Under the pieces are notes generated by a model. That model searched no databases, was not told where the DNA came from, and worked only from the letters and a program-made list of their open reading frames with translations. Shown here one piece after another: positions 1-64,000 of a DNA stretch of 64,000 nt. Position numbers and translations under genes: made by a program. Source of the DNA: Gymnopus androsaceus JB14 (lineage: Eukaryota > Basidiomycota > Agaricomycetes > Agaricales > Omphalotaceae); assembly GCA_009733575.1 (NCBI GenBank), contig ML769389.1, positions 62,001 through 126,000 of the forward strand. Reading direction: 5' to 3'. Positions within the stretch are counted from its first letter, which is position 1, and each line of letters starts with the position of its first letter.

Positions 1-1145
1 GATCTGGGATGCCTCAACAGGAAAGGAAATGCATAGATTGGAGGGCCACACTCATTCAGTAAACTCAGTTGCCTTTTCTCCTGATAGCACCCACATTGTG
101 TCTTGCTCAGATGATCAGAGTGTCAGGATCTGGGATGCCTCAATGGGAAAAAAGACTCCTAAATTGAAGGGGCACATTGGCTCAGTAAACTCAGTTGCCT
201 TCTCCCCTGATGGTACCCAGATTGTGTCTTGCTCAGATGATCAAAGTGTCAGGATCTGGGATGCCTGCAGCCTCAACAGGAAAAGAAATTCATAAATTGG
301 AGGGGCACCATGGTTCACTAAGGTCAGTTGCCTTCTCCCCTGATGGCACCCAGATTGTGTCTGGCTCATCTGATCAGAGTGTCAGGATCTGGGATGCCTC
401 AACAGGAAAAGAAATTCATAAATTAGAGGGCCACACTCATTCAGTAAACTCAGTTGCATTTTCCCCTGATGGCACCCAGACTGTGTCTGGCTCAGATGAT
501 CAGAGTGTCAAGATCTGGGATGCCTCAACAGGAAAAGAAGTGCATAAATTGGAGGGACACACTGGTTCAGTAAGGTCAGTTGTCTTCTCACCTGATGGCA
601 CCCAGATTATGTCTGGCTCAGATGATCAAAGTGTCAGGATCTGGGATGCCTCAACAGGAAAAGAAATGCATAAATTGAAGGGGCACACTGGCTCAGTAAG
701 GTCAGTTTCCTTCTCCCTTGATGGCACCCATATTGTGTCTGGCTCATCTGATCAAAGTGTCAGGATCTGGGATGCCTCAACAGGAAAAGAAATGTATAAA
801 TTGGGTGGGCACACTTGTTCAGTAAACTCAGTTGCCTTTTCCTCAGATGGCACCCAGATTGTGTCTGGCTCATATGATCAGAGTGTCAAGATCTGGGATT
901 CCTCAACAGGAACAGAAATGCATAAATTGGATGGGCATACTGATTTAGTAAACTCAGTTGCCTTCTCCCCTGATGGTACCCAGATTGTTTCTGGCTCATA
1001 TCATGAGAATATCAGAATCTGGGATCTCTCAACAGGAAAAGAAATGCATAAATTGGAGGGGCACACCAATAGGGTTAGCTCAGTAGCCCTCTCCCCTCAT
1101 GGCATTCAGATTGCATCTGGGTCAGCCAGAAAATGTGTCAGATCC
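1..1145 (+). repeat. 126-bp tandem WD40-coding repeats
   Basis: About nine consecutive 126-bp units are seen, each holding ATCTGGGATGCC followed by AACAGGAAAAGAAAT and CTCCTGATGGCACCCAGA or close variants. Units differ by only a few bases. The differences cluster at a few codons, for example His-Thr-Gly versus His-Thr-His and Ser-Ser-Asp versus Ser-Asp-Asp. High identity at DNA level indicates recent unit exchange or concerted evolution. Confidence 0.9.
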
Positions 1146-1366
1146 AGCAGGCAGATGGTAAATCCATTGAGATCCAAAAATCATGGTATTTCAACAATGA
1201 TGGGTGGATCATGTTTTCAAACCAGTCAAAATCAATGTGGCTTCCTCCAGTCATGAGACCATACACCAATCAGCCACATTGTCGGGTGATTTCTTCCAAT
1301 GGCTGCATTGATATTGACTTCAGCAATACATTCCTAGGTACTGAGTGGGGTAAAATGTTATGCTGA
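1..1366 (+). pseudogene. C-terminal part of WD40-repeat NLR-type protein, frame-broken
   Basis: This is the 3' end of a gene whose N-terminal part (in this family usually a NACHT/STAND NTPase) lies outside the window. Nine to ten WD40 repeats are readable, each 42 residues with the cores VAFSPDG, IVSGS and SVRIWD. The first repeats read in the frame of base 29. About 7 extra bases near 267-273 then shift reading, and the next seven or so repeats run in the frame of base 195. Near 1120-1145 reading returns to the first frame for a tail ending at 1366. That tail (DGWIMF, MWLPP, LGTEWGKMLC) matches the usual end of basidiomycete NACHT-WD40 proteins. Such proteins are fungal self/non-self receptors. 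The two shifts roughly cancel in net length but leave a stop at 293-295 unless splicing removes it, so it is a pseudogene, an unusual intron case or an assembly error. Confidence 0.75.
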
Positions 1367-1950
1367 CCTTTAGTTTTCAAGTTATCTTTAGTCTGAAACT
1401 TATTTTCCAGAGACATTGAGTATTGCTTGCTTCATCATCATTGAGGTAATTTGTGTACATTACTACATATCAACCACTTATCTATTAGTGATTTCCACTC
1501 TTGCAGTGACTTGAAGTGTACAGTTGCCATTTCCAGTAACAGTATTCATAATAAGTGGATACAGCATGAAATAGTCTGTAGAGACATTCATCTTGGAATG
1601 CATATCCAAAAGGCAACACTTTACCAGTAGCTGTATGTAAGTCAGCACCTTCGTGCTCCAATTCAAGGAAGCAGAAATTGACAGATGACCTGACCTTGAC
1701 AATAAAGATGGTACATATTGAATCTATGTTAGTATGAAGAGGATGACAAAATTGAAAGCCTCCTTTACTGGCCAGTCTGGAAGGAGGAGGGATTTCGGGA
1801 ATGACCTCAGGTTTTTAAACTGTAAGTATGTTACACTTACGGTGACTCTATCAATCTTATTTATATGCCATTGTACAAATAAACCTGTCCTTTTCTTGTA
1901 ATATCATCTTTGTGTCCTTGTAATTCTAGTAAGTATGTACAGCGTTTGTT
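1367..1950. other. 3' flank of the WD40 gene, no gene seen
   Basis: No supported coding sequence. The stretch is AT-rich and contains AATAAAC-like polyadenylation-type signals near 1875-1885. It ends where the repeated flank R1 begins. Confidence 0.5.
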
Positions 1951-2459
1951 CCATGTATGTCAAATATAATATAATATTTCTTTCTCGCCTATTTATCTTT
2001 GCGAGTGACTTTCTGTGAGTTTTGACGCGTCACCGTTATGCGACGCGTTCAATGTAGTCACAAAACGTGATGTACGTGTTCTTTTCCCAACTTTGATGAG
2101 CGCAAATTAACCATCTGGTGTGCCAAAGGTTCCTGTCTTGACACTCGGGTCAAGCACACTGCATACTACATCTACACCTTCCATCACTTTCGTAAAGTGA
2201 GTCAAGGTCGGTGAGTTTGACCGACGACAACAGCTACATGGCTATTCGAATGCGGAGAACGGAGATAAAGCACAGGAAAAGAATCCTGGATAGAGGGCAA
2301 AGCATAAATTCTAACAAAAATACTAACAACACAAGCGAACGCTTCCTCTTTTCGACTTGTGTGGCAAATCCCAGCTCACAAGGAAGATGGCTGACGACTT
2401 GGGTAGAGACATCGGTTCGTCCTGTCCAGTTCCAAAGCTAGTTTTGACAAGAAATTAGG
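1951..2459. repeat. Repeated flank R1 (copy of 11198-11704)
   Basis: This block matches 11198-11704 closely, beginning with TTCCATGTATGTCAAATATA and the palindromic GACGCGTC/GACGCGTC region, and running into the 3' end of CRN copy A just as the second copy runs into CRN copy B. A shorter third copy lies at 14056-14221. It carries a decayed piece of an NmrA-like oxidoreductase on the minus strand (see 11208-11546). Confidence 0.85.
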
Positions 2460-5392
2460 CTAACCCTCCTGCTTGAGATCAAAGGTTGGCCCTTTAACCA
2501 GTTCGTTGTCGAAGAAGGTGACTTGCTTATAGTCGTCGGAAAAGACTGCATGAAGCAAGTCTTTTATTTTAGCTGAAAAAGACATTAACGATTCGTTCAA
2601 GAATCAAAAGATAAGTACTCACGATGCTTTTTTGTGGGTGTCGTTTTCCGAAAATCCACTATCGTGAATTCAGTCATGTCGTCCGAAACCATACTGTTAT
2701 AAACTCCGTCAGGCAAGAAGCGGTAGGCGTGCTCAGCCAGCCGATCCTCATCCTTGAGCAACTCTATACCCCAACTGCGCGGTTGACATTGATTCATTGA
2801 TTCTGTGCGGTAAACAAGAAAATCGATATGACCCGCTGGTCGATGACCAACTTCGGTTCCGTATTCTGGAAAGACCACCGCTCTAGGACGGTATTGGCAC
2901 AAGCACCGATAAAATTCATGTTGGTAAAGCACCTCAATTTCTGGGGTCTCATCAGAACCATCAACATGACGAAGTGTTTGGAGATGATCGGGATTGAATT
3001 TTGTGATCAACGTAGTCACCAGCCGATAGAGGTAGAGACGTCTTCCTTGAGATCTGGAATCGGAGGTTGAAGACAGAGCTGAAGCATAACCTTTTGAAGT
3101 GGGAATAAAAACGTGAATTGTGCATCTCCATAGTCCATTCGCTCCATATAGAGTAGCCCCAGCCTATGTGCATAGCCGACGTCGGCAAGGTCAAGTCCAC
3201 TGGGAGGGGGCTGCTGTAAGGGATACAGTCGTGTACCAATAGGTAAGCAAAAACACGGTTTACTCTTGGATCAGTGGCGATTTGTTCGGGGGGAGAAGTC
3301 TCCATCATCTAGAAGTTTTTGAAGCGGGTGATCCTTCTTGAACTCTTCAAGTGTATATATCCCATTTTCCCGGACCTTGTTTGGCTAAAATGTGAAAAAT
3401 TGGAACCATGGAATCGAATGAATACGCATGAACTCACGTTCGTTCCAACCACCCCCATCATAGCTGAGATGAGAGCAATATGTCCACCACTCCATTTGTC
3501 GATGAGGTCGCGAAGTGCTTGATTGATTTTAGGCCATGCACGTTTCTCTACACCACTCAAGATATATTCATCGACATCGGCCTTGTCAAAAACAAGACCG
3601 ACGGGAGGAAACTTGCGGATAGTCATTCCTCTGAACTTTGGCCGAAGATTGACCCTCATATCTTCATTAAGAAGAACTGGTATTGGTAGTGGTGTCTCCT
3701 CCGTTGATTCAAGATCGGTGCCTTCAAACATCGCACTACTATATGAACAAGCGATGATTATGCGAAAAGGATTTCCCGGAGGAGCACCAGCGACTCTCTT
3801 GAATGCAACCGTCCAAAGTTCTATATCTGGAAAGGTCATTTGACCTTCATCTATAAGGACGGAGGTCATAGCTTGACTTCGGGTAGCTTCCTTTTCGTAC
3901 GACTCGAGATCTTCGCGCTCATCTTAACCCCACCTATCACAACGATAGCAAAATTGACCTAGACGTTCAAGTTGGTCTTGGATGAGCATTAGAAGCGTAC
4001 TCTTCCCACTTGCAGGACTACCACGAAGCTATAAATACAATTGGGTGAGCCATTGAGTTGCGAAAACATGTATTGTGCTTTACTTGGATAAAGCTCACGT
4101 TGTCGAGTCGCGAGATGATGTTGTCGACAAGGTTCTGTCGTCGAGCGACAACAGCTATTATCGCGGTCAGCTTCGGGGTTACGGAGAAAGTCGTATTGAC
4201 GTACAGGGAAACACAGGGGAATTCTTTCGCCGATGAGTGAGACGCGCGCGTCGATCAAGTTTAAGGTCCACTAAGAACATTTTGTTAGTCGCCGACGGCG
4301 GTAGAATATTTCAAGACGCAGATTGGACAAACGCGAGCGAACTGTCTACAGTACTACCTTCTTCGACATGGATTACCAGCCTTAAAACTGCGAAGAACTG
4401 TGCGCCTGTAATGGTATCGGTGGGGTTCAAAGCTGGGTCGAGTAACTGGAAGATCTGAGAGGTTTTGAATAACTTTGGTTTTGTGAAGGATAGAAAGCTA
4501 CCAGCCTTGTTAATGTTTTCCACAGAAACATCTGCATAGCGACCTCGCAGCCATAGTTTGACTTCGCGAACGGTGCCTATGGCCAGTGTCTCAAATTCAT
4601 TGTCGTCGAGCGAGTCGTCTGTAATCTCTTCGATGGCTTTCTTGAAAGTTCGTATTCTGAATTCGTAGGATAATTCTATTAACCAACCCCACTGCCCGAA
4701 CACAATCCCTCATTTTGACACAAATCATAACAACCTGGCCTACAGACTGTTTTCATTGAAGTTGTGAAGCGGCGGAGGCTCCGGTGAATTAGAATATTTG
4801 AATTTAGCATCAGCTGTATGCATAATATCTCTTCCCAGGTGCCATGTGGCATCAACATCCAGCGAAAGTGTGTGATTTGCATCTTTGCTTCTGCACCCAT
4901 CATTGTTCCCAGTGTTCGTTCATCTGTCTTTTGCATATAATATTCACCAATAATTTCACCTTATACACCATCTAATCCTTGCATTTCTGCACCACAAGCA
5001 ACAGCCCAACCCTCACACTCACCTCTACATACTGAACACGGCAGCAAGATGACACTGGACAGCAGGTCATCGTAGGGACAAGTGTCCTATGGTTCCATGT
5101 ATGTAGTTTGATTACCAGCATGTGTATATATCACAGAACATGGTTGTTTTGCAAGTATCCAGCCTCCATATCCCATCACAGTACGGCCTCTTTGGAATAA
5201 ATTCATTTAATTGGTTGCTTGTGAGATTCTTGGCGGGGCTCTGCGGAGGGCTCCGCCTATCGCACTAGGGCTGCTCCAGAGGCAACTCATTGAAGGAGGG
5301 TTGTAGCAGGATTGTGTTCGAGCAGCGGGGTTGGTTAATAGAATTATCCGAATTGGTAAGAGCACTGACAGCAAGGGAAAGTTTTCTCATCA
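2460..5392 (-). pseudogene. CRN-like NTPase/nuclease gene, copy A, transposon-disrupted
   Basis: This is a minus-strand Crinkler-type gene. In order it shows a header domain (4703-4311, with LRGRYADV and FAVLRLVIHVE), a P-loop exon (about 4027-3990, GSPASGKST), an NTPase core with LIDEGQMTF (3869-3440), and a C-terminal module with IDFLVYR ... WGIELLKDED ... VDFRKT. The last resembles a PD-(D/E)XK nuclease core. The final exon encodes FSDDYKQVTFFDNEL and stops at 2460. It is broken by a 682-bp element inside the header, a stop near 4333, a deletion near 3300 and a one-base loss near 3205. Header-NTPase-nuclease order is known for CRN-type effectors. The nuclease assignment rests on motif order only. 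I give no repaired product. Confidence 0.75.
4668..5349. mobile_element. Non-autonomous DNA transposon, MULE-like by its 9-bp TSD
   Basis: Terminal inverted repeats of about 41 bp with two mismatches are seen: the left end starts GGATAATTCTATTAACCAAC at 4668, and its reverse complement ends at 5349. The element is flanked by 9-bp direct repeats, GAATTCGTA (4659-4667) and GAATTGGTA (5350-5358). CRN copy B carries the empty site GAATTCGTA followed by AGAGCACTG. The 682-bp body has no transposase ORF and holds a GC-rich hairpin near 5236-5265. A 9-bp duplication is typical of Mutator-like elements. The superfamily call is inference. Confidence 0.85.
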
Positions 5393-5966
5393 TCAGCTTT
5401 TGCCCATGCACGTGACATCTCTTTTTCGGATTTCAGTCAGTTCGGCTTATGTCAGGTGGTTTGGCTTGTAAAATTGAGCTATTGTCCTCGAATTTGGGAT
5501 GACTTTGCTCAACTGACTGTTTACTACCACCCCAAATATCGAACCCACCTGTAAATGCACCTTTTCCCGCCTCTTGCGCCGCCCCAGAGTTCCGCGCCGT
5601 GCCTAATTCAATCACGCCAAACTCAAACGCGTCGCGTTCCGCCATAGCTGATCCAAATGGTATCGGAGGCTTCAGTTATGACCGCGACCATGGCTATCAG
5701 ATGCTCTGGGATTCATTGGATTCATGTGGCCAAAGAGGGAGATGGCTGAAAAGAAAGTCTACTCTGATTAGGCTCTGGAGGCTGTTGAGTACATCTTTTC
5801 CAATCGGCGACTGATACTATATCCCTTCGGACGTACTAATTATAAACTGAATGCAGATACCATCCAGGTTCTAATGATGGTAAACATTGACTCCACCTCA
5901 CTTGAGGCGCAATAGAAGAGATTCTTGGCAACAATTGAGTTGGTACTTGTTTATATGTAGTCATTA
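5393..5966. other. No supported gene
   Basis: After 5392 homology with the CRN header stops. A 70-codon minus-strand ORF (5433-5645) has no recognisable motif and is not called. Confidence 0.4.
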
Positions 5967-6484
5967 CTGTACCATTTCGATCGACCGTTCAGTCATGCGT
6001 CATGGATGGCTCTGAACTGAACTAAAATCCCAGTTCGTCATGCATCATTTCCATCTCTGAACTAAAAAATAATTTGCCATGTTCTTAGGATTTTTTGAGG
6101 CTTTGTTGGCTCATTTTTGCACATGCATGGTTCCACGCAGTCATACTTACAGTATCATGTACGGTATCAATAGTGATACAGTGTGAACCCCATGTGAGCC
6201 TGCATCCCGGGCCATGCTGGGGCAGCTTCCGGTTGTGCAGGTCTCAATTTCAACCACCCTTACTTACATGCATAGGCTTGAAGTTTCACACATCAAAAGT
6301 ACTTATTACAAGTAAACTAGTAACACATACATAGTTCCATTGGCGCTTTGGAACTGGTGCTGAACTGGCAAACTGAACTCAAAATTTGATCCGTCATGCA
6401 TCATTGATGGCACTGAACCAATGAACTGACAACGCCGAGGCGTCATGCGTCATCCTGGATGAACAGTCGATTGAAATGGTACAG
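5967..6484. mobile_element. MITE with TA target duplication (Tc1/mariner-like)
   Basis: The left end CTGTACCATTTCGATCGACC and the right end, as reverse complement CTGTACCATTTCAATCGACT, form 25-bp inverted repeats with two mismatches. TA dinucleotides flank both sides (5965-5966 and 6485-6486). The interior repeats CATGCGTCAT / ATGACGCATG and ACTGAACT motifs, giving many subterminal palindromes. At 518 bp it has no coding potential. The TA duplication suggests a Tc1/mariner-type relic; this class call is inference. Confidence 0.7.
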
Positions 6485-6486
6485 TA

Positions 6487-6887
6487 TACTACAAACATGC
6501 TATGTATGGATTTCTTTTGAGATAGTACGGTCATAGTACGGCCGTACCGACCATATCATTACTCGTATGTACTGTCAATCATTTTGGAAACTAAAATTCG
6601 GTACAGGTACGGGTGTCTGCGTGGCGTAGTCAACCGCATCCGAGGATACGACCGTAGCCATAACGGTACGGTGCCCATCCCTAATCCATCTGTAAGTATG
6701 TCATTAATCAAAATGGTTGCACTGGGGCAATTGATGCGGAAATTATGATGGATTATGCAATGCTTTTTTTGATATAAGATGAAGTAGTTCTCTTGATATG
6801 TCGATTGATCCCCAACCACTAAACTAGACTTCTCAGCAACCTACATCATAGGCTGAGAACTTAGAGGTATTTACTTCTAACTCCAAC
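6487..6887. other. TACGG-rich repeat-like stretch and upstream region of the 7TM gene
   Basis: The motifs TACGG/CCGTA occur repeatedly between 6525 and 6670, including the palindrome AGTACGGCCGTAC. The end GGTACGGTGCCCATCCCTA resembles a hAT-type terminus (GGGATGGGCA on the other strand), but no partner terminus is visible. From about 6700 it is probably the promoter of the next gene. Confidence 0.35.
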
Positions 6888-8279
6888 ATGTCCAAGCAAC
6901 CAAGTTTTCAAAACACTATCTCCGAAAATACATTGCCTTTAATGTTTGAAGTTGGCAGTTTGATACTGGCATCATTTGCATATGGTACGTTGTGTCGATG
7001 GGGTTGTTGCATAGTTTTATTTTTTGTGCATTTTCTTATCACATTACCTTTCAGGGTTTTTTTTCCTTGGAACATGCATCGCAATTTCTCTTTCGGCGTG
7101 CGTAGACTAATATTCAAAACTACTTAGTCACTTGGAATCTCATGGTGTGCACTTTCTAGCAAGTCAAGCTCCAGAAAGTCCAAACTTGTTCTTCTGGTCT
7201 GCCTGATCATGATATTCATTTGTTTTACTTGGAATACCATAAACATAATGGCATTCTATATGGATGACATCTGGTATTCATATGTAAAAGATCTTATAGT
7301 GGAGGATGCTACCAGTGACCTGGAATTAATCAAAGACATTCAAGACTTTTTTTCACGGATAGAAATTCCATATGAGATTATGCAGCCATGGCCTCCAACA
7401 ATCATTGTGAGTTTTATTGGTGTTTTATCAGTTTGAATCCAATTCCAAGCTCAACTTCCAATTTACTTAGCTGCTTTTAAGTGATTTTATTGTTACTTGG
7501 AGAGCATGGGTTCTCTTCCAGGATAACAAATTTTGGAGATTGTTGTTACTTACCATGATGGTTGGTAATACATGTATGTTATTTTTTGAAACTTTTGGAG
7601 GCACAAGTGGTTCATACTAATGGATATGCTATTTCCCTTGCCTACTTAGTTATCAACATCCTGGACTGCATTTTCCACAATTTAAACAGTGATCCTAGGC
7701 GCAACTTAGCAATAGAATTAATTACATTTTCCAATGATCCAAAGCTTGACTGGATTTCAGTTGTGCTATCATTTGCAGTAAATGTTTTAGCCACAATTTC
7801 AATTATCTGGAAGGCATGGTGAGTGCAGTCTCAAATTTCTTATCATTGAATTCCCTGCAACTTGAGAATGAATAATTCATAGGCATCACCACTGCTTCCT
7901 GGTTGAATCATCAATCAGAAAAAAAACTCAAGTTCAAAAGATACTACTCCTTTTGATTGAATCTGGGTCTATATTTTGCGTGACACAGGCGGTGTATCTT
8001 GACTTGATATTCTCAGACAAGATCACTTCAATCGATGCCAAAACGTCGGTCACATCATACACAATTCCTGTGACTCAGATTCTCACCATTGCTGCTGTGA
8101 GTGAAGTCGTGCTAACCTTACATTGCCTTTTTCCAGTTCCATCATTTGACTTCTCTTTATAGGCATGGTATCCTGCTACAGTTGTGATGTTAATCCACTG
8201 TCAGGAAAATTTCATTCCTGGGACTGAACCATTTATGACCACAGCAATAGGTCCTGTCAGCAACCCAAGGATTGAATGA
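6888..8279 (+). CDS. Multi-pass membrane protein of an Agaricomycete family
   Basis: Seven exons join in frame: 6888-6984, 7055-7097, 7160-7406, 7471-7564, 7650-7818, 7883-8096 and 8163-8279, giving 326 residues. All introns are GT-AG. Hydrophobic stretches follow one another: MFEVGSLILASFAYGFFF, KLVLLVCLIMIFICFTW, LLLSDFIVTWRAWVLF, LLLLTMMVG, WISVVLSFAVNVLATISI, VQKILLLLIESGSIFCVTQA and a last one around AAWYPATVVMLIHC. The WRAW and the repeated KAW after a membrane segment, and the LLIESGSIFC segment, recur in a large basidiomycete family of seven-pass proteins of unknown role. It is convergent with the CRN-kinase gene. The exon 4-5 junction is chosen because it keeps frame and removes a stop. 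Confidence 0.7.
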
Positions 8280-8918
8280 GTTGGGGTGATAACATCTCAA
8301 ACTGACTCTACCATTTGGTCTGGGTAGACTCAGCATCAAATAAATATTAAATGCCAGCTGCTGATAGATACTATCAATGGTATTGCTCAATGAAATGAAG
8401 ATGGGGGGGAGAGAGCTGTACAAAAGATAAGTATTGTTGAAGGAAGTGGCAAAGTGGTCTCTGAGCTGCTGGTGGAGCTGATGTTTCAACTATTGGCCTT
8501 ACTTACAAGTTACTGTGATTTTTACTTTGACTCCCTGTACTTATCCTCATTACATATATTCCATATTCAGTTTTTATATTTTAAGTTACAGATTTCATCT
8601 CAACACTTCAATATTAGTCATTTGAATACTTAAATTTTATTTTATATTATTTTGGTAATTATTGCTATTTTCAATAATAATGCTGTTTTGGAAATAAACA
8701 AAATTGATAATTTATCAGTGCTAAATGCAGCATGCTATCAGGCTCTACTTCCGCTGCCATGGTCAACCATTGTATCCCTGATGCAGCCAGGCAAATCACT
8801 GTCAAATTTTCTCATCAATTTCCTGAACTTCCTCTGGATAATATTCTTGAAATATGTGACATGTCAGTGGACACTTTTTGACATGCTGATGCGTAGGATT
8901 CCTCAAAGAAGTACATAA
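8280..8918. other. AT-rich convergent intergenic region
   Basis: This lies between two converging gene ends. It is strongly AT-rich near 8570-8720 and has no supported gene. Confidence 0.5.
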
Positions 8919-11128
8919 TCATGCAGACACAGGAAACACCGCAGTAACAAGGTCTCGAGTCTCCAGCGCCGTCAATTTGAGAGAATCACGACAAATGCGA
9001 TCTGCAAGCTCTCGTATCTCGGGTGGAATCGTAGCGTCAGCATGCTTGATCAAATACCCAACAGCCCATATGTCCACTTCGGGCCCATGGTCGTCCTCCA
9101 GAACGGCAGGAGAATGAGTCTCGCGCGCAAAATTTCGCTGGGCAAATGTTGGTTTGGTACTTGCATCTTCCCAGTCGATGAGGAACCACTTGGACTGATC
9201 ATCCTTGCTCCGAATAACGTTTTCCTTTCGGATATCGCGATGGTAGATTGGAATTTGATGAGCTTTCTGTGTGGCGTCTCGTCAATAAAGTTGCCTCAGA
9301 GAAGTAAAAAGTCTCCATATGTACCTCAAGCGTACCCAGGATACAGAGAAGACAATCCTTCAGAGAACCAATGGTGTTAGGTGACGTAGCAAGACCAACA
9401 GGTTCCAGGAAAGCGACATTGTCTTTGGAGGAGACAAGCGAGTCCGTATTGGGAACATTGGCTTCCTTGAGGGTCTGATAGACCATTTTGAGACGCTGAA
9501 CTCTAGCTAGAGCATTACTACATGTGTAGGTCTTCTTAACAAGTTTTGCGTTCGGGAACGAGATGGTACAATCGGATCTTGCGTAAATTAGTCGGACACC
9601 AAACTCAGATAGCCATGTACATAAATACCTCTTGACCAATTCAAAGTCGGGACTGGGTTTGTGTACCATCTTCGCAAGTCGGCAAAGGATAGAGCACATG
9701 TTGATTAACCGCCGCAGGTTGAAGACTCGGTCGACGGTGAACTTCAAATCTACTGTTTCCAGATCGATACGCCGTGTTTGTCCATCCTCATGGACAATCG
9801 CAACCAATGTGACCACAGTCTCATTGGCGTAATAGCCTAAATCATTGTTATTAGAACATATTTTCAGGACGACTAGACAACCAAGTACCAAGGATATATG
9901 GGGCAGAGTCATTCGCCCACACAGTCTTCTGCATGAGCTCGATCGCGGGATTTTGGGCACTCGTCGGTACTTTTTCTTCACCTCGAAAAACGCACCGCTT
10001 GGTGATCAGGTAAGCGAAATCCGGGAGAGCGTTGCGTGTCTCCGTGTGGTACTTAGTGTTGCGTATACACTCTCCCTCTGGGATGAGCACCCGGAGAGCC
10101 TTGCGAATGTTGTCGTCCCAGCAGAGGTGATATCCGGCTTCCGTACGGGATGAATCAGGTGTTTCAAGCACAGATATGAATGGAGCCGAGGCTAGCCCAC
10201 CGTCGCCAATCTTGAACACGGCCGAAATATCATCCTCGGTACATATATCACTCGGTCGCGCACAGACAGAGTCATCGAATAACTTTTGAGAAATCGGGAT
10301 TTTCTCTGATTCTTCAAGCGGAGTGTTCAAAAATGTTGTCAGTTCCGCGACGGAGGGAAGTCCCACTTGTGAATGCTTGTGCTTGTTGCGCAGACGCTCG
10401 AGGAATTTGGAGGAAGCTAAGCAAATCGAGATTGGGAAGGTATCAACAAATGTCCATTGAGAACGAGACAGATATCAACATATACCTTTCTCGTCATCCC
10501 TAGTAAGACGCGCACGTTTTGTCGGTCGAGCAAGGTCCACTAAGAACATTTTGTTAGTCGCCGACGGTGGTAGAATATTGTAAGACGCACATTGAACAAA
10601 TGCGAACGAACTGTCTACAGTGCTACCGTTTTCCACATGGATTACCAGCCTTAGAACTGCGAAGAACTGTGCGCCTGTAATAGTGTCGGTGGGGTTCAAA
10701 TTTGGGTCGAATAACTGGAAGATCTGAGAAGCTGTGAATAACTTTGGTTTTGTTGAGGATAAAAAGTTACCAACCTTGTTAATGTTTTCCACAGGGACAT
10801 CTGCATACCGACCTCGCAGCCATATTTGGACTTCACCAACAGTGCCTACGACAAGTGTCTCAAGTTCATGGTCGTCGAGCGAGTCATCTGCAATCTCTTT
10901 GAGGGATTTCTTGACGTATTCTGAATCCGTAAGAGCACTGACAGCGAGGGAAAGTTTTCTCATTCGACTCATCGTCGAGGAAAGCTCGTACCATGCATAG
11001 CCACCGGAACCTAACTCATGCGCAGCACTCTCAAGTACCTCTACCAGCTCTACCAACTGCGAACTTGATTGTGTTCGGGCTAGATATGGTATGTCGGTTT
11101 CGTGTACGGTGTACGTACTACGATGCAT
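8919..11128 (-). CDS. CRN-like protein with kinase-like C-terminal domain, copy C, intact
   Basis: Four exons (11128-10486, 10416-9889, 9836-9325, 9266-8919) join without a stop into 676 residues. Residues 1 to about 200 are the same header as copies A and B (YELSSTMSRMRKLSLAVSAL, LRGRYADVPVENINK, FAVLRLVIHVENGS). The C-terminal half differs: it ends in a protein-kinase-like fold with the catalytic loop HRDIRKENVI and the metal site FLIDWEDA (D in place of the usual DFG start). It then continues with DHGPEVDIWAVGYLI, a normal kinase subdomain IX feature. CRN-type effectors are known to carry either nuclease or kinase domains after a shared N-terminus. The R2 repeat lies directly upstream. Target and host role are unknown. 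Confidence 0.8.
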
Positions 11129-11197
11129 GTTAGACGATTGTCTCCTCTTGTCATCTGTTTTTACTTAGTCTCTGTTTGTATCTCTAAAAGCGTCCTT

Positions 11198-11704
11198 TCC
11201 ATGTATGTCAAGATATAATATATTCTTTCCTTTTTGCCTTTTTATCTTCGAGAGCGACTTGCTGAAGCTTTGACGCGTCGCCGTTATGCGACGCGTTCAA
11301 TGTAGTCACAAACGTGAAGTGATACGTGTTCTTTTCCCAACTTTGATAAGCGCAAATTAACCATCTGTGTGCCAAAGGTTCTGTCTTGACACTCGGGTCA
11401 AGCACACTGCATACTATATCTACACCCTCCATCACTTTCGAAAGTGAGTCAAGGTCGGTGAGTTGACCGACGACAACAGCTACATGGCTATTCGAATGTG
11501 GAGAATGGAGATAAAGCACAGGAAAAGAATCCTGGATAGAGGGCAAAGCATAAATTCTAACAAAATACTAACAACACAAGCGAACGCTTCCTCTTTTCGA
11601 CTTGTGTGGCAAATCCCAGCTCACAAGGAAGATGGCTGACGACTTGGGTAGAGACATCGGTTCGTCCTGTCCAGCTCCAAAGCTAGTTTTGACAAGAAAT
11701 TAGG
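11198..11704. repeat. Repeated flank R2
   Basis: This is the second copy of the block at 1951-2459, colinear over about 500 bp with small indels. It lies between the start of CRN copy C and the end of CRN copy B and probably holds the promoter of copy C. Its first 150 bp recur at 14056-14221. Confidence 0.85.
11208..11546 (-). pseudogene. Fragment of an NmrA-like NAD(P)-binding oxidoreductase
   Basis: An open frame of 112 codons contains VGQLTDLDSLSKVMEGVDIV followed by CSVLDPSVKTEPLAHRWLI. This pattern (D-x-x-S-L-x-x-x-x-x-G-x-D-x-V-x-S) follows the first Rossmann strands in NmrA/SDR-type proteins. The N-terminal dinucleotide loop and the rest of the protein are missing. The same sequence in R1 (1963-2330) and in R3 is frame-broken, which supports a decayed fragment carried along with the CRN duplication. 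Confidence 0.5.
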
Positions 11705-13975
11705 CTAACCCTCCTGCTTGAGATCAAAGGTTAGCCCTTTAACCAGTTCGTTGTCGAAGAAGGTGACTTGCTTATAGTCGTCGGAAAAGACTGCACGAAG
11801 CAAGTCTTTTATTTTAGCTGAAAAAGACATTAACGATTCGTTCAAGAATCAAAACATAAGTACTCACGATGCTTTTATGTGTGTCGTTTTCCGAAAATCC
11901 ACTATCATGAATTCAGTCATGTCGTCCGAAACCATACTGTTATAAACTCCGTCAGGCGAGAAGCGGTAGGCGTGCTCAGCCAGCCGATCCTCATCCTTGA
12001 GCAACTCTATACCCCAACTGCGCGGTTGACATTGATTCATTGATTCTGTGCGGTAAACAAGAAAATCGATACGACCCGCTGGTCGATGACCAACTTCGGT
12101 TCCGTATTCTGGAAAGACCACCGCCCTAGGACGGTATTGGTACAAGCACCGATAAAATTCATGTTCGTAAAGCACCTCAAGTTCTAGGGCCTCATCAGAG
12201 CCATCAACATGATGAAGTGTTTGGAGGCGATTGGGATTGAATTTTGTGATCACCGCAGTCACCAGACGATAGAGGGTAGAGACGTCTTCCTTAAAATCTG
12301 GGATGGGAGGTTGAAGACAAAGCTGAAGCATAACCTTTTGAAGCGGGAATGAAAACGTAAATTGTGCATGACCATAGTCCATTCGCTCCATATAGAGCAG
12401 GCCCAGCCTATGTGCATAGCTGACGTCGGCAAGGTCAAGTCCACCAGGGAGAGGGATGCTGTAAGGGATACAGTCGTGTACCAATAGGTAAGCAAAAACA
12501 CGGTTTACTCTTGGATCGGCGGCGATTTGTTCGCGGGGGAGAAGTCTCCTGGATTGAGTGGCCATAACTAGATCATCTAGAATTTTTTGAAGCGGGTGAT
12601 CCTTCTTGAACTCTTCAAGTGTATATATCCCATTTTCTCGGACCTTGTTCGTCTAAAATGTGAAAGATTGGAACCATGGAGCCGAATGAATATGCATGAA
12701 CTCACATTCGTTCCAACCACCCCCATCATAGCTGAGATGAGAGCGATATGGCCATCACTCCATTTGTCAATGAGTTCACGAAGTGCTTGATCTATTTGAG
12801 GCCATGACCCGTTTCGTACACCACTCGAGATATATTCATCGACATCGGCACTGTCGAAAACGAGACCGACGGGAGGAAACTTGTGAATAGTCATTCCTCT
12901 GAAGGTTGGCCGGAGATTGACCCTCATATCTTCATTAAGAAGAACTGGTATTGGTAGTGGTGTCTCCTCCGCTGATTCAAGATCGGTGCCTTCAGGCATC
13001 GCACTACTATATGAGCAAGCGATGATTATGCGAAAAGCATTTCCCGGAGAAGCACCAGCGATTCTCTTGAATGTAACCGTCCAAAGTGCTATATCGGTAA
13101 AAGTCATTTGACCTTCATCTATAAGGACGGAGGTCATAGCTTGACTTGAGTTCTTCGCGCTCGTTTTGACCCCACCTATCAAAACGATAGCAAATTTGAC
13201 CTAGACGTTCAAGTTGGTCTTGGATGAGCATTAGAAGCGTACTCTTCCCACTTGCAGGACTACCGCGAAGCTATGAATACCATTGGATGAGCCATTGAGT
13301 TCCGAAAAATATGTATTGTGCTTTACTTGGATAAAGTTCACGTCGTCGAGTCGCGAGATGATATTGTCGACAAGGTTCTGTCGTCGAGCGACAACAGCTA
13401 TTATCGCGGTCAGCTTCGGGGTTACGGAGAAAGTCATATTGACGTACAGGGAAACACAGAGGACTTCTTTCGCCGATGAGTGAGACGCGCGCGTCGATCA
13501 AGCTTAATGTCCACTAAGAACAGTTTGTTAGTCACCGACGGCGATATTGTAAGACGCACATTGAACAAACGCGAACGAACTGTCTACAGTACTACCGTTT
13601 TCCACATGGATTACCAGCCTTAGAACTGCGAAGAACTGTGCGCCGGTAATGGTGTCGGTGGGGTTCAAAGCTGGGTCGAGTAACTGGAAGATCTGAGAGG
13701 TTTTGAATAACTTTGGTTTTGTGAAGGATAGAAAGCTATCAGCCTTGTTGATGTTTTCCACAGAAACATCTGCATAGCGACCTCGCAGCCATGGTTTGAC
13801 TTGACGAACGGTGCCTACGACCAGTGTCTCAAGTGCATTGTCGTCGGGCGAGTCGTCCATAATCTCTTCGATGGCTTTCTTGAAAAGCTCATATTTTGAA
13901 TTCGTAAGAGCACTGACAGCAAGGGAAAGTTTTCTCATTCGACTCGTCGTCGAGGAAGGCTCGTACCATGCATAG
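11705..13975 (-). pseudogene. CRN-like NTPase/nuclease gene, copy B, damaged at the 5' part
   Basis: A paralogue of copy A on the same strand. The header reads from MRKLSLAVSALTNS (13938) but the first 40 or so residues seen in copy C are lost by a deletion near 14000. A 5-base loss near 13542 shifts the frame and gives a stop. Downstream the P-loop exon (around 13262-13230, GSPASGKST), the LIDEGQMTF exon (13130-12716) and the C-terminal module (12660-11864, with RIDFLVYRTES, WGIELLKDED, VDFRKT) all read in frame across normal introns. The stop TAG is at 11705. The 3' two thirds are therefore better kept than in copy A. If a downstream start is used, a shortened NTPase-nuclease product is possible. 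Confidence 0.7.
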
Positions 13976-14055
13976 CCACCGGAACCTGACTCATGCGTAG
14001 CACGTTATCGAGCTAGATATGGTATGTCGGTGGTATGTCGGTTTCGAGCGTTCTT

Positions 14056-14221
14056 TCCATGTATGTCAGATATAATATATTCTTTCTTTTTGTGCCTATT
14101 TATCTTCGAGAACGACTTTCAAAGCTTTGACGCGTCGCCGTTATGCGACGCGTCATAGTAGTCACGAAACGAGAACGTGACATACGTATTCTTTCCCCAA
14201 CTTTGATGACTCAAGTTAACG
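14056..14221. repeat. Repeated flank R3, upstream region of PMS1
   Basis: This is a third, 165-bp copy of the start of R1/R2 (CCATGTATGTCAGATATAAT ... CCCAACTTTGATGA). It ends only a few bases before the PMS1 start codon, so the PMS1 promoter is made of sequence shared with the CRN cluster. Confidence 0.75.
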
Positions 14222-17200
14222 ATGACCTCCACCAGCGCTGACGGTAGCATAAAAGCCATCGACGGTACCTCTGTTCATCGTATTACCTCTGGACAAGTGG
14301 TAATAGATCTTCAAACGGCCGTAAAGGAGATTGTGGAGAATAGTCTGGATGCCGGCGCGACTAGTGTTGGTTCGTGGCTCTTCCCTCCTATGTTCCAAGT
14401 TTCATTTTACTATATTTCACAGAAATTCGTTTTAAAAATTACGGTTTGAAGAGTATTGAAGTCATTGATAATGGGAGTGGAATTTCAGAGATTGATTTCG
14501 ATAATATTGGTACGCTTCCTCTCTCTCTCTGTTCAGTTTCATGAATGGGCTCAACGCGTACGCTTTTCCGTTCTATCTAGGTCGAAAACATCACACTTCC
14601 AAGCTATCGGCATTCCATGATCTGACAACGCTTACATCTTTTGGATTTCGAGGGGAAGCCTTGTCTTCTTTATGTGCTTTATGTGAATCTGTAACGGTCA
14701 CCACTGCGACGGTGGACAAGGCACCGATGGGCGCCGTTTTGGAACTGGATAAGCGAGGGGAAGTTAAATCCAAGGGCAAAGGAGTGAGACAGGTGCGTTT
14801 ATAGTATACCTCAAACCGATATTTGCGAATGACCACTATATCCAAATTCAGCGTGGCACCACCGTTCTATTGACTTCACTCTTCACTCCTCTTCCTGTTC
14901 GGCGGAAAGAGCTTGAACGAAATATCAAACGCGAATTTAGCAAAGCCTTGACTCTCTTGCACGCTTATGCTTTGGGGCCTTGTTGTGGATTGGGTCCTGA
15001 CGCGTCAAGCAGAGCTGTTCGATTCTCAGTGACGAATCAACCGGATAAAGGGTACGTGTAAATCTCTTCCATTTAACATCCGTTTGTCTAAATGACCTTC
15101 ACAGAGCCAAAACAACGCAAATATCCATTCCACTTCTCTCATCCGCCGGGTCCGCCCCTTCACTTCGTACGGTCCGTGCAGGAACAACAGCATTATGGGG
15201 TTCTAAAGCTCTGGACGGAGTGATTGATCTAGAATTGGAGTTTGATGTTCCAAAGTGAATTCATCCTTGATCTTCACCGTGATTCGCTCTGAACAAAACA
15301 TGTTATAGGATTACAGCTCGGAAAACCAAAGCTAAAGACCGAAAGCAGAAGACTGATCATGAAGAGGACGTTGAAATGACCGAAGAAGAAACTTTCAAGA
15401 TTCACGTCAAGGGTCTTATATCTTCTCCTACGCCTACACCTGGTTTGGGCTCAACACCTCGTTCGGGAACTAGTGGAAGAACTTCGAACGATCGACAGTT
15501 TTTCTACGTCAATGGCCGTCCTTGCGCATTGACCAAAGTAAGAGTCGTTACTAGATATCCAGACTAAAGCTTACTTGTATTATAGGTTCAAAAAGCCATC
15601 AACGAGATCTACCGTACTTTCCTTCCATCCAATTCATCATCGGGCCAATTTCCTTTTATTGTGGCCGACTTTTCCATACCAGGCGACGCCGTAGATGTGA
15701 ACATAACACCGGACAAGAGAACGATCATGGTTCACGCTGAGGCGGAGTTGTGTGAGCGTATGAAGGTAAGCGCATGTTCTATAATCTTACTCTCTACTAA
15801 TGCATTCGTTTATACAGGGTGCATTAGAGAACCTGTTCTCTCCTTCAAGATCAACCTACGGCGTCAATGATCTACGACCATTATCGAAGAGCGCATCGGT
15901 GATGAGCAAGCCGTCTCGTCAGGATACGCTGGCGTTCACCCCGAGGAGCGCCAGTGTGGGACCCTCGTTGGGAGGTAAAGCTCAGGGTGAGCAGGGCGAC
16001 GAGCAAGATGAAGATCCAGAAGTTGTCGAACAGGAGCCAGAGGCAATGGGACCACCAGCGCGAATATCGAGAAGAACTACATTATCTTCCGATAGTCAAT
16101 CGACGTCTGCTAAGGCCGCCACTTCAAAGAGTAGTCGAAAACATTCCGGCGTCGATGAAAACGAAAACTCGATGGATCTTGACGGTCTGGAAGTCCCCAC
16201 TCCATCTCATCAACGTAGCCCTCCTTCCCCCGAACTTTCGATGAGTTCGCATAAAACACAGGCCATCCAGTAGCAGTCAAGTCGTAGTACTCAACACGAG
16301 CGGCGCTTCTTGGAATCGGCCAAGGAATTCGTTTGGTCGTCCCGTTGACATTGCCGCACTGGCGGGACCCTCACCTGCTGCTTCCGGAGATGATAGTGAT
16401 CTCGAGCAGCCTCCCCGAAAGAAGCGTAAATCGTCACTTCCGCTCTCTGAGGACGAGGAAGATGAACTCGAGGAGGAATACGAGCGTGGGGGAACAAACC
16501 GAAAGAAAATGCGCAGAAGAAGGAGACTCAACGTGGTTCTTCCGTAAATTCTAACAAGGCACCTCGGCAAGCGAAGCTCACCGACCTGTTTAAAGGGAAA
16601 ACCACAAGGCAGGAAATGCGGTCTCATCTTGTTGGGTTCGCGAGAAGTGGAAGTCAGGTGGCGCACAAGTCCTCTGATACCGAGGATGAAGAGGAGGAGA
16701 AGGAGGAGGAGAAGGAGGAAGAGGAGCATGACGTTTCAGTGCAGGAAGATAAGGCGGACAACAATCACACTCAGAAAGGTGTTCCGGCCTTATTCCTACC
16801 TGATGAGGACAACGACAACGATGACAGCTCATGTCGTAGACACCAGCGATGACCTTTTCGTTAATTCCAACTCTCGAAATACCTCTGCTTCGTCGACTAT
16901 CTCGACGTCAACCGATTTCACCACTCCGCCGGCATCAAGCTCTGTTTTAGACAGTAATATCTCCCTTACCGACAAGTCATCCGAGATAGTCGATCTCATT
17001 CTAGATGAAGACGACGACGACGGATATCTTATTGATTTCCTCGTCCAAAGCCAACCAGTCTCAGTCCCAGAATGATCCTCCTCCAGAAGTCATTCGCACC
17101 GACTCTTCAAAAACCTCCACGGGCGACGTCCGTCTGAGATGTGATCTAGCCGGGATATCAGACCGTTGGACCAAGCTCCGTGATAAATTGCGTGATGCAA

Positions 17201-18240
17201 AAGCGAAGCGGACGTTGGATAACCAACGAAACAAGACAGCTTCATCCTCGTTGGCTGAAGAGGCAGGAGTATCCACTGTAGATGCGCATGCTTCCGAGGT
17301 TGCTCTTTCTCGGGTCATTAGCAAGGAAGACTTCAAGCAAATGAAAGTACTGGGTCAATTCAACCTCGGTTTCATCATTGTTCGGAGACGGAAGAAAAGT
17401 GATTCAGATGATGAGCAGGAAGAGGAGGGTACTCTCTTGGATGATCTGTTCATCGTGGACCAGCACGCGGCAGACGAGAAATACAATTTCGAGACATTGC
17501 AGCAAACGACGACCATCCAAAGTCAGAAACTTTTCAAGTATATCAAATATCTTCTTTGCTGCTTTGTTTGTCTGACAATGATTGTAGATCCAGACTTCTG
17601 GAACTTACAGCTTCTGACGAATTAATCGCACTGGAGAATCTCGACGTCTTACGATTGAACGGGTTCGAGCTGGAAGTAAATGAGGATCCTCATGAAGAAG
17701 ACGACGAAGTTCAAATTTTGGATGAACTGGGCGATAATGGCAGCTCTGAAGGGGGAGTACATCGAAAGCTCAAGCTGGTCGCCCAGCCTGTCAGTAAAAG
17801 CACTGTATTTGACATGTGTGGTTAGTGCGACCTCGTGCATCACAGCCTCTAGCAATTTCTAATGCATTTACAGACTTGGAGGAGCTCATTCAACTGTTGC
17901 ACGACCGTCCGACGGGAAAGATGGTGAGATGCTCCAAGGCGAGGGCCATGTTTGCTATGCGGGCGTGTCGCAAGAGTGTTATGGTTGGAATGCCCCTAAC
18001 CAAGGGTCAAATGAGCACTGTAAGTCTAACTTGTACCCTCCTCCTCCGAGTTCATCATGTTGATCTTTCCCTGTTCATCTGCCCCTGCAGGTCGTAACGC
18101 ACATGGGTACTATGGATCAACCGTGGAATTGCCCTCATGGACGACCGACCATGCGACATTTGTTTGACATGGCAAATATACAGCCTTCCGCGCAGAACGA
18201 ACGGGCCTGCAGGAAAGTGGACTGGTCACAATTTACATAG
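14222..18240 (+). CDS. pms1: DNA mismatch repair protein Pms1/PMS2 (MutL), linker with frame changes
   Basis: This encodes the MutL subunit that pairs with Mlh1 and nicks DNA in mismatch repair. The N-terminal GHKL ATPase is clear: [42 protein letters not shown], then the transducer domain up to [18 protein letters not shown] (15661-15770). The C-terminal endonuclease domain has [12 protein letters not shown] (metal-binding motif), [20 protein letters not shown] and [12 protein letters not shown], ending at 18240 in KVDWSQFT. Introns of about 50-65 nt separate some ten exons. The linker, 16255-17060, changes frame four times (frame of 15800, then of 16281, 16616, 16629, 17005) with no fitting introns. 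Each segment still reads as plausible acidic linker ([26 protein letters not shown]). This is either a recent inactivation or sequence error. A relic copy lies at 28422-28770. Confidence 0.9.
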
Positions 18241-19093
18241 GAAAAGGAGGCACGAGATTCGAAGATTGCTTGCCAATATATCTCCCCAAAATGCTACCAT
18301 CTGTATATCTCTATCTCCAGTTATCCGCAAGTATATATACTAGTACTGCTTCCCCACAGCGATTGATAGGTTAAATCTTAATAGTAAATGGTACGCTCGA
18401 CTTTTCTACAACATTTATCTCTGAGAGCTTGCACAGCATTCGTTGGATTGTTCAACACCAGTGTGACATTTACAGGGAGCACATGGGTGCTGGATGGTCT
18501 CGGACTCTATTGGGTTATTATTAGTACAGGAAGGAAGGAAGATTTCAGGCGATACAGATGATTACCAGTAGGAAATGTTCATCTGTAAAGTTTTTGTTCG
18601 ATGTTCGTAACATAGAAGTGAAAAGGAAAAGGCTGGTAGAAGGATGCAGCACGATTTCGCCCTCAGCATATCTCAAGGTAGACTCCAGTCGAACCCCATT
18701 CCTCTGTATTATTATGCGTTTCGCTCCAGTCTTCCGCCGCTTCCAGGGAGATCAGCAATCAATGAACCGGTAGTAGTTATGAGTCTAACTTACTATGATC
18801 TGTTGAGTTGCCTGTTCTCCAAGCACCCAGGGTGCCACGGTGCCACGACGGCATTTAATTCGCAACTTTACAACGTACAAGGCTGCAAATTGACAATCCC
18901 CAACACTTTAAAAGGTTCTGCGAAGCCAGAAGTGTCCCTTCAACTTGCTGGTCAAGTTTCCTCAGAGTTCGTCTTGCTTTGCTGGTTCAAACCTTACGAG
19001 CTCGTATGTTTAAACCTTCTCCTGCACGTTGATTTCTAATCTCATCATCTATTGTGAATCCAGATCAGGCAGAAACATATCTTGAGCATCGAC
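18241..19093. other. Intergenic region, no gene called
   Basis: A 131-codon ORF (18644-19039) has no motif or signal and is not supported. The last 200 bp probably hold the promoter and leader of the secreted-protein gene, with a TTTAAAAGG box near 18906. Confidence 0.4.
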
Positions 19094-19732
19094 ATGCGAT
19101 ACAACTACTTCTTTGCTCCTGTGGCCGGAACGAGCCTAGCTCTAGCGGCTCTAGGTTCCTTCTCCACTGTGTGTGCTGCACCTCTCGTTGTAAGTGATAA
19201 ATGCATCATGTCAACGCTAATCTCACTGCCATGCCTCCACTAGGATGGGACATCCAATCACTTTGTTCGTGACGTTGCAGCACGAGAAGTACACTCCAAA
19301 GTCAACATCATATACTTCGATGCTAAAGAAATGGAAGAACTGTACGGAAAAAAACCTGGGTACAAAGCGAGCGTATGTTCCTTAACCGAACAAGAATACG
19401 CCGATGATGAGGCCAAAGATTTCGTAAATGCGGCCGCATCAGTTCTGGCACTCCAGAAGCCCATCGAGTTCCACCCGATGAATAAGTGCCAGTTTGTTCG
19501 CGATGAGACTGTTTGGTTTCACGTCGCGGTAGAGGGACCTGGAGGAGACAAATGTCCTAATAAACGTTGCCGGGCCGTAGCAATTCCCAAACTTCGGACG
19601 AGGAGGGATCCTCCTAGACTGGGAGACCTAAACACCACAGCTACCAATATGATCTTCCCACCAGAGGGAGGAAAGCAAAATCCGGATACATATACTCGTA
19701 TAGATTTCCGAGCGCTTGATGGATATTGGTGA
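19094..19732 (+). CDS. Small secreted protein
   Basis: Two exons, 19094-19189 and 19244-19732, encode 194 residues. The start MRYNYFFAPVAGTSLALAAL leads into a hydrophobic core and the cleavage-type sequence STVCAAPLV, a clear signal peptide. The mature part is polar and has four cysteines (SVCSL, NKCQF, DKCPNKRC) and basic patches near PKLRTRRDPPR. A single intron directly after the signal-peptide coding part is common in fungal secreted proteins. No catalytic motif was recognised. It could be an effector-like or cell-wall protein; I make no functional claim. Confidence 0.7.
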
Positions 19733-20302
19733 AGCATGAGGCGCTGTCTGGTTTTGCCTGCTGTAGCTTTTGTATGAGTGTTTGCGATATATCATAGCAC
19801 GATTAAGTTTATCTTGCCTGTATATTCCAGTGTTACTAGTACAGCGGCACCAGTTTCGATTCCGCTCGGTCAAAGCGTCCATTATCAATCAAGTTGTGGT
19901 TCGCTAACAGGTATCTCTGATTAAGAATTCCGGAGATCGTAAGAATAATTATGAATGGCTTGTCTTCCAGTAGATTGTGATCCTGTGGCTTCACAATGCA
20001 TTACGCATTCGAAAAAAGGTGACATAGGTACATATTGATTAGGCCGTACATCTGGAATTGGGAAATGGCTATGGTCAATTCATTTTTCGATTCCCTCCTG
20101 GAGTAAAGCTGCACAAGTAAAGCGCGCGCCGAGGCATAATAACAAGCAAAAAAAAACAAGATATAGCCGCAGAACTGCAAGACGGAAAGTGATTTGCTCG
20201 CTCTGGCTTAACTCTAGCAGCAAACTAATAGGACACTGCCAGAGATCTACCAGAACTCAAAATTTTACTCGAAGTTGCTCGGCTATGTCAACTACTCCAG
20301 TT
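19733..20302. other. Intergenic, nothing recognised
   Basis: No supported ORF or repeat. It lies between the secreted-protein gene and the 3' end of the kinase relic. Confidence 0.4.
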
Positions 20303-21243
20303 TTAACTCCCAAGCCAAGGATCCTCTAGCAGCTGCTTTGCAGAATGTCTTTCCTCCGGCACCCACTGCAACATCTTCCTAATAAACTTTAGGAATATTT
20401 TGTTCTCGCCCTCGAGGTTTCTTCCGAGCTCTCTAAGGAAATATTTGGAATTGAGCTGAAACTTTCCAATTACCCGCATCATCGAAGCACTCTAATGAAT
20501 GTATGCTGATGGAGTCCTAGAGCGACGAAGACAATTGAGCGGAGGAGCACCTAGAGTTGCGACCATTTCGTCTTCGATGCGAAGATGGAATTTCAGCTTG
20601 CAAGTCTAAAACGAGTGTTCAGTGAGCTCTAGGATCCAAAGGAAGACCTTGCCGGCGCGTATCATATTCGCATCGGTATGCAAGCAGTTAAGCGTAAGAA
20701 ATAAATGAATGGGGAAAAGCTTCAACAACTCATCAGTTAGCTTATGTCCGGGACATAATTCCGGGAGAGTTTTCATGCTCATGCCCAAAGGCTCGTGGAC
20801 GAAATGATGGTGCTCGCCTTGGGAGCCCCGGAGCTTGAAAGTATCGAGGAGTTCCCTGATGCCTTCTTTTCTCGTCATAATTGTAGAAAGATGGTCATTT
20901 CTCGGCGAATCGAGGCATTTTCTTGCTCGCTTGCAAATCATATTAGATAGTGTAGCATGAAAGGCATGGCGAGGAAGCGGGACATCTACTTGAGATCGCG
21001 GCAGAGCCATGCAGTTGACGGTGAACAATATCCGAGTTTTCCAATTACTTGATACCGCGATTTGAAGACTTCATCGATGCGAACCGGGTAGAAGAGGCCA
21101 GGTTCATACCATTCCCAATTCTCCTCTTCAAGCTTCTCGGAGCCATCAATGAGTTTACAGCCACTGGTTGGGAAGTTTCTCGGGAGAGAAGAGTCAGAAG
21201 ACCGACGCATGGCGCAGGAAAGTGCCGAATGACAATGGGTCAC
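20303..21243 (-). pseudogene. SRPK-like protein kinase relic with central deletion
   Basis: The N-terminal part (21243-20986) shows EEENWEWYEPGLFYPVRIDE and SRYQVIGKLGYCSPSTAWL, the start of a fungal SRPK-like kinase. The glycine-rich loop has Cys where the second Gly is expected. A second piece (about 20950-20660) has EGIRELLDTFKLRG, FVHEPLGMSMKTL and LNCLHTDANMI. Reading then jumps to a C-terminal piece (about 20560-20303) with LGAPPL, GNWKVSA and RKMLQWVPEERHSAKQLLED in shifted frames. The catalytic loop, DFG and activation segment are absent, so about 150 residues are deleted. It cannot be an active kinase. Confidence 0.75.
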
Positions 21244-21277
21244 GCGTTACTTACCTTGTTTAAATTATACCACATCG

Positions 21278-21870
21278 ATGCGAACCCGGAGCATGGCTCG
21301 CTCGCCAGCGCCAAAGGCAAAATCAAAGGCAAAATCAAAATCCTCATCTTCAAAGCGGTTTCTGTTCAGCGGCTACAGCCTTCTCGAGCTGACTTCTACA
21401 GATTCGCCCGTACTTTTCTTCCTCGTTTTGAACCGCCTATCGAACGCGAGCTCCTTGTCTGCTATTATGATAGGTGGCGCCGTAGTGGCATACCCGAAGG
21501 CTTCTCTAAGAAGCAGACTCCTCATCTCATATGTATGTCGATTCCAAGTTCAGAATCAGCCCACTGCTCACTGCTATTCAGCTGTGTATGACTCCGAGGC
21601 AGATGAACACAAAGTGAAGCCCAGTCGTATATTCTTCCCCACCCGCGCAGTCTCATACGAAGACGAAAACCAGTGTTCTCAGACAGAGTTCTGTACTGCA
21701 AATGAAGGTGACGAGGCCCGGCTTAATGAGCTTATCAAGGTTGTGGAAGCAAGCGGTGGTCGTTTGGATACAAACAAGTTATCGTTTGGGTGTATGGTTC
21801 ACGGAATGCTACAGGTACGACTGCATTACTGAATTGATTGGAACTAACATTTTCTCAATAGAAATATTGA
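21278..21870 (+). pseudogene. Unknown basic protein family, copy 1 (one-base frameshift)
   Basis: Closely related to the gene at 27180-27778 with the same introns and ends. The start MRTRSMARSPAPKAKSK is a basic, probably nuclear-targeting segment. A base is missing near 21384 (CCTTCTCGAG against CCTTTCTCGG), so the conserved ADFYRFARTFLPRFEPP, VCYYDRWRRSGIPEG and following parts lie in another frame. The second exon (QCSQTEFCTANEGDEARLNE, KLSFGCMVHGMLQ) and the tiny last exon (Lys-Tyr-stop, 21862-21870) are conserved. Function unknown. Confidence 0.65.
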
Positions 21871-22151
21871 CGCTAATACTTGTTTGGTTCGGCTTTCTCT
21901 ATTATTATTCATGTATATATCTGGCTGTAAACAGTACTTCACTCATTATCAGTGCATCGAACTCGAGCTTGAATTCTATCTTGCCTCAAGCAGAACCGGG
22001 ATCGTGGTTCTCCACTATTCTGACTCAGAACTCGGAGCGGTGAGTTCGCCTATTTGTTGTTTTCCTTGTAGATGCTCTTGAGAATCTTCTACTGAGTTGA
22101 AGTATTGTTTCCTTTGGACTTGTCCCATCAAAAGATAATGTCTAGTGGACT

Positions 22152-22450
22152 AAGTAATTATTTACTTCAGATGGAGTGAGCAGAAGGGAGGTAGTAATTA
22201 TTTACTACTTACCCCAGATTGAGTGCATGAAAGGGAGGTGGTAATTATTTACTACCTCCCCAGCTGAAGTGCATGGTAAATAATTACTACCAAGCAGATT
22301 AAGAAGGGAGGTGGTAGATATTTACTACCCAGATGGAGTGCATGGAAATAATTACTACCTCCTCCAGATGGAGTGCACAGAAGGGAGGTAGTAATTATTT
22401 ACCAATGAAAGCTGTGCCAAGCCACCCAGTAGTGAATAATTACTATGAGG
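22152..22450. repeat. Array of palindromic GGTAGTAATTATTTACTACC repeats
   Basis: Eight near-palindromic cores related to GGTAGTAATTATTTACTACC occur in 300 bp, at about 22152, 22186, 22233, 22275, 22306, 22344, 22383 and 22431. Most are preceded by a spacer of the type CAGATGGAGTGCACAGAAGG. Unit length is about 35-47 bp. Neighbouring cores alternate in orientation and could pair with each other. No coding potential is seen. Confidence 0.85.
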
Positions 22451-23364
22451 GAGTACAAGCAAGAATGGATAGGTAGTAGGTGAGCTATACAAGACATGAG
22501 TTTTGAGCTTTGGCAATTTTTATCCAAGCAGTCTTCATGAGGTTAACCTTTTTTGCAGCTGTGGACACGTACTCTTCCATCTTTTTAGATTGTTATTGCG
22601 CTGTTAGCCCATTACTGAAGCTTCCTATCTGTCTTCACTCACTCAACTTAGGGTGGTACCACCAATACTACCGATTCCGCTTTCTTCATTAGGAAGTTCA
22701 GTGCTGGGTCCAAGCGCGGTCGACACTTATTGATGGGCTGTGTCTACGTTTGGGGAAACGGGCACAACTCCCTCTTGAGTTTGTGAAGTTTACCCGCTGT
22801 CATATCCTCTTCTCATTAATATCTAGCTCGCAATGTCAAGGCCTAGCCAGAAGAAGCCAAGTTGACGGACTGGGAGGCGACAAGGTTATGGTAAAGAACT
22901 TCGTGAAGGTGTACCTCCCTTAACAAGGAGATTCGCAAAGATATGACCGTGGCTCTCTGCTTTGAAAAGGCTGAAGGAAAGTAAGCTAAGCTTAGCTTAC
23001 TTTGTGGATTCCAATCGTCGTAAGTACGATGCTCACATTCATTCAGAAGGAGGTCGATTTCATCTCTGCATTTTCAATACGACCCGGTTTCACAGCTGTT
23101 CATGGATCTCAAAGGAAAGGTGTCTTCAAATTTCTTCATTCGAGGATGCCAGACGGTCGAACAATGATGAGGGTATCAGCAAGCTATGGAAGGAGTTACT
23201 GCATCTACCACCGTTCCAGTTGATCTTGGCTTAGAGGCGTCTTGCCCGCAGCGACTAGGAATTAGACGCCTATTCGTAGGACTAATTCCGTATACGTGTA
23301 ATGAACGACGAACGGTAGTGAACGAATTTATCGTGCATCAGAAAAGATTCATGAATCACTAAAA
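22451..23364. other. Intergenic, weak ORFs only
   Basis: Two overlapping short ORFs (22962-23234 and 23002-23223) have no recognised domain. One contains DFISAFSIRPGFTAVHGSQ, which might be a relic of an unrecognised gene. Nothing else is supported. Confidence 0.35.
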
Positions 23365-26300
23365 CTACCGCAGCGACAACTTGCCTCCAAATCTCCGCCT
23401 CGCGACATCGTCCATCTGACCCTTAACATCCCGAAAGGCATTCCACCAGGCCTGACCAATCTTCGCCTTCCTATTCTCCTCCGGGTCATCACTACCCCCA
23501 CCATAGCCAACCCCGTATTCATATTCACCCCAGCATCGCTTCAACAGCACCAACCACCACTTCACTACAGCTACCGCCCTAAGAAGCCCTTCATCTCCCG
23601 CCTGCGCCCGATCTACACTCCTCACCAACCATTTCGCAAAGAATGCGATATCTTGTTTGTTTGGAGGGTACAGCTTGAATCGCATCACCCACTCGCCGAT
23701 GATTCTTTGTACATCATCTGTTTCGATAAAGTACAACTTCTCCCCCGGTGTAGGACCTGCCTGTTTGAGCATTGGAGGCTGCACAAAGCGTGCTTTCGGC
23801 GGAGGCAGATACGTCACGTCACCAGGATCAGGCTCGACAGGACGCAAATCAACCCGCTCATCAGTACCTTCAGGTATATATCCTAGCGTTTTGAGCATGC
23901 GCGCGGCGGTGAGTTGTTCTCGCTGGACATTCCTCGGTAAGGCAAAGAATACCTCTGGGTCGATATCAAGCTTCAACAGCTCACTGGCTGGAACCTTCCA
24001 TGATGCGAGACCAGGAAGTTTCGTGAACTGGTTGTGCTTGGGTTTTCGTGGCGAGAAGGAGCGGGAGTGGGAAGGATCAAGCTGTGCGGTTATGCGTCGT
24101 ACATTCGGACCACCAGGTGAAGGCATTCTACGAGGGAACGGAAATACCACAGGGCGGCCATTCTGATTCATAACGTCTGGCTTGGTATTATTTGGGATAA
24201 CATGACCAACGGGAAATTGAACAGGGACAGGAGCTGCTGGCACAAACGGCGACGCAGAGCGACGTTTATATTCGTTCTCGAGCTCTTGTTTGATGTCCTG
24301 TGGCAAGGCCTCGAAAATCGACTTGTCGACTTGAGAAAATGAAGGCAAGTCATGTGGAGCTTCATTTTGTCCCGTAGTCGGTAGCTCGGAAGCAATGCCT
24401 TGCTTCGAGCCGGAGCTGGAGCTTGACTTGCCCTCATTCCCAACACTCTTCAAAAATGGCAACCTGCCCTGGCCTTGGATGTTGGTATTATTAGGCTTGG
24501 ACGGAGATGTTATAGAACTGGGTTCGAGCTTCTGTATTTGAATTCCCAATCCTCTCAGCTCCTTCGCGTCAAAGTTCAACGACTTGAGTAATCGCCATGC
24601 ATGGTCTGCCATAATTGTCTCATCACTCGTCGCTATGGGTCGTCCGCCAGGTCCTGAGAGGGTTGTCTGTTTATTGAACACGTCGCAAGCACCATGGCCT
24701 AGAAACTGTACAAAGTGGTTTTAGATATATTACGAAATTGCGAAGAGTCGAATACTTGCCTTTGGAGGCTCGACGGGCGCAGTTGGATCCCGCTTCATGA
24801 CCTTTAATGTTATTGAACGACCCCGTCTTCCAATCGCCTCTAGACGCTTGGCAACCTCCTTTGCCATTTGTTCCAAGAAAGTCTTGACTTCTTCATTTTT
24901 CTGGAAACGAATTCCATACTGTAGAGGAAAGGTAAGAAAATATAACCAAGCAAAAAGGACCGAAAACCCACATTGATATCACAGCTCACTGACTTTCTCT
25001 CCTTATCATTCTCTAGTCTCCTCTCGTCTACACCTCGTATAAGGTTGTACAGCGTCTCTCCTGTAGTCCTCCCTAGTACTGCGCTTAACGTCGCTTTACT
25101 CTTCTCTTCGAGGTCCCCTAGAGTCGACGTGCCCCATTTGTCTAAAGCCTTTTGCTTCGCTGCCCGCCCGAATCCGTGTAGGTCCGCAATATCCAGTGGC
25201 GCTACAAAAGCATGCACTTCGCCTGGAACGAGGTGATAAGATTTGGCGGGTTTCGCGCGGCGGGTAGCCAGGCGAGCAAGCGAGATATTGTGGGATATAC
25301 CGATGCTTACTACAAAAATCGCGATGAGTTTCAAGTGCAAGTCGAGCAATATAAGATTGGACTCACTCTCGCAACCCGTAGAGTCCTTTACCTGTTTACG
25401 AATGAGCTCAGCAAGCTCCTTCGCAGGATCGTATGGGCATGTTGATTCTGTCTTGGCCCCTTCTCGAAGACGATCTACGGCCAGAGTAACGTCGATTAAA
25501 GCTTCATCTACTGATACCGCTTGAAGATCATCGGCATGCGTCATGAGTACTGTGTAGAATTTAAGCGAGAATTGTTTGTATCTGGTCACGCAAGGTCATT
25601 GTTATCAACCATGTTGGGATGGACACAAAACACTCACAGCTCGAATTCATAAGGAATCGTTATCACATTCGGACAAAGTTTTCGTGCTTGCTGAAGGCTA
25701 GACAAAATTCGTTGGATATAAATGCATCACAAGGGCGCAACACAAGGGCGCAACACATACCTCATGCCATTCTTAATCCCAAACACCCTCGCTTCATAGC
25801 TCGCACTGGCAATCTCACTCGTACTCGCATCACCTCCTTGTCTGTCTTGTGAATGGCAAACCACCGCCGGTTTCCCCTTCAAATTCGGGCGCTTCGTTAA
25901 ACCTGCAGCGACAAAGAAACAGTCGAAATCGCAATGCATGATGACGCGTTGCTCCTTTGAGGCTCTACCTTCCCTTTGACGTCGTTAGTTCGAGATTCAG
26001 CAGAAGTCGGTTTCGCTTTCGTTGGAGAACGAAGAACCAAGCCTGCCCCACGCATGCTGAAACCCTGTCCTATGGCAATGGGATCATCTGCAGAAGACAC
26101 TTTGCCATCTTCCAGGTTTTCTGCCTTTTCCTGGGCCTCGCGTAACAGCTCTTTCAGCTCTGATTTCCACGACGAGAGGTGATGCAGGCGAGAGTTCTTG
26201 TAATACCCATCGATAAAGTCTGGAGCAACGGAGGTGTGAGCGGTTCTCCAGTCTTGGTTGTGCATTGCACGTTGAGCGAGAGGGTTGGAGTCGTGTGCTG

Positions 26301-27097
26301 CATAGGAGGGTATACTGTGACGCTCACTGCGGTTGTTGGACGTCAAGACTGACGCCGAGGGTAGTTTCTGCTCGGTTTTCGGCGCTGGTAGGTCGAGGGA
26401 AGTTTGGGTAGAACGGGCGCCTTGAGTAGCCTCCAACCGATTAATGGGTTTCCAGATATAATCTGTCCACGGAAGAAGCATTCCGCGATTAGCACTGTCA
26501 ACCAGCCATTCTGGACGGACAATCTTCATGTGCTTCCATTCAGCAATTTTGGCTGGCGTGAGTGCGTTAGTGATTATGTGGGTCACGATAGTCTTCTTGT
26601 CCAAGTAAGCTTGGAAGACACCGCCGTGCTGGACGATAAGTTGTCTGAGATCCTGAATAGATGGGTTCGTATATCCGTTTATCTAAAGTGACGGTCAAAG
26701 AAGAATTCACATTCAGCTGAAGGAAATTCACATAGATTGAAACTCCATGAAATATTCCGCCATTGGCTGCTATATCCTTGTTTTGAATCTGCAGCTTCGC
26801 CCGCTTCCGTTTCATATACTGGCCAAAATCCCCAAAACGCGCAGCCCCATAGATTTCCTCGTTTTGAGGGTTGTCCCCCTTATCGCTTTCGTCCTCAAGC
26901 TTGCGCTTCAGAGCTTTCTGATTCGGCGGCGGTGGTGTAAGTTCTGTAAATGCCTCGATTTCCTCAACTCTGTCAAACTGTTCATCGAATCCGATGTCAC
27001 CAGGAAGAGTGGTTTTTGCGAGTGCTTCAAGGAAATCGGAGTCATCCGAGCCAAAATAATCTGAAGAGTTGCTACCAGAAGGTGCCATTGAATTCAT
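23365..27097 (-). CDS. rev1: DNA repair protein REV1 (Y-family polymerase)
   Basis: REV1 is the deoxycytidyl transferase and scaffold of translesion synthesis. The N-terminus (27097) is acidic (SSDYFGSDDSDFLEALAK). A BRCT domain follows, GGVFQAYLDKKTIVTHIITN and KIVRPEWLVDSANRGMLLPW. The polymerase starts with MHCDFDCFFVAAG (first metal Asp) and ARVFGIKNGM, and contains the palm motif DLQAVSVDEALIDVTL. Then come the thumb (LHGFGRAAKQKALDKWGTS) and a long C-terminal exon (24681-23365) with ubiquitin-binding-like LPQDIKQELENEY and FFALPRNVQREQL, and the REV1 C-terminal domain (YFIETDDVQRIIGEWVMRF) that binds other polymerases. Several short introns interrupt the catalytic part. It appears intact. 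The second Met, three codons in, is an equally possible start. Confidence 0.92.
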
Positions 27098-27179
27098 GGT
27101 CAGGGTTCAAGAGAGGGTTAGTCATCCGCGCTGGTGAGTCATTTAGCCCCTTGCTGTGGCGCCTTCAAGCCAAACTTCG

Positions 27180-27778
27180 ATGCGGACCCGGAGCATGGCT
27201 CGCTCGTCAAAGACAAAGTCTTCACCTTCAAAGGCAAAATCGAAATCTTTATCTCCAAAGAAATTTCTTTTCAGCGGCTACAGCCTTTCTCGGGCTGACT
27301 TTTACAGATTCGCCCGTAGTTTCATTCCCCGTTTCCAACCAAGAATTGAACCCATGCTCCTCGTTTCTTATTATGACAGTTGGCGCCGTAGCCACATACC
27401 CGAAGGTTTCTCTAAGAAGCACACTCCTCATCTTATGTGTATGTTGATCTCAAGTTCAGAATCCGCTCACTGCTCGCTGTTACTCAGGTGTATATAATTC
27501 CGAGGCCGATAAAGACAAGATGAAATATAGTCGTGTATTCTTCCCCACCCGCGCCATTTCATATGAAGACGAAAACCAGTGTTCTCAGACAGAGTTCTGC
27601 ACTGCAAATGAAGCTGACGAGGCCCGGCTTAATGAGTTTATCAAGGTTGTGGAAGCAAGCGGTGGTCATCTGGATATACGCAAGCTATCATTTGGCTGTA
27701 TAGTTTCCGGAAGGCTGCAGGTACGACCGCTGTTCATTATTGAGATTGGAGCTGACTTTTTTTCAATAGAAATACTGA
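27180..27778 (+). CDS. Unknown basic protein family, copy 2 (intact)
   Basis: Three exons, 27180-27438, 27488-27720 and 27770-27778, join in frame to 166 residues. A basic Ser/Lys/Arg-rich N-terminus (MRTRSMARSSKTKSSPSKAK) precedes a conserved part: SGYSLSRADFYRFARSFIPR, LVSYYDSWRRSHIPEGFSK, FFPTRAISYEDENQCSQTEF and KVVEASGGHLDIRKLSFGC. The last exon codes only Lys-Tyr-stop, and copy 1 has the same structure, which supports the splicing model. I recognise no known domain. It starts 82 bp from the divergent REV1 start, so the two genes may share a promoter. Confidence 0.65.
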
Positions 27779-28421
27779 TAGAAATACGGATGATATTACT
27801 CTCTTTTGTTCGGCTTTCTGTATTACTCCTCATGTATATATCTGTTCACTGGTGTAATTTGCTTCATCTGTAGAACTCGAGCTTCCCTTTTGACTCGTCC
27901 CATCAAAAGATAAGCTCAGAGCCAGGTATAATTTCTTATGTTTTTCTGCGCACATCTTACCGCGTTTCTTGTTCTTCAACTCCATGAATCTGGAACATGA
28001 GCTTGTTTTCCTCGCCAGTGGCCCAACTTTCTTTGGTTCCTCTTATTTTTCTTTTATCGCCACCACGTTCATCGTGTTCAAGTCAACAGACTAAGACTAA
28101 ATTCAACTAGACCATGTCAAGAAGAAGTACCTCGCCGTTATTTTTATTTATCTGACTTGCGCTTGCTTAAATTTCGTCATGTGTGAACTCAGTTCCCCAA
28201 GAATAGAATCCATCTTCCAGTGAGATGCTTTAGAATCCAGCACATCGCGAATGCGGCCAACTAGGCTTGCCGAGTGTCGCACTTACCTTGGGTCCATCTT
28301 CCCGGGTCGAACGACATTGACATACACGCACTGCAACTACTGGCTTAGCCCTCTGAAAGCGTACGAACGACGCTCACATCGAACAGTCAAGTGACGTCGC
28401 ATGGGCTCACTACTGATATCT
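27779..28421. other. Intergenic, no gene
   Basis: The first 140 bp resemble the 3' flank of copy 1 (GTCCCATCAAAAGATAA motif in both). The rest shows nothing recognisable. Confidence 0.4.
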
Positions 28422-28770
28422 CGTTCAGGAACTAGTAGAAGAACTTCGAGCGACCGGCAGTTTTTCTACGTCAATGGTCGTCCTTGCGCATTGACTAAAG
28501 TAAAGACCCGCCACTAGATACTTGTATTATAGGTTCGAAAAGCCATCAACGAGATTTGCCGTACTTTCCTTCCATCCTAATTCGACTTCGGGCCAATTTC
28601 CTTTATTGTGGCCGGGGTGCATTGGAGAACCTGTTCTCTCCTTCAAGGTCAACCTACGGCATCAATGATGAGCAAACCGTCTCGTCAGATTAGGCTGTCA
28701 TTCACCCTGAGGAGCGACCCTCGTCAGGAGGATGACCAGGGCGACGAGCAAGTCTCAGGATAAGGATCCA
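28422..28770 (+). pseudogene. Relic fragment of the PMS1 gene
   Basis: This matches 15466-16010 of PMS1: the exon piece with GTTTTTCTACGTCAATGG, the intron, the next exon start (AAAAGCCATCAACGAGAT), then a jump to the exon beginning GTGCATT(A/G)GAGAACCTGT. Intron sequence is retained, so it arose by DNA duplication and not from mRNA. Internal deletions and stops show decay. It is followed by a 30-bp sequence (CGCGCTGGTGAGTCATTTAG) that also lies upstream of REV1 near 27129. Confidence 0.85.
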
Positions 28771-28883
28771 GCAGTCACACGACGCGCTGGTGAGTCATTT
28801 AGCGCCTTGCTGTTCGTACTTAACAGTTCAACTCAAAACGTATAAGCTCTATAGGGATAAACATAATAGAATAAGTAAGTAAT

Positions 28884-30993
28884 CTACTTCCTCATAACCA
28901 TCCAAGAAACCCAAAGAATAGATATAGCCCCTAGTATTTTCATCCCCCATATAATATCTCGATCGACCAATCCTCTAGGCTTTCTTGTCAACCGCTTCCC
29001 TCCAGGTCCGAACATGTCCCACTCGCTCCATTTCGGCTTCCTTGCGAGCCACCAAAACAAAGTCGCTGGTCCTGGAAACATTGCAATGTTCTTCGTCTTA
29101 CTCGTACCATCTACATAATAGTACGATTCGCCACACTCGGGCCAGACAGAAGTTGCGATGCGCGATTGGATCCAAGTGTTGTAGTCGTTCGTGATCTTCT
29201 TTTTAATCGTTAACGATTGCAATTTTCTAGTTGATCACTGGGGTAGCGAGTTGTATTGCGAGCTGGATCTGAGCTTCCATATCGAAAAGCAAGGATGCGT
29301 GGCCTGTCGCTGCATTTGCACCTGGGTAATACAGAATATTCAACATGGAACATGAAGGACAAACCCTCAGACACATACCAATGATATAACACAGATTAGG
29401 GAACCCCGGGAAGTTACTGCCTAGATACGCAGTCGGACCACCGCTCTCGTCAAAGTATTCTCGAATGGTCTTTCCATTGAGGCCGCGGACGCGAAGATTC
29501 GTCGGTTCCTAATTTATACCGTCAGATAAATCACTTACGGACTCAAAAGTACTTGCCAATGAATATCCTGTTGCGAACACAATCGCATCCACTTCGATAA
29601 CTGCTCCGCTCTTCAGTTTGATCCCGTTTTCTACAAGGCACTCTATTGGTTCAGTTTGTAGCTCGACATTAAGCCTGCTCAATGATTCGAGGTACTTGGG
29701 GTCTACGATAATCTGTTTAGCACCGACAGCTACATGAATAACGTTTAGTAAGAATATTTGGTACAAGAGCAAAATAGCGACTAACGATAATCTGGAATGA
29801 GTTTATCCCATAGCGGTTCTGGGGAAACAGACTTTATATACGAAGTCAAGCCCTTGACGATTCTTTCATCAACGTATTGATAGAGGAAAAATAGCAGGTC
29901 ACTACCTTGACAGCGAATTCCCTGAGGCGCCGATTGCTTTTTCGGAATACCATGAACTCTAGGTCGGCCTATCGCATTCGTAAACAGTACAGTATGACAC
30001 GAAGAAGAAAACCATACCCGTGCCATGATGGCGTTTCTGTACCAGCGCATAACAAAGGGAAAGTTCCGGAAGATCCATTTCGTCGAGGAACCATATTGAA
30101 AGTTATTCTACGTCCTGTCAGTCTTGCTTTGGGTAAAATCAAGAAAATTACATACCATCGGGACAAGCCATTGCGGGCTCCGAATAAAGTTGATGACTCT
30201 GTAGATGAATTCGTCAAATAAGTTTTACTCACCAAGGCAAGAACATGAAAGCTCGCCTCGTTGATGATTCCAGCGACAGCGCAGGAACAATTTGTGCCCT
30301 GAAGAATCAATTTTAACAGAATATTTAAAGAAAAAACGAAGGAGCACGGGCTTACCCAGAACATCCATTGCCAATAACGGCAACCCGCTTGTCCTTGAGT
30401 TCGACATCATGCCTCCACTGTGCTGAATGCCAAACCGGTCCCTTGAAGGTTTCCAATTGCTCGACTGGAATACTCTTTGGGTACTGAGGTGCCATGAAGC
30501 CTCCAAGGCCGTAAATCAAGAAATGCGCGTCGACGAGAGATGTTTCGCCCGTCTTTTCATCACGAATGGTAACATGATAAAGCTGTTTCTCCGATCCCAT
30601 TCGGATTCCAAGACAGACGTTTCAAACTTGGTATGAGAGGGTAGATCGTGTTTGCGCCAGACGGATTCCCAATATGCAAGAATTTGTGGTTGGGTCGCAA
30701 AATGGGAGGGCCAGTCGGGGTTGAGGTCGGAAGAGAGACTGTACCAATGACACGGGATGTCACTGGCACATCCTGGATAAGTGCTCGTTGACCAAGTCCC
30801 TCCTACAGCAGAGGATTTTTCATAAATCTAAAGTCAAGCATGAAAAGGCTGCGCGGGATACTGAAATAATTCGATAACTTGCTGTGAAATTGGTGAATCC
30901 TAGCTGACGTTTAAGCGCGATTCCAGACGCGATTCCGCTTATCCCTCCTCCCACAATAGCGACATGACATTCCTCGCTCGTCGCAGGAGCCAT
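28884..30993 (-). CDS. Flavin-dependent monooxygenase, Baeyer-Villiger type
   Basis: The start at 30993 gives MAPATSEECHVAIVGGGISG, an N-terminal FAD-binding GxGxxG. The Baeyer-Villiger fingerprint FxGxxxHxxxW is present as FKGPVWHSAQW, and it is followed by the NADP-binding motif VAVIGNGCSG, where an intron falls. Further on FATGY is seen (VDAIVFATGYSLAST), typical of flavin monooxygenases. Exons are separated by short introns. The C-terminus (IIWGMKILGAISILWVSWMVM) is a hydrophobic helix just before the stop at 28884, so the enzyme may be membrane-anchored. It would insert oxygen next to a ketone or oxidise a heteroatom using NADPH. The substrate cannot be told. Confidence 0.85.
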
Positions 30994-31989
30994 TCAGAAT
31001 GAAAAAGTAAGTTGTGTCTGTTGTCTGAGTGGCAGTGTTGAGGACGAATGGAGGAAAAGCGTTGGCGGCAATCACGGAATCAAGTGGAATTGTACTTACA
31101 CTGATGGAGTTAAGGATAGAGTTCACCTGTAATAACCTTCCATCATATCATTGATATCGGGCTATCAGGCCATGTTCAATCATTTCTTTCGCCAAATTTC
31201 ATCCAGCTCACTGCTTTCTGAGACCCGACGGCCAGGGAATGCTGGGCCCATACGGTAAAAATGCTCCGATCAGATTTCCCAAACACTTTTGTGATTGTCT
31301 AGATTGCTCAAGAGAAGCTAAGTAAATGGCCATATGCACATGCACACTATCAGAGGCGGTCCTTCAGCTTCAGCTTCTTCACCTCGGCCCTACTTCGCCC
31401 ATTTCTCTTCCCTTCGCTTTGCCTCAATTTTGGAAACCGGTGTAGGCGTACTTCCTTGGATTGCTACTAAAGATGACAGCCGGGTACTGGTGAGTGTATC
31501 TGCTCCGATACTTGAAAGATTCTCATAACGTTTGTACAGGTGGGTAGGAACGGCTATGATAGCTCCGCCAGGTTTGCGATTACAATGCCAGGGTTTCACG
31601 ATTTCAATCATCCTGATATCCTTCTTCAGTTGCGCTTTTGTACGATCATCTCCTCACCTTGGGTCGGTTCACTATTCACCATTCGCCAATATGATGATAT
31701 ATACGATTTTCTAACCAATCATCACAAGATCTGGAAGTTCAATACATCTGGAACCAGTCAAAACGACGTAGTTCATATTGGTTTTTCGCTCTGAGATATC
31801 TGGTGACATGCGGGGAAATCGTTGTTCTTGTATTGAGATTCAGCCCTCCCCCAAGTAATGCCGATGTATGTTTTCTGTATATTTTTCGCGACTTCTTTGA
31901 TTGAAACTGACACAATCTTACCATCTCTTTTAGACGTGAGTCTCTTCTCCCGCATGCGCTTCTTTCAATGTAAAATTGATAAACTTGTG
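30994..31989. other. Intergenic and unresolved 5' part of the next gene
   Basis: ORFs here are short and overlap on both strands. The first exons of the DUF6533-like gene should lie in the last few hundred bases but I could not place them with confidence. Confidence 0.35.
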
Positions 31990-33280
31990 ATAAAACCACA
32001 GTTGCAACCTGTACGAGACATTTATTAACGTGTACACCCTGGTGGTAGAGTTGATAGTCCCCAGTGTGTTTCAAAATTCCTCTGGTTCGAAGACCTAACT
32101 GACTGCGATTCTAGTCCTTCTGGCAATGCGAGTGTACGCAATGTACGAGTGCAGTAAGCGCATCCTATGGACTCTTTGGGGTGCCTTAGCACTTGTCCTA
32201 CCTGTAGTGGTGGTAAGTGCAGCATAAAATTTACTCAGATGTGTCTGATATGTGTATCAGTGGTCAGTTGTTGTTAGTAGTTTGGGCACAGTGCTACTAG
32301 CAGGCATAGTCTGTGACCGATACTTCGTGGAAGAAAAGTGTGTATATCTTTTTTTGTCCGATGATTTAGAACTGAGAAGTTTCCTCCAGAGCGACATGTA
32401 TGTTAAAGAAATTCCGAAAAAATTTCACTCCTACTCACTGTACTTTGGCGTCGTCCTCTCTAGACCTGGCCATCACTTGGAGTTGCGCCCTAACATACGA
32501 CAGCTTAATCTTCTGTCTTACAGTTTACAAGTCATACCGAACCAGGAAGACTTACGCCAAGATGGATATTCAGATTCCATTAATGAACTTGATGATTCGA
32601 GATGGTATGTCTGGACTTCCTTCCTCGTTCTTGCCAGCGTAATGATGATGGCGCCTAGGTGTGGTGTACTTTGTGTATGTCGATTTTGTCGGTTTTAAAA
32701 AGCGAACCATGCTCATTGATCCTGAAGGGTCATCTGCTGTGTGCACGCTGTGAACATTGCTTTATCCGTGAGTTCAAGATTGTCCTTGACCAGTATTTTT
32801 TTCATTGCTGATGCTCTGAACAGGCAACTGGGGTGAGGTTTTTCTTCTGGCCTTGATTGACAGCTTCAATTTACCTGCCTTATCCTTGCTCGCAGTCAAC
32901 AGGCATGTCCGCGTTGACCAGAAAGTACGGTGTCTCAATCGTCCTATCGTTTCCATACTAAATTCACCTTTCAATCCAGCATATCTGCAATGATGATTCT
33001 CCGATTAATGTTAAATCTTCATGAAAAAGCGGCCGACGGTATCCTACAATCGGGCGGGATAGATGATTTAACGACGCGCTCCGAATTGGTGTTCAATTCG
33101 AACGTTGTAGGGTCAAGAACAGATATGCCACTAGGCACGAAGACCTCACGTTCCATAGGGACTTACAGCACATTTTCAACTAGTCCTACGACAGATCTTT
33201 ACCCTGCAGCAGGGCTTTCTGACGGCACAGAGTTGACTGATTTCGCCGAGTCTGCTGGACCCTCGTCCTCTCGCTTGTGA
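31990..33280 (+). CDS. DUF6533-like multi-pass membrane protein (5' end unresolved)
   Basis: Exons readable in order are CNLYETFINVYTLVVELIVP (about 32006-32065), LLAMRVYAMYECSKRILWTL plus ALALVLPVVV (32120-32213), WSVVVSSLGTVLLAGIVCDR (32260-32335), SCALTYDSLIFCLTVYKSYR with IPLMNLMIRDG (32450-32605), and a last exon MMILRLMLNLHEKAADG onward to 33280. The pattern RVYAMY, then ALTYDSL-F-LTVYKSYRTR, then LMIRDG and RLMLNLHE is the signature of the large basidiomycete DUF6533 family, whose role is unknown. The tail is Ser/Thr-rich and cytoplasmic by prediction. The start codon is uncertain. Confidence 0.65.
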
Positions 33281-34184
33281 GAAGTGGGTGTTGAATTCAT
33301 CATGCACATACATACTATGATCCCCTTCGGCTACCATTTGTGTATCTATCCAGTTATTATAATTATAAGTAACATTCACGCGCCGCTTCATTGAAATTTG
33401 AATACAAAAAACAATCAAACGTGTCAGTCACCCTACCTGGACTAGACTTCTATGCGATCTCCTCAGTATCTCGGTTCTCTTCAAGCTATACTCAAAGTTG
33501 TTCGAGCCATACTTACTTACTTAACGTTTTGTTACGAAAAGCTTAACGTTCAAACCTTAAAGGGTTTCAAGCCTGTCTTCAAAGCTTCAAGACCCGTCCG
33601 AATCCAGCTGGATTTGGACGCTGTTGCATACCTCTCCTCTCGAAACTCGGCCGAAATCAAATTAACTGCTGCCAAACAGCTTGTGTCACTCTCATGCATA
33701 TTTAGGAGTTGGTCAAATTTCCTTTTCTCGGCAGTAACGGTAACCGTAGGTAAAATCGGAGTCTTCCTGGATGAACAAGGATTCTTGAACGCTTTCTCAG
33801 CTTTGGCAAATGGAAAAAAAATGAAACCCTGAGGCCTGACTCTGAGCTCTGAGTGGATTAATTATTCGGAGGAAGAGGAAGAAGAAAAAGTCTCGTGCTT
33901 CTCGCTTTGGCCTTTGCGTAATGGGTAGCATTCTCGGCTTGGCAACAAGAAGCAAGAGAACTAGTAATAGTATACGTACTTGTCTCTGCTATTTTCTTCC
34001 GCATCCCCTGACTTGCTGGTTACCTTTTCACCAAAAAAAAAAAAGATTCAGAGCTGCTGAAACCCATCCTTTGCTCTGTGCTGAATGGACTTGTACGCTG
34101 AGTGGAATTATTTTATCAGACAACGATCCTTACACGTTCCATAGCTCTGGCGATTATTCAAACCTGCGTTCATCTTCTTCTCGA
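33281..34184. other. Intergenic with unsupported 126-codon ORF
   Basis: The ORF at 33452-33832 shows no recognisable domain. The sequence 33921-34184 is open in frame with the tetraspanin ORF but is low in similarity to known N-termini and has a poly-A run at 34034-34045, so it is probably leader or intron. Confidence 0.35.
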
Positions 34185-35622
34185 ATGATGCTCGCTGACC
34201 ATACTCCTCCTTCCGATGCTGAATTTCGTCCTCCTTCTGCTCCGTTCGCCCAACCAAATCAGCTCAGGTCGTCACCAAGCTGGACAGACAGTTCACGGCC
34301 AGCCTCTGTTGATGGAAGCGCTTCGAATCTCTCTCTCACCGTCAACTATGTTCCCGCCAAATTTTCTGCGACCCTCCTCAGTCCATCTGGGCCACGGCGC
34401 AGGAAGCCAAAGAATATGACTGGTACTGGAGCGATGGGAATACCTCGGGGAGGTGGCACTGACGCGTTCAGAAGCGGCGAATCCAGGATGCCCGATGAAA
34501 ACGACGACGATTACGACGGTGTTAACGTATCCAGGTCTTGGTGGTTTGGCGGAAAAAAATCTCGAGGCCTCTCGAGAAAGGACAGGAAACTCCGTTGGAA
34601 CATGTTCAAATGGATCTTGTTCTTCTCCAACACCATCTTCTCACTGTACACCCTCGCAGCCATGATCGTTTGCCTTCTTACCTGGTTCGACGTATTTCAC
34701 CATGCCGATGTTATCCGCGTTGGCAATCACACCGAACTGGTATTCAGCACTCTCGCTGCCTCATTCGGTCTCTTCACCGCCATCATTGGTTGGGCCGGTA
34801 TCCTACTCAACAACCGTGGTTTCCTCGCTGTATACACGTTCTTCCTCTGGATAACCTTTGCGCTCTTGATTATTCCAGGTTACATCACCTACAAGAAAAG
34901 GACCTTCAATCTGGAGGGCAAGCTTAATTCTGAGTGGTCTAGAGCTCTTGGGGCGGCTGGCCGGTTACGAGTCCAAAACCGACTGAACTGCTGTGGCTGG
35001 TTCTCGCCGTTCATCGAGGCGACCATTTCACAGACGTGCTACGCTCGGTCGGTGCTACCCGGGTGTAAGCTTGCATACGTCAAATTTCAGAGGGATGTAT
35101 TGGAAAGATGGTATACGGTCGTTTTTTCCCTTGTTCCTGTCCAGATCGGTGCTATCGTCGCGGGCCTCTTGTGTTCCAACCACGTCACATACCGGTTTGG
35201 GAAGGGTATGATGCCGAAGAGGTATCAGTTGAACCCAAGCGCGATGAGGGTTATAGTGGATAACTATACAAAGCGAGTATCTCTCCATCGCACGGGTTTC
35301 TAGGAGACTTACGCACTTTCGTAGCCAAATTGCAGAACAGTATGGCACCGACGTCGCTTCCGATGTGATTGTAAAGTCTGGCATGCAAAGTTTCGGTTCG
35401 GGATTTGCCTTACAGGAAACTTCGCCTCCCCGTTCCGGCAGTCCTCCGCCAGCCTTCGGATCTTTAAGCTCTACTATGGGGCCAAGCGGTAGCAGGGGAG
35501 GGATGTCAGCTATGCCGTACGCTGACTCGCTTGGGAGGATGGGGTCGGCAAGGGATGATCTGAAGTATGATTCGTTAGGCAATATAGGGCTCGGGCGGAC
35601 GAATGAGTCGTCGAGTGAGTGA
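34185..35622 (+). CDS. Tetraspanin, fungal Tsp2-like
   Basis: Four membrane segments are seen: MFKWILFFSNTIFSLYTLAA, LVFSTLAASFGLFTAIIGWA, FLAVYTFFLWITFALLIIPG and TVVFSLVPVQIGAIVAGLLC. Between the third and fourth, the large loop holds the tetraspanin hallmark NCCGW plus two later cysteines (QTCYARSVLPGCK). The long Ser/Pro-rich N-terminus (TPPSDAEFRPPSAPF) is typical of basidiomycete Tsp2 proteins, plasma-membrane organisers linked to hyphal or appressorial growth. I chose the start at 34185; the frame is open back to 33921. The main frame stops at 35303. A second exon (35330-35622, AEQYGTDVASDVIVKSGMQ) probably adds a cytoplasmic tail, but its exact junction is not clear. Confidence 0.85.
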
Positions 35623-36217
35623 GAGGGAAGTATGGTGTTACTTTCTCTACCAAACATGGGCGGAACTTGGACAATACTGATACTTGAGGGACTTGTGCGA
35701 TGTGCTTTCGGAGTCGCTTTTGCTGTTTTAGCCATTCAAGTATCACATACATATTTATGTTTTTATTATCCTTAAAGGTGTACTCGAACTTGAAGCTCTA
35801 CAGGACCTACAAGACCAGTCTCACACGAAGTAGTCTCCCGACTTCTTGAGTGTGACCTCAGCTTTCGCGGAAGAATATGTACATTTGAGAAACTGGCCTT
35901 GCAACCAATTTCCACAGGTCATGTCTGTATAATGCATATTCTAGGCGCTTCCGAATTTCGTCAGGCCTGCTACCGTATTAACAACAATTTGGAACAAGCC
36001 TTCAGTCGTCTTCATGAGGCCTCCTTTATGCGAGGGAGCTATAACTCTCAGCTAAACGTTTTGTGTTATCCGAATATCGAAAGAGCTTGGTGCGCCGCGG
36101 CTCCTGTAATTCCCTATGGACGCACTGGCAAGCAAACGATAATTCAATGGTACACTCACTCAATAAGCTCTACAGAAAAAAAAGCTATCCGTCATCCATC
36201 CATGGACATAAACTAAT
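35623..36217. other. Intergenic, nothing recognised
   Basis: This lies between the tetraspanin 3' end and the tRNA. Only short, unsupported ORFs are present. Confidence 0.4.
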
Positions 36218-36317
36218 GCCTCCTAGCCGGATTGAACGACTGACCTTTGCATTGTGGATCACATGAATTGAAGTGATCATATACAAGTGCAACGCTCTAC
36301 CACTGAGCTAAGAAGGC
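36218..36317 (-). tRNA. tRNA-Thr (UGU) with 29-nt intron
   Basis: On the minus strand the sequence folds into a cloverleaf. The acceptor pair GCCTTCT/AGGAGGC has one G-T pair. The D-arm is GCTC/GAGC, the anticodon stem TTGCA/TGCAA, and the T-arm AGTCG TTCAATC CGGCT. The loop reads C-T-TGT-A-A with the intron placed one base after the anticodon, the standard site for nuclear tRNA introns. The mature part is 71 nt. The gene lies 350 bp upstream of RPT6. Confidence 0.85.
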
Positions 36318-36668
36318 AATGCAATTGGACAGGTAACCCCGGATATCCAGGTAAAATGAATCAGGAAACAGGTGGGGATAAACGGTGCACGGGTCAGAGT
36401 AATCGGAACACGGTCGGTTATATGATCCCAATGTCTAGGGCGGAAGACATTCCGTATCTATTAGTACACCGGAAGGTACGAGGAGGAGAACATGAAACCG
36501 CGAGCACAAGTTTGGGGGTGGATCTTGCAAAGGCATATGTAAAATACGCTAATAATAATTATGCAGGATGTATTAAATATTACCCAAAGCGAGAATCAGA
36601 GTGGCGGATATTCCCACGATGTACACGCGTACGCGTCAGTTCCTTTATTTTCTCTTTCACCAATTCTC

Positions 36669-38259
<1,591 letters not shown>

Positions 38260-38650
38260 AGTATTGCCCGTTTGTTATATACTTCTGTTTTTCGATATCT
38301 GTTGTCGATTACTGCCACTGTGAATGCATTTCTTAGTCGCCCTGGTAGAAGTGCGAAATTGACGAAGGATGATGTTATCCTGAACAAAGCTCTTGCTTGC
38401 CATTCGTGACGGTGAAATTTCGTCCGAAAATCGAGATACTTGGCAAGTTTGTCGACCCTCATTAATATAATGGGATACTGTCGCGATGCCCCGAAGCTTC
38501 GGACTCTACTCGCTATGTATTTGAGAACTCTGACCGAACTGTTTATGGCTACAATGAGCTAGAGACTAAGAGTCATCTTGACGCAAATTTTAGGTGCAAG
38601 AAGGATTGTTCGTTTTCTGTCAATATTTGGGTCACTCATCCATTTCCATC

Positions 38651-38744
38651 GCCTTCTTAGCTCAGGGGTAGAGCGTTCCACTCGTACTGTGGCTGTACAG
38701 CATAGTCGTATGGAAAGGTCGCTAGTTCGAATCTGGTAGGAGGC
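38651..38744 (+). tRNA. tRNA-Thr (CGU) with 23-nt intron
   Basis: The acceptor GCCTTCT/AGGAGGC is identical to the other tRNA-Thr of this window. The D-arm is GCTC/GAGC, the anticodon stem TTCCA/TGGAA, the loop C-T-CGT-A, then an intron of 23 nt one base after the anticodon. The T-arm is GCTAG TTCGAAT CTGGT. The mature part is 71 nt. A canonical A-box (TAGCTCAGGGG) and B-box (GTTCGAATC) are visible. Confidence 0.87.
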
Positions 38745-39947
38745 ATAAGATGGTGAGAGCAATTGTTTTTCTTGTCATAAATTTTTTACTATTCATATGG
38801 TAATGGTAGAGTACTGTACTTCTTCCTTTCATGCGGCCTTTCATGCGGCCTTTATTTTTTAACGATGCTCTACCGCAATACAGCCGGAGACTGTAAATTC
38901 AACAGACCAATATACCATGACAGACTTGCAATCCACAATGAGTGCAGAGGTTACGCGCGTGGCTATTAAGTACTACTGGGCTGTTTTACAGCCCGCGTCA
39001 ATGAATTAGTGTCTATGTGAGTATGAGCATAGTACTTGCTTTCGGAGACTGCGCATGCTCACTGGTTCATGTTTTTTGGAACCTGGAATCAGTCGCTCAA
39101 TCGCTCTAGAGAACAATTCACTAACGTCATGAGATTAGTGTACGACAGGGCCCTCGGCCCATAAGTCAAACTCCTCTCGACGGTCACGTCAAGTGGGTTG
39201 ACAGTGTCTGCGGGATTTGCGTGAAAGGTCCAGGAAGGCCAAAAAACCGCACGAAGTTACCTAACAGAGTCTCGTCCTAATTCAGATCGGCTTGAAAGAG
39301 TGGGGAAGGGCAAGAGGTAGAAGGCAGCTGTCGTGCTCCTTTGAGTTTCTTTGACACCAGTTGGCGAGATAGGAAATTCGGTGATATTCCGATCATGTAA
39401 GTCTGTAAATGGTAACGAAAGTTTGCCTGCAAGTCGTTCATCCTCTCGGTCCAGGAGACTTTTGTCTCGGTATAGCACTCTCTCCGTAAAAATACATCTT
39501 GGTAACACTGCGTAGTCATGGATCGTTCAAACATTACTTACAGGCTTAAAACAGACTCCGATATGGCAAGCTCGCTTGCGTATCGATCTGCCCTTGAGAT
39601 AACTCCAAGCTATCCGTTAGAGCTTCAGTCAAGTCCTAATTCAGCGGTCTCTGAGCGACTTGAAGCACTAAGGACCTGAAATAGATAGGTGCCATTGACA
39701 GCGGTCAGGCAGCAAGTATCCAGAAGAATGTATCCAGAAGAATGTAGAAGGTTGTCAAACTTGTGATACTTAGCAAATGCGGCGCGTCTCGAGATGGCAC
39801 CGCCGTGTTTCCCACGTGCGACCAGTCCCCACTGTGATGCTATGCTATAACAGGCTATAACCCGGAACTTAACTAGAGCTCCCATCTTCCCCACTTGACC
39901 GAATACGCTATCCGTGCTCCAGAAGTCTTTGACGACGTACGTTCAAG
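38745..39947. other. Intergenic, small tandem duplications only
   Basis: No gene is supported. Short direct duplications are visible, CATGCGGCCTTT twice at 38830-38853 and GTATCCAGAAGAAT twice at 39716-39744. Confidence 0.45.
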
Positions 39948-40952
39948 ATGCGCAGCGCTATCAGGACAGTTTTGTTTTCTGTCCTCGTTATCGTCTCGGA
40001 GGCCTCCCCGTTATCTTCAACCTCATGGGAAGGAAGTCAGCGCATTGATTGGAGCACAAGCGTACAGGTCCCCATATCTGAGCGTAAGGGAGCAGTGACG
40101 GAGATTGACCTGAGCGCAGGATGGGTGGACCCCAGGATTCAAGGAGGCAGACTGCTTGATGTGAGTATACCCATTTCCTACGAAACTACGTCGATTGTAA
40201 TTCATTTGTAGTTCACAACTCCTCATAAAGGAGAGCCTCTCAACGTTATTGTGTCTGGTAAATCGGACCCATACGTGCTGACTGAAACTGGCTTCTCCGT
40301 CTATGTCAAGTAATTAAAAATCGCCATGTTCTCAAGACTTCTGACCAATCCCAATCCATAGATCTCTTGGCTTCTCAAGCGAGTGCCTTGGGCTGCACTT
40401 TGGTGCCATTCATCAAGCCAATCTTGGGGACGGAAACTATAGACAGGATGAACAGGTTCTTGCAAGACAATACTATTTCACAGGTGGATCCGATTGGGGT
40501 ACATGCTGGGAATCATTAGCAGGTACGCACGCGGTGTAAAACACGTCGTTTGGGGTCTTCCCCCATCTCCTCCTCCCCACGACTGACTCTTCATTTCCAG
40601 GCGGCAACCACTTCCGTGCGTGGAAGCAAAATGGTACCCAGGCTGACACTGGTGCATGGTTCTTGGGTGTCTCCAAGGAAGAGGTTTACTATATTCCTTT
40701 CATGTTGATCCACGATTCTCATGTCTTTTGTACCAGAACTCTGGCAAACACCACAAGATCATACCCGATGGATACAATATTGGCCGGGACTTTCTCGTCG
40801 GACAAGCCACTTCTCCGACACATTGGAATTCCCGCTGGTGGCAAGCAGAAGTAGAATGGGTCGAGGGTCTTCTCAAGCCAGGGAGTGACGGTGTTAACCA
40901 CGGGATCGAACAAGATGGATTAGTTGCGGTCCTCACCGTGAATCGCATTTAA
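39948..40952 (+). CDS. Conserved secreted fungal protein of unknown function
   Basis: Exons 39948-40160, 40212-40309, 40362-40522, 40601 to about 40684, and from about 40735 to 40952 join in frame. The start MRSAIRTVLFSVLVIVSEAS is a signal peptide. The rest is rich in Gly, Trp and Asn (GGSDWGTCWESLAGGNHFRA, NGTQADTGAWFLGVSKEE, IIPDGYNIGRDFLVGQA) and ends with GVNHGIEQDGLVAVLTVNRI. This ending recurs in an uncharacterised family of fungal extracellular proteins as far as I recall it. One N-glycosylation-type NGT site is seen. No catalytic residues are assigned. Confidence 0.7.
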
Positions 40953-41224
40953 GCAAGACGAAGTATCATCCATCTCTCCCTATTTGACTCTATATTACGA
41001 CGACATCCTATAATTACGACTATCTTGTCCCACTTCGTCCTTAGACTATCCTCATGTTACATACTATTCATCGCACCCCTCAATGCGCTCGTACAATATT
41101 CTAATCCTTTGTACACTTATTTATGTATACTTACTTAGACCCGCCTGTTCGTTATTCGGGGTATAGAAGGGTTCAACTGCGTTGTATTTATCCTAAATAC
41201 TTATATGATCTGCTTGTAATTCAC
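40953..41224. other. Convergent 3' intergenic region
   Basis: This is AT-rich sequence between two gene ends. Nothing else is recognised. Confidence 0.4.
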
Positions 41225-42229
41225 TTATTTCGTCCACGTATCCTTAATTTCTTCAGCATAACTTTGGAATGTTCTTTTTCCCTTCCAAATTTCTTCCTTC
41301 TCCTTTTCTCCAGGAGCTCCATCAAGGAAAACCCTCTCCTCGCCGCCACTTTTGACTATATCTTCGAATGTGGCCATTGCTTCGGCATACGGCTCAGGCA
41401 TCAATCTCATTGCGTGCTCTTTAAACTCCGCGCGCTGGAGGTTGCGATGGGTGATGGGCCGACCAGTGACGGATGAGAGAATCTTGGCGACCTAAGAAAC
41501 GAGCAGAGGGAGTAAGTAAATCGATAATCACCTCGAGCAGCCTGAAGGAACTTACATCCGCATAATTGAGCAACTCGGGGCCAAACACAATGTATGACCC
41601 GTTCAGCGGTTCCTTCTCAGTCATGGCACGGAACGCAGCTTCTGCAATATCTCGCGCGTCGACGAACCCGACCTTAGAAGAGCCTGTGGAGGAGATGACT
41701 GTCACCGTTTGTGGAGTCGGCGTAGAATACGAAGCCGGGGGGAGGGTTGAAGTTTTCTGCAGAGAATGGTTATCAGTTCAACGTAGCAAAGGGCTTGCGA
41801 AAATGAAGAGATGCACGTACGGAAGAACCACGAAGGCCGAATCGATGCATACTCTACGCCCGACTCCAGGAGGAATTTGTGCACTGCTCCATGCCCAAGG
41901 TCACCCAGAGGCATCAAGGAAGCACTGAGGAGAACAAATCGTTTCACGCCCTTTTCTTTGGCAGCAAAATCGATGAAAGGTTTCATAGCTTGGAGCATAT
42001 CAATAGACGGAGGAGGCGTCAAGAAGATACTTTGTATAACGTCCGACGCTCCCTTTGCATGAGAAAAGGCATTATCAAATGTCGAGGGGTCATTCCAATC
42101 GAATGCAACGCCGGTAAGTGGGGAAGGAACATTCCCCGAACGGCTGGTAGAGAGGGCAGGGATGTTGGAGGCGTGAAAGAGTTGAGAGAGCGGGAGCCCG
42201 ACTTTTCCAGTGCCAATGATGAGATGCAT
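41225..42229 (-). CDS. EasG/NmrA-like NAD(P)-binding oxidoreductase, possible frameshift
   Basis: The start MHLIIGTGKVGLPLSQLFHA is a Rossmann dinucleotide loop (GTGKVG). Later come VKRFVLLSAS, HKFLLESGVEYASIRPSWFF, VGFVDARDIAEAAFRAMTEK, SYIVFGPELLNYADVA and a C-terminal tail ending TFQSYAEEIKDTWTK. This matches the ergot-alkaloid EasG-like family of NAD(P)-binding reductases, which also occurs outside alkaloid pathways. No neighbouring pathway genes suggest an alkaloid. Exon 2 seems to contain one extra base near 41705 (GGTGACAG) relative to the copy at 51 kb (GGTACAG), which reads straight through; this may break the gene. Part of it is duplicated, inverted, at 51021-51325. Confidence 0.7.
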
Positions 42230-42303
42230 AGTGGACGATAACGATGTAGTGTAAGTATATGATTTGGGTCTGAAGCAGCCACTTACTTCAAGTTATATAC
42301 CTC

Positions 42304-42416
42304 CCCTGGTCTTATTAATTAATAATACCCGCTAGCAAAACGGTAAGCCAAGATGTACGCTGTCCCCTGGTCTTATTAATTCGAGCAAACATAAGTAAGC
42401 CAAGATGTACGCTGAG
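42304..42416. repeat. Two-unit tandem duplication
   Basis: CCCCTGGTCTTATTAATT ... GTAAGCCAAGATGTACGCTG occurs twice (42304-42363 and 42365-42416), about 60 bp and 52 bp long. It lies between the EasG-like gene and gene X, in the rest of an otherwise gene-free stretch (42230-42990). Confidence 0.75.
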
Positions 42417-42990
42417 CTCATCTTGCTGATATCTGAATGGTCAGTGATCCGACAGAGGTAGCTATAACCATGTAAACGCGTCAGCTCCGTCGGATCATCC
42501 GGGTTTAGTGACATATTTCCCTTGTCTCCCGTAGCAGACTCTCGCAAGCAGCTTGCTAATTAGAATATTTCCCCCACTATCGCAAAGTTAGGACTACCTT
42601 CGATTCAATGATGCTAGACAATTAACCTGATTTTATTTCCCATCCAGGCTCGATTCACTTGGCTCTCGCTGGATGGGGAAACGGAGATCTAGTCCTTTGA
42701 GACGCCCAAAAATGTGACTGGAATTACATGGACCTTCAAACTATATAACCTAAAAGTAGAACTCTGTACACGCAAAGAAACAACCGAAGAACCGAAACGT
42801 GAACTGCAAAACCAACCATTGAGGACGCGTAAACATAATTACAGCCTGTGTAATTGAACATCGAAGGAAAGTCAAGTGGGCCCGCAAACGACAAAACGAT
42901 AATGACGAATAAGAATAACAAGAGCAAGATAATGAAAGATGCAACTAATAAATAGAGACAGTCCAAATGCGAGGAGGAATAGATCAACTT

Positions 42991-44869
42991 TTAGAACGGC
43001 TTTGGAACATCAGCTGTTGGGCTCGGTATATTTGGCCGCATTGCAGACAATACCTGCGAGGGAAGCTGGAAGGCTTTTCGGTTGGATGTTTCATAGGTGG
43101 CCGCTGGCATACTCGGCAGGGGAGGCGGATCATCGTCTCTCAAGTACTGCGAATAGATCGACAGGGGGTATGGCGATACGAGCGAGTCTGTCATAGGATG
43201 GCGGAGCGGAGCGGGCTGCAACCACGACAGGGTTCATAAACCTCATGTTTCATATTAGGAAGGATTTGGGATACCCGCCTCGAATGGACAAAAGACGGTG
43301 CGTATCTGTCCGATGGAACAAATGAAGGTGGTCTGTTGAGAAAGGGATACCTGCTGAGGCTGATATCGTCCGAAAAGAGGGTACTTGGGATGGCTGGCGA
43401 TTTTTCACGCTTGTCATTAGCACGGTCAAAACGGAAATGTTCACGAAAGAATGTAGAGAGCTGAGTGGCCTGACCGTCGGTAGTACTCGACATCGCCGAA
43501 GATATCCGCGAATCAGCACTATGAAGGTCTCCGGAAAAGAATGTGGAAAGACGAGTGCCTTGTTCATCTGGCTGCGTCTCCTGCGAATACTGTGAGCTAT
43601 CTGAGTTTCTATCGCATTGGAGCTGTGGAAGTGGGTTAAGGTGATAAACAGACGACTTTTCAGGGGTAAAGAATGAAGATTCCGTTGGGCTACCGATTCG
43701 CAGCTTCAGGCCAGAAAGACGAGCATACGATGTGGAAAGTAGCGCAGTCTGTGAATCTCTGTTGCGCATAGAGAGATTATCGGGATCCTCTCTGCCTGGA
43801 TCGGTGAGCAAGGAGAAGAACACGACCAACACTTGGAGGTTGATGATAATCAGAGAGCTTGAGGCCTGTTGTGTATTGTAAGCACGATAAGTCTCATTCC
43901 ATTATTATATAGCACCTACTTGAATGCTGGCCGTGAACCGCGCCAACAAGCCAGTGTTCTGAATGAGATATACAGCATGTGCAATACTTCCTCCAGAAAT
44001 TAACAGGCTTCCTATGAGGATGGCTAAAATAACTAAACGGCGTAGCGCAACAGTTTTAAAAATCGCGATAATTCTGATCAACATTGTAACCAATGCGATG
44101 TTGGAAAAGAATTCCACTGTTAAACCCGAGTCATTGCGACGGCAAATTTGAGGAAGGCGAAACTTACAAGCAATCTCGGTTGCCATTATAGCTTGATTTC
44201 CTGTGTGGGAGGTTTAGCAGGCATTATAATACGCCGATCATACCAAGTACCTGAGCACTGGAGATTCATCCCTCCTAGAGATTCCCAGCTAGTGTCGCTG
44301 TGGCATAACATTATTTCTTGTATAAAGAGCGCGATACCCATCAAAGAAAACACAGCAGATGCGATATAGGCGATGGGACGAATGGAACGAGGAACAATTC
44401 TGAGCAAAGAACAGACTAGACTGAGGCGAGTCAGCCTACAAAACGAACGTTAGATATCATTTCAGAGACCAAGCTAATATCGAACTCACCATACGATTGC
44501 TATGAACGTGCCACTCAAGACCCAATAAGCCATGAGCCTATTATGTTGAGACTGGTTGAGCGGGCCCACACCTGAAATACATCAATTAAAGAGCAAAAAG
44601 ATTGTATCTTGAGGACCGACCCAAGTAGTCTGTGTATATCCAGAGACAAGGTAGAGCCACAAAGGATAATAATCCAGATAGAGCTGCCAACACATCATCC
44701 ACCCAAAGCTGTCGTTTCTTGGCCCTGTATATAACTCTGAGAAGAGTAATGATCTGTCCAACGCCTGCGAGAACAGTCGCTGTAACTAAAGAAACAATTA
44801 GTAAAGTCCAAAGTAAGATGTGTACTACTAGAACTCACTTCTCCATGTCGTGATACTAATAAGAACCAT
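42991..44869 (-). CDS. 7TM rhodopsin-like integral membrane protein (gene X)
   Basis: Exons read in order MVLISITTW, TATVLAGVGQILTLLRVIYR, KKRQFWMDDVFAALSGLLSL, PLNQSQHNRLMAYWVLSGTF, WLTRLSLVCSLLRIVPRSIR, a segment around FSLMGIALFIQEIMLCHSD, then SNIALVTMLIRIIAIFK, LVILAILIGSLLISGGSIAH and VLVVFFSLLTDPG, followed by a long Ser-rich cytoplasmic tail ending in PKPF at 42991. The order of helices and the RA-KRQFW-DD signature fit the fungal rhodopsin-domain integral membrane proteins. Two or more short introns lie within the helices. A frame change near 43200-43220 before the last 70 residues is uncertain. An inverted copy (48796-50702) and an inverted 5' fragment (51664-52004) exist. Confidence 0.65.
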
Positions 44870-45029
44870 TATCATCAAAAAAGAAAAGAAAAAGGCTGCA
44901 GACTTGCTGCAAGCCGCCAAAAATTGTTAGAAAGGAGATTGAAATGGAAAACCAGAGTTGTAAATCGTGCATATAACATTGAGTTTGAATCTGTGAGTGC
45001 GATTCAATTATTCCTGCACATCTTTCATC

Positions 45030-47073
45030 GCATCTTGTTCTTGTTGGCGAAATACCGCCAACAGCTGCGCTAGCATCTCCTGATCATGTTCTTTGCGTAT
45101 TTCTCTCCGCCTTCAACACCAACTGGCAGGTTATTTCATCGTTGATCGTTACTGGTAAACCACAGTGCCTTGCTTCCCGCCCAGTCAAAGTCTATCGCAA
45201 GTAGTTGGCCACTACTGTCAATGAGGATATTTGGTTCCCGCAGATCCCCATGCACATAGTTTTCAGAGTGGAACTTTGCTACTGCATTTCTGAAGTTATC
45301 CAGCCCCACGTCTGTCAGCTTTGCATTATCTGACTGTTCAACATAACGGGTAACGACGCAGTAGAGGCCAACATCTCGCACCCACTCGCAGTACAGCAGT
45401 TCCACCGCAGCTCCCTCCACCTCCATCAACTGGTGTGCTTCACGGCAATAACGATGTGTGAATTTTACCATGACTCGTATGGTTGATTCGTCAGAAGCAA
45501 CAGCATCAGCCAGGAAGATGGTGCAGTGATGGAGATAACCATTGTAACACTCAATGTACCTCAAGCTGAACGCTTGACCCGAGAAGGAAGTGAAAGAACA
45601 AAAGTGTGGTGCTGGGGATAGCTGTCCAGACGGAGGTGCTGTGAAGGAGGATAGGTTGAGGTAGTACGTGTTAACTGATCCAAACATTCCCTCAGAGTGA
45701 GGAATACATGCGCGACCGACAGGCCTGCACATGACGAAAATCAGAGGCAGGATCTTCCGGAATATTCTCGTACGATTGGAGAGGAACAAAGGAGATAGTG
45801 TCCGTGAGTTGCTCGGAAATAACTCCATCAAGATAAATGGCACCAGAAACCGAGAAACTATACCCTGGAATGGCCAATAAGAAGGCAGGGATGCAAGAAA
45901 CTTTGCGCAATTCAGAAAGCTGTGGGACTGTTAAGCACGTCTGGACAGCAAACGAGGAAGAGAAAGGAGCACCTCAGGTCGCGTAGAGATTACCACATAG
46001 TCCCTGTGAGCTTGATCGAGAACATCGCAATTTCCATAAAATCCGTTTTTCAGCTCTGCTAGCAAGGTCGAAACAGCGTTGTACCCATCAGTCGTTGGAT
46101 CATAAAGTCCACAGCTTGTCCGACGATTCCCATCCGGTAAGATCTTGTTGTCAGCTACCCAGACTTCAGTTCTTGACATGGCACCAGGTCCCAGAAAATA
46201 CTCGACCACTGCAGCAATCGCTCTCCGGCGTTTTCCTTCGTCATCATAGTAAGCGCTACCGAGGCGACAGAGCCTATGCCCAGCTCGCATCTGCTTAGGT
46301 GTGAGTTCGCGCTTCTCCGAGAGACGTCGGCGGAAAAGAGGAAAGATAGGATGATATACACCTAGAGAGGGTCCAGTGAGAGACTGCGGACGTCCAGCAC
46401 GTACAGCATCAACACAGTCGCTCGTTTGATTGAGTATCAGGTTCTCATTCTTGGCACCATCCGAAGGGCTCATATTTTTGGAGCGGATTGAAGAGGCGAT
46501 ACTGCGAGCTATTGGAGAATTGATTAGCTCGGAAGTGAAGACAAATTGCTAAAGGACAAACTTTGAGGCTTGTCTCGAGGTTTGCTACCGCTCTCTGGTC
46601 GTTCTTCGGTTTCTTGGATCGATGCAAGAGGTTGGGGTACAACGGGTTCTATGATGAATCAGTTCGAGTCTTCGAAGTACAGGATGTTAACGCACCACAC
46701 AAGACAAACAAGTAAAGTTCATTGTCGGGGTCTTTCCTCCCATTTCTGAGAGGGAGAAGAGCCTCGCTAATTTCCAAACGAACGCAGTCCTTCTGCAGAA
46801 ACTCATCCCACTTGGCACAAGCACCGGTTATTTGTCGCACTGTCTGGTGTGAGGCTTTCAGACATGAGTCAGATTCAAATGCACTTCAAGGCGGAATTTG
46901 AGAACCTGTTTAGCGTAGATCGGTCGCCATTCTTTGAATTTCGAAGAGATATCGTCGGTTAAATTTTCAGCGGTTGCATCGTTGTCGTCGAACGGAATGA
47001 AGCTGGCATCGAAAGGTGAATGGGTGGCGCGGTCTATGAGAGCGTATCGATACTTGTGCGTTATGGCAGGCAT
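45030..47073 (-). pseudogene. Kinase-like gene Y, left copy, frame-broken
   Basis: The mirror copy of 53757-55853. The first exon MPAITHKYRYALIDRATHSP (47073) reads on through SSKFKEWRPIYAKQ without the stop seen in the right copy. Further in, single bases are missing near 45938 (stop after RLLSRRA), 45715 (stop after QACRSRMYSSL) and 45180 (DWAGSKALWFTSN). These breaks fall before and inside the kinase-like domain, whose catalytic segment VHGDLREPNILIDSSG is still visible. About 22 bases of the intron after exon 1 are also gone. It is not likely to make a full protein. Confidence 0.8.
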
Positions 47074-47448
47074 TACTTGGGCGAAGCGAGTGAGATGTTA
47101 TTATAATAGGGGCTCAAAATTCAAATTCCTGCTTCGAAGATCGACCAATAGGCTCTTTGACATCTACTGTGGTGCATATAGACTTACATGGCAACTATTT
47201 TGACATCTAGCAGCATTGCAATGGCAAGCTAATGGCTTCGGGGTGCCCTCTACTGAGGTCTTCGCAAGGGACGCTCCAAGCTAGATTTTTAGAATAGACT
47301 TATCGATTGTCTGATACATTTTCCTGCTTTTTGGGTGCTTTGGTAACAGAAAGGCACAAACAAGTAAACAAGTGGGTTATAACCGATAGTCGGGGTTGAA
47401 TCTAATGTACACTTTTTCATATTGAAATTCGTGGTAGTCACAATTAGC

Positions 47449-48538
47449 CTACTCTTTCAATTCCACAATCTGGTCAAATCCGGGATATTCTGGGAGATTC
47501 AGCTCGAATTTCTCTTCCAATGACCTGTAGAAAATGCAATTACGAAATGAGGATATTAATCCTAGTCAACCTAGCTCACTTGGGAATGAATCTTCCTCCA
47601 AGAAAATGAATACCACTGAATGAACGCACGCCAAGTTTTGGAGCGGTCAGGCTGACGAGAACGTCGGGTCGAAGTCCAACGCCTTCCACATTTCCTTCTT
47701 CGACGTCCCACCCAGAAGGAATGTCTACGGAAACGATAGGAAGGCGAGAATCGGTCAAGAGAGGTAGAACAGAGTCGAATGGTGCACGGATAGGCCCTTT
47801 GAAAGAGAATCCAAAGATGGCGTCCAGAATTACGTTCGTAGTGGGTAGCGCATCACGCAAAGCAGTTGTATCATCAATAGTCTTGATCTTCATGTTATCG
47901 CATTGTGTTTTGAGACGCTGCGAGGAAAGGCTATTAGCGCATAATTATGATAGCATTGCTGAAGTGATTGCCTGATATATTTCTTTGGAGCCAGGCTAGA
48001 ATTACCGTTGCAGTTAGTGAATCATCATCCGCTGTAGAATTTCAGTTTACCTTGGGCAAAAAAATCGTCGGCGTATACCCGAACATACCTAAACCGTATT
48101 TGGTGAGGAATAATGCTTTCGTACATACGGAATTTCCAAACCAAGATGACGAGCGGCGACCAGGCCATCTCCTCCTTCCAAGAAAGCAGTTACTCGAAGC
48201 TCAGATTATTGAAAGACTCGAGATACACCTTGATTTCCAGGACCGCAGCACACTAGAACGTTGGGGTACTTGTTTCTATCATATACACGAGCTAGAGCCT
48301 GTGCACACGACAGTCCGGCAAGTTCCATGAGCTAAGGTGTTAAATTGCTTAATGTGTAGTAAAGTGATCGAAGTCGAGTTGAGAATACCTGATCAAGACT
48401 GAAAGCCCCCGCCTGGCTCATGAGCTCTTCATCGATCTAAAAGAGCAAAACTCAGTAATTTTCGTGGACTTGAGTTTGAGAATCGTTACTTGTTGTGCGA
48501 CTCTTGCGGTTAGATATCTCAACGACATGGTAGGAGAA
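47449..48538 (-). CDS. naxe: NAD(P)H-hydrate epimerase, left copy
   Basis: This is a YjeF_N-type epimerase that converts damaged R-NAD(P)HX to the S form for repair. [13 protein letters not shown] (start 48538) joins [36 protein letters not shown], then the signature [16 protein letters not shown] across an intron, [11 protein letters not shown], and [20 protein letters not shown] with [15 protein letters not shown], ending DQVVELKE at 47449. All conserved blocks are present and in frame after splicing of about six introns. One intron uses a GC donor (CAG then GCAATC). It is nearly identical to the right copy; the one difference noticed, an extra base near 47947, is within an intron. It is divergent from gene X copy 2. 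Confidence 0.85.
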
Positions 48539-48795
48539 ACAGAAGCTGGTAGTAGTACGTCATATGTATTTTTATAGCGCCCGCCGCGATGCTTATTCGT
48601 CTCGCTTTTACCTCCGTCACCAGATCCACCAGATCCTGAAACCATCGGAGACTCTGGTAGTCATGACTGCACTCACAGATTTCAAACTCAATACTGGATG
48701 CACGATATGCACGATTTGCAACTCTAGTTTTCCATTTCATTCTCCTTTCTAACGATTTCTGGCGGCTTGCAGCAAGTTTGCGGCCTTTTTTGATA
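48539..48795. promoter_or_regulatory. Divergent promoter region, NAXE and gene X copy 2
   Basis: A 257-bp gap between two divergent start codons. The same arrangement, inverted, occurs at 52005-52288. Contains GCACGATATGCACGATTTGC, a short direct repeat. No defined factor site is claimed. Confidence 0.45.
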
Positions 48796-50702
48796 ATGGT
48801 TCTTATTAGTATCACGACATGGAGAAGTGAGTTCTAGCTACTAGTAGTATGCATCTTACTTTGGACTTTACTGATTGTTTCTTTAGTTACAGCGACTGTT
48901 CTCGCAGGCGTTGGACAGATCCTTACTCTTCTCAGAGTTATATACAGGGCGAAGAAACGACAGTTTTGGATGGATGATGTGTTTGCAGCTCTATCTGGAT
49001 TGTTATCCTTGGTGGCTCTACCTTGTCTCTGGATATATACAGACTACTTGGGTCGGTTCCTTCCTCAAAATACAATCTTCTTGCCCTTTGATTGAGGTAT
49101 TTTAGGTGTGGGCCCGCTCAACCAGTCTCAACATAATAGGCTCAGTGGCTTATTGGGTCTTGAGCGGCACTTTCATAGCAATCGTATGGTGAGTTCGATA
49201 TTAGCTTGGTCTCTGAAATGATATCTAACGTTCGTTTTGTAGGCTGACTCGCCTCAGTCTAGTCTGTTCTTTGCTCAGAATTATCCCTCGTTCCATTCGT
49301 CCCATCGCCTATATCGCATCTGCTGTGTTTTCTTTGATGGGGATCGCGCTCTTTATACAAGAAATAACGTTATGCCACAGCGACACCAGTTGGGAATCTC
49401 TAGGAGGGATGAATCTCCAGTGTTCAGGTACTTGGTATGATCGGTATATTATAATGTCTGCTAAACCTTCGACACAGGAAATCAAGCTATAATGGCAACC
49501 GAGATTGCTTGTGAGTTTCACCTTCCTCGAATTTGCCGTCGCAATGACTCAGGGTGAAAACAGTGGAATTCTTTTCCAACATTGCATTGGTTACAATGTT
49601 GATCAGAATCATCGCGATTTTTAAAACTGTTGCGCTACGCCGTTTAGTTATTTTAGCCATCCTCATAGGAAGCCTGTTAATTTCTGGAGGAAGTATTGCG
49701 CATGCTGTATATCTCATTCAGAACACCGGCTTGCTAGCGCGGTTCACAGCGAGCATTCAAGTAGGTGCTATATGAAAATGAACTACTTACCGTGCTTACA
49801 ATACATCGACAGGCCTCAAGCTCTCTGATTATCATCAAACCTTCAAGTGTTGGTCGTATTCTTCTCATTGCTCACCGATCCAAGCAGAGAAGATCCTGAT
49901 AATCTCTCTATGCGCAACAGAGATTCGGAAACTGCGCTACCTTCCAAATCATATGCTCGTCTTTCCGGCGTGAAGCTGCGAATCGGGAGTTCGACGAAAC
50001 TTCGCAGACATTCTTCGTTCTTTGCTCCTGAAAAGTCGCCTGTTTATCACCTTAATCCACTTCCACAGCTCCACTACGATAGAAACTCAGATAGTTCTCA
50101 GTACTCGCAGGAGACGCAGCCAGATGAACAAGGCACTCGTCTTTCCGCATTCTTTTCCGGAGACCTCCATAGTGCTCGTTCATGGATATCTCCAGGGATG
50201 TCCAGTACTACCGACGATCAGGCCACTCAGCTCTCTACATTCGTTAGTGCACATCTCCGTCCTTGCCCTGCTGATGACAGGCGTGAAAAATCGCCAGCCA
50301 TCCCAAGTACCATCTTTTCGGACGATATCAACCTCAGCGAGTATCCCATTCTCAACAGGCCACCTTCATTTGTTCCATCGGACGGACACGCACCGTCTTC
50401 TATCCATTCGAGGCGGGTATCCCAAATCCTTCCTAACATGAAAACTGTGAGGTTTATGAGCCCTGTCGTGGCTGCAGTCCGCTCCGCGACGCCATCCATA
50501 ACAGATTCGCTCGTGGCACCTTATCCCTTGTCAATTTATTGCGCAGTACTGGAGCGACGATGATCCGCTTCCCCCACCAACTATGCCAGCGCCCATCTAT
50601 GAAACACCCAACCGAAAAACCTTCCAGCTTCCTTCGCAGGTATTATCTGCAATGCGGCCAGATACACCGAGCCCAACCGTTGATGTTCCAAAGCCGTTTT
50701 AA
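48796..50702 (+). pseudogene. Gene X, inverted copy, frameshifted
   Basis: This matches 42991-44869 in inverse orientation. The same start (MVLISITTW), helices and tail (ending TPSPTVDVPKPF at 50702) are recognisable. One base is inserted near 49143 (CTCAGTGGC against CTCATGGC), which shifts the frame just before the third helix. An intron donor near 49505 and tail codons also differ. Tail residues have many substitutions relative to the left copy (for example NRDSETALPS against NRDSQTALLS), so this pair is older or less constrained than the epimerase pair. It is probably inactive. Confidence 0.7.
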
Positions 50703-51020
50703 AAGTCGCGTCGATCTAAGCATTCCTCCTCGCATTTGGACTGTCTCTATTTCAATCCATTACTTATTCGTCATTGTTCTTTTGCCGTTTGCGATCCCAC
50801 TTGACTTTCCTCCAATGTCCAATTACACAGGCTGTAATTATGTTTACGCTTCGGTTCTTCGTTTGTTTTTTTTTTTTTTACTTTGGCGTGTACAGAGTTC
50901 TACTTTTAGGTTATATAGCGTGCAGTTCCGTGCAATTCCAGTCACATTTTTGGGCGTTTCAATGGACTAGATCTCCGTTTCATCAGCGTCGAGCGAGAGG
51001 AGGCTGGGAGACTGGGAGCG

Positions 51021-51325
51021 CAACCCTCCCCCGGCTTCGTATTCTACTCCGACTCTACAAACGGTACAGTCATCTCCTCCACAGGCTCTTCTAAACTCGG
51101 ATTCGTCGACACGCGAGATATTGCAGAAGCTGCGTTCCGTGCTATGACTGAGAAGGAACCGCTGAACGGGTCATACATTGTGTTTGGCCCCGAGTTGCTC
51201 AATTATGATATAAGTCTCTTCAGGTTTCTCAAAGTGATTATCGATTTATTTACTCCCTCGGCTCGTTTCATAGGTCGCCAAGATTCTCTCATCCGTAGCT
51301 GGTCGGCCCGTCACCCATCGCAACC
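51021..51325 (+). pseudogene. Fragment of the EasG-like oxidoreductase (exon 2-3)
   Basis: This is an inverted copy of about 41430-41745. VGFVDARD is here LGFVDTRDIAEAAFRAMTEK, then SYIVFGPELLNYD and the following intron. The N-terminal Rossmann exon is absent and the 3' end is cut at CATCGCAACCT, where it fuses to a piece of gene Y. Confidence 0.85.
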
Positions 51326-51655
51326 TGGGCATAGGCTCTGTCGCCTCGGGAGCGCTTACTATGATGACGAAGGAAAACGCCGGAGAGCGATTGCTGCAGT
51401 GGTCGAGTATTTTCTGGGACCTGGTGCCATGTCAAGAACTGAAGTCTGGGTAGCTGACAACAAGATCTTACCGGATGGGAATCGTTGGACAAGCTGTGGA
51501 CTTTATGATCCAACGACTGATGGGTACAACGCTGTTTCGACCTTGCTAGCAGAGCTGAAAAACGGATTTTATGGAAATTGCGATGTTCTCGATCAAGCTC
51601 ACAGGGACTATGTGGTAATCTCTACACGACCTGAGGTGCTCCTTTCTCTTCCTCG
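51325..51655 (+). pseudogene. Internal fragment of kinase-like gene Y
   Basis: A 331-bp piece equals 54572-54902, from GGGCATAGGCTCTGTCGCC to CTTTCTCTTCCTCG, with very few changes (for example Trp for Arg in NRWTSCG). It is joined to the oxidoreductase fragment upstream and to the gene X 5' fragment downstream. A chimeric frame runs through both parts from 51144 to 51677. Confidence 0.9.
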
Positions 51656-51663
51656 AGCCACCA

Positions 51664-52004
51664 GCCTATTATGTTGAGACTGGTTGAGCGGGCCCACACC
51701 TAAAATACCTCAATCAAAGGGCAAGAAGATTGTATTTTGAGGAAGGAACCGACCCAAGTAGTCTGTATATATCCAGAGACAAGGTAGAGCCACCAAGGAT
51801 AACAATCCAGATAGAGCTGCAAGCACCATCATCCATCCAAAAACTGTCGTTTCTTGGCCCTGTATATAACTCTGAGAAGAGTAAGGATCTGTCCAACGCC
51901 TGCGAGAACAGTCGCTGTAACTAAAGAAACAATTAGTAAAGTCCAAAGTAAGATGCATACTACTAGAGCTCACTTCTCCATGTCGTGATACTAATAAGAA
52001 CCAT
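51664..52004 (-). pseudogene. 5' fragment of gene X
   Basis: A third copy of the first exons of gene X. The start codon at 52004 and the segments VTATVLAGVGQILTLLR and QFWMDDGA (one base changed against WMDDVFAA) are followed by truncation after the exon with PLNQSQHN at 51664. It is divergent from the right NAXE copy, mirroring the left pair. Confidence 0.8.
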
Positions 52005-52288
52005 TATCAAAAAAGGCCGCAAACTTGCTGCAAGCCGCCAGAAATCGTTAGAAAGGAGAATGAAATGGAAAACTAGAGTTGCAAATCGTGCATATCGTGC
52101 ATCCAGTATTGAGTTTGAAATCTGTGAGTGCAGTCATGACTACCAGAGTCTCCGATGGTTTCAGGATCTGGTTGGGATCTGGGTGACGGAGGTAAAAGCG
52201 AGACACGAAAGTGACGAATAAGGCAATCGCGGCGGGCGCTATAAAAAATACATATGACGTACTACTACCAGCTTCTGTTTCTCCTACC

Positions 52289-53367
52289 ATGTCGTTGAGA
52301 TATCTAACCGCAAGAGTCGCACAACAAGTAACGATTCTCAACTCCAAGTCCACGAAAATTACTGAGTTTTGCTCTTTTAGATCGATGAAGAGCTCATGAG
52401 CCAGGCGGGGGCTTTCAGTCTTGATCAGGTATTCTCAACTCGACTTCGATCACTTTACTACACATTAAGCAATTTAACACCTTAGCTCATGGAACTTGCC
52501 GGACTGTCGTGTGCACAGGCTCTAGCTCGTGTATATGATAGAAACAAGTACCCCAACGTTCTAGTGTGCTGCGGTCCTGGAAATCAAGGTGTATCTCGAG
52601 TCTTTCAATAATCTGAGCTTCGAGTAACTGCTTTCTTGGAAGGAGGAGATGGCCTGGTCGCCGCTCGTCATCTTGGTTTGGAAATTCCGTATGTACGAAT
52701 GCATTATTCCTCACCAAATACGGTTTAGGTATGTTCGGGTATACGCCGACGATTTTTTTGCCCAAGGTAAACTGAAATTCTACAGCGGATGATGATTCAC
52801 TAACTGCAACGGTAATCCTAGCCTGGCTCCAAAGAAATATATCAGGCAATCACTTCAGCAATGCTACATAATTATGCGCTAATAGCCTTTCCTCGCAGCG
52901 TCTCAAAACACAATGCGATAACATGAAGATCAAGACTATTGATGATACAACTGCTTTGCGTGATGCGCTACCCACTACGAACGTAATTCTGGACGCCATC
53001 TTTGGATTCTCTTTTAAAGGGCCTATCCGTGCACCATTCGACTCTGTTCTACCTCTCTTGACCGATTCTCGCCTTCCTATCGTTTCCGTAGACATTCCTT
53101 CTGGGTGGGACGTCGAAGAAGGAAATGTGGAAGGCGTTGGACTTCGACCCGACGTTCTCGTCAGCCTGACCGCTCCAAAACTTGGCGTGCGTTCATTCAG
53201 TGGTATTCATTTTCTTGGAGGAAGATTCATTCCCAAGTGAGCTAGGTTGACTAGGATTAATATCCTCATTTCGTAATTGCATTTTCTACAGGTCATTGGA
53301 AGAGAAATTCGAGCTGAATCTCCCAGAATATCCCGGATTTGACCAGGTTGTGGAATTGAAAGAGTAG
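52289..53367 (+). CDS. naxe: NAD(P)H-hydrate epimerase, right copy
   Basis: The second complete copy of the epimerase. Its start is at 52289 ([13 protein letters not shown]), the signature [16 protein letters not shown] is split by an intron near 52595, and the stop is at 53365-53367. The 105-residue exon segment from [16 protein letters not shown] to GGRFIPK has the same protein sequence as in the left copy. No damage was found. Either copy could supply the enzyme, which normally is single-copy and acts with an ADP/ATP-dependent dehydratase that is not in this window. Confidence 0.85.
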
Positions 53368-53756
53368 GCTAATTGTGACTACCACGAATTTCAGTATGAA
53401 AAAGTGTACATTAGATTCAACGCCGACTATCGATTATAACCCACTTGTTTATGCCTTTCTGTTACCAAAGCACCCAAAAAGCAGGAAAATGTATCAGACA
53501 ATCGATAAGTCTATTCTAAAAATCTAGCTTGGAGCGTCCCTTGCGAAGACCTCAGTAGAGGGCACCCCGAAGCCATTAGCTTGCCATTGCAATGCTGCTA
53601 GATGTCAAAATAGTTGCCATGTAAGTCTATATGCACCACAGTAGATGTTAATATTCTACTGTAATTCTGTCAAAGAGCCTATTGGTCGATCTTCGAAGCA
53701 GGAATTTGAATTTTGAGCCCCTATTATAATAACATCTCACTCGCTTCGCCCAAGTA

Positions 53757-55853
53757 ATGCCTGCCATAACGCACAAGTATCGATACGCTCTCATAGACCG
53801 CGCCACCCATTCACCTTTCGATGCCAGCCTCATTCCGTTCGACGACAACGATGCAACCGCTGAAAATTTATTCGACGATATCTCTTCGAAATTTAAAGAA
53901 TGATGGCGACCGATCTACGTTAAACAGGTTCTCAAATTCCGCCTTGAAGTGCATTTGAATCTGACTGTTTCTCTGTAGTCCCCGAATCATGTCTGAAAGC
54001 CTCACACCAGACAGTGCGACAAATAACCGGTGCTTGTGCCAAGTGGGATGAGTTTCTGCAGAAGGACTGCGTTCGGTTGGAAATTAGCGAGGCTCTTCTC
54101 CCTCTCAGAAATGGGAGGAAAGACCCCGACAATGAACTTTACTTGTTTGTCTTGTGTGGTGCGTTAACATCCTGTACTTCGAAGACTCGAACTGATTCAT
54201 CATAGAACCCGTTGTACCCCAACCTCTTGCATCGATCCAAGAAACCGAAGAACGACCAGAGAGCGGTAGCAAACCTCGAGACAAGCCTCAAAGTTTGTCC
54301 TTTAGCAATTTGTCTTCACTTCCGAGCTAATCAATTCTCCAATAGCTCGCAGTATCGCCTCTTCAATCCGCTCCAAAAATATGAGCCCTTCGGATGGTGC
54401 CAAGAATGAGAACCTGATACTCAATCAAACGAGCGACTGTGTTGATGCTGTACGTGCTGGACGTCCGCAGTCTCTCACTGGACCCTCTCTAGGTGTATAT
54501 CATCCTATCTTTCCTCTTTTCCGCCGACGTCTCTCGGAGAAGCGCGAACTCACACCTAAGCAGATGCGAGCTGGGCATAGGCTCTGTCGCCTCGGTAGCG
54601 CTTACTATGATGACGAAGGAAAACGCCGGAGAGCGATTGCTGCAGTGGTCGAGTATTTTCTGGGACCTGGTGCCATGTCAAGAACTGAAGTCTGGGTAGC
54701 TGACAACAAGATCTTACCGGATGGGAATCGTCGGACAAGCTGTGGACTTTATGATCCAACGACTGATGGGTACAACGCTGTTTCGACCTTGCTAGCAGAG
54801 CTGAAAAACGGATTTTATGGAAATTGCGATGTTCTCGATCAAGCTCACAGGGACTATGTGGTAATCTCTACGCGACCTGAGGTGCTCCTTTCTCTTCCTC
54901 GTTTGCTGTCCAGACCGTGCTTAACAGTCCCACAGCTTTCTGAATTGCGCAAAGTTTCTTGCATCCCTGCCTTCTTATTGGCCATTCCAGGGTATAGTTT
55001 CTCGGTTTCTGGTGCCATTTATCTTGATGGAGTTATTTCCGAGCAACTCACGGACACTATCTCCTTTGTTCCTCTCCAATCGTACGAGAATATTCCGGAA
55101 GATCCTGCCTCTGATTTTCGTCATGCGCAGGCCTGTCGTGTCGCGCATGTATTCCTCACTCTGAGGGAATGCTTGGATCAGTTGGACACGTACTACCTCA
55201 ACCTATCCTCCTCCTCAGCACCTCCGTCTGGACAGCTATCCCCAGCACCACACTTTTGTTCTTTCACTTCCTTCTCGGGTCAAGCGTTCAGCTTGAGGTA
55301 CATTGAGTATTACAATGGTTATCTCTATCACCGCACCATCTTCCTGGCTGATGCTGTTGCTTCTGACGAATCAACCATACGAGTCATGGTAAAATTCACA
55401 CATCGTTATTGCCGTGAAGCACACCAGTTGATGGAGGTGGAGGGAGCTGCGGTAGAACTGCTGTACTGCGAGTGGGTGCGAGATGTTGGCCTCTACTGCG
55501 TCGTTACCCGTTATGTTGAACAGTCAGATAATGCAAAGCTGACAGACGTGGGGCTGGATAACTTCGGAAATGCAGTAGCAAAGTTCCACTCTGAAAACTA
55601 TGTGCATGGGGATCTGCGGGAACCAAATATCCTCATTGACAGTAGTGGCCAACTACTTGCGATAGACTTTGACTGGGCGGGGAAGCAAGGCACTGTGGTT
55701 TACCCAGTAACGATCAACGATGAAATAACCTGGCCAGTTGGTGTTGAAGGTGGAGAGAAAATACGCAAAGAACATGATCAGGAGATGCTAGCGCAGCTGT
55801 TGGCGATATTTCGCCAACAAGAACAAGATGCGATGAAAGATGTGCAGGAATAA
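53757..55853 (+). CDS. Kinase-like gene Y, right copy, stop in exon 1
   Basis: The main frame from 54381 to 55853 is open for 490 codons. Its C-terminal part is kinase-like: a beta-3-type Lys in IRVMVKFTHRYCREAHQ, catalytic loop YVHGDLREPNILI (H-x-D-x-x-x-x-N kept) and metal-site segment AIDFDWAGKQGTVVYPV with DFD replacing DFG. This HGDLR/DFDWAG pattern is common in a basidiomycete family of kinase-like proteins. Upstream exons read MRQITGACAKWDEFLQKDCV and LPLRNGRKDPDNELYLF. The first exon (ATG 53757) has a 3-base insertion near 53902 making an in-frame TGA after SSKFKE, so the protein may begin downstream. The left copy lacks this stop but has three frameshifts elsewhere. Confidence 0.65.
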
Positions 55854-55861
55854 TTGAATCG

Positions 55862-56432
55862 TACCTTTCTATTCAAGTTTAGCTTTGTTATATGGCAGAT
55901 ATCATAATGAATTCGACATCTTCAAACTCACTCCGAATCGCGCATTACAGATCTTGAAGACTATGAGACCGAGTTTCAGACGCGGGGTCTCTGTCGAGCT
56001 CCCATGCGAAAACTTCCCAACAAACTCTTTCGAGTCTGAATATTCATGTGGGCGGTATTAAACGATGGCGGGCACTCGTTCGGCTGGCATCCGATAACCA
56101 ATTCAATATTGGGTGGCGCGCACTTTTAAGTTTTTGGCCTTCTTGAAGTTGCCTTGAAGAACTTGGGGGTTCTTCCTGACTTTGACTGGGTTGAATCTAA
56201 TATCCGTGACAGAATGAGTTGTTGAGTGCAGAGGCTGAGGCTTTTAACTGGCGAGTACTATATTTATTTGGAGGACTCGGAGGATGCCTAGAAACGCCAA
56301 ATTTCAAGACGGTTGGTTAGCACGACTTGCGGTATAACCCATGAGTTGTTTCCAAATTACGATACTCGCTCGATATGCTGCTCGATATGTCGGCAGAGAA
56401 ATGAAGCGCCTATCAACTCTTTCTTTCCCACC
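55862..56432. other. Unique flank next to the duplication
   Basis: Homology with the left arm ends at 55861. No gene or repeat is seen before the Orc6-like start. Confidence 0.45.
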
Positions 56433-57803
56433 ATGTCCCAGCACGACGATCGTTTGAAGCTGCTCTGTGGTGACAGCGGCGAAACGCTCCAGAGAGCTAA
56501 AGAACTTACGCACTATGCAAATGCGAAAACATCACAAGGCTCAGGATTTGAGCTAAAAAATTCAATAGGCCTGCCAGGTGCTTGTGCTCTAATCGCGTCT
56601 GAACAGTAGGTCTTCAATCACGCGTATGAAGGCTTTTCGATTCTGAAGACACATTTCAGATTGAAGAATACAATAGTAGACTTTGAAAGTGCTCGAGCAA
56701 ACGCCTGCTTGTCTGAAGCAGCATTCAGCAAATGCGTCAGCGAAGTTAGAGCTGCTCTTGCTCTTGACGCGTCGAAACAGCAGGATAACCGACGACAAAC
56801 GCGCTTTGGGTCCAATAAACTCGCATACCAGCTTCTCATCACAAAGTACGGGCTTGACCAGAAATACGGAAATCGATTTCTTGATTGGTGCAAGACAGCC
56901 GAATTCACTTATATTCAGCTGGGCAAGGGTAATAATATCGACCGAGATGGCCCAAAGATCAAGTATGCTATATTCTACTGGGTGTGTGGAGTCTTGAAAG
57001 TGCGTTATTACTGCCTTGGATTCTTTCTCATCTAATGAACCTTATTCCAGTTTGACTTGGGGTCTTTTCTGAAAGATGAGCCTCATTCCGACAAGGCGCG
57101 AAGCATTTCCAAAGTTATGGACCAACATTGTGCTGTAACGCGGGCTTCCATCCTGGAAGAAAGCAAACGTTCTGGTACTATCACCACTCGAACTTCGCCG
57201 CGTAAACGGTTATTGAGGGAGCTTCCTAGCAAGGACTCTCCGAAGAAGCGGAAACTATCTGCTGAGCCTCAGACGGAGGAGAGTGCTATCTTCAGGCTGT
57301 CGGATGTCCCAGAGGAAGCACCCGTAAAGCCTTCTACCTCTCCACGAAAGTCGCCTGCGAAACGGGCACTTCGAGAACTTCCGACTGGAGACTCGCGCAA
57401 TAAGACTAATGCGCCCATTGTCGCGCATGATTCGGATGTGGAAATGTTGGCACCAGAAACGCCATCGAAAACGCGTCGTAACGGAACCGCCGCAACGGCC
57501 GCGTTTCTCTCCGCACTATCCAAAACCGCCACCCAGCCTTTTCCAGCTCACCGCTCCTCTCATCATGACTCTCCACCCCCCTCGCCGTCCAAGAAAAGGG
57601 TTGTGGAAGCCAGGGATTTCGACCCTCTTGTTGCGGACGATGATGATGATTCTCCGGACGATTTTGTGCATACCTCCTCAGTTCGGAGACGCTTTCGCCC
57701 AGTGTTCTTGGATCGAAAGCAATGGGCCGCTCAGGATCCATATCTCCTCAAACTCCGTAACAGCATTGAGAAGAGAGCTAATGGGCATTCGTTGAGGGTA
57801 TAG
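56433..57803 (+). CDS. orc6: Origin recognition complex subunit 6-like protein
   Basis: The first part, LQRAKELTHYANAKTSQGSG, IGLPGACALIASE, VDFESARANACLSEAAFSKC and SEVRAALALDASKQQ, fits the TFIIB-like cyclin fold at the start of Orc6. A second cyclin-like stretch (NKLAYQLLITKYGL, IKYAIFYWVCGVLKF) follows. The middle is a basic, disordered linker with repeated TSPRKxxLRELP blocks and possible CDK sites (SPRK, SPKK, TPSK). The end RPVFLDRKQWAAQDPYLLK is a short conserved C-terminal helix of the type that contacts Orc3. At least two introns (after SEQ and after VLK) are removed in frame. The identification rests on fold order and C-terminal motif, not on a search. Confidence 0.7.
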
Positions 57804-58005
57804 TCTTTCTTGTCAAAAATTGTATATGGATTCTACATGATTGCTATCTAATGAATGCGATGTCCAGACACTATGTATAAATTAACGAGTCCCACCATGT
57901 ATATTAGAGTTTCTCGTAGTGTACTTGTTGAAAGAGTGGGTGGTTATTGGCGACGAGATTGTCCTGCATACATGTCGACCCGGCTAGTAGGAATAAAAAC
58001 AATAT
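57804..58005. other. Convergent intergenic gap
   Basis: Short 3' flank shared by two converging genes. Nothing else is recognised. Confidence 0.4.
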
Positions 58006-61000
58006 TTACATGGCCACTGCCACCCCCGAGTAAGCTTCGTCTGACTCGTCTTCACTATCATGAAGAACATGAGTAGGAACTTCTTCCTCAACTGGTTTGG
58101 GTGCGTCCAGTGTGTGTAGTATCGAGTCAATGGGAGGAGCAACGCGCTCTCCACTAGACTCAGTATCAACATGAGGTGGAGGCGCTGGCGTATGTCTTGC
58201 CGACGTTGGTGTAGGCGGTTCAGGAACGACATTCCTCGACTCGAACTCGGATGGTACGGGTGGTGGTGTCAACGGCAAAGCAGCAGGTGGAGGAGCAGGA
58301 GAGGGCGCTTTCGACAATGAAAATCTGCCTACTCTGCCCGTCATGAAGCTACCGAGCCCGGCACCCCAAGAGCTCAAGCGGGCAGGAGTCGATGGACCAG
58401 AGGAGTTGTCGGACGAGCCCGACGCGGCTGATGCGACTGAAGCGGTGGAATCGTGTTTCTTGAACAGACTGGGCCGTATGAAGCTGCCTGTGGAGGAAGA
58501 GTCCAGGCTTGAGACGGAACCGTCTAAATCCGTCTTGTTTACCAGCTCTGGCTCCTCGGAAGCGCTGCGGACTTGGTTGACATTGGTGTTGGCCGGAGTA
58601 GCAGTCGCAGGAGTCGCGGGAACTGCAGTTGATGGAGTGTTTGGAGTATTGGGAATACTGCGCTGCCAGCGATCTCGAACACCCTCTACCGCTTTGAAGA
58701 AGCTCAATGAACCAGCACTAAAAGTTCGCGTGACAGCTTCACGAGCAGGTGCAAGTTGCTGGTCTAGTTTGAGATCCTGGATACCTTCTTGCAGACGAAG
58801 TCCAATGTCTGCAACCACAGAAACCTTTTCATTGCAAGGGTGTCTGATTGGGTTCTCATGAGTTCCCGTTAGCTCTCAAGTAAACAAATGGCACAGACCT
58901 AGGCTCTATAATGTCGAATAGCATGGGATCTGTTGTTCGTTCCCAAACCTCGTACGCATTTGTGTTTTTGAATTCAGACATCCACATGTGATTGAAATCT
59001 TCTGTAGAGGCAGGCTCTGTTCCAGAGTCAATAAAGTATCCGTGTCCGTCACACAGACTACACACCTGCGATTAAAACGCCTTCTCCTTTCGCTAGAAAA
59101 TCGCGGTATCGAATAGATGCCAAGGAAGCCGAAACATATTCATCAAACTTGACCCGCAAGTAGTCGTCACTGCCTTTGAATCTGAAGGAGAGGTTAAGAA
59201 CCGAAAAATCGTAATAGTCAACATCACGCACGCCATCCCTTGTGGGCGAGAGGGATCCTCTTCGGACCAGGTCTCGTTAACATCGGTGATAATATCATCC
59301 ATCCATTTGCGATCCGCTGGAGTCAGCCCTGCAGATCGCTCAAGATTCTGGTCTCGAAATTCGAACACGCCGGTCTCGATCTACGTTGAGGTTATGAGAT
59401 GCACCCGGTGAGTATAAAGCAAAACCTACGTTGATAAGCAGGTCGATTTCCTTTTGTTGCGTAACAATTGAGTTTGTGCTTCCACAAAGCCAACTCTTTG
59501 TTTCTCTCAACATATCCAGTTGTTGTAGAGGTAGATATGGTTGAAAGAATGCATCTCTACCGAATATGTCGAGGGGAAGTCCGGTGTAAGTCATGAGACT
59601 TTTGCGATCGGAAGTTCGTAAAGAAGTAGGACGGGTGAGAGTTTGAGCTCGAGAGGCAAGAGGTGGCGATCCACAATCATCAAGTGTTTGCAGTAAACCA
59701 GGGAGCAAAGAGATGAGGGAGTATTGGTAGGTGCAAAGGCGCTCGACAGGGTGCCCATAGAACATTATCTGAACTACGTTAGTATACCAGCTTACAGCAA
59801 AAAATGAACTTGAGCCCATACCCGTTTTTGTAACATAAGAGCTTTGACAAGAATTAGAGTCCGTTGTCGAAAGGTATGGACCAACTCGCGTCTGTAGAAG
59901 ATGGTCTAGAACACAACCAAGACAATCCGATTCATAACTTACAGATTCGTTCCCATGTACAATGCACTTTCAGTCATTTGCGTCCGTAAGGAGAGCTCCA
60001 ATCCAGATTCGAAATCATCGAGAATTTGCACTTCGGTAAAATCCCTACAGAAGTGTTAGCTGGAAAAACGGAACCAACCGAGTTAGGTAAGAACTAACCT
60101 TTGTTGGAAAAGCGCGGTCGTGACCACTCCTAGCTTATCTCTTATGGGACCAAACACTGGTTTGGAAGCTAATATGACCACGGCCTTTTGAACAGTGGAT
60201 CGGGTTACATCTTCTGTCTTGACCAGCAATGCAGATGCAGCTATTTGCTGGTTACATCTACAGAAACTTCAGCTGAAGAAGTAAGGTCTGGGAGGTTTAT
60301 ACATACGATATGCCGAAAATGGTAGTAGGGTTTGGCCCCGAGGGAACGATATGGAAGTAAGAGTAGTCTTCAGCACTCTAAGCCAATATTCATAAGCATA
60401 AGGGGGGTGGATCACAACGAGAACGTACTAGATGAGCGCCGTCAGGAAGAGCGAGAAATGGTATCATTTTGACGATTTCTTCGTCTTCAAAGATTTCTCC
60501 CTTGAACCATTCAATTCTTGGACCGACCTAGAACGCGGAACGGATATGAGCGGGGTACTGGAAGACTGTACTGGCCACCCACCAAATGATTAAAGTCCAC
60601 TAATGCAATTCCCAAAACAAGCTTTCCAGGTGGAGGCTGAAGCAATATCGATTCTGGTCGAGCTTTTCTCGAAGACCCAGAAGCAAATGACTCGGCAATG
60701 GACTCTGTATCGCTCTGCCTTCGCGGTGGATATGTCGGTGGGGAGAGAGAGGGATTTGCTTTTGGCTCGTAGAACATAGAGTCGGATGTACTGGTATTTG
60801 GAGATTCGTTCATGTCCTGAGATCTATAGCTCGCATTATCGGCGACCGAACTAAATTCCGTATCAAGTGTGTAAGGTCTGGATTCTCGCTTGGACGAAGA
60901 GTCCGTGTTAAACTCGTTGTACGAGCTAAACCTTGAGGTATCGGACGCCTCATAGGCTTTGGGTTGATCACTTTGGACGGAATTTCGAGCAGAAACAGCT

Positions 61001-61113
61001 GGCGTCGAATTGAGATCAATTGAGGCTGTCTCTTCGTCAGATTCGAATTCTGCAGGAAGATTTTGTTCGTGTAGATTCGGAGAGTTCGTGGAGAGGTCGG
61101 CAAGAGAAGTCAT
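58006..61113 (-). CDS. avl9: AVL9-like DENN-domain protein
   Basis: AVL9 family proteins act in late secretory traffic. The acidic, Ser-rich N-terminus (MTSLADLSTNSP, 61113) precedes KLVLGIALVDFNHLVGG and GPRIEW. Exons downstream read IPFLALPDGAH, DYSYFHIVPSGPNPTTIFGI, QQIAASALLVKTEDVTRSTV, FRQRTLILVKALMLQKRIMF, YGHPVERLCTYQYSLISLLP, GLPLDIFGRDAFFQPYLPLQ, RETKSWLCGSTNSIVTQQKE and NAYEVWERTTDPMLFDI. This order fits the AVL9 DENN module. The C-terminal tail (58818-58006) is Pro/Ser-rich, ending EAYSGVAVAM. More than ten short introns. No damage seen. A start at 61188 is also open; I prefer 61113 because the next Met begins the conserved acidic segment. Confidence 0.85.
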
Positions 61114-61215
61114 GTTAGAAGGAAAGTTAGAAATATTGCCAGCGGCTATAGCGCAGTAGTCTGAGTGAGCGCCTAGCTTGACGCCCACGTTTCTTCCTTT
61201 CTACCTTGCACGGCA
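61114..61215. promoter_or_regulatory. Compact divergent promoter
   Basis: Only 102 bp separate the start codons of the AVL9-like and MYND genes, so they must share promoter sequence. If the upstream Met at 61188 were used, the gap would be 27 bp, which argues against it. Confidence 0.5.
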
Positions 61216-62532
61216 ATGGCAAAAAGACAACCATACTACTCTCTGTTCCGTCCTTCAACTCTTTCTAGCGAACTCGTCAAAATAAGTCTTGATCAACAGG
61301 ACACTTCCGACCTCATCGACAAATGGCTTGAACATCGCCGACAAGACTGCTATACAGAGTGGTTTTTCTCGCGTCGAGATCAGAAATACGATCGCAACCA
61401 GAAGCAGCTTGGTAATCTGGACCAAGGGTGAATTGCAAGCCGAAAATATCTTTTGCCGAACGGTGGATACAAGCAGACTTCTTCCTCTCAGAAGGTTAGT
61501 CGCGCCCTCTTTGTTTTATCCGCGTCTTACCAGTGACTAACCGTCCTTTTTCAGAACCTGGACAACAAATGTCTATTATCATAGCTCAATTCACGATCGG
61601 AAGCGTCCAATGATGCCGGTCGTGTTCACGATGGTGAGAACTCTTTCTTCTCACTTCCTTTTACTATTTAATTCGACAGTCCAGTTACCGGAACTTATGT
61701 TACTACGCGCCATGCACGACGTAGGATGCGACGATATATATATAATCGTTACAGACCTCACCCGTACCGAAATGGATGCGGTCACCGAGTATTTCAAGCT
61801 CGTCTGTCGACATGCCTTTGGACGTGTATGCAAACCCAGTATGGAACGACGTATACAACATGAACGTATGAATATCACAAATACTCCCACAAGTTTATGC
61901 CTTACCGTCTTATTCCAGATATGCGAATAACTCATACCCTCAATCGTCAGCGAAGGACTCCCTGTTTCCCGCAGATCGATCTCACTCTACGTACAATTCT
62001 GTATGACAAGAGACCTCCGTTCATCGTACTATTCTCACCCCAACCTGCTTCATATTCCCAAATTCTCTTCACCCATCACTCATATGTCCCCGACGAAGAA
62101 GTTTTCTTCGACTACCCTACCGGATGTCCGAATCCTTCTTGCACAGATCATTGTGAGATGCTCCGTATGTTCTTTCTTCATCCTCCCCACTTGGCCTTGC
62201 TTACCCCGTTACTTGCAGGGTTCCCCAGAAGAGGTTTGGAAACCGCCAACGTTCTGGAGATTAAAAGAGGCGGAAAATTCGGCAGAAGAGTCAAACAAAG
62301 GATGATGTGCAATTGGATCCATTGCGACGTATGTTTCGGCGAGGAGCCTTTGGGAAAGAGTGCGAGCGGAAGCAGTCAAAAGTCCGAAAGCTCAGAGAGT
62401 AGCGTGGAACAGCGTGCCATCCTTGGTCAATTGTGCAGCAAATGCCGACTGGTCAGGTATTGCTCGCTGGAGCATCAGAAACAGGATTGGGCTGAACATC
62501 GGCGAGTGTGTGTCAAAATGGATTGGGATTAG
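61216..62532 (+). CDS. MYND-type zinc-finger protein
   Basis: The start MAKRQPYYSLFRPSTLSSEL (61216) leads into a variable N-terminal region, then LPELMLLRAMHDVGCDDIYI and LTRTEMDAVTEYFKLVCRHA. The last exon, to 62532, has MMCNWIHCDVCFGEEP and the MYND finger LCSKCRLVRYCSLEHQKQDW with AEHRRVCVKMDWD at the end. The pairs C-x2-C, C-x2-C, Y-C-x3-H and H-x3-C needed to bind two zinc ions are all present. MYND fingers mediate protein-protein contacts. The partner is not known. Junctions near 61430-61630 are only partly resolved. Confidence 0.8.
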
Positions 62533-63153
62533 CACCGTCCGATTTTTCATCTTTTTATTTTATTTTCTTCATCTTTCACTCCGGGGCATCTTGTGACGAT
62601 CTCTACCATGCAACTCATTATCATATTCTCCTTCATTAACACTCTTCCTGTTGTACGTGTACTGCAAATGCTGTACTGCTATTGCCAGATGTTGCCTGAT
62701 GCTCCATCTGGATAATTTAACGATATTTGCATCCTGTTTTATGGATTCCACTATGAAGCGGGTAGTGCGTCTCCGCAACATCGGTGAAAGCTTGCTCATT
62801 AAGCAAATGGATAACGTAGTACTATACGGAGAGGAGAGGAAAGTGAAAAAATGGTTATGTACTAAAGCAATGGATAAGAATGTATCAAACGCGTAAGTAG
62901 TAGGTTCTAAGTAGCGAACTTGTTCTTGGCTGTCTTTCGTGTATTCTGTGAAGAGCCCGTCATAGGATTGAGGGAAAAGTTAGTAATGGTGACACTGCAC
63001 GTCTCGCTAGCAAGCATTGATGATTGAAAGAGAGATTAAGCGCTCGCGCTGCAAGCTTTCTTTCCTTCCACCATCTCGTTTTGGTTCGTAATTCCAAGAC
63101 ATCCACATACATTTTCTCCTGATTCTTTATAGGCAATTTGCTTTCGGAGAATC
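62533..63153. other. Intergenic, no gene
   Basis: Only short unsupported ORFs occur. The sequence before 63154 is the likely promoter of the F-box gene. Confidence 0.4.
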
Positions 63154-64000
63154 ATGGCCCACCAGTTGAGTGTCACGTTGTGCTCGAAATGCAGAAGCCC
63201 ACTCGAGTTCAAGCCACGAATAAACGTGAACTCTGCCAACTTGGACGTTTCTTCAGACTCTGCACTCGATCCTGACAAAATCCCTGAAATAATCCTTTTA
63301 TCCAACAAAGACCTTGACGATTACGACGCCGAGATCAATCGTCTCCGGTCCCAAATTTCCTATGTTGAGAAACAGAAGCAGTTAGTGCACGACTATAAAA
63401 CACAACTCCAGTCGCTTCTTTCGTTTTTTCGACAATTTCCTAACGAAATCTTATGCGCTATTTTCGAGCTGGCCTGCACAAACAATTTGTTCCAGGAATA
63501 CCCTTGGCCATCGAATCAACAATCGGGGAAACCAAGCACTACCTTATCCTCACCTGCCATCACATACCTTCCAGCTCTTTCCATCAGTGCTGTATGCACT
63601 CGATGGCGGTCTTTGGCTCTCACATTGCCTAGGTTATGGTCTCAATTGAGGCTTGAGATTTCAGGATATTCAGTGCCGGTGAGAGCAGATATCCATGATA
63701 GGTTCATGTCTATCCTAAAGCTCTATCTGGATCGCTCTGCTGATATTCCGCTCTCAATCGACCTGGAAACAACGGACGGCGATGAGGGCAACCCATCTGC
63801 GCTAGACCAACTTCTTGAACACGCTTACCGCTGGCAAACGTTCAACTACTTTGGTGATTTTAATCTTCGACTCAGTGGTTTACAACCTGAAGTCCCTTCA
63901 AAATTCCCTATCCTCGAGAACCTGACTCTCAAAGGTTACGACTTCCCGTTCACAGATTTAAGCTGCTTCGAACATGCGCCGAAGCTCCGCACCGTCGGCG
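63154..64000 (+). CDS. F-box family protein, 3' end cut by the window
   Basis: The frame is open from 63154 (MAHQLSVTLCSKCRSPLEF) to the window end, 282 codons. A short cysteine pair (CSKC) opens it, then a coiled-coil-like stretch (DAEINRLRSQISYVEKQKQL). The F-box follows, FFRQFPNEILCAIFELACTN and LSISAVCTRWRSLALTLPRL with WSQLRLEI. Next come leucine-rich-like segments (PILENLTLKGYDFPF). This layout, coiled coil, F-box, then degenerate leucine-rich repeats, is very common in agaric genomes, where F-box genes are expanded. It would be the substrate receptor of an SCF ubiquitin ligase. No intron is visible in this part. Confidence 0.85.
   Translation, partial: MAHQLSVTLCSKCRSPLEFKPRINVNSANLDVSSDSALDPDKIPEIILLSNKDLDDYDAEINRLRSQISYVEKQKQLVHDYKTQLQSLLSFFRQFPNEILCAIFELACTNNLFQEYPWPSNQQSGKPSTTLSSPAITYLPALSISAVCTRWRSLALTLPRLWSQLRLEISGYSVPVRADIHDRFMSILKLYLDRSADIPLSIDLETTDGDEGNPSALDQLLEHAYRWQTFNYFGDFNLRLSGLQPEVPSKFPILENLTLKGYDFPFTDLSCFEHAPKLRTVG

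Follow-up and report, generated by a model that had tools for sequence, protein, structure and literature searches.

Rearrangements that join an inversion to an inverted duplication are known mainly from human disease loci and from Drosophila inversions. In the available text of PMC10766186, the 1-0-1-2-1 class of human inverted copy-number variants is derived from eroded inverted triplications; NHEJ, MMEJ or MMBIR acting at non-repetitive sequence are named as ways in which it may form, and junctions of low homology are described. Staggered-break inversions leave inverted duplications, of which a truncated copy decays, as far as the accessible part of PMC5080602 goes. A third kind of arrangement is formed by the inverted triplications assigned to ODIRA, such as that of yeast SUL1 (PMC10766186 and PMC4689423, in the parts available). 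A literature search on inverted duplications with a palindrome and gene conversion in fungal genomes yielded no paper, and titles on inverted duplications with a palindrome in basidiomycetes offered nothing relevant; absence from print is not claimed. The locus described here is a compact, base-resolved example from a basidiomycete, in which an older duplication serves as an internal clock.

Location of the locus and search for further copies

Gymnopus androsaceus is an agaric of the family Omphalotaceae. The window, which is the whole stretch of 64,000 nucleotides analysed, comprises bases 62001-126000 of contig 7 (793,092 bases) in an 83.27-Mb assembly of isolate JB14 with 934 contigs. In the part of PMC3961408 available, JB14 serves as a litter fungus. 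The search for a second haplotype or further copies in the 83-Mb assembly was performed with the flanks (37000-41430 and 55700-60000) and with 41000-45000, 45953-46870 and 46870-48720 as queries. No near-identical copy of the arms or flanks was found outside the locus. The weaker matches detected there were relatives of an NmrA-like gene with at most 83% identity, relatives of a kinase-like gene with 68-72% (one of its matches, of 75 bases, reaches 84%), a tRNA-gene stretch of about 100 bases and short repeats. At the protein level, homologues were found in Lentinula, Rhodocollybia, Collybiopsis and others; homologues of NAD(P)H-hydrate epimerase (NAXE) exist in Lentinula, Rhodocollybia butyracea and Collybiopsis.

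Arrangement of the repeated blocks

Self-comparison and pairwise alignments revealed the block order L - P - Q - P' - q' - P2'' - Q'' - R, with block limits accurate to a few bases. P (41439-45000, plus strand) is the first copy of an old duplication of an NmrA-like gene and a gene designated X. It is followed by Q (45001-48668) and by P' (48669-51326, minus strand), the inverted second copy of P. Next come a filler q' of 331 bp (51325-51655, plus strand), which is a third copy of a piece from the interior of the kinase-like gene, then P2'' (51656-52131), a third and partial copy of P material, and finally Q'' (52132-55861), which is Q inverted.

Two pairs of inverted repeats result from this order, and in BLAST self-comparison both lie close to where the original prediction had placed them. 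The younger pair, D, is made up on the left of Q and the adjoining part of P', and on the right of P2'' and Q''. Its left arm (45000-49144, plus strand) carries the kinase-like gene, the gene for NAD(P)H-hydrate epimerase (NAXE) and the 5' part of a second X gene, and its right arm (51662-55861, minus strand) is the counterpart of 49144-45000. By BLAST, 45000-49150 matches 55861-51656 over 4224 columns with 97.2% identity, 29 mismatches and 91 gap positions. Of 4126 bases aligned globally, 42 are substituted (about 99% identity with gaps disregarded), and there are 18 gaps, 11 of them of a single base, two of 3 bases and five of 7-22 bases; a slightly longer alignment of D contains 44 substitutions and 19 gaps.

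The other pair, P and P', is more diverged. Its main BLAST match joins 42678-44974 to 50981-48705 (2340 columns, 88.2%) and continues with 41439-41749 against 51326-51021 (92%); by global alignment there are 205 substitutions in 2249 bases, about 91% alike by substitution. This repeat had been predicted as one stretch, 41430-44990 against 48660-51325; it is present, but not as a single block, since P' lacks 928 bp equivalent to 41750-42677. A separate small repeat was noticed at 42520-42566, and it may merit more attention than the duplication. The fused fragments that had been predicted were found at 51325-51655, the third kinase-gene piece, and at 51656-52095, where 44528-44974 is present once more, as a third copy (89.6% by BLAST). 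At most informative sites of the alignment, P2'' groups with P' and not with P.

The repeats are real in the assembly, and chance is excluded as their source: 8933 inverted 14-mer matches were counted in 41200-55900, compared to a mean of 2.7 and a maximum of 9 in 50 first-order Markov simulations. They do not form a simple palindrome, for about 2.5 kb rather than a short spacer separates the 99% arms. These arms flank an inverted spacer, 49145-51326, which is the remaining part of P' and is single copy except for its old paralog P. The four genes of the predicted block do recur in inverted orientation, but not as a mirror image of four whole genes, because the second NmrA copy is a fragment of about 306 bp and the third X copy is a 5' fragment. 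Nor was support obtained for the view that such structures are rare outside mating or subtelomeric regions; the window begins 62 kb into contig 7, and no TTAGGG tandem was found in the first 10 kb of that contig.

Genes of the duplicated blocks

The NmrA-like gene, for an NAD(P)-binding protein, lies at 41225-42229 on the minus strand; it has several exons, and its frame is disrupted in this copy. It had been labelled EasG-like. A resemblance does exist, with 119.8 and 45.6 bits for TIGR03649 (EasG) on two exon pieces, but both scores are below the cut-off of 256.4, which applies to the whole protein. Seven related loci of nearly full length, 76-83% identical at the DNA level, occur elsewhere in the genome, and one paralog on contig 45 shows about six single-base gap sites. 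The truncated NmrA fragment of about 306 bp found by BLAST at the end of P' occupies 51021-51326 on the plus strand.

X specifies a protein with a fungal rhodopsin domain. The first copy, X1, extends over approximately 42991-44994 on the minus strand, and its deposited protein P0001 scores 40.2 bits with PF20684 (cut-off 27). The second copy, X2, is found at approximately 48663-50700 on the plus strand, divergent in orientation from the left NAXE copy; its frame is disrupted. Its ATG at 48663 is a model with no homologue confirming it. The alignment places the third copy, a 5' fragment, at 51656-52137 on the minus strand. With one exon as query, matches to X in this genome were obtained at this locus only, and one outside relative was found, a protein of Collybiopsis confluens with 39% identity. 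Between X1 and X2, exons 3-7 differ by 25 substitutions, 19 of which fall at reckoned third codon positions; exon 2, with two substitutions and a gap, was left out of this count. By this distribution, both copies were constrained in exons 3-7 after the old duplication. In exon 8 the substitutions by codon position are 31, 34 and 32, without bias, and there are five indels. Given this unbiased exon and the frame disruptions of X2, selection on X is not traceable to the present. The intact or broken state of X was also considered as a clue to polarity and dropped, X2 being frame-disrupted too.

NAXE, a housekeeping gene, is present as two intact copies of 8 exons each, at 47449-48528 (minus strand) and 52289-53367 (plus strand), and only these two were detected in the genome with the largest exon as query. 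Their reading frames are intact, YjeF_N (PF03853) scores above its cut-off, and two of the 699 coding bases are substituted between them, silently in one case and with an exchange of Val and Ile in the other.

The Pkinase match of the kinase-like gene is weak (22.5 bits, below the cut-off), and the genome contains 42 matched places, five of them at this locus; a relative elsewhere in the genome shows 72% identity over 440 bases, and a protein relative of 39% occurs in Pleurotus. The right copy (54306-55853, plus strand) contains an open frame of 515 codons, and the frame is open only in this copy, which adjoins R. The left copy (approximately 45008-46550, minus strand) is disrupted by several single-base gaps. 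Ten of 12 single-base gaps between the arms are bases missing from the left arm. Other duplicates in the window show such gaps as well, with 13 in 2.7 kb (1949-4667 and 11197-13906) and five in 2.2 kb of P and P'. As the density in these duplicates and in the contig-45 NmrA paralog is similar, part of the gaps may be consensus errors, and the left kinase-like copy may reflect either real decay or such errors. The gaps were therefore dropped as proof of pseudogene decay, and the open frame beside R is weak evidence for the two-step origin proposed below.

Junctions and filler

Three junctions are sharp and share only 0-4 bp. At J1 (44997-45000), the alignments show the homology of P to P' and that of Q to Q'' ending together. 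The sequence reads ...CTGTGAGTGC up to the junction and GATTCAATT... beyond it, while P' has ...CTGTGAGTGCAGTCATG and Q'' has ...AAGGTACGATTCAATT; the overlap is 1 bp, or 4 bp with one mismatch. J2 (51325-51326), from P' to the filler, shares 2 bp, and J3 (51655-51656), from the filler to the right arm, 0-1 bp. In the model with the X2 start codon, J1 would deprive X1 of its first two codons. P0001 as deposited begins at a later Met, in which case nothing but upstream sequence would have been lost to J1. In the present-day sequence X1 lacks its upstream end and the second NmrA copy its end, which may reflect a deletion next to the inverted spacer.

By BLAST, the filler is direct to 54571-54901 and inverted to 45953-46283, with 99.1% identity. 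At three of its 331 bases it differs from the other two copies, which are identical at these positions, so that it appears to be of the same age as D. A segmental duplication with inversion and sharp ends, as originally predicted, is supported, its junctions being nearly homology-free, and the filler copied from nearby fits the template switch that had been proposed. One palindromic event does not agree with the divergence of the two repeat pairs. By their substitutions, about 1% in D versus about 9% in P and P', these differ greatly in age.

A probable two-step origin and its alternatives

From the blocks, their orientations, relative ages and junctions we infer the ancestral order, the order of events and a mechanism. 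A two-step rearrangement is the probable explanation, with an old duplication of the NmrA-X pair followed by a much younger inversion and inverted duplication on the side of NAXE and the kinase-like gene. The first step would have doubled the NmrA-X pair, with tandem copies as the probable outcome, and the order would then have been L - P - P^ - NAXE - kinase - R. Truncation of both P and P' hides from direct view whether that step was tandem or inverted. In the second step, the P^-NAXE-kinase segment would have been inverted and its P2-NAXE-kinase side, that is D with 4.2 kb, copied simultaneously, so that what remained of P^, now inverted, came to lie between two oppositely oriented copies of D. 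The 331-bp kinase piece would have been copied into the inner junction in this step, and sequence between P and P^ lost.

The polarity of the second step is suggested by J1. Because both homologies end together at 45000, Q'' and R were probably neighbours from early on and J1 arose later, and the ancestral order was deduced from this junction logic. An old J1 would make it a coincidence that the young copy of Q ends no more than a few bases from it. A J1 that arose after X1 had been working also suits the constraint on exons 3-7 and the modelled loss of the X1 start. An alternative that leads to identical final blocks and ages has the old event place P' in inverted orientation beyond Q (L-P-Q-P'-R), with a young backward copy of Q-P2' and the filler then inserted between P' and R by template switching. 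It finds a point in its favour in the filler, which sits on the P' side, but it requires exactly this coincidence, with the end of the copied segment at most a few bases from the old junction of P and Q. It would also have X1, truncated already by the old event, keep its constraint on exons 3-7, which is conceivable from the later start codon of P0001. We regard this alternative as doubtful. Improbable, too, is a single inverted triplication (ODIRA or DUP-TRP/INV-DUP) of the whole NmrA-X-NAXE-kinase segment, whose palindromic junctions eroded and in which later conversion kept only the Q and P2 arms alike. Its three passes, forward, inverted and forward, match the topology, and the available text of PMC10766186 describes low-homology junctions as common among such variants. 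There is also a hint of conversion, in that the arms show no difference over 838 bases (54077-54914), where about 9-13 would be expected from the mean density, and are identical at the three sites where the filler differs. The probability is 0.00015 with uniform placement and 0.0045 after clustered differences are merged. A single event should have produced three passes of equal age, but P and P2 of the first pass diverge from the inverted pass by about 9%, and P2' from P2'' by about 1%. Conversion would have to be assumed that took in P2' and P2'' and yet spared P2 and P2', which are separated from each other by only about 4 kb.

An assembly artefact, in which haplotypes of a dikaryon or chimeric reads were joined in opposite orientation, was also considered. 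Alleles might well differ by about 1%, as the arms do, and the consensus quality is imperfect. Neither the mono- or dikaryotic state of JB14 nor its sequencing method was found in the literature; the available part of PMC8480192 names Illumina and PacBio for its own new genomes, a set that may include G. androsaceus. Such an artefact is nevertheless unlikely. With 0-4 shared bases the junctions would seem to offer no overlap for a join by the assembler, and the inner one contains filler derived from nearby sequence. The assembly yielded no near-identical second copy of either flank, and no N occurs in the window. Besides substitutions, indels of 7-22 bases distinguish the arms.

The long identical run may be due to gene conversion, to chance together with constraint, or to consensus smoothing of near-identical repeats. 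A far-reaching but very improbable reading would make the arms a live inverted repeat, with gene conversion between them and a possible flip of the intervening 2-kb segment that puts the divergent NAXE/rhodopsin promoter region into two alternating contexts in different nuclei of the mushroom.

Comparison with known rearrangement classes

The two-step rearrangement is best read as the pattern 1-0-1-2-1, DUP/INV-NML-DEL, of the human inverted copy-number variant nomenclature. A staggered-break inversion with fill-in could have produced it, and so could microhomology-mediated template switching or a short-lived inverted triplication that eroded. The filler suggests a template-switching step; the acting pathway is not decidable from sequence. 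Like DUP/INV-NML-DEL at human Factor 8, the locus has at least one junction almost without homology (PMC10766186, available text). In contrast to the human variants, it is of kilobase scale, its copies are about 1% diverged and its ancestral state is reconstructed, and whereas two human examples have one junction in long repeats (PMC10766186, 24, 25, as far as available), all three junctions here share only 0-4 bp.

Drosophila staggered-break inversions are far larger than the mushroom case. They resemble it in that duplicates of one breakpoint sequence stand, in opposite orientations, at the two ends of the inverted segment, and in that the truncated one of two gene copies decays and its partner stays intact, according to the accessible part of PMC5080602. 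At the present locus, duplicates are inverted at both ends of the inversion, which is the half of this signature that can be observed in the rearranged order. The Drosophila inversions described there are polymorphic; here the inverted single-copy part measures only about 2.2 kb and is accompanied by the 331-bp filler. With the ODIRA triplication at yeast SUL1 (PMC10766186, PMC4689423, in the parts available) the locus shares the forward-inverted-forward order of three partial copies, but here one copy, the first, considerably predates the remaining two, and palindromic junctions are absent.

The locus is therefore a well-resolved case of a known class, and knowledge of the mechanism is unchanged by it. 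Its outcome is two intact NAXE genes, an X1 truncated at its modelled first exon, and fragments in place of the second NmrA copy and the third X copy. A single event may thus double one gene, here the sole NAXE gene that was detected, while a second gene is truncated and fragments are left behind.

A small dispersed repeat in the NmrA-X duplication

In P, the first copy of the old NmrA-X duplication, a small repeat unit beginning with TTGTCTCCCGTAG is located at 42520-42566, within a stretch that is absent from the inverted second copy, P'. Many copies of this unit are dispersed in the genome. A search with its 23-base pattern, allowing at most one mismatch, yielded 41 matches, not counting the copy in the window, versus none for the reversed pattern used as a control. 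Including the window copy, 26 copies were inspected, the other 25 being drawn from the 41 matches, at 24 loci, all of them exact. Nine of these 26 are solo units of about 41 to 53 bases placed between direct repeats of at least 9 bases, and the window copy is flanked on each side by ATATTTCCC as direct repeat. Five have direct repeats of 6 to 8 bases only, and at 12 direct repeats are absent, several of these 12 extending into a longer common body. The copy on contig 82 (131598-131682) measures 85 bases and has long inverted ends; a 9-base direct repeat was not found there. The dispersed repeat, which includes units lacking inverted ends, has the look of a transposable element of very small size that duplicates 9 bases of its target site. 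At 22184-22275, a unit of about 47 bases (AAGGGAGGTAGTAATTATTTACTACCTCCC...) occurs twice in tandem; both units look palindromic and resemble a MITE.

Gene arrangements and other duplications

The start codons of the NAD(P)H-hydrate epimerase gene NAXE (48528) and of the second rhodopsin-domain gene X2 (48663, as modelled) appear to lie about 134 bases apart, the genes being apparently divergent. The interval between them is a possible shared promoter that the rearrangement doubled, with one interval per copy (48528-48663 and 52137-52289).

At positions 1-1125 a 126-base unit is repeated in tandem about 8.9 times, with 84% matches, and an open frame (189-1256) overlaps the array, which suggests putative WD40 blades. 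A 15-blade WD40 protein is described from G. androsaceus JB14 in PMC9218822. A direct duplication of about 2.7 kb (1949-4667 and 11197-13906) shows 92% identity with 13 single-base gaps over its length, and more partial copies lie near 10521-11028 and 13493-14003.

Among the NmrA paralogs, L012/L046 (contig 45, about 42.6-43.7 kb) contains approximately six single-base frame disruptions and could represent either a pseudogene or a locally poor consensus, while the remaining paralogs are mostly in-frame.
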